DNA of 43,150 nucleotides from a virus. Location of the stretch: positions 1 through 43,150 of IMG/VR virus record IMGVR_UViG_3300049440_000140. The stretch is one strand, 5' to 3'. Under the pieces are notes generated by a model. It saw only the letters and a list, made by a program, of their open reading frames with translations, searched no databases and was not told the DNA's origin. Positions within the stretch are counted from its first letter, which is position 1; the number at the start of each line of letters is the position of its first letter. Below are positions 1 to 43,150 of this stretch, one piece after another. Made by a program: the position numbers and the translations under genes.

Positions 1-1
1 T

Positions 2-91
2 ACGCTCGGCTTTCGTGCCGGCCGTGTGATCGACATGCTCGAGCGCGACAAATACACGACCAGTGGCGGCTACGTCCGCAAGGTGATCTAG
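2..91 (+). CDS. C-terminal fragment of an unknown early protein
   Basis: An open frame enters from the left edge and stops at TAG 89-91. About 29 residues remain, ending GGYVRKVI. They resemble the end of a small soluble domain but give no family signature. It lies on the plus strand 24 nt before the RusA-like gene, so it is probably the preceding early gene of the same operon. The fragment is not in frame with the open gene at the right window edge, so it is not shown to be the same gene. Confidence 0.5.
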   Translation, partial: TLGFRAGRVIDMLERDKYTTSGGYVRKVI

Positions 92-115
92 CGTGTCTAA
101 GCTTCCGGGTGCCGC

Positions 116-658
116 GTGAGCCCTCTCTCCCACATGGGCCTCACGTTTGACGAAATGGTCCGAGAGATGGTCGGCATGGGAATCCCCCGTAAAAGAGCGG
201 AGCACGCGGCAGGGGTGAAGCTAGGCCAATCCCGCGCACAGAGCCCCGATCACCCCGCAGCGGTCGTCCTAGCCCTACCAGTGACCATTGTGGTGCCGTG
301 GAGTTGTCTGTGCTCGGACAATCAGCGCCACACGGCCACGATTCGCGCCGGCAAGCCGTTAATCGTCATGGGAGGCCGGTATCGCGAGGCGAAGGACAAG
401 ATTCGCAACCTCGCCCGCCGTCAGGTTCAGGATGCCTCGCCGGCCGATGGTCCACTTGAACTCGTCGCCGCCTTCTGGCTTCCCGATCGACGTGTCCACG
501 ACATAACTAATTTCGCCAAGATCATCGCGGACGGTCTCGAGGGCATCATCTACGCCAATGACCACCAACTCTCGCGTACTGAGTGGTATAAGTTGGGAGT
601 AGATGTCGATGCGCCCCGGGCCGAGGTTAAGATCTTTCGGGTAGGAACAGCATGTTGA
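116..658 (+). CDS. rusA: RusA-like Holliday junction resolvase
   Basis: 180 residues. From about residue 55 the protein has RusA features: a VTIVVPW first strand, then PDRRVHDITNFAKIIADGLE followed by IIYANDHQL, matching the acidic DNxxK...D(A/G)L..(I/V)xxDDxxI core that binds metal and cuts four-way junctions. The N-terminal ~50 residues (a short helix and linker) are extra relative to typical 120-140 aa RusA, so a start at ATG 134 is possible; the frame opens with GTG 116 and no clear Shine-Dalgarno. Known RusA proteins resolve recombination and replication junctions, which fits the annealing protein and HNH protein in the plus-strand early region. Its 3' end overlaps the convergent methyltransferase gene by 32 nt. 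Confidence 0.85.
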   Translation: MSPLSHMGLTFDEMVREMVGMGIPRKRAEHAAGVKLGQSRAQSPDHPAAVVLALPVTIVVPWSCLCSDNQRHTATIRAGKPLIVMGGRYREAKDKIRNLARRQVQDASPADGPLELVAAFWLPDRRVHDITNFAKIIADGLEGIIYANDHQLSRTEWYKLGVDVDAPRAEVKIFRVGTAC

Positions 659-1475
659 ACACCGGGAGATAGGTCCGCCCGTCCCGCGTCTCCGCCTGTT
701 GCATAGTGTCCTCCGGCTTCACCGGGACGTGCCACGGTGCCGAGTCCTGAATCGCGAACTCGGTATAGCCAAAGCCGCGGATGTGCTCCCGCAACGACTC
801 CTCGGAACCACCGAGCTGGGCGAGCCCAAAAGCGTTGATCTCTGCAATGATCGCTGGCCGATGGGTCGTAAGTGTATTCGCCGCCCCCTTGAGGACCGTC
901 AGTTCTGCCCCCTCGGTATCAATCTTGATGAGCCGGACGGGGGCGTAGTCCCTCGAGGAGTGCGCGAGGCGGACCACGGCATGGTCGATGGTTGTACTCC
1001 GTTTGATGGCCTGTTTGGGATGCTCGCGCGTCTTGAGATTCGCCGTCGATTTCGCGGGGTTCCAGAGGGCGTGACCGCCATCGTTATCGGCGCAGCGAAA
1101 GAACATGACCTCCGTCTCGCTATCGCCCACGACGGACTCATCCACTTGGACGTTCTGGAAGCCGTTGATGGTGACATTGGACTTGAGCCGTGTCCGGTTC
1201 TCGTTGTTGGGCTCGAATGCGATCACGGCCCCTGACACACCAACGAGTGCCGCGGCGAGGCAGGTAAAGACTCCGACGTGCGCGCCGACATCAATGACCG
1301 TATCGCCAGGGCGGAGCAGGTCGGTGAACGTCTGCCACGTCCCCGGCTCGTAGGTCCGGCCGCTGGTGAAATCAGCCAGCATGTCGGCCTGAACCGAACT
1401 CTTGGGATTGAGCCGGAGTTGGAACGGTCGCCACAGCGGGGCGACGACATCAATGAGCTGGTCGTCGCTACTCAT
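627..1475 (-). CDS. FkbM-family SAM-dependent methyltransferase
   Basis: 282 residues. The SAM-binding Rossmann core is clear: VIDVGAHVGVFTCLAAALVG (motif I, ~58-77), then VIAFEPNNENRTRLKSNV (acidic end of strand 2). LIKIDTEGAELTVLKGAANT (~185) is the hallmark IDTEGxExxVLxG of FkbM proteins, with a final IIAEINAFGL strand. FkbM enzymes O-methylate sugars and related metabolites. As last gene of the five-gene sugar cassette (8-nt overlap, ATGAGTAG, with the gene before it), it probably methylates a glycan made or attached by the two glycosyltransferase-like proteins upstream. Whether the target is the virion or the host envelope cannot be told. Confidence 0.9.
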   Translation of the reverse strand: MSSDDQLIDVVAPLWRPFQLRLNPKSSVQADMLADFTSGRTYEPGTWQTFTDLLRPGDTVIDVGAHVGVFTCLAAALVGVSGAVIAFEPNNENRTRLKSNVTINGFQNVQVDESVVGDSETEVMFFRCADNDGGHALWNPAKSTANLKTREHPKQAIKRSTTIDHAVVRLAHSSRDYAPVRLIKIDTEGAELTVLKGAANTLTTHRPAIIAEINAFGLAQLGGSEESLREHIRGFGYTEFAIQDSAPWHVPVKPEDTMQQAETRDGRTYLPVFNMLFLPERS

Positions 1476-1734
1476 CCCAGCACCATCGAAATATGCGCGG
1501 CTCTTTTGCCTCCATCATGTTCTGTTCGTCGGCGGTGGCCTCGCGCCATCCGTCCTTCGTGCGAATCTCAAGTCGCATCTTCTCCTTTAGTTCCGGCGCC
1601 GGGTAGCAACCTGGCGGCCATTCCATGTCTGCGACGTTCCATGAAATCTGAAATGCAAAATAGGGCTCATCGTGAAGGACCACGGGCTGGCCGGGCGCGA
1701 ACGCGCTCTGATAAAACACGCGAGTATCACTCAT
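1468..1734 (-). CDS. Small hypothetical protein of the sugar cassette
   Basis: 88 residues if it starts at ATG 1734, which overlaps the upstream stop by 8 nt (ATGAGTGA) and follows a purine run (AAAGAAAG) at a usable distance. The frame is open further upstream, but that part lies inside the neighbouring gene. The protein is aromatic and acidic (W and F rich, with a WPPGCYP turn and a CWDE end) and has no signal peptide or membrane segment. I do not recognise the family. Position inside the cassette suggests an accessory role with the flanking enzymes; this is inference only. Confidence 0.7.
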   Translation of the reverse strand: MSDTRVFYQSAFAPGQPVVLHDEPYFAFQISWNVADMEWPPGCYPAPELKEKMRLEIRTKDGWREATADEQNMMEAKEPRIFRWCWDE

Positions 1735-2044
1735 CTTCTTTCTTTGGCTGCTTGCTCGGCCCCTGTACGCCGAGCGTCGGGCCGCTATCGCCCAGTGTGC
1801 CAACGTAGCCGAGTCCCATGGTGATGCGATAGTTCAACTCGTTGATGGTCTCGTCGCGCGCCTTGATGATGTCCTCCTGATCTTTGATCTTCTGTTTCAG
1901 GTTGGCGATGTAGGCGACGATGAGCTTTTCTTCCTCGATCTTTTGATCGACTGCGGCGATGGCTTTCAGGGCCAACGTTTTCTCATCGCCTTCCGGCCAC
2001 ATCTGAACGTCACGCCTGAAGGCCGCATCCTCGTTGTCATCCAT
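1727..2044 (-). CDS. Small coiled-coil protein
   Basis: 105 residues from ATG 2044; five further codons are open upstream, but 2044 gives the 8-nt overlap (ATGGATGA) used by every other junction of this cassette. Residues ~20-75 are highly charged with heptad-like spacing (KIEEEKLIVAYIANLKQKI, then KDQEDIIKARDETINELNYR), predicting a coiled coil. The end is a flexible G/P/K/E tail. No enzymatic motif. It may be a scaffold or small structural protein; function unknown. Confidence 0.7.
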   Translation of the reverse strand: MDDNEDAAFRRDVQMWPEGDEKTLALKAIAAVDQKIEEEKLIVAYIANLKQKIKDQEDIIKARDETINELNYRITMGLGYVGTLGDSGPTLGVQGPSKQPKKEDE

Positions 2045-3539
2045 TCGCCATTCTCTCAAGTTCAGTTCGCACGCTTCGCAGGAGTCCCGGCCAATCGCCC
2101 GGCGCGGACTGTGTCAGGCTTCTCGCTGTCGGATACCAAGGACAGTCTTTGCCAGCATCTAAAAAGCGCCATTCGCGTGCAAAGCGATGCAGGATCCATG
2201 TCGGCATTCCAAGAGTACCCGCCATGTGCGCCGTAAGCGTGTCAACGCAGATGATAAAATCGCAGCGTCGCATGACGTGCGCGGTATCGAGCGTATCCGA
2301 GCAACCTTCCGTCCCATCAATGAAGTTTTTACCCAGCCACGCGCGTCCTGTCAGTGCCGCATCGGGCGAGAACTGAAGCGAGACCCAAGTCACGCCGGGA
2401 ATGTCTGCGAGAATCCCCAAATGCTCGGCGGGGATTGATCGTAGTGAGTCAGCCGGATTGCCTTTCGCGCCTTCCCATGCGATACCGACGCAATAGTTCT
2501 CGCTGAGTCGCGGCGTGACGCCGTTCCGCATTCCATGCCATAGCGACTCGCCAACATCTGGGCGGATAGGCGGCGGGATCGTCTCCAGTGTCGTCCCGAG
2601 AATCCGCGGCAAGTCCATCGAACTCACATGGTGCGTGAACCCCGGCAACGGTCCACCGTCACGCACAAACACCGGCACGTCGGGGAAACTCGCCTCCATC
2701 CACCGCTTCAACACGGCCCGCGTCTCAAGCCCGACGACATTGTAGCCCTGTTCGATCAGGACTGGTAGGTACCGGGCGAACTGAACATGATCGCCCAATC
2801 CTTGCTCACCATGCACCAAGAGCCGGTGGTTCTTCGGGAGTTTTCCACCCAGCCAATGATCGGGGCCAAGGTCGTTTCGACGACCGTAACTTCTCTGAAA
2901 AAAGATGTCGTTCCACCGCTCGCCGTATGCCTGCCACCCTTTGATGTAGTCCCCTTTCCGCAGGTGGATATACGACTGCGTGAGAGAGCCTGACGGAACG
3001 CGCGGCGGAAGCGAGATACAGCGTTCCCACGCTTCCCACGCCAGCGCCACATCGCCTCGCTGATACAGGAGCGTGCCGAGGTTGCCCCAGGTCTCAACCA
3101 GTTTGGGGTTGAGCATGAGCGCATGGCGGTAGAACTCCGCTGCCTCATCGTCTTGGTCGGTGTCCTGTAGGAACCGGCCCACATTATGACATGCGATCGC
3201 ATCATCGGGAGCGACCTGAAACGCAGCTCGGGTTAATGTCTCGGCAATGTCTCGCCACTGCGGAAGGTTCGGGCTGTTTGGATTCTCGCCTTTCAGTGTT
3301 GAGTATGCCTGTGACGCGCACTGGCCACCAAAATAGAGAACGGGCTTGCTGAACGGCTCGATCTTGGCGCACTCGCCGAACCATTTGAGTGCGTTCGCCA
3401 TGTCGTTGTTCTCCATTGCCGACAGGGCTTTGGCGAGCGGTGCGCGGAGATGGACGGGGACAGTCTCGCGCCATTCCTTCGTGCCGGCAACAGCGAGTTC
3501 GGCGTCCTTGACGAGCTTGAGGCGTTTTGTCTTAGGCAT
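2037..3539 (-). CDS. TPR protein with C-terminal GT9/GT41-like glycosyltransferase domain
   Basis: 500 residues. The N-terminal half holds tetratricopeptide-like helix pairs (APDDAIACHNVGRFLQDTDQ, and LNPKLVETWGNLGTLLYQRG with the canonical W-GNLG-LY spacing). From ~240 a GT-B-type domain follows: LVHGEQGLGDHVQFARYLP, then VGIAWEGAKGNPADSLRSIP, then CDFIICVDTLTAHMAGTLG and MPTWIL, which is the sugar-nucleotide C-terminal motif of heptosyltransferase-like (GT9) proteins. TPR-GT fusions are known in bacteria, less so in phages. It sits between the GT4-like gene (8-nt overlap ATGCCTAA) and the coiled-coil gene. Acceptor unknown: virion protein or host surface glycan. Confidence 0.85.
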   Translation of the reverse strand: MPKTKRLKLVKDAELAVAGTKEWRETVPVHLRAPLAKALSAMENNDMANALKWFGECAKIEPFSKPVLYFGGQCASQAYSTLKGENPNSPNLPQWRDIAETLTRAAFQVAPDDAIACHNVGRFLQDTDQDDEAAEFYRHALMLNPKLVETWGNLGTLLYQRGDVALAWEAWERCISLPPRVPSGSLTQSYIHLRKGDYIKGWQAYGERWNDIFFQRSYGRRNDLGPDHWLGGKLPKNHRLLVHGEQGLGDHVQFARYLPVLIEQGYNVVGLETRAVLKRWMEASFPDVPVFVRDGGPLPGFTHHVSSMDLPRILGTTLETIPPPIRPDVGESLWHGMRNGVTPRLSENYCVGIAWEGAKGNPADSLRSIPAEHLGILADIPGVTWVSLQFSPDAALTGRAWLGKNFIDGTEGCSDTLDTAHVMRRCDFIICVDTLTAHMAGTLGMPTWILHRFAREWRFLDAGKDCPWYPTARSLTQSAPGDWPGLLRSVRTELERMANG

Positions 3540-4626
3540 TGATGATGTCGTCTAGCCGATTGATCGCCTCATGCCATGTCCAATAGCCAATCCCGATCTG
3601 GCTGCGGTGGCCCCACTGGGTGGCCTGTAGTTCGGCGACACAGGAAGTGATGTCAGGCTCTCGCCAGCCTTCCATCCCCTTAAACAGCGAGCATGGCAGC
3701 GTCGCGGGCGTCGATTCTACCTCGAAACCGACGCCGGGATCAGCCTGCCCGCACCACGCCCCGCCGACGCATTGTAGGCCGATCGATTGCGCTTCGACCA
3801 TGCTCAAATTCGTCGCGCCTTCGCAACGGTTGGGGAAGAACCCGATGTCACATTCGCGCATGGCGTTCGCCGTCTCGGCCTGAGATAGAAACCCGAGGTC
3901 GATAAACGCATCGCGCGGGATTCCGTTCGCTTCGACCCACGACGCCATATCCAACGTCGGGCCGCGCATCACCGGCACGCCACGGACGTAGCCCGACTCC
4001 CAGATACCAGCCATCGTTTGGGACCACTTGTTCTGCCACGCCGTAACAAGGACTGCGCCTTCGCCCTCTGTCGTCTCGCGGAATCGCTTGAACGCTTCAA
4101 TCACTACATCTTGAGATTTTCGATACTCCAGCTTGCCACCCGAGAACACATAGAGCCGATCGCGCGGGCGACGCCGGTCAGCATTGGGATGGAACAGCGT
4201 CTCATCAATCGCCTGGTGCCAGACCGTTGAGTCCACGCCGCGATCAGCCAGCAGGTCGCGTATCCAAGTGGACGGGGCAAGTACGATGTCGTACTTGCGT
4301 AGCGTCTCGATCGCCGAGTCGGGGATGGCCGTATCCTCGAACACCGCAAAGACGACGCGGACGCGATTCGGGATCTCCTGGAAGGCGGGCCAATGGTTGC
4401 CGAAGGCATCAATCCTGATTCGCCGCTCTTTCGCGTCACCGGCATCCAGCATGCCAGCCAGCGTTGGAAGCAGCGTAGCGGCGATTTTGGCGGGGTCAGT
4501 GGCCTGCGAAGGCAAGTACACCTTCCGGCCCAGCCGCGCGAATCCTAGGGCCATGTGGAGGCCAATCAGCCCCCATCCAGTGTCTCCAGCCGCCCCGAAC
4601 CCGAGTTCGATAGGGAGATCGTTCAT
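3532..4626 (-). CDS. Group 1 (GT4-like) glycosyltransferase
   Basis: 364 residues from ATG 4626. GT-B fold signs: a glycine-rich start (LGFGAAGDTGWGLIGLHMALGFARLG), a central DIVLAPSTWIRDLLADRGV strand, LYVFSGGKLEYRKSQDVVIEAF (GT4 GGKL..RK phosphate site), and late DIGFFPNRCEGATNLSMVEA, which matches the ExGxxxxxxE nucleotide-sugar motif. First gene of the sugar cassette. The ATG lies 6 nt after a TATTAT -10 box with TTGCCC 17 nt further up, so the message may be leaderless; no Shine-Dalgarno is visible. Nine further codons are open upstream but overlap this promoter. Confidence 0.88.
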   Translation of the reverse strand: MNDLPIELGFGAAGDTGWGLIGLHMALGFARLGRKVYLPSQATDPAKIAATLLPTLAGMLDAGDAKERRIRIDAFGNHWPAFQEIPNRVRVVFAVFEDTAIPDSAIETLRKYDIVLAPSTWIRDLLADRGVDSTVWHQAIDETLFHPNADRRRPRDRLYVFSGGKLEYRKSQDVVIEAFKRFRETTEGEGAVLVTAWQNKWSQTMAGIWESGYVRGVPVMRGPTLDMASWVEANGIPRDAFIDLGFLSQAETANAMRECDIGFFPNRCEGATNLSMVEAQSIGLQCVGGAWCGQADPGVGFEVESTPATLPCSLFKGMEGWREPDITSCVAELQATQWGHRSQIGIGYWTWHEAINRLDDIINA

Positions 4627-4632
4627 GCCGCT

Positions 4633-4661
4633 ATAATAGCGGGCTAGTGCCAACGGGGCAA
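4633..4661 (-). promoter_or_regulatory. Promoter of the sugar cassette (probably leaderless)
   Basis: Reading leftward: -35 TTGCCC (4661-4656), 17-nt spacer, -10 TATTAT (4638-4633), then 6 nt to ATG 4626. The spacer end and -10 carry TAGCCCGCTA (4646-4637), reverse complement of the TAGCGGGCTA found in the early promoters. A start of transcription about 7 nt after -10 would fall on or next to the ATG. Confidence 0.55.
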
Positions 4662-4698
4662 GACAAAAGGCCCAGCATCGTCGCTAGACCTTTTGTCT
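4661..4698. terminator. Strong hairpin, candidate terminator
   Basis: Perfect 10-bp inverted repeat AGACAAAAGG (4661-4670) and CCTTTTGTCT (4689-4698). An inner AGC/GCT pair closes a 6-nt loop. Either strand ends with TTTTGTCT, so it could stop transcription both ways. It sits between two minus-strand promoters and would isolate the sugar cassette from transcripts arriving from the lysis block. Confidence 0.5.
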
Positions 4699-4764
4699 AC
4701 CACAGTCCCCATGCGAGCCCTTCAGCTCGGCCACGTCGCTCCGCCAGGTGCGGGTGACTGCCCT

Positions 4765-4792
4765 ATAATAGCCGCTAGTCGCTGATTCGCAA
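4765..4792 (-). promoter_or_regulatory. Second minus-strand promoter upstream of the sugar cassette
   Basis: Reading leftward: TTGCGA (4792-4787), 16-nt spacer, TATTAT (4770-4765), with ACTAGCGGCTATTATAG, a one-base-shorter version of the element at the cassette promoter. It lies in the last codons of the zinc-ribbon gene. Transcripts would meet the hairpin at 4698-4661 before the glycosyltransferase gene. Confidence 0.4.
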
Positions 4793-4969
4793 GAGTTTGG
4801 TCGCTCGAGGCGGCTCGTCAGTCTCGACACGATAGAACGTCATCCCGTTCCCAGCCCGCCAGCGCGTCTGATGCTCGCAGCGGTGATATGTCGTCCCGAC
4901 GGGCAAATCTGCGTGGCAATCCTTGCAGATCATGGCAATCGGGGTCGGCTTCGGCCACGATGATTCCAT
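4775..4969 (-). CDS. Small zinc-ribbon protein
   Basis: 64 residues. MICKDCHADLPVG then YHRCEH gives a CxxC...CxxH pair typical of a single zinc ribbon, followed by a short beta-rich tail. The start at ATG 4969 is preferred because GTAGGGTAGGACG lies just before it; an internal ATG (4933) directly before the CxxC has no ribosome site. It stands alone between two short gaps carrying promoter-like sequence. Function unknown; such mini-proteins are common phage host-interaction or structural factors. Confidence 0.65.
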   Translation of the reverse strand: MESSWPKPTPIAMICKDCHADLPVGTTYHRCEHQTRWRAGNGMTFYRVETDEPPRATKLLRISD

Positions 4970-4982
4970 CGTCCTACCCTAC

Positions 4983-5011
4983 GGTCTAGTGTTGCGCGAA
5001 AACGTAGGCAA
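4983..5011 (-). promoter_or_regulatory. Weak promoter candidate before the zinc-ribbon gene
   Basis: Leftward TTGCCT (5011-5006), 17-nt spacer, TAGACC (4988-4983). The sequence CACTAGACCGTAG partly matches the CACTAGCCCGCTA element of the other minus-strand promoters. The -10 match is poor. Confidence 0.25.
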
Positions 5012-5030
5012 GCGTCAGGCCAGCCGCAAG

Positions 5031-5213
5031 TTAGGTACGCTTTCGGACCTCGTCTTGAGCACCTGCCACAACGCGCTCATTGTACCGGCGATAGTAGTCG
5101 TGGATGTCGGCGCGAATGCCAGCCGATAACACGGGCGGGAAGAGTATCGCGCGGATCACCAAGCAGGCCACCGTGAACACAACGGCAAGCAAGCCATCCA
5201 AGAGATAGATCAT
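5031..5213 (-). CDS. Small single-pass membrane protein
   Basis: 60 residues from ATG 5213, which overlaps the upstream stop as ATGA. Residues ~3-28 (IYLLDGLLAVVFTVACLVIR, then AILFPPVL) form one long hydrophobic helix. The rest is a charged helix (DIHDYYRRYNERV) likely in the cytoplasm or periplasm. It lies just downstream of the Ig-like adhesin and the lysis genes. It could be a lysis accessory or membrane anchor; no family recognised. Confidence 0.65.
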   Translation of the reverse strand: MIYLLDGLLAVVFTVACLVIRAILFPPVLSAGIRADIHDYYRRYNERVVAGAQDEVRKRT

Positions 5214-6064
5214 GGGGTCACCTTTGACCAACTGATGTTGTCCCAATAGCGAACTTCATCCGTCTTGATGGTCGAGTTGTACTGGTAGCCAAACCCGGGA
5301 CCATTGATCTGCGTGAAACCCGCAGCATTATTGATCCACGTCAGGCCGGTGGCGGAAAAGGCATGGACGCCATCGCAGTAGATGTCTGCCGTCCCGTCCG
5401 TTCCGCCCGGCACGCTTTCGATCTTGTACTCGGCCTTCAGGTGATGCCACGCATCCCAAGAGAGCGGGTTGACGATCCCGTAGGTTGAGTAGATCGGCGG
5501 CTTCGCCCCGCCCGAACCGAAGGCAAACACCAACTGCGTAAAGCTTGGATCGGCACTCTGATTCCATGCAGTGACAAGCGCGCCATCGCCTGAACTCTCC
5601 TGCCCGTAGTTCACCAACAGCTTCCGTTGTTGCAATTCCGTTCCTGCGGGCGGACGAGGCAGGTAGAAATCACCCTCGACAATCCGATGATCGCCAAACG
5701 TCATCGGGACATCCCCAGACTGCATCAGCCCGAGGTTGCTATCGATCTGTCCGGGTGGGTTGTTGGCGTATCGCATCCGAGCGACCTTCCCGGTGGCACG
5801 CGGCGTCGGATCAGCAATCACATCGATGATCCCACCGACGCTTGCCCACGGATTGTAGAACGGCCCAAACGTCCCGTCCTCAAAATCCGCGAAGGCGATC
5901 ACGGTAATACCGGACGGCGCCACCGTAACATCTGTTGCGGTGGTCACCGTGTCCGCGGTCGCCGTAATGGTGGCCAGCCCGACCGCAACTGCCGTCACGA
6001 CACCCGAACTATCCACCTGAGCGACGGATGGTTTGTTCGAGTGCCATGACGCTTTCGCTGGCAT
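5210..6064 (-). CDS. Second frame of an Ig-like adhesin: half Big2 domain plus jelly-roll domain
   Basis: 284 residues. Residues 1-50 (KPSVAQVDSSGVVTAVAVGL, then ATITATADT) are the second half of a bacterial Ig-like group 2 domain whose first half ends the gene upstream; stop and start overlap as TAATG. From ~55 a concanavalin-like/jelly-roll domain follows (FADFEDGTFGPFYNPW, VIADPTPRATGKVARMRYAN, WHHLKAEYKIES, VRYWDNISW). This domain is paralogous to the C-terminal part of the gene at 13253-14080. It is probably a tail or fibre carbohydrate-binding part made either by -1 frameshifting or by coupled re-initiation. A lyase-type activity is possible from the fold but not shown. Confidence 0.75.
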   Translation of the reverse strand: MPAKASWHSNKPSVAQVDSSGVVTAVAVGLATITATADTVTTATDVTVAPSGITVIAFADFEDGTFGPFYNPWASVGGIIDVIADPTPRATGKVARMRYANNPPGQIDSNLGLMQSGDVPMTFGDHRIVEGDFYLPRPPAGTELQQRKLLVNYGQESSGDGALVTAWNQSADPSFTQLVFAFGSGGAKPPIYSTYGIVNPLSWDAWHHLKAEYKIESVPGGTDGTADIYCDGVHAFSATGLTWINNAAGFTQINGPGFGYQYNSTIKTDEVRYWDNISWSKVTP

Positions 6065-6561
6065 TAGATCGGCTCCCCCGCCGCGTTCTTGACCACTGCC
6101 GTGAGCTGCACCGTCTGGCCAACCGTCAAGCTCGCGGATGTCGGCGTGACTTCGATCGAGGCGGGCGTCTGATCCTGCGTGACGGTGACGGCCACGACGT
6201 TCGACGTAATGCTGTCGAATAGCGCCGTGATATTGGCCGAGCCGGCACTGACGCCAGTGACGAGGCCATTCGGGTCCACCGACGCGACAGCATTGTTGTC
6301 AGAGGCCCACGATTTGGGGACGAGGGACGGCATGAGTTCTCCTTTCTTGTCGAAGATGAGGGCGTGCGCTTGGAGCGTTTGTCCAAGATCGAGTAGAGCA
6401 ACCGACGGAAAGGCGACAATGGAACCCGGAGGCGGGCCACCGTGACCCGGTGGTTTGGGGGGCTTGGGTGGCTTCGGAGATCCTTTCTTTTTGCGAGGCA
6501 TTAGGTCCTCGATCTCATCGCCAAGTTCTTCTAAGAGCGCCAGCAGTCGATGGAAGGACAC
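6064..6561 (-). CDS. First frame of an Ig-like adhesin: proline linker and Big2 domains
   Basis: 165 residues from GTG 6561, directly after the stop of the upstream gene (TAAGTG). Order: amphipathic helix (1-20), basic KKKGSPKPPKPPKPPG linker, one complete Big2-type domain (~48-125, ending VVAVTVT), then the first half of a second Big2 domain (IEVTPTSASLTVGQTVQLTA, then VVKNAAGEPI) cut by TAA 6066-6064. The downstream frame supplies the missing half. A GGGGG run lies 12 nt before the stop. Ig-like domains reached by programmed frameshift are known in tailed phages; an assembly indel is the alternative. Confidence 0.75.
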   Translation of the reverse strand: MSFHRLLALLEELGDEIEDLMPRKKKGSPKPPKPPKPPGHGGPPPGSIVAFPSVALLDLGQTLQAHALIFDKKGELMPSLVPKSWASDNNAVASVDPNGLVTGVSAGSANITALFDSITSNVVAVTVTQDQTPASIEVTPTSASLTVGQTVQLTAVVKNAAGEPI

Positions 6562-7158
6562 TTAGAATCGCACCTGAAGGCCGTAGGACAGCGAGACACA
6601 GGGCGCACCGAACACCGACTCCTTGCCATCCACTTTCCGCCCCACGCCACAGACGCCAGCACCGAGTTGCAGTCCGCGACTGAACCGCGGCTGGGGCGGC
6701 GTCACCGCAACCAGCATTTCATGGTCCCGCTGCTTGAGCAGGGCGGCAAGTGAGGCCAAACTGTCGGTTGCCAGTCGCCGGAACGTGTCACAGGCCGAGG
6801 CAACGAGCTGGCACGCCTTGATCGCCGAACTGGCTGAGTCGAGCGCCACCCGAACATATGTCGTGTCGTGGATGACCTTTCGGGCGCTGTCGATCAGAAC
6901 TCGCGTCGGCTGAATCACGCTGCGGAGCGCCACCGTGACCGTCTCCACCTTGGCCGATGCCGCACTGACCGCCGCGAGGTTCTGGGCGGTGACGATCGAA
7001 TCCTCATGCTGGTGGGCGATCGCGAGATCCTGCGCGTGCATCTCCGCCTTGACTCGATTGTCGTGTTCGTGTAGCCACAACGTACCGGTGCCGCCGACGA
7101 GCAATGCGGCAACGCCATAGCCGACAACATGCGTGGTGGCCCATGCGGGTAGAATCAT
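6562..7158 (-). CDS. Membrane-anchored periplasmic protein, spanin-like candidate
   Basis: 198 residues from ATG 7158 (a TTG at 7167 is in frame). One N-terminal membrane helix (VVGYGVAALLVGGTGTLWL, ~10-28) is followed by a long alanine-rich helical region with heptad character (~30-150). A glycine-rich C-terminus with two Cys ends GLQVRF, with a terminal Phe as in outer-membrane beta strands. Anchor plus coiled coil next to an amidase and holin-like genes resembles inner-membrane spanin components, which join the two membranes at lysis. No lipobox, so a single-gene spanin is not proved. Confidence 0.5.
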   Translation of the reverse strand: MILPAWATTHVVGYGVAALLVGGTGTLWLHEHDNRVKAEMHAQDLAIAHQHEDSIVTAQNLAAVSAASAKVETVTVALRSVIQPTRVLIDSARKVIHDTTYVRVALDSASSAIKACQLVASACDTFRRLATDSLASLAALLKQRDHEMLVAVTPPQPRFSRGLQLGAGVCGVGRKVDGKESVFGAPCVSLSYGLQVRF

Positions 7159-7172
7159 GCCCGCCAAGGTAG

Positions 7173-7185
7173 CACTAGCGGGCTA
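7173..7185. repeat. Copy of the CACTAGCGGGCTA element
   Basis: Exact 13-nt match to 35107-35119 in the promoter of the HTH gene. Here it fills the short gap between two lysis-block genes and has no convincing -35/-10 on either strand, so it may be an operator or a relic. Confidence 0.45.
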
Positions 7186-7191
7186 CGAACG

Positions 7192-7389
7192 CTAGCGAAT
7201 CTTCGGCACCTGCACGCTCTGGATCGACCCAAAGATGCCGAACGCCTCAAGCACGATCAAGATCACGATGACGACCGCCACGGCGACGATCGTTTTCTGA
7301 ATCTCGGCGGGCATCGGGACGATCTTGATGAGCAGCCATGCAAAGAACCCGATCAGGGCAATCAGAATCAACAGGCTGACGACGCTCAT
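7192..7389 (-). CDS. Two-helix small membrane protein, holin-like candidate
   Basis: 65 residues from ATG 7389, overlapping the amidase stop as ATGA. Two hydrophobic helices (VVSLLILIALIGFFAWLLIK and TIVAVAVVIVILIVLEAFGI) flank a short PMPAEIQK turn. This layout recurs in small membrane proteins beside phage endolysins. Size and topology suit a class II holin or antiholin, though the larger two-helix protein at 7874-8251 is an equal candidate. Confidence 0.6.
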   Translation of the reverse strand: MSVVSLLILIALIGFFAWLLIKIVPMPAEIQKTIVAVAVVIVILIVLEAFGIFGSIQSVQVPKIR

Positions 7390-7877
7390 GAACCCCCCAG
7401 GTCGCGGACGAGTGCATCTACACTGATTCCGCCAGGGCAAGTTTTGGGCGCGAAAATCTCATGATGCCCAACGATGTGCTGGCGGTCAATTGGAATGTCA
7501 TGGCGTGCAACGATTTCGCGGATTAATTCGATCGATCCGATCCGCTGATCCGTGGTCATCTCCTGCGTCCCATCCCCCTCATGCTCGATCCCGATACTGT
7601 AGCCGTTCGGGTTGGAGCCGGGACGGTCGAGCACCAGGGTCGCCGTCGCGCCTTCCACACGTCCCGCATGATAGGCCGTGTCCTCCTCCTTCACGAACTG
7701 CACGACGGTTCCGTCTTTCTGCACCATGTAGTGCGCCGAAACATGAGCAGCAGGGTCATTGAACCACTCAATGACGGACGGGGCGTCGCCTTCCGTGACA
7801 TGAATAACGATCATGTCGATTGGATGCGTCCGACCCTTCAGGTAATTGAGCGAGAGCAACTTCGTTTCGAGATTCAT
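7386..7877 (-). CDS. N-acetylmuramoyl-L-alanine amidase (endolysin)
   Basis: 163 residues, a full amidase_2/PGRP domain of T7-lysozyme size. MIVIHVTEG supplies the first zinc His (H26). YSIGIEHEG is the central strand. GHHEIFAPKTCPGG supplies the second His (H139), the catalytic-site Lys (K145) and the Cys zinc ligand (C147), with the same H-x5-K-x-C spacing as T7 lysozyme (H122, K128, C130). It cleaves the bond between MurNAc and the stem peptide. There is no signal peptide, so export needs the neighbouring holin-like proteins. Confidence 0.93.
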   Translation of the reverse strand: MNLETKLLSLNYLKGRTHPIDMIVIHVTEGDAPSVIEWFNDPAAHVSAHYMVQKDGTVVQFVKEEDTAYHAGRVEGATATLVLDRPGSNPNGYSIGIEHEGDGTQEMTTDQRIGSIELIREIVARHDIPIDRQHIVGHHEIFAPKTCPGGISVDALVRDLGGS

Positions 7878-8251
7878 CCTTTGTCTCCGGGCGTGACGGT
7901 AGTCGTCGTCTTGACGGTCGGCTGAGACGCCGGGATAGGGATCGTCGCGGTGGTTAGCATACCGAGCCCTACGGCATCCTGCGCCTTGTGCAACAACGTA
8001 TCTGCCAACTCACGCCCTGATTTTGTCGAGAGATATTCGCGGAACCAAGTGAAGATACTCTGGAGTGGTACGGCGAGGATGGTGGCACCCGCTACCGCAG
8101 CAAACGGCCAGTTGATCGGCGTGGCCTTCGTCGCATACAGAGTTAGGGCATAGAGCACACCCCACGCGAACATAAAGGCCACGACGCGCGTCATCGACCA
8201 CGGCGCGTTGTCGTCGCTTTTCTCATGAAACATCGAGAGCGGATTGCTCAC
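7874..8251 (-). CDS. Holin-like two-helix membrane protein
   Basis: 125 residues starting at GTG 8251 in a GTGA overlap with the upstream stop. Two membrane helices (VVAFMFAWGVLYALTLYA, and FAAVAGATILAVPLQSIFTW) lie between a charged N-terminus and an amphipathic stretch. The tail is a Thr/Pro-rich flexible region. The gene ends in a 4-nt overlap with the amidase, the usual place for a holin. Holins make the membrane lesions that release the amidase. Confidence 0.65.
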   Translation of the reverse strand: MSNPLSMFHEKSDDNAPWSMTRVVAFMFAWGVLYALTLYATKATPINWPFAAVAGATILAVPLQSIFTWFREYLSTKSGRELADTLLHKAQDAVGLGMLTTATIPIPASQPTVKTTTTVTPGDKG

Positions 8252-8826
8252 CGGATCAACCTGAGTTGAGGGGAGTTCTCAGATGCCGCCCAGCAGAACA
8301 ACAGAAGGCCAGCAAGTCGGGTACTCTGATACGCGAACCACACCGGGACGATACTGCGCTCCGCGAACAACAGCCACGTCACGTACCCGAGCCCGAAATA
8401 GACGATCAGCGACAACCGGAGCCGGTGCGGCAGGTCGGCCCGCATCCACGCGATCCCGACAATCACCAGCCACGCGAACGAGCGCAGAACGATGTCCGGC
8501 CCTGTCGCGCCACCCATCCGAACACCAACCATCGCAATCGGCACCAACAGTCCGAGCAACGCGATTGATTCCGTCCGGTCCAACAGAATCGCGCCGATGA
8601 TCGCCGTCTGACTCACGGGATAGACCATGCTCGGCACGAACCGCATACCGGGTTGCATGAAGTCCGCGGCGAGATCCGCCAACCAGCTCACCGAGAACGC
8701 GATCGCCAGCCAGGCCCACGCCACGTCCCGCTTCTCTTTTCTGAATCGCAACCACATGATCCATACGAGCGGAACCAGCGCCATCTGGTGGGCGACTTCC
8801 TCAGCCGCCTTGCCCCACGTCAGCAA
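8248..8826 (-). CDS. Polytopic membrane protein (6-7 helices)
   Basis: 192 residues from TTG 8826, four bases before the upstream TGA and 8 nt after an AGGA site; the longer open frame upstream is the shadow of the gene at 8820-9023. Hydrophobic segments include MALVPLVWIMWLRF, AWLAIAFSVSWLADLA, MVYPVSQTAIIGAILL, IALLGLLVPIAMVGV, SFAWLVIVGIAWM, LRLSLIVYFGLGYVTWLLF and a last helix. Such a large multi-pass protein is unusual in a phage lysis block. No transporter or enzyme motif seen; function unknown. Confidence 0.65.
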   Translation of the reverse strand: MLTWGKAAEEVAHQMALVPLVWIMWLRFRKEKRDVAWAWLAIAFSVSWLADLAADFMQPGMRFVPSMVYPVSQTAIIGAILLDRTESIALLGLLVPIAMVGVRMGGATGPDIVLRSFAWLVIVGIAWMRADLPHRLRLSLIVYFGLGYVTWLLFAERSIVPVWFAYQSTRLAGLLLFCWAASENSPQLRLIR

Positions 8827-9023
8827 CCCGGAGATCCTGGACAGACGTGCGAATCGTTCAGCGGATCGCCCCCCTCGCCGGTCGAACTGACGACTTGGAT
8901 GTAATGCTCCGCACCGTCCTTCAGGATCTTGATGCGCGTCCCTTCGCTCCCGTATTCGAGGAGATCGGTCAGGACTTGCTGCACCGTGGCGCCCTCGAAA
9001 TAGAACTCGGTCTTGATGCTCAT
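8820..9023 (-). CDS. Small soluble hypothetical protein
   Basis: 67 residues, starting in an ATGA overlap with the upstream stop. The pattern is beta-alpha-beta-like (TEFYFEGATVQQVLTDLLEY, then RIKILKDGAEHYIQVVS) with a small Cys-containing tail (HVCPGSPGC). No family recognised. It separates two membrane-protein genes and is coupled to both. Confidence 0.6.
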   Translation of the reverse strand: MSIKTEFYFEGATVQQVLTDLLEYGSEGTRIKILKDGAEHYIQVVSSTGEGGDPLNDSHVCPGSPGC

Positions 9024-9289
9024 GCACTCTCCCGGTTGGCCTTCATCATCTCGCGCACCAGTTCGATTTGCGCTATCTGATCGTCCGCAATCCGCCGCTC
9101 ACTCCGCAATGCCTGTCTCACACAATCTTCAGCCGCTTCGACGCTCTCCGCACACACAACTCTCGTCCGCGCATTCGACTCAATGATGCGCCTCGTGTAT
9201 CGCCCGAAGGAATGGACGACACCGAACATGCCGAGCAAGAGAACGCCCGTCGCGAGTATGACCAACATCGCCACCATAGGAGGGCTCAT
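9020..9289 (-). CDS. Small N-anchored helical membrane protein
   Basis: 89 residues. One N-terminal membrane helix (MVAMLVILATGVLLLGMFGV) is followed by a charged helical region (SFGRYTRRIIESNARTR ... AQIELVREMMKANRESA). The topology resembles Rz-like or lysis-timing proteins. It begins the run of ATGA-coupled lysis genes and is preceded by the only gap in the block (9290-9379), which holds a possible promoter. Confidence 0.6.
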   Translation of the reverse strand: MSPPMVAMLVILATGVLLLGMFGVVHSFGRYTRRIIESNARTRVVCAESVEAAEDCVRQALRSERRIADDQIAQIELVREMMKANRESA

Positions 9290-9350
9290 AGTACACCCGA
9301 GTCAGGATATGGTGACGATTGGTGTCGTGCATCACAAAGTCAACAAGAGA

Positions 9351-9379
9351 ATTATGAGAATGGTCTAATCTTTGGCTAA
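9351..9379 (-). promoter_or_regulatory. Possible promoter of the lysis block
   Basis: Leftward TTAGCC (9379-9374), 17-nt spacer, CATAAT (9356-9351; five of six matches to TATAAT), about 55 nt before ATG 9289. A separate TTGACT lies at 9343-9338 without a good -10. Confidence 0.3.
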
Positions 9380-9814
9380 CTAACGGTCGTCATGGTGGTT
9401 GGCCTCCCGTCGCCCCGAACTGTGCCGACGATCCGCGTCTCCGAGCCGCCGTTCATGGTCGCTCTGTCGCGTTTCCAGTACAGCAATTTTGTTATCGTGT
9501 ACTTGGAGCATAGACCGGATCGCATCTATCCCTTCGCGAATCTCTACGCGGAAATCATGGAACTCCGCCTTCCCTGACCTAATGGCTTCGCCAAGGTTCC
9601 GTTGCGTCTCGCCCGCCGCACCGAAATAGGCAATCATCTTCACGCACGCCACGATAATCGTGCCCGACAACGCGAGGCTAAGAACGATGCTGATGACGCG
9701 AAAGACAAACGCCACCACAGGATCAGCAAAGAATCCCGTGACCGGGACCGGTTGGGAGGCCTGAACGGCGAGCGTGACACCAAAGGCACCAAGAATGGCT
9801 TTGGGCGTCGTCAT
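9380..9814 (-). CDS. Membrane protein with coiled-coil tail (lysis-associated candidate)
   Basis: 144 residues from ATG 9814, three bases after the upstream stop codon begins (TAAGATG). Two hydrophobic segments (AILGAFGVTLAVQA and VVAFVFRVISIVLSLALSGTII, ~30-55) precede a long charged helix with heptads (IREGIDAIRSMLQVHDNKIA, VLETRQSDHERRL) and a His/Arg/Asp tail. The helix resembles XhlA-like haemolysin or tape-measure chaperone segments, but order and size do not settle it. Confidence 0.6.
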   Translation of the reverse strand: MTTPKAILGAFGVTLAVQASQPVPVTGFFADPVVAFVFRVISIVLSLALSGTIIVACVKMIAYFGAAGETQRNLGEAIRSGKAEFHDFRVEIREGIDAIRSMLQVHDNKIAVLETRQSDHERRLGDADRRHSSGRREANHHDDR

Positions 9815-9815
9815 C

Positions 9816-10157
9816 TTAATCAACCTGCTGAACAATGTAGATCGGGATGTTCACATCATTCGGGAACGTCTGGATCGTTGAGTCCGAATACGTGACCTCG
9901 AACTCGCCCTCGAAATCTGAGCCGTAACCGGTCACATCTGCCGTCTGCCAACGATACTCCACTGTCGCGGTCGGTACGTCGATGATAAAACACGTCCCAT
10001 GGTCGATGATGACCTTCTTGCTCTGCTTCATGTTGAATGCGACGGTCGCGCCGGCAAGGTTCGGCGCCGTACCATCCGAGCCTTGAAGCGGGACGCGGAT
10101 ATAGTCTCGCGTGTCACCTTGCTTGATGATGAATGGGACGGAACCGAGGACGGGCAT
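9816..10157 (-). CDS. BppU N-terminal-like tail/baseplate protein
   Basis: 113 residues. The sequence follows the phage BppU (DUF2479) N-terminal pattern: FIIKQGDTRDYIRVPLQG-SDGT, then NLAGATVAFNMKQ, a central IIDVPTATVEYRWQTADV, and EGEFEVTYSDSTIQTFPND near the end. In other phages this beta domain attaches receptor-binding proteins to the virion. It is placed directly after the large repeat tail protein, so it may be its adaptor or a base for a separate fibre. Confidence 0.7.
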   Translation of the reverse strand: MPVLGSVPFIIKQGDTRDYIRVPLQGSDGTAPNLAGATVAFNMKQSKKVIIDHGTCFIIDVPTATVEYRWQTADVTGYGSDFEGEFEVTYSDSTIQTFPNDVNIPIYIVQQVD

Positions 10158-10165
10158 GGATGGGC

Positions 10166-12580
10166 CTAGACGTTGAAGTGAGAGACGGTCACGGTGGTCG
10201 CACTTGCTGGCACTGTGGCCATTGTCGTGCTATCCGGTAAGGTCACACCTGAGGCACTGGCTGGCAGTGTGATCGTTGTGCCACTCGGGGGCAGAATGAC
10301 TTGTGTTGGCCACGGGACGAATCGCGGCGCAATCTCGAACGTGTCCTCTTGGCTGATCTGATAGATGAAGGGTCGTTCCGCCGCCCGCGCGAGCCTACTC
10401 GCGAGCCGGAGCAATGCTTCAACATCGCCTGGGTCGGAAATGTGAACCGGCGTCGGCAACTTGCCCGGATCGTCCCATTGAGACGGGATCGGGACGATGT
10501 TCCGGCCATAGTTCGTCTGGAGGTTGAATGGCGGGACAACGGTGCTTGTCCCTTCATCCTCCATGAGACCGTGTAGCTGCCCTGCCGGAATCTCCTCGAG
10601 CCAGAGGTAGATCGGGCCATTCCGCGCTGGCTGGATGACGGGCGGATACCAACCCAGATCATCAACCGCAATCGCAGTAATGTGCGGTCGTTCTTCGGCA
10701 CCATCCCACGGATTTGGGTAAAGATTGCCGAGTTTCTGTGGAAGTGGCGGAATCCACCCGAGGTCATCAAGCTGGACAAAAGTGTGCGGATAGGATTCTT
10801 GTCCATCATGCCATGGTCTGGGAACGACGTTCTGCGGCTGAGGCGGAAGCGGTGGCGCCCAGCCAACCTCATCCGCTGTAAGGAACCGCTGCGGAACCCA
10901 CGCCTCGCTCTCCCAACTGCCGGGGAGCGGGATCGTTGTGACACCCCAGTCGGGTGCAACACCACTCACCCATGGAGCATCGTCTGTAACGACCGGCGTC
11001 GGTGGAACGGGGAGATCATCATTGATGTCCCAGCTCCACGGCATGGGGAGCGTCGTAATGCCCCATTCCGGCGCAACGCCGCTCACCCATGGATCATCAT
11101 CGGTGAGGATCTGAACAGGCGGAATGCGTTCATCGCCTGAGAAGCGATACTGTACCACGGGTGCCGACAATGGCACGTTTGGCGGCTGCTGAAATGATCC
11201 CGCTGCGGCGACGAGGGTTGTCGGTATCGTTACCGGAATCCCATCCCCTGTAAAACGATATTGCACCACGGGGACAGACAGCGGCACTTTTGGCGGTTGC
11301 TGGAACGATCCTGCTGCACCAACGATGATCGTTGCTACAGGGATCTGATCAACGCTATTGATCCATGGTGGAATACCGAGATTAGCTGTTGATAACTGAG
11401 GCGGGGGCGGGATCGTGGAGATGCCATCATCAGTCGTGACTACAGCCGGTGGTGTCGGCCATTCCTCACTTGAAAACCACGGCTGTCGCCACGTCCACAG
11501 GATGGTCGGCGCTACATATGGGACTGCGCCTTGATCTTCGTGAACGACCGTAAGCGCATCATCAGCGAACCACGGCCGGGTATAGAGCCATGGCTGAGCC
11601 GCTGGTGGAAATGTCGGCGGATCGTCATCCGCTATAGAGATACTGGCAGGCTGCGGAACAATCTCGTCGCCAGTGAACTGATACGAGACTATCGGGTCGG
11701 CCGGGTCAGGTCTCGCTGGTGGTGACCAGAGGCCGAATGCTGCTGGCGCTGAAACAGCGGCCGGGGGTGGAAAGGCGTCATCCTGGCCGACATTGAGCGC
11801 ATTCTGTGCGGCCAAAGCAGTTGATGCTGCCAGGATAACAGCACTAGCCGCAATCCCTATTCGCGCGAGTCCAGCAGGCGCCCAGTCGCATTCAAAATCG
11901 GTCGGGACGGCTGCCATGAGGCCGAGCGAAACAGCAAGAGCTCGCGCCGATGTTGTCGCCGACCATGTAACCGTTGCGGTACCCGATGAGCCATGCGATG
12001 CAACAAACTTGTCAGAAACTTCAATGACGTGGCCAGTACCGCTCGTTGTTGAGTTGTCCGCGCGTTCGGTGAACGTGGCCACGGTCGATGTCTGACCGGA
12101 CGACTCCAACAACTTCATGCAGACGCCGATCACTACACTTTTATCAGTCGCCGTCGTAAAGGCAGGAATGACACTCGTTGTGGTCTGAGCAGCGAGGTCT
12201 GATGACTGGACGGTGCCATCAAGAATTGGCGCGATGCCGATATAGGCAAGGAGGCCAGCGCCCGACGCATCGCCACTTGTGCCAGTCGTCAGTCCAGACC
12301 AGACGGGGCTCGGTGTATCGCTGGCAGATCCATCAGCCGTGCGGACAAACACATAAATCGAGCCGCCTGATGCCGTGCCACTTCTCTCTGGGAAGCCACT
12401 AACAAGGGTCCATCCAGAAGGAGTCGCGACGGTCGCCGTGATACTCCGCGACTCGCAGACGCAAATGAGACAATCACCAGGTACAACGCCAGCTGGCGCG
12501 CCTGGAGTGGTCGTGAACGGACTCGCGACATTGTTGGCGGTAAACGACCAGGTTCCGGCGCTGCGGAAGCTGGCGGCCAT
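10166..12580 (-). CDS. Large tail protein with about eleven degenerate W/P-rich repeats
   Basis: 804 residues. Residues 1-225 form a beta-sandwich domain (AGTWSFTANNVASPFTTTPG ... ATTSARALAVSLGL) of the same type as an insert in the nozzle-like protein. A hydrophobic Ala-rich helix (IGIAASAVILAASTALAA) follows. Residues ~255-740 consist of about eleven 35-40 aa units of the type DDxGWxPPLPxxxxNxxPxPW...P, with close pairs GSFQQPPKVPLSVPVVQYRF / GSFQQPPNVPLSAPVVQYRF and DPWVSGVAPEWGITTLPMPW / APWVSGVAPDWGVTTIPLPG. The end is Thr/Ser-rich. It is probably a fibre-like virion protein. Confidence 0.75.
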   Translation of the reverse strand: MAASFRSAGTWSFTANNVASPFTTTPGAPAGVVPGDCLICVCESRSITATVATPSGWTLVSGFPERSGTASGGSIYVFVRTADGSASDTPSPVWSGLTTGTSGDASGAGLLAYIGIAPILDGTVQSSDLAAQTTTSVIPAFTTATDKSVVIGVCMKLLESSGQTSTVATFTERADNSTTSGTGHVIEVSDKFVASHGSSGTATVTWSATTSARALAVSLGLMAAVPTDFECDWAPAGLARIGIAASAVILAASTALAAQNALNVGQDDAFPPPAAVSAPAAFGLWSPPARPDPADPIVSYQFTGDEIVPQPASISIADDDPPTFPPAAQPWLYTRPWFADDALTVVHEDQGAVPYVAPTILWTWRQPWFSSEEWPTPPAVVTTDDGISTIPPPPQLSTANLGIPPWINSVDQIPVATIIVGAAGSFQQPPKVPLSVPVVQYRFTGDGIPVTIPTTLVAAAGSFQQPPNVPLSAPVVQYRFSGDERIPPVQILTDDDPWVSGVAPEWGITTLPMPWSWDINDDLPVPPTPVVTDDAPWVSGVAPDWGVTTIPLPGSWESEAWVPQRFLTADEVGWAPPLPPQPQNVVPRPWHDGQESYPHTFVQLDDLGWIPPLPQKLGNLYPNPWDGAEERPHITAIAVDDLGWYPPVIQPARNGPIYLWLEEIPAGQLHGLMEDEGTSTVVPPFNLQTNYGRNIVPIPSQWDDPGKLPTPVHISDPGDVEALLRLASRLARAAERPFIYQISQEDTFEIAPRFVPWPTQVILPPSGTTITLPASASGVTLPDSTTMATVPASATTVTVSHFNV
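11050..11330 (-). repeat. Direct repeats encoding paired W/P units
   Basis: Two adjacent ~110-nt segments (about 11150-11215 and 11260-11320) encode near-identical SFQQPP...VVQYRF units, and a further pair upstream encodes the PWVSGVAP units (about 10935-10985 and 11040-11100). They mark recent tandem duplication within the tail gene; boundaries are approximate. Confidence 0.5.
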
Positions 12581-12581
12581 C

Positions 12582-13256
12582 TCAGGCGAATACGGTTATG
12601 GTCGGACTCTGCGACTGAGGACGGCCGAGCATGTCGGGCCATGTATCATCGCCCGAAGGAATGGCTGCACCTTGTCCCGCGAACCCAGCGGCACAGGTGA
12701 TGGAGAAATCACCGAAGGCGACATCGGGCGATGTCTGCGTTACGAGGTAGCCGAGGCCGCCGAACCCCGCACTCGCATATGTGGAGTCGTCAGCGGTGAC
12801 AAGATCCACTCCGTCACCACGCAGGGTTAGTCCCGTACCCACACACTCAAATTCTAAAACGGCCGGCGTCGAGATCGCCGATGAGTTAAGCAACGTGCCG
12901 ACGCCCGCCGCCAGCGACCAAAGACGAAATTGTCCGTCAAAATCGGATGGCCCCGCAGCATAGCCGTTGCCTGTCGTCGGGTCGAACCGCAACAGCAATA
13001 CGGCATTCACGCCATTAGCACCCGGCGACGCTAATGTGGAGGCAACACTATAGTCCGCACTCAGTGGTTGCGCGCCAAAGGTGTAGAGTTCTGGGTCCGT
13101 AAACGCGGCTGTTGGCTGCGCGACGTTAGATAGAATCTGAACATCCCCGCCGCCATCTGACCCTGCACTCTTGGTCCATCCGATGCCGCTCCCATCGGTA
13201 TGTGCGGAGAGCAGTGTTCCATCGGTGTCGTCGAGGGCGTCAGCGATTGTACTCAC
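12582..13256 (-). CDS. Jelly-roll (LamG-like) structural protein
   Basis: 224 residues from GTG 13256 in a GTGA overlap. The pattern of short beta strands (YSVASTLASPGANGVNAVLLLRF, NGYAAGPSDFDGQFRLWSL, PAVLEFECVGTGLTLRGDGV, then DVAFGDFSITC) fits a concanavalin/LamG-like sandwich, a common sugar-binding fold of tail proteins. The C-terminus PQSQSPTITVFA looks like an extended arm. The next gene downstream is the repeat tail protein, one base after the stop. Confidence 0.65.
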   Translation of the reverse strand: MSTIADALDDTDGTLLSAHTDGSGIGWTKSAGSDGGGDVQILSNVAQPTAAFTDPELYTFGAQPLSADYSVASTLASPGANGVNAVLLLRFDPTTGNGYAAGPSDFDGQFRLWSLAAGVGTLLNSSAISTPAVLEFECVGTGLTLRGDGVDLVTADDSTYASAGFGGLGYLVTQTSPDVAFGDFSITCAAGFAGQGAAIPSGDDTWPDMLGRPQSQSPTITVFA

Positions 13257-14080
13257 AGTGCGGCCTCGGTCGTTGCGAAGCTGATGTTATCCCAGTACCG
13301 GTTCTCGCTATTAGCAACAGAGGTCGTCTGCATCTGATAACCAGTCCCAAAGAGCGTCCATGCAAATGTGGGATGGCCCGAGTCCACCCATATGTTGTTC
13401 GACGTGCCGTACTTCTGAACATCGTCGAACCAGATCGTCAAAATACCATCCGCAACATCTGGGGCCGAATTATTGACGAGCCGAAGTTTGAGTGTTACCC
13501 AAGATTTCGCTGTCACAATACCGGGATCAAAGTCTGTCGTGCCAACGCCTGTGAATTGATTGACGATCAGATTGATTTGCTGGTTGGTCGGCGTTCCGTT
13601 CTGTGAGAGCGTAACGACCATTGAGGGGTCAAGATTGGACGTTGTTCCCCAATAGATCAGCTTTCTCAAAGCAAGCACCGTATCATTATCAACATAGAAA
13701 TCACCCTGGAACCAGATTTCCTGCCCAGCAGCGACAGAGAATGATGTTCCTATCCCAGCAGCATCACTACCGACTTCCAAGGCTTTGTTGTCATCGAAAA
13801 AACCACCGGACGGGTTGTTCGCGTACATGATTCGTGCGACGCTTCCGTGACCGGAGCCGGTCGGATCGGCGATTACGTCGATCTGTACTCCCCATGGGTT
13901 CCACATGGAATTGCCATTCGGTGACCCGGTAAATGTTGTCGGGCCACTCGCGGTCATCGTCTCGAAATCCATCTTAAAGAGATTGAGACCGGGGCCAGGC
14001 CCCCCTCCGCTGCCACCGCCCCCACGGCGCGCCCCACTGCGCGTGCCGTGAGGACCAATGGTCAAAAACGTCGGGGTCAC
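13253..14080 (-). CDS. Gly-rich linker plus jelly-roll adhesin domain
   Basis: 275 residues starting at GTG 14080, just after the upstream TAG; the longer open frame further up is a shadow. An N-terminal arm (TPTFLTIGPHGTRSGARRG) and a GGGGSGGGPGPG linker precede a domain with FKMDFETMTASG, IDVIADPTGSGHGSVARIMY, WFQGDFYVDND, SWVTLKLRLV and NRYWDNISF. These match the C-terminal domain at 5210-6064 (IIDVIADPT...VARMRYANNP, GDFYLP, RYWDNISW). The two are intragenomic paralogues, likely carbohydrate-binding tail parts. Confidence 0.7.
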   Translation of the reverse strand: MTPTFLTIGPHGTRSGARRGGGGSGGGPGPGLNLFKMDFETMTASGPTTFTGSPNGNSMWNPWGVQIDVIADPTGSGHGSVARIMYANNPSGGFFDDNKALEVGSDAAGIGTSFSVAAGQEIWFQGDFYVDNDTVLALRKLIYWGTTSNLDPSMVVTLSQNGTPTNQQINLIVNQFTGVGTTDFDPGIVTAKSWVTLKLRLVNNSAPDVADGILTIWFDDVQKYGTSNNIWVDSGHPTFAWTLFGTGYQMQTTSVANSENRYWDNISFATTEAAL

Positions 14081-14084
14081 CGTT

Positions 14085-14564
14085 CTACTCGGCGATTTCC
14101 GACGAACACTCGAACGACAACGACGCCGTACCCGAAATCGAATCCAGATCGATCTCGTCCGACGAGCCGCCTTCGATGTGGATGTTGCTGTCCGGGTTCG
14201 GTGCGACCCATCCACCCGGTGAAGCCGCGCCACAGCCGAACGCGAGCTGATACGCACCCGAGACCGTGCCGGCCGTGATCGCCGCGCTCGAGTCGGCCGC
14301 AGTCGTTGAAGCAGTCGTACCGATACGACGCGGGGCAGGCGTAATAGCGGTCCCGCCCGTACCAGCCGTCGTCCATCGACGGACACGAAAGGCGAGCCCA
14401 GAGATCGCCGTGAGGCCCGCACCGCGGCCCACGACATAGAACGACTGAACATCCACTCCGCGCGTCGCCTGTCGAATCGCGAGGTTGACGAGTTCAGTAT
14501 TGGTTGAACCGCTGGACGAGAGCGCGGTCCCCGGCGCCCCAGCGATTCCGTAGACGAAGGCCAA
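14085..14564 (-). CDS. Small beta-rich structural protein
   Basis: 159 residues starting at TTG 14564; the start is fixed by a strong AGGAGG five bases before it. Ala/Gly/Thr/Ser-rich with alternating strands (SFYVVGRGAGLTAISGLAFR, AITAGTVSGAYQLAFGCGA, ASLSFECSSEIAE). Composition is typical of small virion or decoration proteins. The strong ribosome site suggests high expression. No family named. Confidence 0.65.
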   Translation of the reverse strand: MAFVYGIAGAPGTALSSSGSTNTELVNLAIRQATRGVDVQSFYVVGRGAGLTAISGLAFRVRRWTTAGTGGTAITPAPRRIGTTASTTAADSSAAITAGTVSGAYQLAFGCGAASPGGWVAPNPDSNIHIEGGSSDEIDLDSISGTASLSFECSSEIAE

Positions 14565-14603
14565 GCGTACCTCCTGCGAAAGTTGGAATATCGTGAGTGC
14601 GGT

Positions 14604-14969
14604 CTACTTCGATGGGGCAGGAGTGAGATTCGCCCGATCGCGCGCTAGCAAGCTTTCGAGGGATTCCGGGTCCGAGAGGGCGTTGACAACTTCCGTCGCG
14701 GACGGGATTCGATGGTACTTGTCCTGCTGCGCTTGTTTCACTTCTTCCCAGAACACTTCATCTGGCATGACCATCAGGTTCGTCAGTTCCCCATGCCTCG
14801 CATAGCATGAGTTGCAGAGCCAGAACGCGAAGGTCGTGCTTTCTTCTGGAACTAAACCGCCCGATGTGCCACAGCTTGCGCAGAAGATGGGCTGCATCCA
14901 GCCTTGTGAGGTCTGGACTAAGCCGGTCGGCGAGGTCTGGCGACTATCGGGGAGAATCAATTGGGTCAT
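14604..14969 (-). CDS. Zinc-ribbon protein in the virion gene block
   Basis: 121 residues in an ATGA overlap with the upstream gene. CASCG (~30) and CNSCYARHG (~53) make a CxxC...CxxC zinc ribbon, followed by an acidic helical C-terminus (VFWEEVKQAQQDKYH, VVNALSDPESLESLLARDRA). It may be a minor virion or assembly protein; no better call possible. Confidence 0.65.
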   Translation of the reverse strand: MTQLILPDSRQTSPTGLVQTSQGWMQPIFCASCGTSGGLVPEESTTFAFWLCNSCYARHGELTNLMVMPDEVFWEEVKQAQQDKYHRIPSATEVVNALSDPESLESLLARDRANLTPAPSK

Positions 14970-16339
14970 TGTGGTGCCTGACTGCCCGCGGCGAGTAGGC
15001 CGAGGCGTTGGAGCTGGGTCGCGAAATCGGTTGGGCCACCAGCTCCCGGAAACATCCGTAATAGGTCTGAGGCATTGTTGATTGCCTGTCGTCCTGGCGC
15101 GAATGTCTTACCACGAAGGCCGAACGTCTGCTGTGTCGCGCCGAGAATCCCCTCTTTCGCTGACGCGAGTTCGTCTGGCGTTCGTGCGGCATCCGAAAGC
15201 CAGTCTTGGAATCCTGGCTCGCTTTTAGTTGCTGCTGCCTTGATCGGCTGGAGAGTATTCGATCCTCCCGCCTTTATCATGTTGAATCCGCGTGTGTGAG
15301 CTGCGATGTCTGCTGATCGTCGGGCGAAATCGTCCACGGCGGCCTGATAGGATGGCATGTATGGCTGCCCGCTCGGTCCAGTGCCCGCCATCGCGCCGAG
15401 CGCTTGTTGTTTCGCCGCCTTCACATCCGCGAGGCGCGAGTAGAGTCCACTCGGATTCGTCGGATCGGCGACCGCCAGTCCCTTGACTGCCCCCTTCTGA
15501 GAGGCTGAGAGTTCCTTGAACACACGATCAAGGACTTCTGGCACGTCCATCTGCGAGCCGGTACGGCCTGCCTGAATGTTCTGGACGATCGGTGCGATGT
15601 CGGGTTCCGCCAAGAACTGCTGAATGGCCGGCGTGACCTGATTGGCTTTCCCTTCTGCGATGGCTGCCGCATAGAGCTGTTTCGCGCTTGCCGCGCGTTC
15701 CGCCTGCATGGCAAGCGTTTGGGCGTACGGATTCGCTGCGAGGGCAGTCTGTACGCCAGTCGTCAGCCTACCGAGCACTCCGCCCGTAATGCCGCCCGCC
15801 ACAGCACCACCGGTCGCTCTGCCGAGTCGTTGGGCAACGCCGGTGGTTGTCATGGCGACCGGTTCGGGCGCCAATAGTTGCTGCACGCCGCCATAGATCG
15901 CCCCTGCCGCCGCAGGATTCTTGGGCAGGAAGCCCATCGCCGGAGCAGTAGCGAGCGATCCGAGTAGGCGTTCCTTTCTGGACGTCGCCGGATCGATCGC
16001 ACCTTCAATATCACCCAGCGCCTTCTGCGCCTGTCCGTAACTGATCGGCTTGCCACCGAACATCGACGGAATGACGTGGCTCGCACCCGCCGCCGCAGCC
16101 GACTCGAGCATGCTAACGCCGGGAAGATCGGCGAACGTGTTGAGTACGTGCGCCGCGTTGCTCGGCGGTGCTGGCTCATCACCCCACGTCCCCGAAGATC
16201 CCTTCGGAGCCTGTGCGACAGGTCCAGGCGCGGCACGGCGCGAGAGGAAGAACTGACCCGCATTCCGCAATTCTTCATCGGACGCATCGGGATGCGCCGT
16301 GGTGTACTTGTCAAGGAACGCCTTGAGTTCTGGGTCCAT
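14966..16339 (-). CDS. Internal virion/ejection-type protein with glycine zipper
   Basis: 457 residues. N-terminal helix ELKAFLDKYTTAHPDASDEE, then Pro-rich linker, then a long Ala/Gly-rich helical region. RLGRATGGAVAGGITGGVLG (~167-187) is a glycine-zipper segment able to insert in membranes. Helical repeats continue to the end (QAERAASAKQLYAAAIAEGK, LADVKAAKQQALGAM). Composition, length and position after the nozzle and adaptor match podovirus core proteins that are ejected to form a channel. Overlaps its neighbour as TAATG. Confidence 0.55.
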   Translation of the reverse strand: MDPELKAFLDKYTTAHPDASDEELRNAGQFFLSRRAAPGPVAQAPKGSSGTWGDEPAPPSNAAHVLNTFADLPGVSMLESAAAAGASHVIPSMFGGKPISYGQAQKALGDIEGAIDPATSRKERLLGSLATAPAMGFLPKNPAAAGAIYGGVQQLLAPEPVAMTTTGVAQRLGRATGGAVAGGITGGVLGRLTTGVQTALAANPYAQTLAMQAERAASAKQLYAAAIAEGKANQVTPAIQQFLAEPDIAPIVQNIQAGRTGSQMDVPEVLDRVFKELSASQKGAVKGLAVADPTNPSGLYSRLADVKAAKQQALGAMAGTGPSGQPYMPSYQAAVDDFARRSADIAAHTRGFNMIKAGGSNTLQPIKAAATKSEPGFQDWLSDAARTPDELASAKEGILGATQQTFGLRGKTFAPGRQAINNASDLLRMFPGAGGPTDFATQLQRLGLLAAGSQAPQ

Positions 16340-17616
16340 TATGGCTTCTTCTTTCCGCCGCGATTGGCGATATATGCCTCAAGATCGTTGTTCGACGCTC
16401 CAGTAGGCCCGCCGCCTGCGCCCTGTACGGGGAAGTGATCGAGGAGATCCTTTCGGTACGACTGTTTCAATGTGATCGTCGGCATCACGTCACCAGCTTG
16501 CAATCCTGCCAGTTCGGTATCAAGCGTTCCCTGATGCTCCGTGTACCGGCGCGACATCAGGTTGCCCATGATGTTTCCAAACCGCTTCTGTGCGGCGAGA
16601 TATTGCTGGTATTCTGGATTCGCTGCACCGAGCCCCATGTTGCCCAACAATCGTTGGCCACCAGCATAGAGTCCTTGTCCCTGCGTGGACTGCGCCGATG
16701 CAAGCAGGCCGGAACCGGGACCAACCAGAGACGGATTCTTCCCATATTTCGCCTCGTACTTGGTCATGATGTCGTCAGCTTCTTTTGCCTGTGCTGACAT
16801 GGCCGCAAGAGCCTGAGGTGACAAGGCGCCCTGCCCCCCAAAGCCACCCTGCGGTTTGGTCATCCCGCGCGCAGCGGCTTCTTGCTCCGTGACATAAAGA
16901 TCTTGATTCGAGTTGGGATCATGCGCCCAAATCATCTTCGGTCGCATCGCATCGATCTTCATACGTTCGATCGCATTCACAGAGCCCTGTTGCTGCTTGG
17001 CACGTTGGTTTTTGACTTCCTCGAGATAGTTGATGTTCGGATCATACGTCGCTTTCGGATCGGCGTTGGGAAATTCGTGCATGTATGCGCCGAAGTACGA
17101 CCGATTGATGGTATCAGCTTTTTTCTGGGCATCGGCCGCTTCCTGCGTCTTGAGTGCCGCCGCCGCCATCGTCCGCTGATGCTCAACATCCATCTCTTGG
17201 TGATACCGCGCATCCTCGGCTCGTCCCGCGCGTAGTTCAGACAATGCCTCAGGCGTGCGGCTTGGATCAAGAACAAACGAGTCCTGACCGCCCGCCGCTG
17301 TCGGGAGAGTCGCGAGTTGCGGACTTCCGAACTGGCTGTAGTCCGTGCCACCACTGAATGCCCCAGCACCCGGAGCGTTCTGGAGTACCGACTGATTCGT
17401 GTTGCGCTGCGTCAGAGCATTCAGCGCATCCTGTGGGTCAGTCCCCGGCGTGACTGGTGTCGCCCCCAACTTGACCATCGTTGACAGGCGAGCCAGCGCG
17501 TCCTGCGCCCTGCGCGCTTGCTGCGCCTCACGCAACGCCGCTTGCGTCTCTAGATCGGTGCCCAGCCCAACGCCAGCCTGACCCAGACCGGCAAGGAATG
17601 CGAGTGGTGACGGCAT
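16339..17616 (-). CDS. Internal virion-type helical protein
   Basis: 425 residues from ATG 17616, six bases after GGAGG (a GTG at 17619 is in frame). N-terminus SPLAFLAGLGQAGVGLGTDL is amphipathic and Gly-rich. A long Q/A/R helix follows (AALREAQQARRAQDALARLS). A mid segment EHQRTMAAAALKTQEAADAQ and many Gly/Ala/Gln stretches continue to a basic GGKKKP end. Likely part of the same ejection or core set as its neighbours. No lysozyme or protease motif visible. Confidence 0.5.
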   Translation of the reverse strand: MPSPLAFLAGLGQAGVGLGTDLETQAALREAQQARRAQDALARLSTMVKLGATPVTPGTDPQDALNALTQRNTNQSVLQNAPGAGAFSGGTDYSQFGSPQLATLPTAAGGQDSFVLDPSRTPEALSELRAGRAEDARYHQEMDVEHQRTMAAAALKTQEAADAQKKADTINRSYFGAYMHEFPNADPKATYDPNINYLEEVKNQRAKQQQGSVNAIERMKIDAMRPKMIWAHDPNSNQDLYVTEQEAAARGMTKPQGGFGGQGALSPQALAAMSAQAKEADDIMTKYEAKYGKNPSLVGPGSGLLASAQSTQGQGLYAGGQRLLGNMGLGAANPEYQQYLAAQKRFGNIMGNLMSRRYTEHQGTLDTELAGLQAGDVMPTITLKQSYRKDLLDHFPVQGAGGGPTGASNNDLEAYIANRGGKKKP

Positions 17617-19121
17617 CACCCACCTCCGCCATACTGCAAGAGACCGAGGATGTAGTTCTGGTAGTTGTTTGTTGCGTTCTGGTTCAGCGCATTCGTCGCG
17701 AGATCGTTCTGGAAGCCCTGCTCACCATACCCCATCAGTTGCGAGAGCCAATTCTGCTGGTTCTGCTGGCCCTGTGTCCCAACCTGATTGCCTTGATTGA
17801 TCGCATTCGCCTGATACTGGCCCAACGTCTGCGCGTAATTCTGCGCGAGATCCTGTGCCATCGACTGCTGCGCGCTGCGCTGGCCGATGTTCAGGTCTGA
17901 GAGATTGCCGGCGCCGATCGTGGATGTGCCGAGTCCGCGGCGGGCCATGTCCTCACCGAGTGCTCGCTGCTTCATCGTGAACTGGTCCTGAATGTTGCCA
18001 CCCAGCCAGTTGTAGAGATCCTTGACGTTCTGCTGGCCGTAGGGCGACGGGTTGTTGAGTTGGTTCATTGCCGCCGTTTGCGTCGCGCTCTGGAGACCGC
18101 CCCCGGCCCCTTGTCCCTGTGCGCCTCCCGTCAATGCGCCGAGGATGTCGTATCCCTGTGGGGCGGACGCTGGCGGGGGAGACGGCGGTGGCTGATACCA
18201 GTTGCCGAACCCCACCGGAATTGCACCCGGAGGTGGTGGACCATTGCCATATCCTGCTGGATAGCCCGGCTGTGAGCCCGGCGCATTACTCCCACTCGAT
18301 GACGATTGAATCGGCGGCGGCGCTCCACCACTGGCGAGCGTCATCGGATTGAATGTCGTGTCCATCGATGGGCCACCGGTCGGTGCCGCTCTGGTCTGAG
18401 GTGGAATCACTGGCGTAGCGGTCGGGGCCGTAGGCGCGACATAGCCGGGCGGTAGACCCGTCCCAGCGTCCTTCGGACCACCCAGCCCACCACCATTGAG
18501 TCCACCATTCAGTGGCATCGAGGCTTGGATCGCGGCACCCGCCGCAGGATTCCCGGGGTTCCCTTGGTCAAAGTAGTTCTGGTTCTCGGCGTTGATGATG
18601 TTCTGCCAGTCGCTCTGCGTCGCACCGGGTTGAACCGAACCATTGACATACGAGTACGAGTAGCCAGTCGGCGAACTGGTGTCATTCACCAAGCCGTTCA
18701 ACTGCTGCCCGTTGTTGAACGCATTGCCGTACTGCGCCCCCGTTCCGAGCGTGAAGCCTGATGGCAACCCGCCCGTCTGTGGCGCGACGGTCATCGGCGG
18801 CGTCTGCCCTTGCGGGCCAGCAATCCCCATTGGGGGTGCTGCGCCGCTCACATCTCGAGTCGCTGGCTGTGTCGGTGCTGGCATCGGCGGACGCGCATAG
18901 CCCGCGAGCTGCATCTGGGCAAACGTCTGCGGCGGTGCAGACGGAGCGCCACCGAGATTCGGCTGCACTTGTGACTTGGGCGGCTGGTTCGCCTGTCCTG
19001 CCTGATTGGGCGTCGTCCCCCCACCACCGTTCAACTGTGGCGGATTGACATTATCCAACGTCGGGTCACCCGCGTTCTTCGCGTAGTTGTAGGGCAACTG
19101 GGTTGAGCCATAGAAGGCCAT
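17616..19121 (-). CDS. Low-complexity P/G/Q-rich virion protein
   Basis: 501 residues, with a strong GGGAGG five bases before ATG 19121. The first ~330 residues are disordered-looking and rich in Pro, Gly, Asn and Gln (PPPPGAIPVGFGNWYQPPPS). The last ~150 are helical and Gln/Asn-rich (QFTMKQRALGEDMARRGLGT, STIGAGNLSDLNIGQRSAQQ, QDLAQNYAQTLGQYQANAIN). The RGLGxST pattern recurs in phage internal virion proteins. Role in DNA ejection is inferred from context. Confidence 0.5.
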   Translation of the reverse strand: MAFYGSTQLPYNYAKNAGDPTLDNVNPPQLNGGGGTTPNQAGQANQPPKSQVQPNLGGAPSAPPQTFAQMQLAGYARPPMPAPTQPATRDVSGAAPPMGIAGPQGQTPPMTVAPQTGGLPSGFTLGTGAQYGNAFNNGQQLNGLVNDTSSPTGYSYSYVNGSVQPGATQSDWQNIINAENQNYFDQGNPGNPAAGAAIQASMPLNGGLNGGGLGGPKDAGTGLPPGYVAPTAPTATPVIPPQTRAAPTGGPSMDTTFNPMTLASGGAPPPIQSSSSGSNAPGSQPGYPAGYGNGPPPPGAIPVGFGNWYQPPPSPPPASAPQGYDILGALTGGAQGQGAGGGLQSATQTAAMNQLNNPSPYGQQNVKDLYNWLGGNIQDQFTMKQRALGEDMARRGLGTSTIGAGNLSDLNIGQRSAQQSMAQDLAQNYAQTLGQYQANAINQGNQVGTQGQQNQQNWLSQLMGYGEQGFQNDLATNALNQNATNNYQNYILGLLQYGGGG

Positions 19122-19122
19122 G

Positions 19123-19671
19123 TTAGCCTCCCGCGTTCTGCGGATACCCGAGTTTCGCGAGAATCGCCTGAAGCGTACTGGTATTCACACCACCAGCACC
19201 CGGCTTGTAGTTCGCCGACGCTGCTGCATTGGCCGCGAGTTGGGCTGCGGCACCACCAGTGGGCTGTCCCTGAAGCTGGTTGAGCCCCTGCGTGTAGTCG
19301 CGGGGCTGAAATGCGGTTGGCGGTGCCGAGTTCATGGCCAGATACTGTGCCTTATCGGCCACCGGAGCGCGGTTCAGCAACGACTGCGCGTTCAGGCCCA
19401 GCGATTGGGCGAACTCCTGCGCCTGTTGCTTGCGCTGTGCCTCGCTACCGGCATAACTCGCGATGCCAGAGGCGAGATTGCCGCCAAATTTGAGAATATC
19501 GCCCCAAGTGAGCCCACCGGGGAGCGATGAGCCCGACACATTCCCAGATGGGGTCTGTCCCTCGCCACCGGGCAGTGAAACACCGCCCGGCACTGGCAGG
19601 CCTGGACTATTGGTGGTCTGAAACCCTGGCGTCCATCCCGGCGGCGCCCATGGAGCGGTTGGATAGCCCAT
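19123..19671 (-). CDS. Small internal virion-type protein
   Basis: 182 residues. Pro/Gly-rich arm (1-50), then LKFGGNLASGIASYAGSEAQ (Gly-zipper-like), a helical QRKQQAQEFAQSLGLNAQSL region and a Gly-rich end. Composition matches the 501-residue neighbour directly downstream (one base between stop and start). Start ATG 19671 has GGAG eight bases before it. Probably a component of the same internal structure. Confidence 0.5.
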   Translation of the reverse strand: MGYPTAPWAPPGWTPGFQTTNSPGLPVPGGVSLPGGEGQTPSGNVSGSSLPGGLTWGDILKFGGNLASGIASYAGSEAQRKQQAQEFAQSLGLNAQSLLNRAPVADKAQYLAMNSAPPTAFQPRDYTQGLNQLQGQPTGGAAAQLAANAAASANYKPGAGGVNTSTLQAILAKLGYPQNAGG

Positions 19672-19683
19672 TCTTCGACTCCG

Positions 19684-20070
19684 TTAGGTGAACAACACGG
19701 GAAGAACTTGAACTGTATAAGTACCACTCGCCATCGCGAGTTGGAGCACACCGCTCGACAAGCTATATGTTCGCACCGCCGCCACGCCCAGCGTTGAGCC
19801 GCCACCAATCACTAGAACCGTGCTCCCTGATGGATGCCACGCGATCAAATCGGCAAATGATTTGCTCGAGCCATCATCACCGGTCACAAACGCCATCGCC
19901 TGTCCTGCTGGCACATCACAAATCTGTGTGGCCGATGATACCGAAACGCCTGTCTGCGGTGTGACGTAGTTCTGCAACTGGTTCAACGCACCGCGCACCT
20001 GATCCGGTCCTGTCGAATCATCCCATGGTCGCACGGGGCGTGAGAAGGGGACAAGCGCGCGAATTGTCAT
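19684..20070 (-). CDS. Small beta structural protein after the nozzle gene
   Basis: 128 residues from ATG 20070 (ATGA overlap with the nozzle-like gene; the longer open frame is a shadow of that gene). Strands alternate through SATQICDVPAGQAMAFVTGD, STVLVIGGGSTLGVAAVRTY and GTYTVQVLPVLFT. The single domain resembles small podovirus tail or core-stabilising proteins. No specific family. Confidence 0.6.
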   Translation of the reverse strand: MTIRALVPFSRPVRPWDDSTGPDQVRGALNQLQNYVTPQTGVSVSSATQICDVPAGQAMAFVTGDDGSSKSFADLIAWHPSGSTVLVIGGGSTLGVAAVRTYSLSSGVLQLAMASGTYTVQVLPVLFT

Positions 20071-22283
20071 CGTTGCCCGAGCAAGTTGCCCTGCACCGTC
20101 GCGTAGGCGTACTGCGATCCATTGAGTCCCGAGTCCTCGATCACAATGTCGATATACGTCCCCGTCCCGCCCGGCGAGATGTAGTACGTGTGCTCGGCCA
20201 AGGGATCGGTCACACTGGGGAAGAATTGCACCGTCTGTCCACCATATTCCGTCGTAGTCACGATCTCGACCGATGGATTCTGGTTGATCTGTGCGGTCAG
20301 ATTGATCCATCGCCACGACTTTGAGAACATACGACTGTTCAAATCGGAGCCGAACATGCGACGGAGCTGGAGATTGCACTGAAACTCAGCACCCGCGAAG
20401 CCAACAGGCGGAATGTCGTCCGTGTATGAATTGAGCCAATCGCATTCCGAGACCGTTAAGCCAGCCATGGCGGTGCCGCCAAATACGACGCGCCAGAGAT
20501 GGTTGTCGCCGGCCGAATCATCGACGTTAAAGAACTTCTTGACACCCTGCGCGTAACTGTACGTGAATGGCCCCGACCACGATCCGAGAATCACGTTATA
20601 GACGTACATGCCCGGCAGTGTGAACCCGGGGGTGGCCTGGAACGTCGTTGCGACCCACACTTCGTTGAACTGACGGTTGAAGTGCAGAACACACTCGCTC
20701 GGGTTAATGATCTGCTGCTGGAGCAACGGAACGAGCGGATCTGGCTTCTCGGGCGTGCCAACCGGCAGTACCGTCGCTCCGTTCGTCTTGTAGAGGCCCA
20801 GATTTGTGATGAAATAGGCGATGTCGCCTGTACTCAGCTCGTTGGCGATGCAGACACCATCGACCGTCGCATTCGCCATCCCGATGTCGGCATTCAATGC
20901 CTGTGGCTTGACCGCGATGTCGTCCTGCCCCCAGCCCGTCAGTACCGAGATGCCGCGCTGGTGCCAGATCAACAGTGATCCATTGACCGGTGCACAAGCC
21001 ACGATCGCCGACAGCCCGAAGGTCTGGACGACAATCTCACCGCCCTGCTGCGTCGGATCGCCCAGCGAATCGCCGCCCGTTGAACCGAGCACGGCAGACA
21101 GGTTGGAGTAGTACAGGGAGTTCGGATGCCCAAAGGCGTTCCAGCCCCACAGACGACCGTTGTAGACGCAGAGCCCTTTGACGAACGGCGTGGTTCCAGG
21201 CAGTCGCGTGATCGTCAGTTCAGGCGTCGAGACCGACTGCCGCACCGCGCACACGCCCTGCGCCCATCGTCCACTGACATTCGTCCATGACATGGTGGAC
21301 GGTGAGGTCGTCACGACCTTGTATGACGCACCGGCGAACGTGGCCCCCGCACCAAAACTCGTCTGGCCAGCACCAACAGCGGGCGTCAACGCGCCCTGCC
21401 CTCGGATGACATCAATCAAGAAGTCGCCAGCCGCGACAGACAGCACTTCTGATGGCTGCGGCGGTGTCGTGCCACTGGCGCCAACGAGATCGATGGCCTC
21501 GAATGGCGTCGTCTGATCCACACCAAAAAGGGTGATGGAAGCCGCAGTCGCGAAGGAGGACGAGGCGTTCATCGTCGCCTTGATCGTCAGCGCACCGGTC
21601 TGCGGTGGGGCGGTATACGACCAGATTTCGACCGTCTCAGGCTGGCCGGGAAAACTGAACGTCCCGAGTTTCGTACAGGCGAGATTCAATCCGGTCGGAT
21701 CGATCACGACCGAGAGTCCCGTCGTGCCCGTCAATGACAGCGTGACCGCCAGCACCCGATTCGAGCCAGTACCAAAGACATGAGTCCATGATGCCGTTGA
21801 CGCGCTCGCCACTACCGAGGCGGTCGCGTCAACAGTGATCGCATCGTGAGCGGGCGATGCTTTGTAGACCGGCGCGGTATTATCGCCAGCGACGTACATG
21901 ACCTCTGGCGAGAGGTTGTCCGTGAAAATGGTCGGGCGGTATTGCGGTAGCGCGCCGATGTCCGTCCATGTCCGCGGGAACGTGCCATAGGTCGTTGAAT
22001 AGACATGACCAGTCGTCGCGTTCGTTGCGGCGCCAAATACATAGGCCTGACCCTGCGTCGGCCAGTAAATCCCACCGTAGACTGAGCCAGCCGTATCGAA
22101 TGTCGTGATCGCGGCAGTCTGAACGAGCTTTGTCCCCTGTCGCTTGAGCGCCGCGCCAAAGGGCGAGAGACGAAAGTTCGTCAGGTCGCGTGCTTGATCC
22201 GGCCGCAGAAAGGCTGGATCCGCGACGTTGTTGAGTCCGCCACTGAATCCCGCTTGTGAATCCTCGATGATCTGACGTCCCAT
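20067..22283 (-). CDS. Tail nozzle (tail tubular protein B-like)
   Basis: 738 residues from ATG 22283. The start GFSGGLNNVADPAFLRPDQA followed by NFRLSPFGAALKRQGT matches the usual opening of podovirus nozzle proteins (T7 gp12 type). Repeated blades of a propeller-like fold follow (VFGAATNATTGHVYST, PEVMYVAGDNTAPVYK, LLIWHQRGISVLTGWG, IAYFITNLGLYKTNG, MYVYNVILGSWSGP). Residues ~145-350 hold an inserted beta-sandwich (VLAVTLSLTGTTGLSVVIDP ... RWAQGVCAVR) like the N-terminal domain of the repeat tail protein. It would close the short tail until infection. Confidence 0.7.
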   Translation of the reverse strand: MGRQIIEDSQAGFSGGLNNVADPAFLRPDQARDLTNFRLSPFGAALKRQGTKLVQTAAITTFDTAGSVYGGIYWPTQGQAYVFGAATNATTGHVYSTTYGTFPRTWTDIGALPQYRPTIFTDNLSPEVMYVAGDNTAPVYKASPAHDAITVDATASVVASASTASWTHVFGTGSNRVLAVTLSLTGTTGLSVVIDPTGLNLACTKLGTFSFPGQPETVEIWSYTAPPQTGALTIKATMNASSSFATAASITLFGVDQTTPFEAIDLVGASGTTPPQPSEVLSVAAGDFLIDVIRGQGALTPAVGAGQTSFGAGATFAGASYKVVTTSPSTMSWTNVSGRWAQGVCAVRQSVSTPELTITRLPGTTPFVKGLCVYNGRLWGWNAFGHPNSLYYSNLSAVLGSTGGDSLGDPTQQGGEIVVQTFGLSAIVACAPVNGSLLIWHQRGISVLTGWGQDDIAVKPQALNADIGMANATVDGVCIANELSTGDIAYFITNLGLYKTNGATVLPVGTPEKPDPLVPLLQQQIINPSECVLHFNRQFNEVWVATTFQATPGFTLPGMYVYNVILGSWSGPFTYSYAQGVKKFFNVDDSAGDNHLWRVVFGGTAMAGLTVSECDWLNSYTDDIPPVGFAGAEFQCNLQLRRMFGSDLNSRMFSKSWRWINLTAQINQNPSVEIVTTTEYGGQTVQFFPSVTDPLAEHTYYISPGGTGTYIDIVIEDSGLNGSQYAYATVQGNLLGQR

Positions 22284-22285
22284 GG

Positions 22286-22978
22286 TCAGCCCGCCCAATC
22301 TTCGGGGAGGTCGAACGCTTCAGCAACGATCGGCCACACGCTCTCACGGCCGAGATCCAGCAACATCTCATCGTGCATGGTCGTGTAGATGGCGTTGATG
22401 TCCGCCGCGGCCTGCACTTCGCTCCCGCCTTTCGTCAGTGCGAGAACTGCGGCTCGCCACGGAATCAGATCCTCGTACCCATTCGGGAAACTGATCTCAT
22501 CCACCAGCGTCAGCAGGTTATCGGCTCGCGTCGGGCGCCAGTTCGTGGTGATCGTCATGCTCTGGCCCGATGCCACCGGCAGCACCTGCATCTGGTCGCC
22601 AAAGCGGTACCAGACATAGGGCAGCGACGTATTGGGCTGCGGGTTCGGAAACTGACGGTACTTCGCTTGTCGGTAGAAGTATTGGACCTGCCCGCCCGAT
22701 GTCCCCGGCTGTGCCACCGAGAGCACGCGATACCAGAACTGTTCAGAGTTGCCGCCGCCGTCATTCAGGTCCGAGAGCGGGATGCGCCCGTTGCTGTCCT
22801 GGCTGACGTTCACCTGCTGCATGTTGTAGCCATTATTCACGTTCAGCAGATCGGCCCATTCCTTCCAATGCGCGATCCCGACCCATCGCTTGAGGATCGC
22901 ATCGCTCCATTGGGCAGATCCGACCGCGTTCATTACCTCGCGGGTTAGATCGATGGCCTGCTGAACGGTGAGCGCCAT
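22286..22978 (-). CDS. Head-tail adaptor (tail tubular protein A-like)
   Basis: 230 residues. The N-terminal helices (VQQAIDLTREVMNAVGSAQW, DAILKRWVGIAHWKEWADLL), a central beta hairpin (EQFWYRVLSVAQPG, YFYRQAKYRQFPN) and C-terminal helix with ISFPNGYEDLIPWRAAVLAL are the layout of podovirus adaptor or gatekeeper proteins (T7 gp11 type). It docks under the portal and holds the nozzle. It lies directly before the nozzle gene (TGACCATG junction), as expected. Confidence 0.75.
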   Translation of the reverse strand: MALTVQQAIDLTREVMNAVGSAQWSDAILKRWVGIAHWKEWADLLNVNNGYNMQQVNVSQDSNGRIPLSDLNDGGGNSEQFWYRVLSVAQPGTSGGQVQYFYRQAKYRQFPNPQPNTSLPYVWYRFGDQMQVLPVASGQSMTITTNWRPTRADNLLTLVDEISFPNGYEDLIPWRAAVLALTKGGSEVQAAADINAIYTTMHDEMLLDLGRESVWPIVAEAFDLPEDWAG

Positions 22979-23559
22979 TACTTCACGACCTCCAAGAGCC
23001 GCTTGGGCTCACGATGAAGATCCGCACCCTGCACCATCGGATGCGCCCGCTCTGCACCGGCCCGCACCAAGCGCAGGTGGTCGTTCTCATCGAGCACCTT
23101 CCGAGTCCCATCCTCTACCACCTTGTCGATGTTCTTCTCGTCGGCCTGCGCGTAGAGTTTTTTCGCCTGCTCGACCAGTCGATCGGCTTCGGCTCGAGGA
23201 TCCCGTGAGATCGCCCGATCGCCATACCGTCGTGCCACCCACGCCACCATATCGTCCGTCCGAATCTCACGCGGAAAACTGGTGAGCACGTCGAAGGCTT
23301 GTGCCTCTGACATCTCACCCGTCTGGACCCGCTGCCATCGCGGGTCGCCTTCGCGCCACCCTTCCTTCAGGTAGAAGGCACTCTGCCCCCACGCCCCATT
23401 GATCCACTCGATCTTGAGGCGTGGGGAGATTTTCGCGAGTGCGGTAACGACTTCCGAGGGTGGGATGGGATCACCACGCGGCGTAATGAACGTGGCGCCG
23501 GCAGTCGGGCCGGCAAAGACCTGTTGGGTCGGTGTGTTCTCGCCGAGTGCTAATGCCAT
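22978..23559 (-). CDS. Helical structural/assembly protein
   Basis: 193 residues with AGGAG five bases before ATG 23559. A short beta part (GATFITPRGDPIPPSEVVTA, FYLKEGWREGDPRW) precedes charged helices (RDPRAEADRLVEQAKKLYAQ, DEKNIDKVVEDGTRKVLDEN). It lies between the decoration-type and adaptor genes. No recognised family; a connector or core component is a reasonable guess. Overlaps the adaptor start by one base (TAATG). Confidence 0.6.
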   Translation of the reverse strand: MALALGENTPTQQVFAGPTAGATFITPRGDPIPPSEVVTALAKISPRLKIEWINGAWGQSAFYLKEGWREGDPRWQRVQTGEMSEAQAFDVLTSFPREIRTDDMVAWVARRYGDRAISRDPRAEADRLVEQAKKLYAQADEKNIDKVVEDGTRKVLDENDHLRLVRAGAERAHPMVQGADLHREPKRLLEVVK

Positions 23560-23569
23560 CGTCTCCTCG

Positions 23570-24064
23570 TTATCGAATCACTGAGATTTCAACGCCCATC
23601 TTGAGCACCGGAACCGTCGTAACCGTCGTCGCGGCGACGATCTTCCACAACAGCGTGTCGCCGGGATCGAGTGTCGCATTGACATCCGTCGCCGTAATGG
23701 GGAAATCGACGTTGTTGTCAGCGCCGGTAAACACCGTGGTCGTGATGTCCTGAGCCGCCGTCAACGTGACTGCGCTCGGCGTCCCCTGATTGTTATTACG
23801 GACGAGCTGTGCGGTGATCGCGCCACCGCCCGCCGCACCAGTCCAGCCCTGCGCCGAAGCAGCGACTACCTTGAACTTTCGCGACGCAGGAACGGCGATG
23901 TAGACACTGTTCGTCGCCGTGCCGGTGAGCGGATAACCGCCCGTCCCGATTGCTTCTGAGAGCGTCTGAAACGACGCCCCGAAGTCAGACGGATGTGGTC
24001 GGAAATTGAAGGGCCAGAACGCATACTTGCGAGTTCCGCCCAGTGTTGGTGCAACGGGAGCCAT
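23570..24064 (-). CDS. Capsid decoration-like protein
   Basis: 164 residues, ATG 24064 preceded by GAGGAA at about 8 nt. Aromatic N-terminal arm (YAFWPFNFRPHPSDFGASF), then a beta-sandwich with Thr/Val strands (SVYIAVPASRKFKVVAASAQ, DITTTVFTGADNNVDFPI, DTLLWKIVAATTVTTVP). Position directly after the major capsid gene, separated from it by a large hairpin, suggests a separately dosed head decoration protein. Homology cannot be confirmed here. Confidence 0.6.
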   Translation of the reverse strand: MAPVAPTLGGTRKYAFWPFNFRPHPSDFGASFQTLSEAIGTGGYPLTGTATNSVYIAVPASRKFKVVAASAQGWTGAAGGGAITAQLVRNNNQGTPSAVTLTAAQDITTTVFTGADNNVDFPITATDVNATLDPGDTLLWKIVAATTVTTVPVLKMGVEISVIR

Positions 24065-24110
24065 GATTTATTCCTCGGCCTGAGAGGCGAAATCGCGATC
24101 GTCCAACGAC

Positions 24111-24152
24111 CGGAACGGGCTGGGAGGATTTCGCTTGCCCCAACCCGTTCCG
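24111..24152 (-). terminator. Hairpin between capsid and decoration-like genes
   Basis: Arms CGGAACGGGCTGGG (24111-24124) and its near-perfect complement (24139-24152), 14 bp with a ~14-nt loop. The single non-pair is a C-A mismatch in plus-strand RNA but a G-U pair in minus-strand RNA, so the fold favours the transcribed late strand. It has no U-tract; it may attenuate or protect the capsid message. Confidence 0.5.
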
Positions 24153-24160
24153 TTGGCTCC

Positions 24161-25480
24161 TTAGCCGTTGCTGACGTTCCAGTTGTACGCCTGCGTGTCA
24201 CTGTAGCTGATGATCGAGGCATGGGCGTTCCGCTGCCGCGTGCCGACGTTCATGTACTGTGACATCGAGATCTCGTATGCGTCCTGCCCCGTGATGAAAC
24301 GCACGGTGCCGCTGGACTCGTACTGGACCGGGCTCCAATCGAGCGCATCGATCCAGAACAGCGACGGCAGGTGCAGCAGGTACAGCGTGCCGAGCGGGCA
24401 GTACGGATCCATCACCAGCGGGATGCCGAGGATGGTTTCGCACTCGTAGCCATTGGGCAGTGTCAGCTTCTCACCACCCGTCAACGGCATCCGCCGCTGG
24501 CCGAGCACCGACTGGATCAATTGCTTGCCGATGCCGAACGTGGTGACAATCAGGTACTCGCTCGGGTTCATGTTCGCCGAGAATCCGGACTGGGCGAACA
24601 ACTGCGTGGCGAGCGTCCAGATGTCCATTTCCTGACACGTTGTCGTGTCAGTATTGGTCCCGGCCGTGAACTTGGTCGCGTCCCATCGGCCATACGTCGC
24701 CGAGGAGAGGGCATGCAGCGTGGTATATGCCCCGCCACGATTCGTGATGTTGATGAGCCCATTGCAGGGCGCATTCAACGCATCACCGGATTGGTTGGCC
24801 TGTACCACAATGTCCGTGGCCACCATGTTCGAGATACCCGTCGCCAGCGTCAGCGTGCAGACACCCGTGGCGGATGTGAGCACATTGCCCACCGCCGAGA
24901 TTTGGGCCGTGCCACGGTTCGTAACACCGGTGACATCGTAGACCGCGATGTACATCTGCGGCTTGACCCACAGGCCACCCTGACCGGCACCAGAGACGCC
25001 GTAGGGGCTCTGTACCACGATGGAGACCGTGGTCGATGCGGTGATGATGACCGCCTTGACGCCTGTTGCGCTGCCGTGCAACGCTTCTTCCATACCGAGC
25101 TGATAGCCCGAGGCGAATGCTCGGGTGATCTTCTCGCGCAGGGCGATGAAGGCCATTTCCTTCGACTGCGTGCCGACGATCGGCAGACGGTCAAAGGCGC
25201 GCGTCAGGTAGAACCGCGCGATGCCGACGTTCCCCTGCACTTCCTTGGCCTGCGTCGAGTAGGGCAACTGACCCGTGGCGCTCCACGACCAGTTGACTTC
25301 CGTCTCGGTGACAACATCGAAGTACATGTTGTTACCGCCCCACTGGACATTCCCGACGCCATCCGGTCCCTTCTTCTTGATCGCCGACAACAGCGGCGTC
25401 ACGATCGGCACCAACTCCTGCCGAATGTCCTCGTACAGATTCTTGAGATCACCGGCAAGCGCTGTGTCGGTGATATACAT
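24161..25480 (-). CDS. Major capsid protein (HK97 fold)
   Basis: 439 residues. HK97-type order: N-terminal arm with LKNLYEDIRQELVPIVTPLL, E-loop/strand region FDVVTETEVNWSWSATGQLP, and spine-helix region KEMAFIALREKITRAFASGY. A large beta-rich insertion (~150-270) follows. The A-domain contains NPSEYLIVTTFGIGKQLIQ, MPLTGGEKLTLPNGYECETI and GIPLVMDPYCPLGTLYLLHL, typical of the capsid strand that names the residues near the axis. Scaffold and portal genes are directly upstream. The leader contains a GNRA-type hairpin; the nearest AAGGAAGGG is 22 nt before the ATG. Confidence 0.9.
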   Translation of the reverse strand: MYITDTALAGDLKNLYEDIRQELVPIVTPLLSAIKKKGPDGVGNVQWGGNNMYFDVVTETEVNWSWSATGQLPYSTQAKEVQGNVGIARFYLTRAFDRLPIVGTQSKEMAFIALREKITRAFASGYQLGMEEALHGSATGVKAVIITASTTVSIVVQSPYGVSGAGQGGLWVKPQMYIAVYDVTGVTNRGTAQISAVGNVLTSATGVCTLTLATGISNMVATDIVVQANQSGDALNAPCNGLINITNRGGAYTTLHALSSATYGRWDATKFTAGTNTDTTTCQEMDIWTLATQLFAQSGFSANMNPSEYLIVTTFGIGKQLIQSVLGQRRMPLTGGEKLTLPNGYECETILGIPLVMDPYCPLGTLYLLHLPSLFWIDALDWSPVQYESSGTVRFITGQDAYEISMSQYMNVGTRQRNAHASIISYSDTQAYNWNVSNG

Positions 25481-25514
25481 GACATTTTGCGCGATAGCGC
25501 TACCCTTCCTTGTC

Positions 25515-25534
25515 GGTCGCTATTGCTAACGACC
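25515..25534 (-). promoter_or_regulatory. Hairpin in the capsid leader
   Basis: In minus-strand RNA the sequence GGTCGTTA-GCAA-TAGCGACC (25534-25515) forms an 8-bp stem (one G-U) closed by a GCAA tetraloop of the stable GNRA class. It lies between the scaffold stop and the purine-rich AAGGAAGGG (about 25510-25503) ahead of the capsid start. A second small GCGC/GCGC hairpin lies between that site and the ATG. Confidence 0.45.
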
Positions 25535-25542
25535 GTTATGTG

Positions 25543-26709
25543 TTATCCGCCCGCAGCTACAGGGCGGCGGATGATCCGATTGATGGCCTCATCCACATTG
25601 CGAGGTTTGGTTTGCGGCGTGGCGTTGGCGTTGCCAGCGTTCCCACCAACGGGACGGGTTGCGATGCCCGCGTTCCGTGCGTTGAGTTGTGCCTTGGCGC
25701 GTTCCGCTTTCGCCGCATTGAGTTCTTCCGTCTGCTGCGTCTGGCTGGCAGTCCGCTTGGCCGCTTCGGCTTTCACCCACTCCTTATAGGGGCCAGTCAC
25801 GTACTGTTCGACCTGCTGGAAATGCTGTGGCGGAATGACGCCGTTCACCATCAGAGGCGCCAAGGCCAGCATCAGTTGTCCAGCGGCGAGTTCCTTTCCA
25901 ACCAGTCCTTCGGCTTCGGCGATGGTGGGTCCGAGGCGTTGGCCCAGGACATTCACGGCTTGGCCAATCATCTGTTCGTGCGCGGTCTGTTGACGGCGCG
26001 TTTCTTCGGCGGCGAGTGCCGCTTCCCGCTGCTGCAATTCTGCTGAACGACGCTGGAACACCTTATCCGGCGTGTTCTCATTCGCGTACGCTTGCCGACG
26101 CGCGATGACGACATCATCCGGCGCCGAGAGGAGTTCGATCGCGAGATCTTGGAGTCCTTTGTTGGTCTCCTGCAACTGCTGAAGGTTCTGCTGGAACTGC
26201 GGCACCTGCGTTCTGAGTGTATCCAGTTCTCCCCGCGACCGCTGCATCGCCAGTCCATCCTTCGCCAATCGCATCAGGCCGGGGAGATCCTTCTGGTAGA
26301 CCTTAGTCTCGCCGGTCTGCTTGTCTTTGATGGAGAGTTCGTACGTGCGCGTCGAATCCATGTCCGAGAACTGGCCCGTCTTTGGATCGCGCGCTCGCAG
26401 TACGACTTCTCCCTCCGGTTCGTCCGACTTGATTTCCGCCACCATGCTCGGCGCAGCCTCGACAACGGGCGCTTCCGTAATGGGTGGGACGGTATCGGTC
26501 GGACCAGCCGCTTCCTCGGTTCGCAACTCCTCGAGCGCGTCGTCCGCGACGGGGCGACGGGTGATTTTGTCGATGACACCCTGAACATCGTTCAGTTTGG
26601 GCGTTTCGACGACCGGAGTTTCGACAACAGGCGTTTCAACGACCGGTGCAACGGTCTCAGTGACAACGGGTGCTGCGGTGGGGGCGGGGGCGATTGCCGG
26701 CGCGGTCAT
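25543..26709 (-). CDS. Capsid scaffolding protein
   Basis: 388 residues, starting in an ATGA overlap with the portal stop. Ala/Pro/Val/Glu-rich N-terminus with a triple VVETP repeat, a long charged helical core with coiled-coil pattern (LDTLRTQVPQFQQNLQQLQE, RRSAELQQREAALAAEETRR), and a basic Ala/Asn end. The motif VIDKITRRPVADD (~44-57) returns at the C-terminus as AINRIIRRPVAAGG. Portal-scaffold-capsid order and composition support the call. Scaffolds guide procapsid assembly and then leave. Confidence 0.8.
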   Translation of the reverse strand: MTAPAIAPAPTAAPVVTETVAPVVETPVVETPVVETPKLNDVQGVIDKITRRPVADDALEELRTEEAAGPTDTVPPITEAPVVEAAPSMVAEIKSDEPEGEVVLRARDPKTGQFSDMDSTRTYELSIKDKQTGETKVYQKDLPGLMRLAKDGLAMQRSRGELDTLRTQVPQFQQNLQQLQETNKGLQDLAIELLSAPDDVVIARRQAYANENTPDKVFQRRSAELQQREAALAAEETRRQQTAHEQMIGQAVNVLGQRLGPTIAEAEGLVGKELAAGQLMLALAPLMVNGVIPPQHFQQVEQYVTGPYKEWVKAEAAKRTASQTQQTEELNAAKAERAKAQLNARNAGIATRPVGGNAGNANATPQTKPRNVDEAINRIIRRPVAAGG

Positions 26710-29144
26710 AGAATGGATCTCGATTCAAATTGAGCCGCAGCCCTCTCCTGATCTGAGACCCCGGGACCGCCATGTGCGGCTGCGGGAGCTGCGGCAACTG
26801 ATGGATTACCACCTGCTAGTGGCGCGACGCGTGGATCAAGCGGCTGCCCCTGCGGTGGAGCGTGTGCGTGCTGCTGGTCCGGGACGCGACCACCAGGGCC
26901 GATCTGTGGCACACCGGGAACTGGTGCTTGTGGCATGAACATCTGCCCTTCCACGACCTGCGCAATCATCTGCTCGGCCTTGGACTTGGCGAGGTTCATG
27001 ATGTCACCCATGAACTGCGCGAACATCGCTTCCGGTGTTCCCGGTTGCGGCGGGGCGGGCGCTTGTTTCTGTGCGGCTTGTTGCGCCAACTGTTGCCACC
27101 GCTGCTGTGCGACCTGTTGTGCTTGCGGATCAATCCCGCCCGCCAAGATAAGGTCGCGATCCAACACGTTCTGGTGGATCGATTCATCATCCTGCCATAC
27201 CACCGGCTCCTGAGGCTGGCCAAGGCGAATCTGTTCACTCACGCGCTTGGCTTTCTGATACTGAATCTCGTTCGGGGCCTGCATGTCGCGCACATCGCCG
27301 AACTGTGACCGCTCCAACCACTGATCCTTGGTGATGAGTTGCCGGTCGTAGGCGTTATCCAGCATCCATTGCTTGAGCGCCATGGGCTGCGGGATCATCG
27401 TCGATGGGTCAACCGTCACATCGACCACGCCATCCAGGTTCGCAGCAGTCAGTTCCATCGCGAGATCGCTGCGATCCTGTCCAGTGACCGCGATTTTCCG
27501 CGGCATCTGATAGCCGAAACGCATCCAGCCCACCATCTGCTTCGCCCATTCGGTATTCGACTCAGCCAGCGCACCAACCTGTGGCGAGAACACGCGTTCC
27601 AGCGATTCACGCTCGGCAAGAATGGCCCGACCACTCTGATCGCTCTCGAACTGGCCTCTGGCCTTGTCCGAATAGCCGGTGATGTCCTCGATGTTCTTGA
27701 TTTCGCGGTCTAAGGCTTCTTTAATGTCATTTCCGACACTAAAGCCCTGCACCGGCATCAACGACTCGCGAATATCACCCGATGTCCGCACTTCAAGGAT
27801 GCTGGTTTCCCCGCCAATGAACGTCTCTGAGGACACCGCATTCGTCTTGCTCGCGAATCGGCCACCAGAGTTTTTGCGGATGGATTCGTACCACTTCGAC
27901 CAGAGCATATTGACCCGCATCTGGGAGGGTACGACCAAGTTCATCACCGGCAGCGGGAAGAACGATGGATCTTCCGATCCGTCCGTCACGCGCACCATTG
28001 GCACGCGGCCCATCAAAAGCCCGACCGGGCCATAGACGAGCTTCTTCCCAACGATGAGCGCCGTCATGCCCTGTGGTAACCAGTCGCGCTTATCACAGAA
28101 CACGAAATAGCGCGCCACCGTCCGCTGGTTCTGGTAGAGTGGATGGAAGGCGTACTGGTTCGTGGTCGAAAACTGGGAGGCATTCTGCGCGAGTAACGCT
28201 TGGTCCTGCTGGTCCGCGACATCAGGACCATAGAGCGAGACGGCGTACTGCAATGGGAGGATGTCACGCACCAACCAATACATCGGTGAGATGGTACTGG
28301 TCGCCTCGCTTGAGACTCTGACATTCTCGATCCGAAACACGCGCGTGTTCACATCGCCCAGCGGGACGGGCCCCTTACCCGATTCCAGTTCTTCCCACGG
28401 CCCGAGGTCGGGATCCCAGTAGGTCATCTGGAATGCCACGCCATCCGTCTGTGCCCAGTAGACCGTCTCGCGATCGATCAGTCGTTTCTTCTGCGCGTCG
28501 TACTGATACTCAACCGCCCGCTGTTGAGCATCGGCCTTTCGTTCGCGGTCGGCATCCGTGTTGGTCGGCTTGAACTGCCAGCCGGGACGCTGTTCGGCGA
28601 CAACCTGCATGGCCCAGGCGAGGGCGGGGCGGATGCGGTTGTCAACAATGCGAACCGAGTCCTTGGGGATGGGCGTCTCGCGCCACGCGCCCATGGAGTT
28701 GATGCGCGACTGCCACTGAAAGCCGGCGCGGAACTGACGGTTGCGCTCGGCCATCCAGATGTTGTGCTGGACACCGGGCTGGTGGATGGTCCACCGGTCC
28801 TCGATCCACCGCGACCAGTCGGCGTCAGTTGGCTGATGGTCTAACGCGAGCGGAAAATTGTCGCCATAGATCGCCTTTAGTGCCTTTTTTTTGTCGTCAG
28901 GCGAATCAGTCGCTTCCGTGTCGAGCTGGGTACTCTCCGGTGTCCCTGGTGGGAGAGATGTCGGGTCTGGCCGCGGCGCCCCCATGCCTTGCGGCAGTTG
29001 GATCGACCCCATTCCCGGCGTCGTGATCGGCCCCATCGGTGGGAGGTTAGTCCCGAAGATCGACTGTTCCGCGAACATCGGGTCGGCGGCCGGATGTTCG
29101 GTCGGATCGAGTTGATGAGGGGGGACCACGGGCGGGGCGGTCAC
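26706..29144 (-). CDS. Portal protein
   Basis: 812 residues from GTG 29144 (GTGA overlap); ATG 29162 is an alternative. After a Pro-rich arm (1-75) comes the portal body of the large podovirus/P22-like class: RNRQFRAGFQWQSRINSMGA, IVDNRIRPALAWAMQVVAEQ, RAVEYQYDAQKKRLIDRETV and FQMTYWDPDLGPWEEL. Farther on are IKEALDREIKNIEDITGYSD and SGRAILAERESLERVFSPQV, the long stem-helix region. The C-terminal ~150 residues are Q/A/P-rich, fitting a barrel plus flexible tail. It forms the DNA gate at one capsid vertex. Confidence 0.88.
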   Translation of the reverse strand: MTAPPVVPPHQLDPTEHPAADPMFAEQSIFGTNLPPMGPITTPGMGSIQLPQGMGAPRPDPTSLPPGTPESTQLDTEATDSPDDKKKALKAIYGDNFPLALDHQPTDADWSRWIEDRWTIHQPGVQHNIWMAERNRQFRAGFQWQSRINSMGAWRETPIPKDSVRIVDNRIRPALAWAMQVVAEQRPGWQFKPTNTDADRERKADAQQRAVEYQYDAQKKRLIDRETVYWAQTDGVAFQMTYWDPDLGPWEELESGKGPVPLGDVNTRVFRIENVRVSSEATSTISPMYWLVRDILPLQYAVSLYGPDVADQQDQALLAQNASQFSTTNQYAFHPLYQNQRTVARYFVFCDKRDWLPQGMTALIVGKKLVYGPVGLLMGRVPMVRVTDGSEDPSFFPLPVMNLVVPSQMRVNMLWSKWYESIRKNSGGRFASKTNAVSSETFIGGETSILEVRTSGDIRESLMPVQGFSVGNDIKEALDREIKNIEDITGYSDKARGQFESDQSGRAILAERESLERVFSPQVGALAESNTEWAKQMVGWMRFGYQMPRKIAVTGQDRSDLAMELTAANLDGVVDVTVDPSTMIPQPMALKQWMLDNAYDRQLITKDQWLERSQFGDVRDMQAPNEIQYQKAKRVSEQIRLGQPQEPVVWQDDESIHQNVLDRDLILAGGIDPQAQQVAQQRWQQLAQQAAQKQAPAPPQPGTPEAMFAQFMGDIMNLAKSKAEQMIAQVVEGQMFMPQAPVPGVPQIGPGGRVPDQQHAHAPPQGQPLDPRVAPLAGGNPSVAAAPAAAHGGPGVSDQERAAAQFESRSIL

Positions 29145-29512
29145 GATGCGACGCCCATCCACGGCGTTTCAACCTGCGGGGTCAGTGGGAGGAGTTTGGT
29201 CCGCACCTGATCCCAGTCCTCGAGGTCGGCATAGAGCGCCATGATCGTCTGCCGCTCTTGGTCCTGAGCGAAATCATCCTCCCAGGACATGATGCGGCCC
29301 ACCAAATCGTCCGGCATTGGTGCCGGTTTCTTGGGCGCAGCGACTCGGGACTTCTCCCACCGGAACCGATCTTCGGCCAATTCGACTTCGCGTTCCCGGA
29401 AGGAGCGGTCAGCTTCCCACCGACGGCCGAGGGTGCGCGTGATGGTCTGAACGGCCTCGATCGTCGTCCAGCAGACCAGTCCCACGCAGATGACGGCGGC
29501 GATCGCGTTCAC
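29141..29512 (-). CDS. N-anchored helical protein before the portal
   Basis: 123 residues from GTG 29512 (GTGA overlap). Hydrophobic N-terminal helix (MNAIAAVICVGLVCWTTIEA) followed by a charged helix (LGRRWEADRSFREREVELAE, DRFRWEKSRVA) and a short acidic domain (SWEDDFAQDQERQTIMALYA). One membrane pass or signal anchor is likely. Function unknown. Overlaps the portal start, so its translation is coupled to it. Confidence 0.6.
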   Translation of the reverse strand: MNAIAAVICVGLVCWTTIEAVQTITRTLGRRWEADRSFREREVELAEDRFRWEKSRVAAPKKPAPMPDDLVGRIMSWEDDFAQDQERQTIMALYADLEDWDQVRTKLLPLTPQVETPWMGVAS

Positions 29513-29745
29513 GCGGATCTGTTAGTGCTGTTGAAGTCGGCAAGGATGGACGCGGCGAGGCCGGACATGTTCGACTTCCCGTCTCCCTGTCGGACATTGC
29601 GCGGCTCGCCAGCGCGGTCGCGGTACAGGTTGGGTCCGACATCCGCGGGCAGCGTCGATACGTCAGTCGCCACACCAGTCTCCGGGGCTGGCTCAGTCGG
29701 AGGGACCGACCGCGGCTTTCTCGGCACTCCCTTTGGCCACGCCAT
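29509..29745 (-). CDS. Small basic/Pro-rich protein
   Basis: 78 residues, ATG 29745 with AAGGA eight bases before. N-terminus MAWPKGVPRKPRS is an AT-hook-like KGxPRK element seen at the start of several phage DNA-associated proteins. The rest is flexible and polar, ending in a short helix (SNMSGLAASILADFNSTN). May bind DNA or be a minor head component; not recognised. Confidence 0.6.
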   Translation of the reverse strand: MAWPKGVPRKPRSVPPTEPAPETGVATDVSTLPADVGPNLYRDRAGEPRNVRQGDGKSNMSGLAASILADFNSTNRSA

Positions 29746-29918
29746 CAGCCATCCTTCGGCGCGGCGTCACCAACGCCAGCATCGGGCTGCTGCATCTCGG
29801 GCGGCGGTCCTGTCTCCTCAACGGGCGAGGCTTCATCGACACCGGGCTTATGACCCGGCGTGGTGAAGTTGTCCACAAACAGGTGGCCGCCAACGTCGTC
29901 CATGTTCACTTCTGGCAT
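29745..29918 (-). CDS. Short acidic protein (57 residues)
   Basis: ATG 29918 with a GGGGAGAG site seven bases before it, stop TGA 29747-29745 overlapping the next ATG as TGATG. Product starts MPEVNMDDVGGHLFVDNFTT and ends DAGVGDAAPKDG, rich in Asp, Glu and Pro. The good ribosome site, tight junction and absence of any competing frame argue it is real. Function unknown. Confidence 0.6.
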   Translation of the reverse strand: MPEVNMDDVGGHLFVDNFTTPGHKPGVDEASPVEETGPPPEMQQPDAGVGDAAPKDG

Positions 29919-29941
29919 GTTAACTCTCCCCTAGGGTTTCT

Positions 29942-29971
29942 ATGTTCCCCGGGAAACATTGTGGAAAACAT
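29942..29971. repeat. Three 9-bp half-sites in a gene gap
   Basis: GGAAAACAT (29963-29971) and GGGAAACAT (29951-29959) are direct copies; ATGTTCCCC (29942-29950) is an inverted copy abutting the second. The 18-bp near-palindrome also folds as a 7-bp hairpin in minus-strand RNA. It lies between the structural gene stop and the 57-residue gene; operator or weak terminator. Confidence 0.35.
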
Positions 29972-30369
29972 CACGGGCCGCGGCCAGTAAAGCCGGTTGC
30001 ACTGATCGTACAGGTGATCGCACCCGGCGACGTGTTGCCGAGCACCAGGGCGACGTTCTGCGAGCCGTGCAGGCGGGCGAACGAGAAGTCGATGATGACC
30101 GGCTGGATCGTCGCGATCGGGATTTCGACCTGAAACAACACGGTTCCACCCGACCCGTCCTTGACAGTGAAGGTCGAAGCACCCGTCGTGGTGGCCGAGA
30201 AGCTGACAACAACAAGGCCTAGGAACCACGACAGGCCAGCGCCAGCCGCGGTAAAGGTCGCGGTACTCGCGCCCGACGCTGATCCGACGACGGTATGGCT
30301 CGGCAGGCCAAACGCGCCTCGCTCGGCGTTGATCGCACCGGCCGGTAAGACTACCAGGGTATCAGCCAT
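29971..30369 (-). CDS. Beta-sandwich structural protein
   Basis: 132 residues, ATG 30369 right after the upstream TAG and after GAGGA. Strands GASTATFTAAGAGLSWFLG, VVVSFSATTTGASTFTVKDG and NVALVLGNTSPGAITCTISA suggest a compact virion beta domain. It sits between TerL and the portal with two similar small proteins, a region that holds head-completion or decoration genes in related phages. Not assigned to a family. Confidence 0.6.
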   Translation of the reverse strand: MADTLVVLPAGAINAERGAFGLPSHTVVGSASGASTATFTAAGAGLSWFLGLVVVSFSATTTGASTFTVKDGSGGTVLFQVEIPIATIQPVIIDFSFARLHGSQNVALVLGNTSPGAITCTISATGFTGRGP

Positions 30370-30792
30370 CTAGTCCTCGACAGGTTGCGGGGCGAAGGGC
30401 CCCAAGGCTTTCGCTGCATCGAATCGATCCATCTGCGCCAAGAGCTTGCCTCGAAACACGATACTCGACTGCATCGCTTCCTTCTGCTCCATCAGCGGAT
30501 CGCCAAACACGACCACAACCCCTGCGGCATCGCGAGGCGCTTGGTACGCCCCGAGATAGACCCCGCCATCCGGCCTGACGTGCGCCTTGAGTGCGGTCGC
30601 CGTGCGCTCGACGTTGTCGAAATCGTCGGGCAGGACAGCGGTGCCAGCGACGAAACCGAGGAGGAGGATACAGAGGGTCTGAGGTCGATCGGCCCGGCTG
30701 TATGCCTGATTGACGGGCGCCCCGACTGGACTCCCGCTTGGCCGCGTCGCCTGTCGGAACGCTTGAGCTGCCGACTTCGGATCGTAGGTCAA
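30370..30792 (-). CDS. Hypothetical structural-region protein
   Basis: 140 residues from TTG 30792 in a TTGA overlap, with GGGGA upstream. Flexible N-terminus (SAAQAFRQATRPSGSPVGAP), then a mixed alpha/beta domain (TLCILLLGFVAGTAVLPDDF, GVYLGAYQAPRDAAGVVVVF). LCILLLGFVAG could be a buried strand or short membrane segment. No family recognised. Confidence 0.55.
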   Translation of the reverse strand: MTYDPKSAAQAFRQATRPSGSPVGAPVNQAYSRADRPQTLCILLLGFVAGTAVLPDDFDNVERTATALKAHVRPDGGVYLGAYQAPRDAAGVVVVFGDPLMEQKEAMQSSIVFRGKLLAQMDRFDAAKALGPFAPQPVED

Positions 30793-31292
30793 TTCGCGGA
30801 TCCCCGCTCGATCATGTAGTTCAGCACGATCGCCTCAGACAACGGCCCTGCCGAACAGTTATAGACAGTGATCTTAAAGCTCGTCGCCGCAACGGGGGTG
30901 TTCGCCCCAACGATATACGACCCAGCCGTACCGCCCGAGGCGTGGATCACCGTGATGATGTCCGTCGCCGCGACCACGTTGTTCGTCACCGTGAAGGTCA
31001 CGGCCACCGCGTTCGTGAGCGCCGCGTTGTTCATGGTGATGACACCGGTGATCGTGTTCATGGTGACACCGGTGGACTTGTTCGTCGCCTGCGTAGCGGT
31101 CGTCCCCGACCCCGGCAGATAGCCCTGGCCCGCCGAAGCGTTCGCGAGCTGGTCAAACAGATTCGCGACACAGATGGCGATAGCATCAACCTCACTCAGC
31201 CCCGCGATCGACACACCCGCCGACGCTGCGGCGTTCTGGAGTGCTGCCGCTGCCTGCCCATTCAGTGTCGCTGTCCGTGTTGGGAACGCCAT
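30789..31292 (-). CDS. Virion protein with phage beta-stabilisation domain
   Basis: 167 residues. A helical N-terminus (NGQAAAALQNAAASAGVSIA) is followed by NKSTGVTMNTITGVITMNNA and VAVTFTVTNNVVAATDIITV, a beta module found repeatedly in phage structural proteins and tail spikes (NKxTGVTLNxxTGxIT...FTVTNS). GGGGAGAACTGACCT lies before ATG 31292, inside the end of the TerL gene. It is probably a head or tail surface protein. Confidence 0.7.
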   Translation of the reverse strand: MAFPTRTATLNGQAAAALQNAAASAGVSIAGLSEVDAIAICVANLFDQLANASAGQGYLPGSGTTATQATNKSTGVTMNTITGVITMNNAALTNAVAVTFTVTNNVVAATDIITVIHASGGTAGSYIVGANTPVAATSFKITVYNCSAGPLSEAIVLNYMIERGSAN

Positions 31293-31295
31293 AGG

Positions 31296-32858
31296 TCAGT
31301 TCTCCCCAAACTGTTGGTCCGAGGAGTCGATCCCCCGGCGTTGCCCATACTCCCGCTTGTCGATCACGTCCTTGTTCATCCCTTCGATCTCGAACGGGTC
31401 CAGCATCCGGTACCTCCCATCCGCCATCTCCCACGGCGCCGGCTCCGCCTTCCCGTCCGCCACATTCGTCAACCTACGAACCGGAAGTGGCTGCTGCGGC
31501 TCGAGCGATGGTGTGGCTAGCGCAAACGAGGTCTCATCCGCCCCATCATCGCCGTTCAGCCCCCGCTCATTCGCATCACGCTTGGCCGGCACATTCGGGT
31601 TCACCTCATCCGGGATGAGCGATGCTAACTCCTGCAAACACCTGCGGTTCCCCGGCGTATCTAAAAACTTGAGCCGCACCGTCCCATTCAGGAGCGGCCC
31701 TTGCCCCACACTGAACAAGCGTCGCAACACTTTCGCGCGCGCCAACTTGTCCACATTCGCCTGTTCGACATGGATCGAGTACCGACCCCACACATCCGCC
31801 ACCGTCTCCGCCGCCGCGACATGCGCCCGTCTCACAGCAAAGAAATCGGCACCCCCATACACCATCCCCAAACACCGCCGATCCACCGTTCCCGCCACCG
31901 TCGCCGCCTGCTCCTCATCCTGAAACCGGTGCATGTACAACGTGTCCAACTTGTAGATCACGTCCCCCACCCGCACATACGACCCGAACGTACACGGATG
32001 CGAAAAGCCCCAGTCCGCCGCACCCCACCACTCATGCCAGTCCTCAAACTTCGGCAAATCATCACGTTGCACCACCAACTCCGACAAATCCATCAGCTCG
32101 GGATAGAACAACCCAAGCGCCATGTCCCAGTCCCCATCCCGCAACGCCGCTTGTACCGAAGGTGGGAGATCACTCATCCCCTTCCAGTAATCCGAGGGCA
32201 ACAACGGGTTATCCAACGCCGTCCCCGGCACATACCCCCGCGTCCGCCCACTCGATGGATCCGTCCACCGCACCCCCCCATCCTTCCCACACGGCACCAC
32301 AAACCGCTCCCGCAACCACGCCCGACCTGGTCCAATCGGGTTCGCTGACGCCCGCGCACGAAGCGGTACTGTCGGATCCGTACTCCTGATACGAGCTAAA
32401 ATCATCTGCCATACCACCTCATCCGGCACCAACGACAACTCGTCCCACATCACCGCCGTGTACTCCGGCCCCAAATACTCCGTGATCTCCGCCAACGTCT
32501 TGGCATGCGCCACCTGCACCGTCCCACCACCCGGATGCTTCCACCGACTATCCTGCCCATCCCACTCAAACCCCAACTGCGGATATAACACCTGCATCCG
32601 GTCCCGTATATCCAACGTGTCCTTGTAAACCGTCCGAAAAAAGATCACCCGAGCCCGCGGATGATGCGCATACGCCGCCGCCAACCCGATCAATACCGCC
32701 GTCTTCCCCGGACCCGCCGCCCCGCCAAGCAACGTCTCAAACGCCCCATTCGAGGCAGCACGCATCTGAAACCCCTTCAACGGCTGCCATACCACCGGCC
32801 TCTCCCCTATCTCCTGCGGATACGCAAACAGATCCGGATTGTACAGTGGGGCTCCCAT
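31296..32858 (-). CDS. terL: Terminase large subunit
   Basis: 520 residues. ATPase: Walker A GGAAGPGKT (45-53), Walker B AVMWDE (135-140) with catalytic Glu, and coupling motif region RARASANPIGPGRAWL. RNase H-like nuclease: WGAADWGFSHPC (first Asp), MVYGGADFFAVRR (second acidic strand) and GADETSFAL (third Asp). AGGAG lies just before ATG 32858. It packages DNA through the portal and cuts it. Coding-strand wobble bases are mostly G, whereas neighbouring genes prefer C, suggesting a separate origin of this gene. Confidence 0.93.
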   Translation of the reverse strand: MGAPLYNPDLFAYPQEIGERPVVWQPLKGFQMRAASNGAFETLLGGAAGPGKTAVLIGLAAAYAHHPRARVIFFRTVYKDTLDIRDRMQVLYPQLGFEWDGQDSRWKHPGGGTVQVAHAKTLAEITEYLGPEYTAVMWDELSLVPDEVVWQMILARIRSTDPTVPLRARASANPIGPGRAWLRERFVVPCGKDGGVRWTDPSSGRTRGYVPGTALDNPLLPSDYWKGMSDLPPSVQAALRDGDWDMALGLFYPELMDLSELVVQRDDLPKFEDWHEWWGAADWGFSHPCTFGSYVRVGDVIYKLDTLYMHRFQDEEQAATVAGTVDRRCLGMVYGGADFFAVRRAHVAAAETVADVWGRYSIHVEQANVDKLARAKVLRRLFSVGQGPLLNGTVRLKFLDTPGNRRCLQELASLIPDEVNPNVPAKRDANERGLNGDDGADETSFALATPSLEPQQPLPVRRLTNVADGKAEPAPWEMADGRYRMLDPFEIEGMNKDVIDKREYGQRRGIDSSDQQFGEN

Positions 32859-32947
32859 AAGCTCCTAGAAGCTCAAAATACTGGTACGGAAGGACGTCCG
32901 GGCATGCCGGGTGGTCGGTTCTGGGCCCACCCTACCCGTACGCCGGC

Positions 32948-33169
32948 CTAGGCGCCACCAGCTCCATCGCTCGAGCGTAGGAATGCGCTGGGCGACGACG
33001 GGCGGGGTGCTGGCCGTGCTATCTCTGCGTTCAGGCCAAGCCGAATGGCGCGTCGGATGGCGACCGACAGTGGGGTTCCTGCCTGCTCCGCGCGACGCTC
33101 GAGCACCTGGTAGTCCGCTTCGGTGAGTCGGACGTGAATGGTGCGAGCCTTTACTGGTAGTTTGGGCAT
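32948..33169 (-). CDS. Ribbon-helix-helix transcriptional regulator
   Basis: 73 residues. TIHVRLTEADYQVLERRAEQ then AGTPLSVAIRRAIRLGL (10-46) is a complete RHH (Arc/CopG/MetJ) unit: a DNA-contact strand with alternating residues, then two helices with the G-x-P/S turn. The C-terminus is a flexible Pro/Ser tail. RHH dimers bind inverted or tandem repeats; a perfect 10+10 bp inverted repeat covers its promoter, so it likely represses itself. The ATG is 7 nt after the -10 box with no Shine-Dalgarno, implying a leaderless message. Confidence 0.85.
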   Translation of the reverse strand: MPKLPVKARTIHVRLTEADYQVLERRAEQAGTPLSVAIRRAIRLGLNAEIARPAPRPSSPSAFLRSSDGAGGA

Positions 33170-33172
33170 GTA

Positions 33173-33204
33173 TGACAGTGTAACACCTATGTACTACACT
33201 GTCA
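33173..33204. promoter_or_regulatory. Operator: 10+10 bp inverted repeat at the RHH promoter
   Basis: TGACAGTGTA (33173-33182) and TACACTGTCA (33195-33204) are perfect reverse complements 12 nt apart. One arm covers the -10 box and the other the -35 box of the RHH gene, the arrangement expected for autorepression. Confidence 0.65.
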
Positions 33205-33205
33205 C
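33177..33205 (-). promoter_or_regulatory. Promoter of the RHH regulator
   Basis: Leftward GTGACA (33205-33200; five of six to TTGACA), 17-nt spacer, TACACT (33182-33177), then 7 nt to ATG 33169. Transcription could also feed TerL downstream. Confidence 0.55.
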
Positions 33206-33217
33206 GCACGACCATGC

Positions 33218-33541
33218 TCACGTCTCGGGGGGGATGACCAACAGACCGTTGATCGACTGGCCGTTAGTGGTCACGTCCACTGAGCTGGGCGCCTTGCCAT
33301 AGCCTCGATCGGCCGCGAACTCCAGCGCACGCATGAAGTTCGGATGGTTGGGCGCCTCGAGCAGCTTCTCCACGTTCGCGACAGTCTTAGCGCGTGAGGC
33401 TATAAGCTGCATCTTGCGGCGGAACATCTCAGGTGAGGCACCTGGGCCAGGTCGTTTTGGGTTATCGCCTTTAGGCGTATTCCCTTGTTCGGCGCCGTAA
33501 CTAGTTGCGTTAGCGGACTTTTGGCCTTTTCTGCCGGCCAC
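33218..33541 (-). CDS. Candidate terminase small subunit
   Basis: 107 residues from GTG 33541, overlapping the upstream TAG as TAGTG. Basic flexible N-terminus (GRKGQKSANATSYG, GDNPKRPGP), a helical core (EMFRRKMQLIASRAKTVANV, EKLLEAPNHPNFMRALEFAA) and a DRGYGKAPSSVDV tail like that at the end of some phage small-terminase-type proteins. Position one gene before TerL supports TerS, which recognises phage DNA for packaging. The sequence match is limited; a DNA-binding accessory is the alternative. Confidence 0.45.
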   Translation of the reverse strand: MAGRKGQKSANATSYGAEQGNTPKGDNPKRPGPGASPEMFRRKMQLIASRAKTVANVEKLLEAPNHPNFMRALEFAADRGYGKAPSSVDVTTNGQSINGLLVIPPET

Positions 33542-33765
33542 TAGTAGGATCCCTTAGAGCGGACGATTTGCTTGCCGCCTTTCGCGCCGACCTTGGCCGC
33601 ATTAGCGATGCCTTGCTTAACGGCTTCGTCAGCGGATGCGGCGCGAGCGGGAAGTCCTGTAATGCCGTGGCCGAGGAACTCTTTGCCGACGCTAGGCGGG
33701 GCAGAGGTTTCGCCCTTTTCGGTAGCGTAGGCCCATCGGCGTTGGGCTTGAGAGACTGGAGGCAT
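33541..33765 (-). CDS. Small basic phage protein (SQAQRR type)
   Basis: 74 residues from ATG 33765; an upstream in-frame ATG exists but the SQAQRRWAYATEKGE opening matches a common class of small phage head-region proteins that start near this motif. It continues GKEFLGHGITGLPARAASAD and ends in a basic helix (NAAKVGAKGGKQIVRSKG). Likely binds DNA or a head protein. It is the first late gene left of the divergent control region; no ribosome site is seen. Confidence 0.6.
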   Translation of the reverse strand: MPPVSQAQRRWAYATEKGETSAPPSVGKEFLGHGITGLPARAASADEAVKQGIANAAKVGAKGGKQIVRSKGSY

Positions 33766-33795
33766 GTGGGAATGTGTGTGGAGTGTGGAAAAGAA

Positions 33796-33850
33796 AGTCA
33801 AGCGTTTCTCGATCTTTCCTCTTGACACAGTAGCGGGCTATATGTACTCT
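33796..33850. promoter_or_regulatory. Divergent control region between late and early arms
   Basis: Rightward: TTGACA (33822-33827), 17-nt spacer with TAGCGGGCTA (33831-33840), TACTCT (33845-33850), 29 nt before ATG 33880. Leftward: TTGACT (33801-33796) faces the late genes but its -10 is weak (CACATT-like, near ATG 33765). The rightward promoter is the clearest near-consensus one in the window. Confidence 0.6.
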
Positions 33851-33860
33851 AGTGTTGTCT

Positions 33861-33879
33861 CTAACTGAGGTCCGCCAGA
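33861..33879 (+). repeat. Start-associated sequence, copy 1
   Basis: CTAACTGAGGTCCGCCAGA directly before ATG 33880. Shares CTGAG...TCCGCCA with copies at 34165, 34720 and 35791; GAGG serves as ribosome site. Confidence 0.55.
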
Positions 33880-34164
33880 ATGCGACGCAATTACGAGGAA
33901 GATAACGAGACGTTCTCGAGCGAGAACTACACGGTGCGTGGCTGGAGCGGGATCGCTTTCTATGTGCAGGGTTGGGAGACTGAGCCCGACGAGGATACTG
34001 AGTGGTCAGGTTACGAGACGAGGACTGGCCGCGTGCTCGTCGTGATGGTCGGTGATGATCGGCAGCACGCGGTGGACGCGGATGACCTGACGCCGCTAGC
34101 TGAGGACGAGTTTTGCCACTCCTGCGGGCAGATCGGTTGTGGACACAACGTTCCCTCCCGCTAG
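33880..34164 (+). CDS. First early protein, small with a Cys/His cluster
   Basis: 94 residues. Acidic N-terminal half with beta strands (YTVRGWSGIAFYVQGWETEP, TGRVLVVMVGDDRQHAVDAD) and a C-terminal FCHSCGQIGCGH zinc site. As the first gene of the early arm under the strongest promoter it is likely made soon after infection and may act on the host. No family recognised. Confidence 0.7.
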   Translation: MRRNYEEDNETFSSENYTVRGWSGIAFYVQGWETEPDEDTEWSGYETRTGRVLVVMVGDDRQHAVDADDLTPLAEDEFCHSCGQIGCGHNVPSR

Positions 34165-34202
34165 TTCCCTTCCAATCCCTGAGTGAGAGGAGATTTCCGC
34201 CA
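34165..34202 (+). repeat. Start-associated sequence, copy 2
   Basis: The whole gap between two early genes: TTCCCTTCCAATCCCTGAG, an extra GAGAGGAG, then TTTCCGCCA before ATG 34203. It is the longest copy and includes a strong Shine-Dalgarno. Confidence 0.6.
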
Positions 34203-34424
34203 ATGAAAGAGCGCTGCAATGCATGCGGCCAGGCGCGCGTCGCGGGCAAGTCTGACGTGATGCTTTGGAAGGCCGTTGACGGCGAGCATGTCGAGTATCC
34301 GAAGCTTCACCGGGAATGCGTCGGGAATTGGATCTGCGCCGACGGATCGCTGGTGACGATCAGCTTCCACAGCTTTTTGGCCGGGTCGCGCAGTCCTGAC
34401 AATTCGCTTCTGCCAGCCCGATAG
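34203..34424 (+). CDS. Small zinc-finger early protein
   Basis: 73 residues. MKERCNACGQARVAG, later HREC and a further Cys (CVGNWIC), make a CxxC...HxxC type metal site in a compact fold. The start is set by the conserved leader and AGGAG at ATG 34203; an upstream in-frame ATG lies inside the preceding gene. Function unknown. Confidence 0.65.
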   Translation: MKERCNACGQARVAGKSDVMLWKAVDGEHVEYPKLHRECVGNWICADGSLVTISFHSFLAGSRSPDNSLLPAR

Positions 34425-34503
34425 CACGTCTCGCGCGGTAGCTGGCAGGTCCGGAGTCATAACCGGCGCGCGATTGTAGGCTCACTATTCACAAGGGGTT
34501 ACG

Positions 34504-34719
34504 ATGCGCGGTTCACTGACGCGGTTCGGGATTGACTTGCAGCGAATGGACGCCGAGGACGATGCCGCGCGGCGCGAACGGTTTGAAACGCCATCGCAAC
34601 CGTTGGCCGATAGACGGCGGGCGCGGTACATCGACCTGCTGGACGCAACCGTTGGGCCGATTGACGATACGTGGCGCGAGATCATGCGCGTCCGTGCGAT
34701 CCGCGAAGTGTCCCGTTAG
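34504..34719 (+). CDS. Small basic helical early protein
   Basis: 71 residues with AAGGGG six bases before ATG 34504. Mostly helical and Arg-rich (QRMDAEDDAARRERFETPSQ, LADRRRARYIDLLDATVG, WREIMRVRAIREVSR). No cysteines, unlike its neighbours. The 79-nt gap before it shows no clear promoter. Function unknown. Confidence 0.6.
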   Translation: MRGSLTRFGIDLQRMDAEDDAARRERFETPSQPLADRRRARYIDLLDATVGPIDDTWREIMRVRAIREVSR

Positions 34720-34747
34720 TCCCCTTCTACCCTGAGAGTATCCGCCA
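34720..34747 (+). repeat. Start-associated sequence, copy 3
   Basis: The whole gap between stop and next ATG: TCCCCTTCTACCCTGAGAG then TATCCGCCA. Aligns with copies 2 and 4. Confidence 0.6.
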
Positions 34748-35095
34748 ATGTCAAACGCTTATAACGGCTGGACCAATTACGAAACGTGGAACGCCAAGCT
34801 CTGGATGGACAATGACGAGGGTTCGCAGGGCTATTGGGCCGAGCGCGCGCAGCAGCTCTATAACGATGCCGAAGCGGATCATCCGTTCACCCGAGACGAA
34901 CGCGCGACACTGGACCTGTCCGACGAGTTGAAACATGAGCATGAGGCGAACATGCCCGAACTCGAGCCTTCCTTCTACTCCGACATTCTGAACGCGGCAC
35001 TGTCTGAGGTGAACTGGTACGAAATCGCCGAGTCGCTGATCGGAGACGTCGACAAAGAGGCCGAGGTTACGGCCGATGCTGAGGATGGCGAGTAG
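34748..35095 (+). CDS. DUF7249-type phage protein
   Basis: 115 residues. The opening NAYNGWTNYETWNAKLWMDN is the hallmark of a small protein family widespread on phages and plasmids (YNGWTNYETWxVxLWxDN). It is followed by helices (GYWAERAQQLYNDAEADHPF, DELKHEHEANMPELEPSFY) and an acidic end. The biochemical role of the family is not known to me. Start ATG 34748 follows the conserved leader. Confidence 0.75.
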   Translation: MSNAYNGWTNYETWNAKLWMDNDEGSQGYWAERAQQLYNDAEADHPFTRDERATLDLSDELKHEHEANMPELEPSFYSDILNAALSEVNWYEIAESLIGDVDKEAEVTADAEDGE

Positions 35096-35098
35096 TTC

Positions 35099-35127
35099 TT
35101 GCCCTTCACTAGCGGGCTATATACTTT
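35099..35127 (+). promoter_or_regulatory. Promoter of the HTH gene (probably leaderless)
   Basis: TTGCCC (35099-35104), 17-nt spacer containing CACTAGCGGGCTA (35107-35119), TACTTT (35122-35127), then 7 nt to ATG 35135. TATACT at 35120-35125 is an alternative -10 with a 15-nt spacer. Confidence 0.55.
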
Positions 35128-35134
35128 GGTCTAC

Positions 35135-35383
35135 ATGACTGAACTCTGGCGAAAACGCTGGCTCAAGCGAGACGCGACCGCTCGGCACCGGATCACCTGG
35201 ACCGAGCTGGTCGCCTGGGCTGAATCAGCCGGCGTCCATCGCACGCATGCTCAAAAAGTCTTCCGAGGCGAACGGGCGTCGGCAAAGCTCGAGGCGGCTT
35301 TTCAGGAGCACTTCGGTTTCCCGATGCGCGGGGCAGCTTACGAGTATCAGGACGGGAGTCGATACGGGAAGGCTGCCCCATGA
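35135..35383 (+). CDS. Helix-turn-helix DNA-binding protein
   Basis: 82 residues from ATG 35135. ITWTELVAWAESAGVHRTHA then QKVFRGERASAKLEAAFQEH resembles a Cro/C1-type HTH: helix, turn with G-V-H, recognition helix, then the FRGER...LE pattern. It has its own promoter containing the TAGCGGGCTA palindrome, so it may read that element, including in the promoters at 33822 and 35756; this link is inference. No Shine-Dalgarno is seen, matching a leaderless transcript. Confidence 0.65.
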   Translation: MTELWRKRWLKRDATARHRITWTELVAWAESAGVHRTHAQKVFRGERASAKLEAAFQEHFGFPMRGAAYEYQDGSRYGKAAP

Positions 35384-35646
35384 TCCCGACATTCACCAGT
35401 TACGTCTTCGAGTACCAGCGGGAGGGTGATCCAATGACGAAAGCAGAGGCGCGGCGCATTGCGACGAGATTGTTCGGGGCACCGGGCTACGTCCGCGACC
35501 GTGGGGCGGAACTGAAACCGCGTTATCTGGTCCTGACCGACGAAGGATCTTCGTCTACCATTCGCGGCGCGGGCCACACATGGGAGCAAGCGACCGCCGA
35601 CGCACTACGCACACGCGCTGCCTCGATTGAGAAGGGTGGCCGATGA
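35380..35646 (+). CDS. Small early protein
   Basis: 88 residues from ATG 35380 (ATGA overlap with the HTH gene, GGAAGG upstream). A second start at ATG 35434 has an even better GGGAGGG and would give 70 residues beginning MTKAEARRIATRLFGAPGYV. The domain is mixed alpha/beta (LKPRYLVLTDEGSSSTI, TWEQATADALRTRAASIEKG). No family recognised. Confidence 0.6.
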   Translation: MIPTFTSYVFEYQREGDPMTKAEARRIATRLFGAPGYVRDRGAELKPRYLVLTDEGSSSTIRGAGHTWEQATADALRTRAASIEKGGR

Positions 35647-35759
35647 TCCGTCTCCGAATCGCGCTGTCAGTAGCCGCGGCGATTATGTGGGTGCTGGCCT
35701 ATCGACGAGTCACGCGTGACATCCGTTCTGTTGCACTCGAGCGTGCAAACAGTCCTTGA
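35643..35759 (+). CDS. Tiny membrane protein (38 residues)
   Basis: ATG 35643 overlaps the upstream stop as ATGA; TGA 35757-35759. Product MIRLRIALSVAAAIMWVLAY followed by a charged tail (RRVTRDIRSVALERANSP) is one hydrophobic helix plus a basic end. The coupled start and clean membrane profile suggest it is real. Its last codons overlap the -35 box of the next promoter. Confidence 0.5.
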   Translation: MIRLRIALSVAAAIMWVLAYRRVTRDIRSVALERANSP

Positions 35760-35784
35760 CTTTCAGTAGCGCGCTATTAACTTG
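35756..35784 (+). promoter_or_regulatory. Early promoter upstream of the Cys-rich gene
   Basis: TTGACT (35756-35761), then AGTAGCGCGCTA (35765-35776, perfect TAGCGCGCTA palindrome) and TTAACT (35777-35782, 15-nt spacer). It resembles 33822-33850 but has a weaker -10. ATG 35815 follows with a start-associated sequence. Confidence 0.45.
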
Positions 35785-35790
35785 CCGTTG

Positions 35791-35814
35791 TCCCTTCACT
35801 GAGTCATTCCGCCA
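35791..35814 (+). repeat. Start-associated sequence, copy 4
   Basis: TCCCTTCACTGAGTCATTCC then GCCA before ATG 35815; aligned with copies 1-3. It lacks a good Shine-Dalgarno, so the conserved part is not simply the ribosome site. Confidence 0.55.
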
Positions 35815-36264
35815 ATGCCTTGCCTCCCGTTCGATTCCTGCCTCCATCCGCGCCTCGAGGGCGATGTATCAGGCGGGACGTTCGACGACCATCGCACCGT
35901 CCGCGGTCTCTGCCCCGACTGTTGCGAGTACATCGTCGTAACCGACTACGCCTCCACGCTTTCCACCTCGCGCAAGATGACGCAGCAAGAACTCGTCGCG
36001 TGGCACAGGGAGACGTGTTTCGGGATCACCTGCACCGAATGTGACACCGACTTCGGCGCAGTTCACCAGGACGAATGCGGCGATACATGCCAACGCGCGC
36101 CGGGCAGCGACATCTGCTTGCAATGCTCGGCCCAGAACGAGGCGATGGCCTATTACGGCTCGCTGTATCGTGCTGGCGCACTCGGTCCTGTCCGTTCCGA
36201 ATACAACGACCGCGAGGAGTTCGAGGCCGCAGTTATCGACGCCGGGATGGGGCATCTCCTATGA
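35815..36264 (+). CDS. Cys-rich multi-zinc-site early protein
   Basis: 149 residues with three Cys groups: LCPDCCEY (~33), FGITCTECDTDF...HQDEC (~69-90) and CLQCSAQNEAM (~105). The pattern suggests two or three zinc ribbons in tandem. The C-terminal part is an acidic helix (NDREEFEAAVIDAGM). No family recognised. Follows its own promoter. Confidence 0.65.
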   Translation: MPCLPFDSCLHPRLEGDVSGGTFDDHRTVRGLCPDCCEYIVVTDYASTLSTSRKMTQQELVAWHRETCFGITCTECDTDFGAVHQDECGDTCQRAPGSDICLQCSAQNEAMAYYGSLYRAGALGPVRSEYNDREEFEAAVIDAGMGHLL

Positions 36265-36446
36265 GCAGCGACCGCCCCGAAGTCGATACCTGCGACCGCT
36301 GCGACCTCATCGCCTATCCGCTCTATATCTGCGCCGGCGACCGCGTTTGCTCGACCTGCGTCAAGTCCGACGCGAGCGAAAACCTTTGCCGCGCGTGCGA
36401 GGAAACGATGGAGAACTGGACGAGGGATGACCATGCCCGCGCCTAA
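36261..36446 (+). CDS. Three-CxxC zinc-ribbon mini-protein
   Basis: 61 residues from ATG 36261 in an ATGA overlap. CDRC (11), CSTC (~31) and CRAC (~43) give three CxxC pairs in a 35-residue span, i.e. one or two zinc ions in a very small fold, then an acidic tail. Function unknown; likely a protein- or nucleic-acid-contact module. Confidence 0.6.
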   Translation: MSSDRPEVDTCDRCDLIAYPLYICAGDRVCSTCVKSDASENLCRACEETMENWTRDDHARA

Positions 36447-36651
36447 ATACCACCTACCCCTTGGAGTGCAGGACGCCGAGGCAAAACGAGCAATGGCGAG
36501 CACTTGCGCCGTCCGCGACTTCGGTCCCGATACCATGCTCTGGGTCGTCGCTGGCACCGTCAAACGCTTGCGCGAGAAGGGCTATACCGTGACCGGCGAG
36601 TTTACCGACGATGGCGGCTATCGCATGTCGGTAACTGGAGCCCCGGAATGA
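36433..36651 (+). CDS. Small early protein before the annealing protein
   Basis: 72 residues from ATG 36433, with GAGGG seven bases before it (ATG 36427 is in frame but lacks spacing). Helix AEAKRAMASTCAVRDF followed by two strands (DTMLWVVAGTVKRLREKGYT, GEFTDDGGYRMSVTG). Coupled by ATGA to the recombination gene, so it may assist it. No family recognised. Confidence 0.6.
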   Translation: MPAPKYHLPLGVQDAEAKRAMASTCAVRDFGPDTMLWVVAGTVKRLREKGYTVTGEFTDDGGYRMSVTGAPE

Positions 36652-37424
36652 GCGGCGAGAATCGTTGGCGAGACATTGCCGCACCGCTCCCGGCCAGCGC
36701 GATTCAGTGGCGGCAGGATGGCAAGGCGACTGCGCGCGGCGGGAAGTTCTTTGCTCGCTTTGTGGCCTACATCGACGCGCAATTCGTGCGCGAACGTCTC
36801 GATTCAGTCGTCCCCGGCGAATGGACCCTAGCCCTAGATCCGCTGCCAACGCTGGATATGGCGTCGAACAACGAGGAGCCGTTCGCCTTCAAGGCTCGCC
36901 TCACGATCGTCGGCGTCGCGCGCGAGGACGTCGGATCAGGCAAGGACTACAAAACGGCCAGCTCCGATGCCTTCAAGCGTGCCGCGGTTCGCTTCGGCAT
37001 CGCGCACGAACTGTACGCCTATGAACAGAATTGGGTCGAAGTGGACGGCGATGGCAAATACGCCAAGCCAGTCGAGGACCCAGCATCTGCCTATGCCAAG
37101 CGGCAGTCTCGTGCCTCTCAGAGCCAGCCAGAGGCCAAAGCGCCCCAGTCTGGCAGTCCTGCCAAGTCGGGCGGATACGTGAAGGTCATGCCCTTTGGCA
37201 AGTTCAAGGGGACCTCGATGGGCGAACTGGCCTCGGCGGAACTCGAGCGCACCAAGAAATGGTGTACCGAAACCGACGCGGCGAAGTTCAAGGATCTCAT
37301 CGCCACCTGTAACTCTATCCTCGCAGACCGATCGCTAGGCGTGCCAGTCACGGACGAGGAACGCGACGCGATTGCAACCGCGCGTCTCGCAGCGCCGGCC
37401 GATGACCTCGACTTGCCCTTTTAG
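36648..37424 (+). CDS. Rad52/Rad22-family single-strand annealing protein with SSB-like tip
   Basis: 258 residues from ATG 36648 (ATGA overlap). The N-terminal domain fits Rad52-type phage annealing proteins: FFARFVAYIDAQFVRERLDS, ARLTIVGVAREDVGSGKDYK, then SSDAFKRAAVRFGIAHELYA, the conserved D(A)xKRAAxxFGI..LY helix. A Pro/Ser/Gln linker leads to MPFGKFKGTSMGELASAELE, a PFGKxKG module like ExoX C-terminal/DUF3820. The last residues DDLDLPF mimic the SSB C-terminal peptide that recruits repair proteins. It probably anneals phage DNA; the tip may dock host partners. Confidence 0.8.
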   Translation: MSGENRWRDIAAPLPASAIQWRQDGKATARGGKFFARFVAYIDAQFVRERLDSVVPGEWTLALDPLPTLDMASNNEEPFAFKARLTIVGVAREDVGSGKDYKTASSDAFKRAAVRFGIAHELYAYEQNWVEVDGDGKYAKPVEDPASAYAKRQSRASQSQPEAKAPQSGSPAKSGGYVKVMPFGKFKGTSMGELASAELERTKKWCTETDAAKFKDLIATCNSILADRSLGVPVTDEERDAIATARLAAPADDLDLPF

Positions 37425-37820
37425 ATGACCATCTATCCGGCCCCGAAACCCGCCAAGCGGGAGAAGCAAGCCCGAAAGCCCATGAAGAAACGGAAGCCCT
37501 CGGCTAAAGAAACGGCGCGGAGCATGGGAACGCTGGCACGCAGACTGTTCGTCGCGAGTCTGCCCTGTGCGGCCTGTGGCATCGTCGGCTATTCGGTCTC
37601 GGCGCACCTGTTGGGCAACGGTGGCATCGGGCGCAAGAAGGACCACACGACAACCGGCCCCCTTTGCCGGGCGCGCGGCATTCTCCCAGGCTGCCACAAC
37701 ATGTACGATGAGCGGCGATACCTATTCGACTCGATGTACCCGGAGTTCAACGCGGTCGAGGTCGCAGCCGAAACGGAGCGGGCGTGGGTTCAGCGTAGCG
37801 ACGCGGGAGGGGAGCGGTGA
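37425..37820 (+). CDS. HNH-like nuclease (Ref/DUF968-type zinc finger)
   Basis: 131 residues, starting directly after the annealing-protein stop. Basic N-terminus (KREKQARKPMKKRKPSAKET). The core LPCAACGIVGYSVSAHLLGN then GGIGRKKDHTTTGPLCRARG and GCHNMYDERRYLFD gives CxxC...AH...GRKxD...LC...CH, the beta-beta-alpha-metal pattern of HNH-like phage recombination nucleases. It follows an annealing protein and fits a RusA-containing repair set. Specific family uncertain. Confidence 0.65.
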   Translation: MTIYPAPKPAKREKQARKPMKKRKPSAKETARSMGTLARRLFVASLPCAACGIVGYSVSAHLLGNGGIGRKKDHTTTGPLCRARGILPGCHNMYDERRYLFDSMYPEFNAVEVAAETERAWVQRSDAGGER

Positions 37821-38005
37821 GCCGATTTCAGAAAGCGACGGCGGCATGGGACCGGGAAGTCGATGAGGTCGCGGCGTCGCTCGTCGAGGGCGGCATGGTG
37901 CCCTTCGAGGCGATGATCAAGGCAACGCAGATCGTGCGCGAGCGTCGCCAGCAACGAAAACGCAGTCCAGTGGCGTCCCCTGAGAGAGAGCCGAGCAATG
38001 GGTGA
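37817..38005 (+). CDS. Small helical early protein
   Basis: 62 residues from GTG 37817 with a strong GGGAGGGGAG before it. Helices FQKATAAWDREVDEVAASLV and PFEAMIKATQIVRERRQQRK, then a tail SPVASPEREPSNG encoded by the start-associated repeat of the next gene. Function unknown. Confidence 0.6.
   Translation: MSRFQKATAAWDREVDEVAASLVEGGMVPFEAMIKATQIVRERRQQRKRSPVASPEREPSNG
37977..37997 (+). repeat. Start-associated sequence, GAGAG type
   Basis: CCCCTGAGAGAGAGCCGAGC plus A before ATG 37998, lying inside the upstream gene where it encodes PEREPSN. Confidence 0.55.
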
Positions 38006-38219
38006 CCCAAAAAGCGCTTTTCAGGTCGGCGATTCTGCTGAGTTCCGCGCCGAATCGCGATTCAACAATAAGACCCGTGACGGGCAAATCGTCACCATCG
38101 AGTCGCGTCGCGCGGCGTCGGTATTCGACTTCAACGTCTGCTTTCCTGACGGAACGCGCATGCCAGCGAAAGCGCACGAGCTGTTTCCGCTCGCCGCCGA
38201 TCCCGCCCATGTCCGCTAG
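37998..38219 (+). CDS. Small SH3-like barrel protein
   Basis: 73 residues, overlapping the upstream gene by 8 nt. Five short strands (FQVGDSAEFRAESRF, DGQIVTIESRR, VFDFNVCFPDGTRMPAKAHE, LFPL) resemble an SH3/agenet-like barrel. It parallels the protein at 41818-42051 (YTIVFDDGQICYADTDELSP), so the two may be diverged paralogues. Possible nucleic-acid or protein binding. Confidence 0.6.
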   Translation: MGDPKSAFQVGDSAEFRAESRFNNKTRDGQIVTIESRRAASVFDFNVCFPDGTRMPAKAHELFPLAADPAHVR

Positions 38220-38433
38220 CGATCCCTCCGAAATCTGCCGTGGCGACAAGGCGTGTGGGCGCGAGATCCCGGCTGGCCAGGAATACCGCTGCCTCGATTG
38301 CGACGCAGTGATGCACAAGGACTGCCTACGCTGGCATTGCGGCGCCGACGAGAAGGACCGCGCCATCTACCGGCTTGAAGGTATCAACCAGGAACTACGC
38401 AACGCGCTAGAGCGAATCGCGGAGACGAGATGA
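38209..38433 (+). CDS. Treble-clef zinc-finger (C1/PHD/RING-like) protein
   Basis: 74 residues from ATG 38209. ICRGDKACGREIPAGQEYRC, LDCDAVMHKDCLRWHC gives C-x5-C...CxxC-x4-HxxC-x4-HxC, the cross-braced spacing of C1/PHD/RING fingers, then a charged coiled-coil helix (GINQELRNALERIAETR). Such fingers are unusual in phages and usually bind proteins. It opens with MSASDPSE, the start motif shared with following genes. Confidence 0.6.
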   Translation: MSASDPSEICRGDKACGREIPAGQEYRCLDCDAVMHKDCLRWHCGADEKDRAIYRLEGINQELRNALERIAETR

Positions 38434-38627
38434 GAACATATTGCCCGGTCTGCCAGGGTATCGGTTCGATCGTCGATCAGACGCTATTCAAGAACGGTCC
38501 TGTCTTCTGGGGCGGCCCGCTGCCGCGCGTGACGTGTCCGAACTGCGCGGGCGAGAAGTTCGTCGGCACGCCTGACGTAGCCAATCCGCTCATCCCCGAC
38601 GATTTGGAGATTCCGCGTGGACGCTAG
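38430..38627 (+). CDS. Zinc-ribbon protein with DnaJ-type CxxCxG pair
   Basis: 65 residues, ATGA overlap with the finger gene and GGAGACGAG upstream. CPVCQGIG (5-12) and CPNCAGEKF (~36-44) match one DnaJ-type CxxCxGxG half-site pair forming a single zinc. The tail is acidic and Pro-rich. May be a chaperone-like or host-binding factor; unproved. Confidence 0.6.
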   Translation: MRTYCPVCQGIGSIVDQTLFKNGPVFWGGPLPRVTCPNCAGEKFVGTPDVANPLIPDDLEIPRGR

Positions 38628-38949
38628 CGATCCCTCGGGCGCCGAGCCGACTGTGAAATCGCTTCAACGCGAGCTGCGTGAACAGCGCAAGGCGGTGCGG
38701 CGGCTATCGGACTATCTGCTGCTCTCGCTCGACCAGCTTGACGAGGCGGTTGGCTCGCGGCGAGACATTCCGTCCGACGTGAGTACGTGGCTTGCCAAGC
38801 TCGCGAACGCGCTGGATCAGGAAAACGACCGCGTTCGCTTCTTCACGCTCGGCGTCGATTTTCGCAAAGACAATAAGCCGCGCGCTGTCGCAGCGATTCG
38901 CAAACGTCTCAACCTTCCCGCGCGCGCAGAGGCATCCGATGGACGCTGA
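38617..38949 (+). CDS. Coiled-coil early protein with shared DPSGAEP start
   Basis: 110 residues from GTG 38617. Opens MDASDPSGAEP, then a charged helix (TVKSLQRELREQRKAVRRLS, DYLLLSLDQLDEAVGSRRDI) and a second helical half (TWLAKLANALDQENDRVRFF ... AAIRKRLNLPA). Overlaps the upstream gene by 11 nt. Function unknown. Confidence 0.65.
   Translation: MDASDPSGAEPTVKSLQRELREQRKAVRRLSDYLLLSLDQLDEAVGSRRDIPSDVSTWLAKLANALDQENDRVRFFTLGVDFRKDNKPRAVAAIRKRLNLPARAEASDGR
38629..38646 (+). repeat. Gene-start repeat, copy A
   Basis: GATCCCTCGGGCGCCGAG, encoding DPSGAE of the coiled-coil protein. Exact copies at 38993-39010 and 39261-39278; a GATCCCTC partial copy at 38221-38228. Confidence 0.7.
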
Positions 38950-39262
38950 CGACGGTAGCAACGCCCCGTTCATGTCTGAGTCTGCTCCGGGCGATCCCTC
39001 GGGCGCCGAGCCGCTTTTCGGTACACACATTCGCGAGGCAATCGACGTGCTGCGCGGGAAGTCTGAACCAGAACCGTGCGCGCATTGCTGGCATCAGTGG
39101 GGTTCATCGGGAGGCGGAATCTCAGCCACGGAGACTTGGATGTGCGGCACGCACCGCTGCTGTTTCTGCGGGGAAACGAAGCGATACGATATTCGCACGT
39201 CCATTGAGCCGCCGCGAAAACACGGCCCCTATCACTACGAGATTCTGACCCATGTCGGCTGA
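38939..39262 (+). CDS. Zinc-ribbon early protein with HGPY motif
   Basis: 107 residues from ATG 38939, six bases after GAGG (a second ATG at 38972 is in frame). Contains GDPSGAEP, then PCAHCWHQWGSSGG and CGTHRCCFCGETKRY, a CxxC...CxxCC-type zinc site, and a final PRKHGPYHYE. The pattern resembles small phage-encoded treble-clef proteins of unknown role. Confidence 0.65.
   Translation: MDADDGSNAPFMSESAPGDPSGAEPLFGTHIREAIDVLRGKSEPEPCAHCWHQWGSSGGGISATETWMCGTHRCCFCGETKRYDIRTSIEPPRKHGPYHYEILTHVG
38993..39010 (+). repeat. Gene-start repeat, copy B
   Basis: Exact GATCCCTCGGGCGCCGAG encoding DPSGAE near the start of the HGPY zinc-ribbon protein. Confidence 0.7.
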
Positions 39263-40298
39263 TCCCTCGGGCGCCGAGATGCGCTCCCCAAACGAAGTTC
39301 TGAGCGCGAAGCGAATTGCGGAACTGGTCTCAACGCTAACCGATCCCGAGACGTGCGACACGTACGATAAAGACGCGCTGCCGGATGATACTCTGGCGGT
39401 GTGTGCGTCGCACGAGGCGTTGCGTTCGCGGCTTGAATCCGAGGTCTCGCCGCGCTCCTCGGGAGCGACGAGCGATTCCCTGCTCTGCGTCAGATGCGGC
39501 TATCCCGAGTCGCTGCACGCGGAACTGCGCCCCTTGCACCCGTTCCAGCCATTTCACGACGAGTTGCCCGCGCCGCGCTCCTCGGGAGGCGCACCGCTAT
39601 CCGTCGAGCAAATTGCGGATCACGTCGCATACGCAGCGTCCGTCGTCGCCCCGCAGCCGCGTAATGGTTCTGTCGCAAGGATTTACGCGCTCTGCGACTC
39701 GCACGAAGCGTTGCGTACTCAGGTCTCCGCGCTCCGGCAGGAGGCCGCGCAAGCCGTCGCGAACGCCCGAGTGAGGCGCAAATACATCGACGCAGCAGCG
39801 GCCGCGCGTCAGGAGGCCGAGACCCTCACCAGGCAGCGCGATGCGGCGATCCGAGAAATCAGCGTAATTGCACGGGAGGCCGAGACCCTACGCAAGCAGC
39901 TCGAGGGATTGCAGAAGTTGAACGCCGAGAACGTGAAGATCGGCGCGGGCGCACAGCGAGTCGCGTCCGCATCGCTCGCCGCGTTCAGTGAAGTGAGTCA
40001 GGCCGAAACCGCATCGCGCGCTGAAATCGGACGGCTGACTCGGGAGGCCGAGACCCTACGGGGCCAACTGGACGCCGAGAAGGCGCGGTTGGACTTCCTC
40101 TCGTCATGGACGCGGGGCGATTCAGGCATATGCCCGCCCGGCAATCACGGCGGCGACCCGGGTACGTGGCTGTTCTTTCGCCAGGATGATGCGAAGGGCG
40201 ACAGCTACGGCCTCTGGAACGATGTAGAAACGGAAGGCCCCACGCTTCGCGAAGCTATCGACGCCGCCCGCGTTGCCGCCCCACGAGAGCCGAAATGA
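39252..40298 (+). CDS. Repeat-containing coiled-coil early protein
   Basis: 348 residues, opening MSADPSGAEMRS. Two diverged units (AVCASHEALRSRLESE and YALCDSHEALRTQVSAL) and two PRSSG-A/G segments show internal duplication. A zinc pair sits between them (LCVRCGYPESLH). Residues ~160-285 are a coiled coil built on repeats of EAETLxxQ. The C-terminus (LDFLSSWTRGDSGI, DAKGDSYGLWND, LREAIDAAR) is a small domain common at the end of phage accessory proteins. Role unknown. Confidence 0.65.
   Translation: MSADPSGAEMRSPNEVLSAKRIAELVSTLTDPETCDTYDKDALPDDTLAVCASHEALRSRLESEVSPRSSGATSDSLLCVRCGYPESLHAELRPLHPFQPFHDELPAPRSSGGAPLSVEQIADHVAYAASVVAPQPRNGSVARIYALCDSHEALRTQVSALRQEAAQAVANARVRRKYIDAAAAARQEAETLTRQRDAAIREISVIAREAETLRKQLEGLQKLNAENVKIGAGAQRVASASLAAFSEVSQAETASRAEIGRLTREAETLRGQLDAEKARLDFLSSWTRGDSGICPPGNHGGDPGTWLFFRQDDAKGDSYGLWNDVETEGPTLREAIDAARVAAPREPK
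39261..39278 (+). repeat. Gene-start repeat, copy C
   Basis: Exact GATCCCTCGGGCGCCGAG encoding DPSGAE, 9 nt after ATG 39252. Confidence 0.7.
39449..39465 (+). repeat. Intragenic direct repeat, first copy
   Basis: GCCGCGCTCCTCGGGAG, repeated exactly at 39572-39588; each encodes PRSSG. The CCTCGGG part also resembles the gene-start repeat. Confidence 0.55.
39572..39588 (+). repeat. Intragenic direct repeat, second copy
   Basis: Exact second copy of the 17-nt repeat at 39449-39465, encoding PRSSG in the same protein. Confidence 0.55.
40278..40294 (+). repeat. Start-associated sequence, CCCCACGAGAG type, copy 1
   Basis: GCCCCACGAGAGCCGAA before ATG 40295, identical to 40472-40488. It also encodes the APREPK end of the upstream gene. 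Confidence 0.65.
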
Positions 40299-40492
40299 GA
40301 ACGCGCGTCGGAGTATCCACGACTGGTGGAACGTACTGCCCCGAATGTGGCACGCTCGTTCCCCTCGGATTTGGCGTCACTCATCCGTGCTTGGGCGACG
40401 AATCGCTGCGCGTCATCATGCGAACCGATCTCACTATCTCCCTGGGCGGGTTCACCGTCACCGTCCCACGCGCCCCACGAGAGCCGAAATGA
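40295..40492 (+). CDS. Small zinc-site early protein
   Basis: 65 residues in an ATGA overlap. YCPECGTLVPLGFG and THPCLGDE give a CxxC...HxC site, then two beta strands (LTISLGGFTVTVP) and an APREPK tail encoded by the next start-associated repeat. Function unknown. Confidence 0.6.
   Translation: MRTRVGVSTTGGTYCPECGTLVPLGFGVTHPCLGDESLRVIMRTDLTISLGGFTVTVPRAPREPK
40472..40488 (+). repeat. Start-associated sequence, CCCCACGAGAG type, copy 2
   Basis: Exact copy of 40278-40294, before ATG 40489; the identity continues through ATGA (21 nt in all). Confidence 0.65.
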
Positions 40493-40692
40493 TCCAGAGT
40501 ATCCGCGTCACGCGCGACGACCAGAACCACGACGTGCATCTGATCCGCGAGGACGACGCGCCAAGGGATCTCGTCGTCATTCTCGGGATGCTGCGCGCCG
40601 CAGAACATATCGCCCTACACGCATCCGATACCGTGAATGAGACGTTTACTGGACCGCAACTTCACCGTTCGGCCCCACGAGAGGACCTGTAG
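40489..40692 (+). CDS. Small alpha/beta early protein
   Basis: 67 residues in an ATGA overlap. IQSIRVTRDDQNHDVHLIRE then DLVVILGMLRAAEHIALHAS forms a strand-helix fold without cysteines, and the tail SAPREDL is encoded by the following start-associated repeat. No family recognised. Confidence 0.6.
   Translation: MIQSIRVTRDDQNHDVHLIREDDAPRDLVVILGMLRAAEHIALHASDTVNETFTGPQLHRSAPREDL
40672..40692 (+). repeat. Start-associated sequence, CCCCACGAGAG type, copy 3
   Basis: GCCCCACGAGAGGACCTGTA plus G directly before ATG 40693; the first 12 bases match copies 1 and 2. Confidence 0.55.
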
Positions 40693-40935
40693 ATGGCCTA
40701 TTTCAGCGGTCAGGGCATCGTGTTCGCGGCGCCTCAGCCCTACCCCGACTATCCCGGTTGGGAGACGATCGACTGCGGCTGCTGCGCAGGAATTGAATGG
40801 GGCGATCCCGGCCCGCGCGAATGTCGCCAATGCGGCGGCGGGGGCTATCTCGCGCGACACATCGCGAGCGGCGCGGTGGCTCTCTATCCAGGTGGCCCGT
40901 TTCGCTGGCGTGAAAAGCCAAAGGTGAACCGATGA
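40693..40935 (+). CDS. Zinc-ribbon early protein
   Basis: 80 residues, ATG abutting the previous TAG. IDCGCCAGIEWGDPG and CRQCGGGGY form a CxxC...CxxC ribbon with a DnaJ-like CGGGG tail. Aromatic N-terminus (YPDYPGWETI). It ends in an ATGA overlap with the methyltransferase gene. Confidence 0.6.
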   Translation: MAYFSGQGIVFAAPQPYPDYPGWETIDCGCCAGIEWGDPGPRECRQCGGGGYLARHIASGAVALYPGGPFRWREKPKVNR

Positions 40936-41600
40936 GCCGCGATCCGTCCGCCCTCGACTCCGGGGGCTCCCCGCGACTCTTGGATTTGTTCTGCGGCGCT
41001 GGCGGAGCATCGCAGGGCTACAAGCGCGCGGGCTTCCATGTGACGGGCGTGGATAATCGCGCGCAGCCCCACTACGCGGGCGATCGGTTCATTCGCGCTG
41101 ACGCCATGACGTTCTCATTCGAAGGGTTCGACGCGATTCATGCGTCGCCGCCCTGTCAGGCATACACCAAGGCGCGGAACCTCCAAGGGAACGCTCACCC
41201 CGATCTCGTCGGCCCGATGCGCGAGCGGCTGATTGCCGCGGGCGTGCCCTATGTGATCGAGAACGTCATCGGCGCCCCGCTCATCAACCCGCTGCTGCTC
41301 TGCGGAATGATGTTCGGACTGAACGTGTACCGTCATCGCCTGTTCGAGTCATCCGTGCCGCTGCCCTTCCTCCTGCATCCGATGCACCACAAGCCGCACG
41401 TCAAGATGGGCCGTCCCGTCAAAGAGGGAGACATCGTGCAAGTCGTTGGCCACTTCTCGAATATCGGGTATGCGCGGCGCGCAATGGACATTCCCTGGAT
41501 GACGCAGAAGGAGCTGGCACAAGCGATCCCGCCGGGCTACACAGAGTTCGTTGGCCGCGAATTGCTCGCTCACATCCGAACCGCCGAGCGTGTCGCATGA
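40932..41600 (+). CDS. C5-cytosine DNA methyltransferase
   Basis: 222 residues. Motif I LLDLFCGAGGASQGY (16-30), motif IV ASPPCQ with catalytic Cys 75, motif VI YVIENV, motif VIII NVYRHRLFE and a motif X-like region ELAQAIPPGYTEFVGRELLA are all present. It is much shorter than typical 300-400 aa enzymes, with a small target-recognition region of about 60 residues. It probably methylates phage DNA against host restriction; no cognate nuclease is seen. Opens MSRDPSA, like the DPSGAE genes. Confidence 0.9.
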   Translation: MSRDPSALDSGGSPRLLDLFCGAGGASQGYKRAGFHVTGVDNRAQPHYAGDRFIRADAMTFSFEGFDAIHASPPCQAYTKARNLQGNAHPDLVGPMRERLIAAGVPYVIENVIGAPLINPLLLCGMMFGLNVYRHRLFESSVPLPFLLHPMHHKPHVKMGRPVKEGDIVQVVGHFSNIGYARRAMDIPWMTQKELAQAIPPGYTEFVGRELLAHIRTAERVA

Positions 41601-41821
41601 CTGAGCCCCCTCGGGACTTCCCGTCCGCCCCGCGATTTCGCCTTAGCGCGACGGCGCGAGATGCAATGCGCGTTGAGCGGCAGTTGGAGGCGATTGCGAG
41701 CCGGATGAGAGGCGTGGACACGTCGCTGCTCCTCGCCTGTATCCAATGCGCGATGTATCGGGTCCGAGGCCAGCCCGACGAGCCGCACGCCAATCTCGCG
41801 AATTGGAGAGGCATCCAATGA
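41597..41821 (+). CDS. Small helical early protein
   Basis: 74 residues in an ATGA overlap with the methyltransferase. Helical and basic (FRLSATARDAMRVERQLEAI, ASRMRGVDTSLLLACIQCAM). One CxxC lies inside a helix, unlikely to be a ribbon. Function unknown. Confidence 0.6.
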   Translation: MTEPPRDFPSAPRFRLSATARDAMRVERQLEAIASRMRGVDTSLLLACIQCAMYRVRGQPDEPHANLANWRGIQ

Positions 41822-42051
41822 CCGCTAACCAGTCCCCCGAGTTCCCCTCCGTGGGAGCGAGAGCGCGATTCACGCCGAAGCGATTCATGCCGGGCTCAAT
41901 CGTCGAGCGGTATGGCGGGCGCGAATGCGAGATGGAGGAGTTTTCGGGCAATCTCTACACCATCGTGTTCGACGACGGCCAGATATGCTACGCTGACACC
42001 GACGAACTCTCTCCGCTCCCCGCCGCGCCGCTAAATGAGGAGACAGAATGA
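41818..42051 (+). CDS. Small SH3-like barrel protein (second copy)
   Basis: 77 residues, ATGA overlap with GGAGAGG upstream. The strands GARARFTPKRFMPG, SIVERYGGRECEME, NLYTIVFDDGQICYADTDE and LSPL parallel the protein at 37998-38219 in layout. Possible paralogue; role unknown. Confidence 0.6.
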   Translation: MTANQSPEFPSVGARARFTPKRFMPGSIVERYGGRECEMEEFSGNLYTIVFDDGQICYADTDELSPLPAAPLNEETE

Positions 42052-42353
42052 GCATGGATTCACGAACGCCCGCGGAGCGCACGCGCGACCGCGTAACTGC
42101 TCGCTATTCCTGGATCGCTGCCGCTGATGCTAAGGGTCTGTTAAGCGACATCGACGAGCTGCAAGCGGACGCGAATCTCGCGAAGCAACTGTGCGCCATT
42201 CTCATGCGGTACTGCGGCGAGGCTGGCCCGCCTGAAGGCGAGGGTGCCGTTGAGACACTGGCCCGCATCGCCGACGAGCTGGACGCGCATCGTGCCGAAA
42301 TTGCGCCCGTGAACGTGAGCGACGTGCCACCACAGGAGAACGCCGGAACGTGA
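42048..42353 (+). CDS. Helical early protein
   Basis: 101 residues in an ATGA overlap, with GAGGAG six bases before ATG 42048. Helices TRDRVTARYSWIAAADAKGL, LLSDIDELQADANLAKQLC and AVETLARIADELDAHRAEI predict a coiled bundle. No motif of known function. Confidence 0.6.
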   Translation: MSMDSRTPAERTRDRVTARYSWIAAADAKGLLSDIDELQADANLAKQLCAILMRYCGEAGPPEGEGAVETLARIADELDAHRAEIAPVNVSDVPPQENAGT

Positions 42354-42886
42354 TAAAGATTCGCAAGAGTGAGACGGCCGACACCCGGACGTGCGACTTC
42401 CGCAACGTGACTCGCGAGACGTTGGGGGCTAGCTCGCGGCAGCACATTGCCGACGTCAGCGTGGCTCTCGCTCATTTCGCGCAGATGCTACACCGCGCCG
42501 CCGCGATGCACGACGTCGATAAGCTCACCGATCTCGATTCGTTCCATGCCGACTTCATCACCGGCTTCGACGCGGAGCATCAAGGCTGGTGGGACCGTCA
42601 CCGCTCGCTCAACCGGCATCACCTGATGCAACTCGACGGCGTGCCGGACGACGTGAACCTGATCGACGTGCTGGACTTCATCGCCGATTGCACGATGGCG
42701 GGCATGGCGCGAAGCGGCGACGTCTACGCCCTCGCCCTACCCGATGGCTTGCTAGAGCGCGCGTTCCACAACACCGCCGCGCTCCTGAAAAGCGCTGTCG
42801 TCGTCGAGCAACTTTCTGGCGCGTCTCCCGAGGCTGAGACACCCGCCGCGTCCGTCGAGACGCCCCCTGAGAGACCCAATGGCTGA
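42350..42886 (+). CDS. HD-like/DUF5662-type early protein
   Basis: 178 residues from GTG 42350 (GTGA overlap). A His/Asp-rich helical core (HIADVSVALAHFAQMLHRA, AAMHDVDKLTDLDSFHADF, WDRHRSLNRHHLMQLDGVPD, LIDVLDFIADC) resembles small HD-type or DUF5662 phage proteins in which HD and HH pairs bind metal. A phosphohydrolase role is possible but unproved. The tail ETPPERPNG is encoded by the next start-associated repeat. Confidence 0.55.
   Translation: MIKIRKSETADTRTCDFRNVTRETLGASSRQHIADVSVALAHFAQMLHRAAAMHDVDKLTDLDSFHADFITGFDAEHQGWWDRHRSLNRHHLMQLDGVPDDVNLIDVLDFIADCTMAGMARSGDVYALALPDGLLERAFHNTAALLKSAVVVEQLSGASPEAETPAASVETPPERPNG
42862..42878 (+). repeat. Start-associated sequence, CCCCTGAGAG type
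   Basis: GCCCCCTGAGAGACCCA before ATG 42879, inside the end of the HD-like gene. Confidence 0.55.
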
Positions 42887-43076
42887 CTTGGGAGCGTTGC
42901 CGCGAACGCGGCCAGGCGACGTCACGGTGAGCGCCAACAACGGTGACGGCGTGGTCACGTTTCACATGCCGCGCGAGAAAGTGACGAAGAAAGAAAAGGC
43001 GTTGGCCGAGGACACGATGAAACGCATAACCAACTACTTGCGTGCGGCGGGCGGCACCCCTGAGAGGCAGCCATGA
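42879..43076 (+). CDS. Small early protein
   Basis: 65 residues, overlapping the upstream gene by 8 nt. Short strands (DVTVSANNGDGVVTFHMP) then a basic helix (EKVTKKEKALAEDTMKRITN, YLRAAGG) and a TPERQP tail encoded by the next start-associated repeat. Unknown function. Confidence 0.6.
   Translation: MADLGALPRTRPGDVTVSANNGDGVVTFHMPREKVTKKEKALAEDTMKRITNYLRAAGGTPERQP
43055..43072 (+). repeat. Start-associated sequence, CCCCTGAGAG type, last copy
   Basis: CACCCCTGAGAGGCAGCC before ATG 43073; also encodes TPERQP of the upstream gene. Confidence 0.55.
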
Positions 43077-43150
43077 GCACATGGGACTCTCATCTTCGTG
43101 GTCTCGCCATGCGCATCGCGGCAATGATTGCACACCACCCCGCCGACTCG
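43073..43150 (+). CDS. N-terminal fragment of an early protein cut by the window edge
   Basis: 26 codons from ATG 43073 (ATGA overlap) run open to the right edge; MSTWDSHLRGLAMRIAAMIA then HHPADS. Too short to name. If the window were circular the frame would enter position 1 in a frame different from the partial gene at 2-91. Confidence 0.5.
   Translation, partial: MSTWDSHLRGLAMRIAAMIAHHPADS

Follow-up and report, generated by a model that had tools for sequence, protein, structure and literature searches.

Repeated sequences at the early gene starts

The window, the whole 43,150-nt stretch of viral DNA analysed here (W), has 29 early gene starts, and about one third of them, ten in all, are preceded by the repeats of groups A and B. 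All ten start codons and the sequences upstream of them are as the initial annotation gave them. Two related virus contigs, G1 and G4, were used for comparison. The features of W are as follows.

134..658, plus strand: gene for a predicted RusA-type Holliday junction resolvase (Pfam PF05866, 5.8e-13)
33820..33850, plus strand: promoter-like stretch with the palindrome TAGCGGGCTA (33831-33840), upstream of gene 33880
33861..33879, plus strand: leader copy CTAACTGAGGTCCGCCAGA of group A, in front of gene 33880; compared with it, the copy in G1 (44686) has a short GA indel
34165..34202, plus strand: leader copy of group A, in front of gene 34203; G1 has an unrelated gene at the position of the downstream gene
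34720..34747, plus strand: leader copy of group A, in front of gene 34748; G1 has an unrelated gene at the position of the upstream gene
35757..35790, plus strand: promoter-like stretch with the palindrome TAGCGCGCTA (35767-35776), upstream of gene 35815
35791..35814, plus strand: leader copy of group A, in front of gene 35815; G1 has an unrelated gene at the position of the downstream gene
36648..37424, plus strand: gene for a predicted Rad52/Erf-like single-strand annealing protein (Pfam PF04098, 5.8e-07, 30 bits with a cut-off of 20.3; phrog_1097, 1.1e-16)
37976..37997, plus strand: group B linker CCCCTGAGAG; a block shared with G1 at 99.6% identity has its left edge here, upstream gene differs
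38214..38228, plus strand: 5'-coding tag CGCTAGCGATCCCTC in gene 38209
38622..38649, plus strand: 5'-coding tag ASDPSGAEP in gene 38617
38991..39013, plus strand: DPSGAEP tag in gene 38939, same tag sequence as in gene 38617
39261..39295, plus strand: DPSGAEM tag in gene 39252, 100% identical to G1 1523-1557
40277..40298, plus strand: group B linker CGCCCCACGAGAGCCGAAATGA in a stop-start overlap
40471..40492, plus strand: group B linker before gene 40489, an identical copy of CGCCCCACGAGAGCCGAAATGA
40672..40692, plus strand: group B linker GCCCCACGAGAGG before gene 40693
40932..40967, plus strand: 5'-coding tag MSRDPSALDSGG of a methyltransferase gene; it matches the start of the unrelated G1 gene 2377 at 100% identity
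41601..41634, plus strand: EPPRDFPSAPR tag in gene 41597, common to several G1 and G4 genes
41822..41874, plus strand: 5'-coding tag NQSPEFPSVG in gene 41818
42863..42878, plus strand: group B linker; a block shared with G4 at 96.5% identity has its left edge here, upstream gene differs
43056..43072, plus strand: group B linker before gene 43073

The ten sites had been described as copies of one start-associated motif. The repetition at starts is confirmed, but the sites are of two kinds. Group A sequences form the last part of a leader, and at two of these sites a repeated promoter/operator-like stretch lies in front. This stretch was recognised by inspection, and a sigma-70 scan scored neither copy (33820..33850 and 35757..35790). 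Group B consists of stop-start overlap linkers and has two forms, CCCCTGAGAG and CCCCACGAGAG. Its sites stand as annotated, but the notation CCCC(TG/AC)GAGAG has to be corrected to CCCC(T/AC)GAGAG. The reported PER or PRE at the ends of upstream proteins is found in the C-termini SPEREPSNG, APREPK, SAPREDL, TPPERPNG and GTPERQP.

The placement of the repeats is highly restricted. The group B pattern has six copies in W (~0.07 expected), all 15-21 nt before an early start, and none on the minus strand. Out of sample, all copies in G1 (3/3) and G4 (4/4) are located at such sites and none elsewhere. The shorter CCCTGAG occurs five times in 43 kb on both strands, each time ≤40 nt upstream of an early start, and the three W copies of CCCACGAGAG and the three of CTGAG..TCCGCCA are likewise at early starts. 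Late genes of W have neither group B nor CCCTGAG in front. In a test untuned to the motif, using the starts of W alone, the best 7-mer was common to five starts. Of 1000 random position sets, 18 did as well, and with 8-mers 10 did. By this test, sharing within W alone has only moderate support; the main evidence for the motif is its placement together with the relatives, and this evidence is strong. At the remaining early starts in W the site is an ordinary one of the GGAG type, or a different repeated linker is present.

Exact pattern scans of IMG/VR retrieved only G1, G4 and one further contig, L018. L018 has no similarity to W or G1 and was taken as a chance match. No match was found in GTDB genomes or in plasmids, and no near match in phage records, where the distant mode gave only similarity to the methyltransferase gene. 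A terminase search for the host of W found nothing.

Junction linkers and homology-block edges

The start-site motif is one part of a larger set of junction linkers. At the early-gene junctions of W, G1 and G4 there are ~10 short linkers (15-57 nt), either upstream of the ATG or forming 5'-coding tags with the peptides DPSGAE, EPPRDxPSAP and NQSPEFPS. The repeats just inside coding sequences had been missed in the initial annotation. The linkers are decoupled from gene identity. One of them, CGAGAGCCGAAATG, is located exactly 11 nt before seven starts, belonging to six distinct proteins in the three genomes, and the EPPRD/EPSRD tag is borne by several unrelated protein bodies. Homologous bodies also occur with different 5' ends (G1_3381/G4_23069, G1_2377/G4_23623, W_40932/G1_5074 and W_40693/G1_3556). 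The early region of W contains 48 direct 14-mer repeat pairs, compared with 0.7 in shuffles; the counts are 48, 58 and 88 in the cassette regions, 0-1 in the late region of W and 4-19 in the other late regions of G1 and G4.

The edges of homology blocks between the genomes coincide with these elements. Between W and G1, 33 of 53 edges are ≤45 nt from a start codon, where 28% of positions are expected (p=2.6e-7), and between G1 and G4 the count is 22 of 40 (p=1e-4), the edges in these tests being not fully independent. The enrichment for W and G4 alone is weak (p=0.03-0.08), and edges within the repetitive ORF 39252 do not track start codons. In two blocks, which are 96-99% identical, the left edge falls exactly on the CCCCTGAGAG element (37976 with G1, 42863 with G4), and the upstream genes differ in both cases. 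The initial annotation had proposed that the motif acts as a boundary for gene shuffling, which is borne out by blocks shared with two relatives that start or stop at motif sites, with unrelated genes across. In addition, G1 ends in 127 bases that recur without a difference at G1 1040-1166, starting at the linker CCGCTAGCGATCCCTCGG. A terminal identity of this length is typical of an assembler k-mer overlap and suggests two adjacencies at CCGCTAGCGATCCCTCGG within one sample.

The same linkers precede many unrelated genes and therefore create short homologies at gene borders. The best explanation of these observations, to which we assign a probability of about 0.68, is that coupled stop-start linkers have a second role, as short homologies at which cassettes are exchanged. 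The upstream linkers (group A leaders and group B overlaps) would set the start codon right behind the preceding gene, with a weak GAG/GAGAG Shine-Dalgarno-like core in the group B overlaps, and the downstream linkers would supply the next gene with a short 5' coding tag. Together they could offer homologous stretches of about 15-57 nt where genes meet. For DNA exchange, Rad52-like recombinases of phages can use homology that is short or diverged (PMC3945230), and the predicted Rad52/Erf-like annealase and RusA resolvase of W are the likely agents. Recombination at the linkers, most likely single-strand annealing by the Rad52/Erf-like protein followed by RusA resolution, would swap, insert or delete whole small ORFs. 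The exchanged ORFs should still be translatable, probably by re-initiation from the preceding gene, and the linkers may themselves be under selection. The linkers were found in three genomes only, and G4 otherwise shares little with W.

A further step would be an evolved exchange format, in which these phages maintain a small shared repertoire of start modules, each joining a coupled but weak ribosome site to a short tag at the N-terminus. We put this forward tentatively and consider it unlikely. If true, any small ORF captured between two linkers would be at once expressed and tagged, and cassettes could move between otherwise unrelated phages.

Alternative explanations

The repeats could instead be a lineage-specific translation signal, kept by selection because the ribosome, or a phage or host factor setting early translation, binds there; the initial annotation had suggested that the motif may set early translation. 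Their consistent position relative to the start, 15-21 nt before it in group B and ending at the ATG in group A, and their restriction to the early strand are consistent with such a signal, and the junction repeats of G2 contain a canonical GGAGG. A C-run followed by a Shine-Dalgarno-like core is found at 10/29 early and 0/32 late starts in W (p=2e-4), but in G1, G4 and G2 its bias towards early starts is not significant. The claim that some copies lack a good ribosome site is supported by anti-Shine-Dalgarno duplex energies of -2.2 to -3.2 kcal/mol at five of the ten sites, about equal to the median of random early 20-mers (-3.0 kcal/mol), and motif starts are no better than other early starts. 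Group A copies aligned between W and G1 are conserved no more than their flanks (92-93%). Conservation in distant relatives is not seen for gene 34748, whose more distant homologues have ordinary Shine-Dalgarno sites and no motif. Repeats within coding sequence are also left unexplained. The weak Shine-Dalgarno pairing, the lack of a folding signal and the absence of excess conservation in group A argue against a factor setting early translation, and we regard a translation signal as improbable. Two further roles were considered and rejected: a strong Shine-Dalgarno role, in which the motif starts had no clear advantage over random ones (p=0.05), and a role of hairpins or RNA structure, with folding z-scores of +0.1 to +0.3 around the starts.

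Selection alone favours joints at gene borders, and the block edges at starts could come partly from selection against intragenic joints rather than from recombination at linkers. Taken to its limit, this would make the linkers roleless leftovers of recent duplications and of illegitimate joints that survive near starts, other joints breaking genes; that the linkers are short and recent copies near identical agrees with this. However, many joints in the three genomes have these same linkers, amid differing gene orders, which fits homology-guided exchange at linkers and not random joints in intergenic gaps. Ordinary start codons without linkers also have fewer shared short matches. A passive origin seems improbable to us. 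The possibility that the Pro/Ser/Arg-rich N-terminal tags and the PER/PRE C-termini are functional peptides of the early proteins draws on the reading frame, which is the same within each linker family: each tag keeps it on different proteins, even at the C-terminus (G4_24173 and G1_856). But homologues without the tag exist (G1_5074 compared with W_40932), the CCCCTGAGAG element at G4 25225 is readable in another frame in the ORF starting at 25204, and the untranslated group A is not explained. We regard such a protein-level role as highly improbable.

Relation to known boundary sequences

Start-associated sequences (SAS) are known from cluster K mycobacteriophages, together with ESAS, imperfect 17-bp inverted repeats upstream of some SAS copies, and from Microbacterium cluster EF (PMC3203893, PMC7302621). 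The W linkers resemble SAS in being short asymmetric repeats just before the starts of non-structural genes, mostly on one strand; all six group B copies and all five CCCTGAG copies have this location. Like SAS, they precede genes of different families, one linker lying before six distinct proteins. The sequences differ, as the initial annotation had stated: neither the SAS consensus GGGATAGGAGCCC nor the EF type matched either strand of W, G1 or G4 with ≤2 mismatches. Unlike SAS, which has one consensus, the W group has several linker families. Shine-Dalgarno pairing at the W sites is weak, about -3 compared with -6.5 kcal/mol for the SAS consensus by the same method, and five of the ten sites lack the good 16S complementarity of SAS. 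Many W linkers also sit in stop-start overlaps inside the upstream gene, and the repeats continue into coding sequence as tags. A Microbacterium cluster EI phage, with its Erf-family system, is an example of SAS-like repeats in a phage that has an annealase of its own.

T4-type mobile regulatory cassettes, reportedly described by Arbiol et al. in 2010, are said to consist of an early promoter plus a stem-loop. They are expression signals that recur where genes meet, with a suggested role in modular shuffling. The group A sites 33880 and 35815 resemble them in carrying a repeated promoter-like/operator-like/leader unit. Unlike these cassettes, W has no stem-loop signal, and group B is promoterless and overlaps coding sequence; the combination of early promoter and stem-loop between genes was not found in W.

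Homology-driven mosaicism by Rad52-like phage recombinases, and lambdoid phages with short conserved flanking sequences, provide another precedent (PMC3945230, PMC2327257). Exchange at short conserved sequences flanking modules and a phage-encoded annealase are features in common. The difference is that here a single linker recurs at many junctions that are unrelated, both inside one genome and from one genome to another, so that modules can be reordered as well as replaced in place.

The W linkers are akin to the start-associated and boundary sequences already known. The function of SAS was left open at their description in 2011. In the related genomes studied here, such sequences are placed at gene-exchange joints and decoupled from the genes behind them. 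Cluster K homology edges have the same pattern: between Pixie and Anaya, 40 of 101 edges are ≤45 nt from a start (p=3e-7), and the ends of short matches lie at ATG+3 to +5. Whether SAS-like repeats are kept for translation, or as homology for trading early genes, is now a testable question. The repeats of W look like shared couplings for gene exchange rather than a new control switch.

Linkers at the early-gene junctions

The best explanation for the repeats before ten early genes is that they are linkers at junctions where early genes have been shuffled. The window covers an entire IMG/VR virus record (43,150 bases). Small early genes lie on the plus strand between 33880 and the last base; late genes are on the minus strand and include:

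31296-32858, minus strand, terminase
26706-29162, minus strand, portal
24161-25480, minus strand, major head protein

Among related virus records, G1 (48,791 bases) shares early genes and some others with the window, G4 (36,541 bases) early cassettes only, and G2 and G3 late genes only, in patches of about 64-81% DNA identity.

All ten sites of the initial annotation are present, in two classes. Group A (33880, 34203, 34748, 35815) is the terminal part of an untranslated leader. At 34203 and 34748 it comes after the upstream gene's stop codon; at 33880 and 35815, a promoter-like stretch containing the palindrome TAGCSSGCTA is repeated ahead of it. Neither stretch scored as a promoter in a simple sigma-70 scan. 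Group B sits in the upstream gene or at its end, overlapping or abutting the stop-start junction, and is therefore translated as PER or PRE. Its annotated sites stand, and its pattern is corrected to CCCC(T/AC)GAGAG. This pattern occurs six times in the window (0.07 expected), each 15-21 nt upstream of an early start, and at the same distance from starts three times in G1 and four times in G4; G2, G3 and every minus strand contained no copy. Some copies in G1 and G4 are orthologues of window copies; three (G1 4001, G4 22727 and G4 23607) precede other genes. All five CCCTGAG copies in the window are upstream of an early start. Early-start upstream windows cover about 1.3% of the two strands, so such a placement would hardly arise by chance, with the caveat that the motif was selected post hoc. 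A test designed independently of the motif gave p of only about 0.01-0.02 within the window. One reason is the repetitiveness of the early region, which holds 48 direct 14-mer repeat pairs, against 0.7 in shuffles and 0-1 in late stretches of this genome.

The palindrome occurs five times in the window (0.11 expected), on both strands, just upstream of gene starts in promoter-like stretches:

4637
7176
33831
35110
35767

G1 has six copies; none was counted in G2, G3 or G4. It is probably the operator of a phage regulator. One copy precedes the start at 4626 of the minus-strand genes 627-4653, which encode FkbM methyltransferase, TPR and glycosyltransferase-like domains. The small gene 35135-35383 carries a palindrome copy of its own, has next to no leader and is probably leaderless. 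Its product has a predicted three-helix core and matches XRE/Cro-type DNA-binding proteins only weakly and short of significance; it is a candidate for the regulator acting on the palindrome.

Probable exchange of genes at linkers

The repeats are more extensive than initially annotated. Just inside genes lie GATCCCTCGGGCGCCGAG, at 38629, 38993 and 39261 (partially at 38221), and GAGCCCCCTCGGGAC, CAGTCCCCCGAGTTCCC and ATCCGTCCGCCCTCGACTCC, at 41603, 41830 and 40942, respectively; all four recur at starts of different genes in G1 and G4. Two linkers stand in tandem in G1_2377 and G4_23069 (genes named by genome and start), and G4_24173 has the same linker at both ends. Gene 39252-40298 is an internally repetitive mosaic of REAETL and PRSSG repeats, the module order of which differs among the window (W), G1 and G4.

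The linkers are independent of the genes behind them. In three genomes taken together, seven starts have CGAGAGCCGAAATG exactly 11 nt upstream, and the proteins encoded from these starts fall into six families by BLASTP. Different 5' ends are found on the 93% identical bodies of G1_3381/G4_23069 and G1_2377/G4_23623, on the homologous methyltransferases W_40932/G1_5074 and on the homologous proteins W_40693/G1_3556.

The linkers are also joints of gene exchange. Homology between the window and G1 stops at ATG+3 (34206), ATG+4 (34508) and ATG+9 (35824), with unrelated genes downstream, and starts at position -20 relative to 34748 and also at 37976, where the CCCCTGAGAG element opens and the upstream genes differ. 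Homology to G4 (96.5%) starts at 42863, also at this element. The whole ORF 35380-35646 is missing from G1, exactly between ATGATCC copies at consecutive start codons. Among all edges with G1, 33/53 lie ≤45 nt from a start (28% expected, p=2.6e-7) and 14/53 ≤10 nt (6.5% expected, p=5e-6); edges with G4 on their own are weakly enriched (p=0.03-0.08). In these tests the edges are not fully independent events. G1 bases 1040-1166 (stretch L009) recur as its last 127 bases (stretch L011, 18665-18791), and the repeat opens at the linker CCGCTAGCGATCCCTCGG. It is likely an assembler k-mer overlap at an assembly-graph junction, from which we infer that one population probably contained two gene orders.

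Translation and a possible mechanism

Could the motif be a pure translation signal? Its position relative to the start is consistent, but motif starts show no stronger anti-Shine-Dalgarno pairing than other early starts, with energies near random (p=0.05), and folding around starts gave no signal. Distant homologues of gene 34748 have ordinary Shine-Dalgarno sites, and the divergence of group A copies between the window and G1 is similar to that of their flanks. These results argue against translation as the sole role. The different early genes of G2 have their own junction repeats, TCCTCCGAGACGACGGAGG and CCCTCCACCGGAGGAGG, in the interval from -26 to -7 relative to starts; these repeats carry canonical Shine-Dalgarno sequences:

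L012 (G2) 737-755
L012 900-918
L012 9599-9615
L012 9835-9851

The GGAGG in these repeats, together with the consistent position, suggests that linkers include the initiation region. The exchange-joint and translation roles can coexist.

Among the early-region products is a Rad52/Erf-like annealing protein (its Pfam Rad52_Rad22 match exceeds the curated cut-off; phrog_1097), and a RusA resolvase gene lies at 134-658. Short or diverged homologies are substrates for recombination by phage Rad52-like proteins (PMC3945230). On this basis we propose that cassettes would be exchanged by annealing at shared linkers, with the Rad52/Erf-like protein as the putative recombinase. The stop-start overlap could then let an incoming ORF be translated by re-initiation, through presumed coupling.

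Relation to start-associated sequences

The nearest known kinds are the start-associated sequences (SAS) of cluster K mycobacteriophages (PMC3203893) and the start-associated or upstream repeats in Microbacterium clusters EC, EF, EG and EI (PMC7302621). The linkers lack the sequence and the Shine-Dalgarno character of cluster K SAS and are therefore not members, but they resemble SAS in placement and reuse. As a positive control, applying this edge test to Pixie versus Anaya placed 40/101 edges ≤45 nt from a start (18% expected, p=3e-7), and short matches over SAS copies end at ATG+3 to +5. The exchange-joint reading may therefore hold for SAS too.
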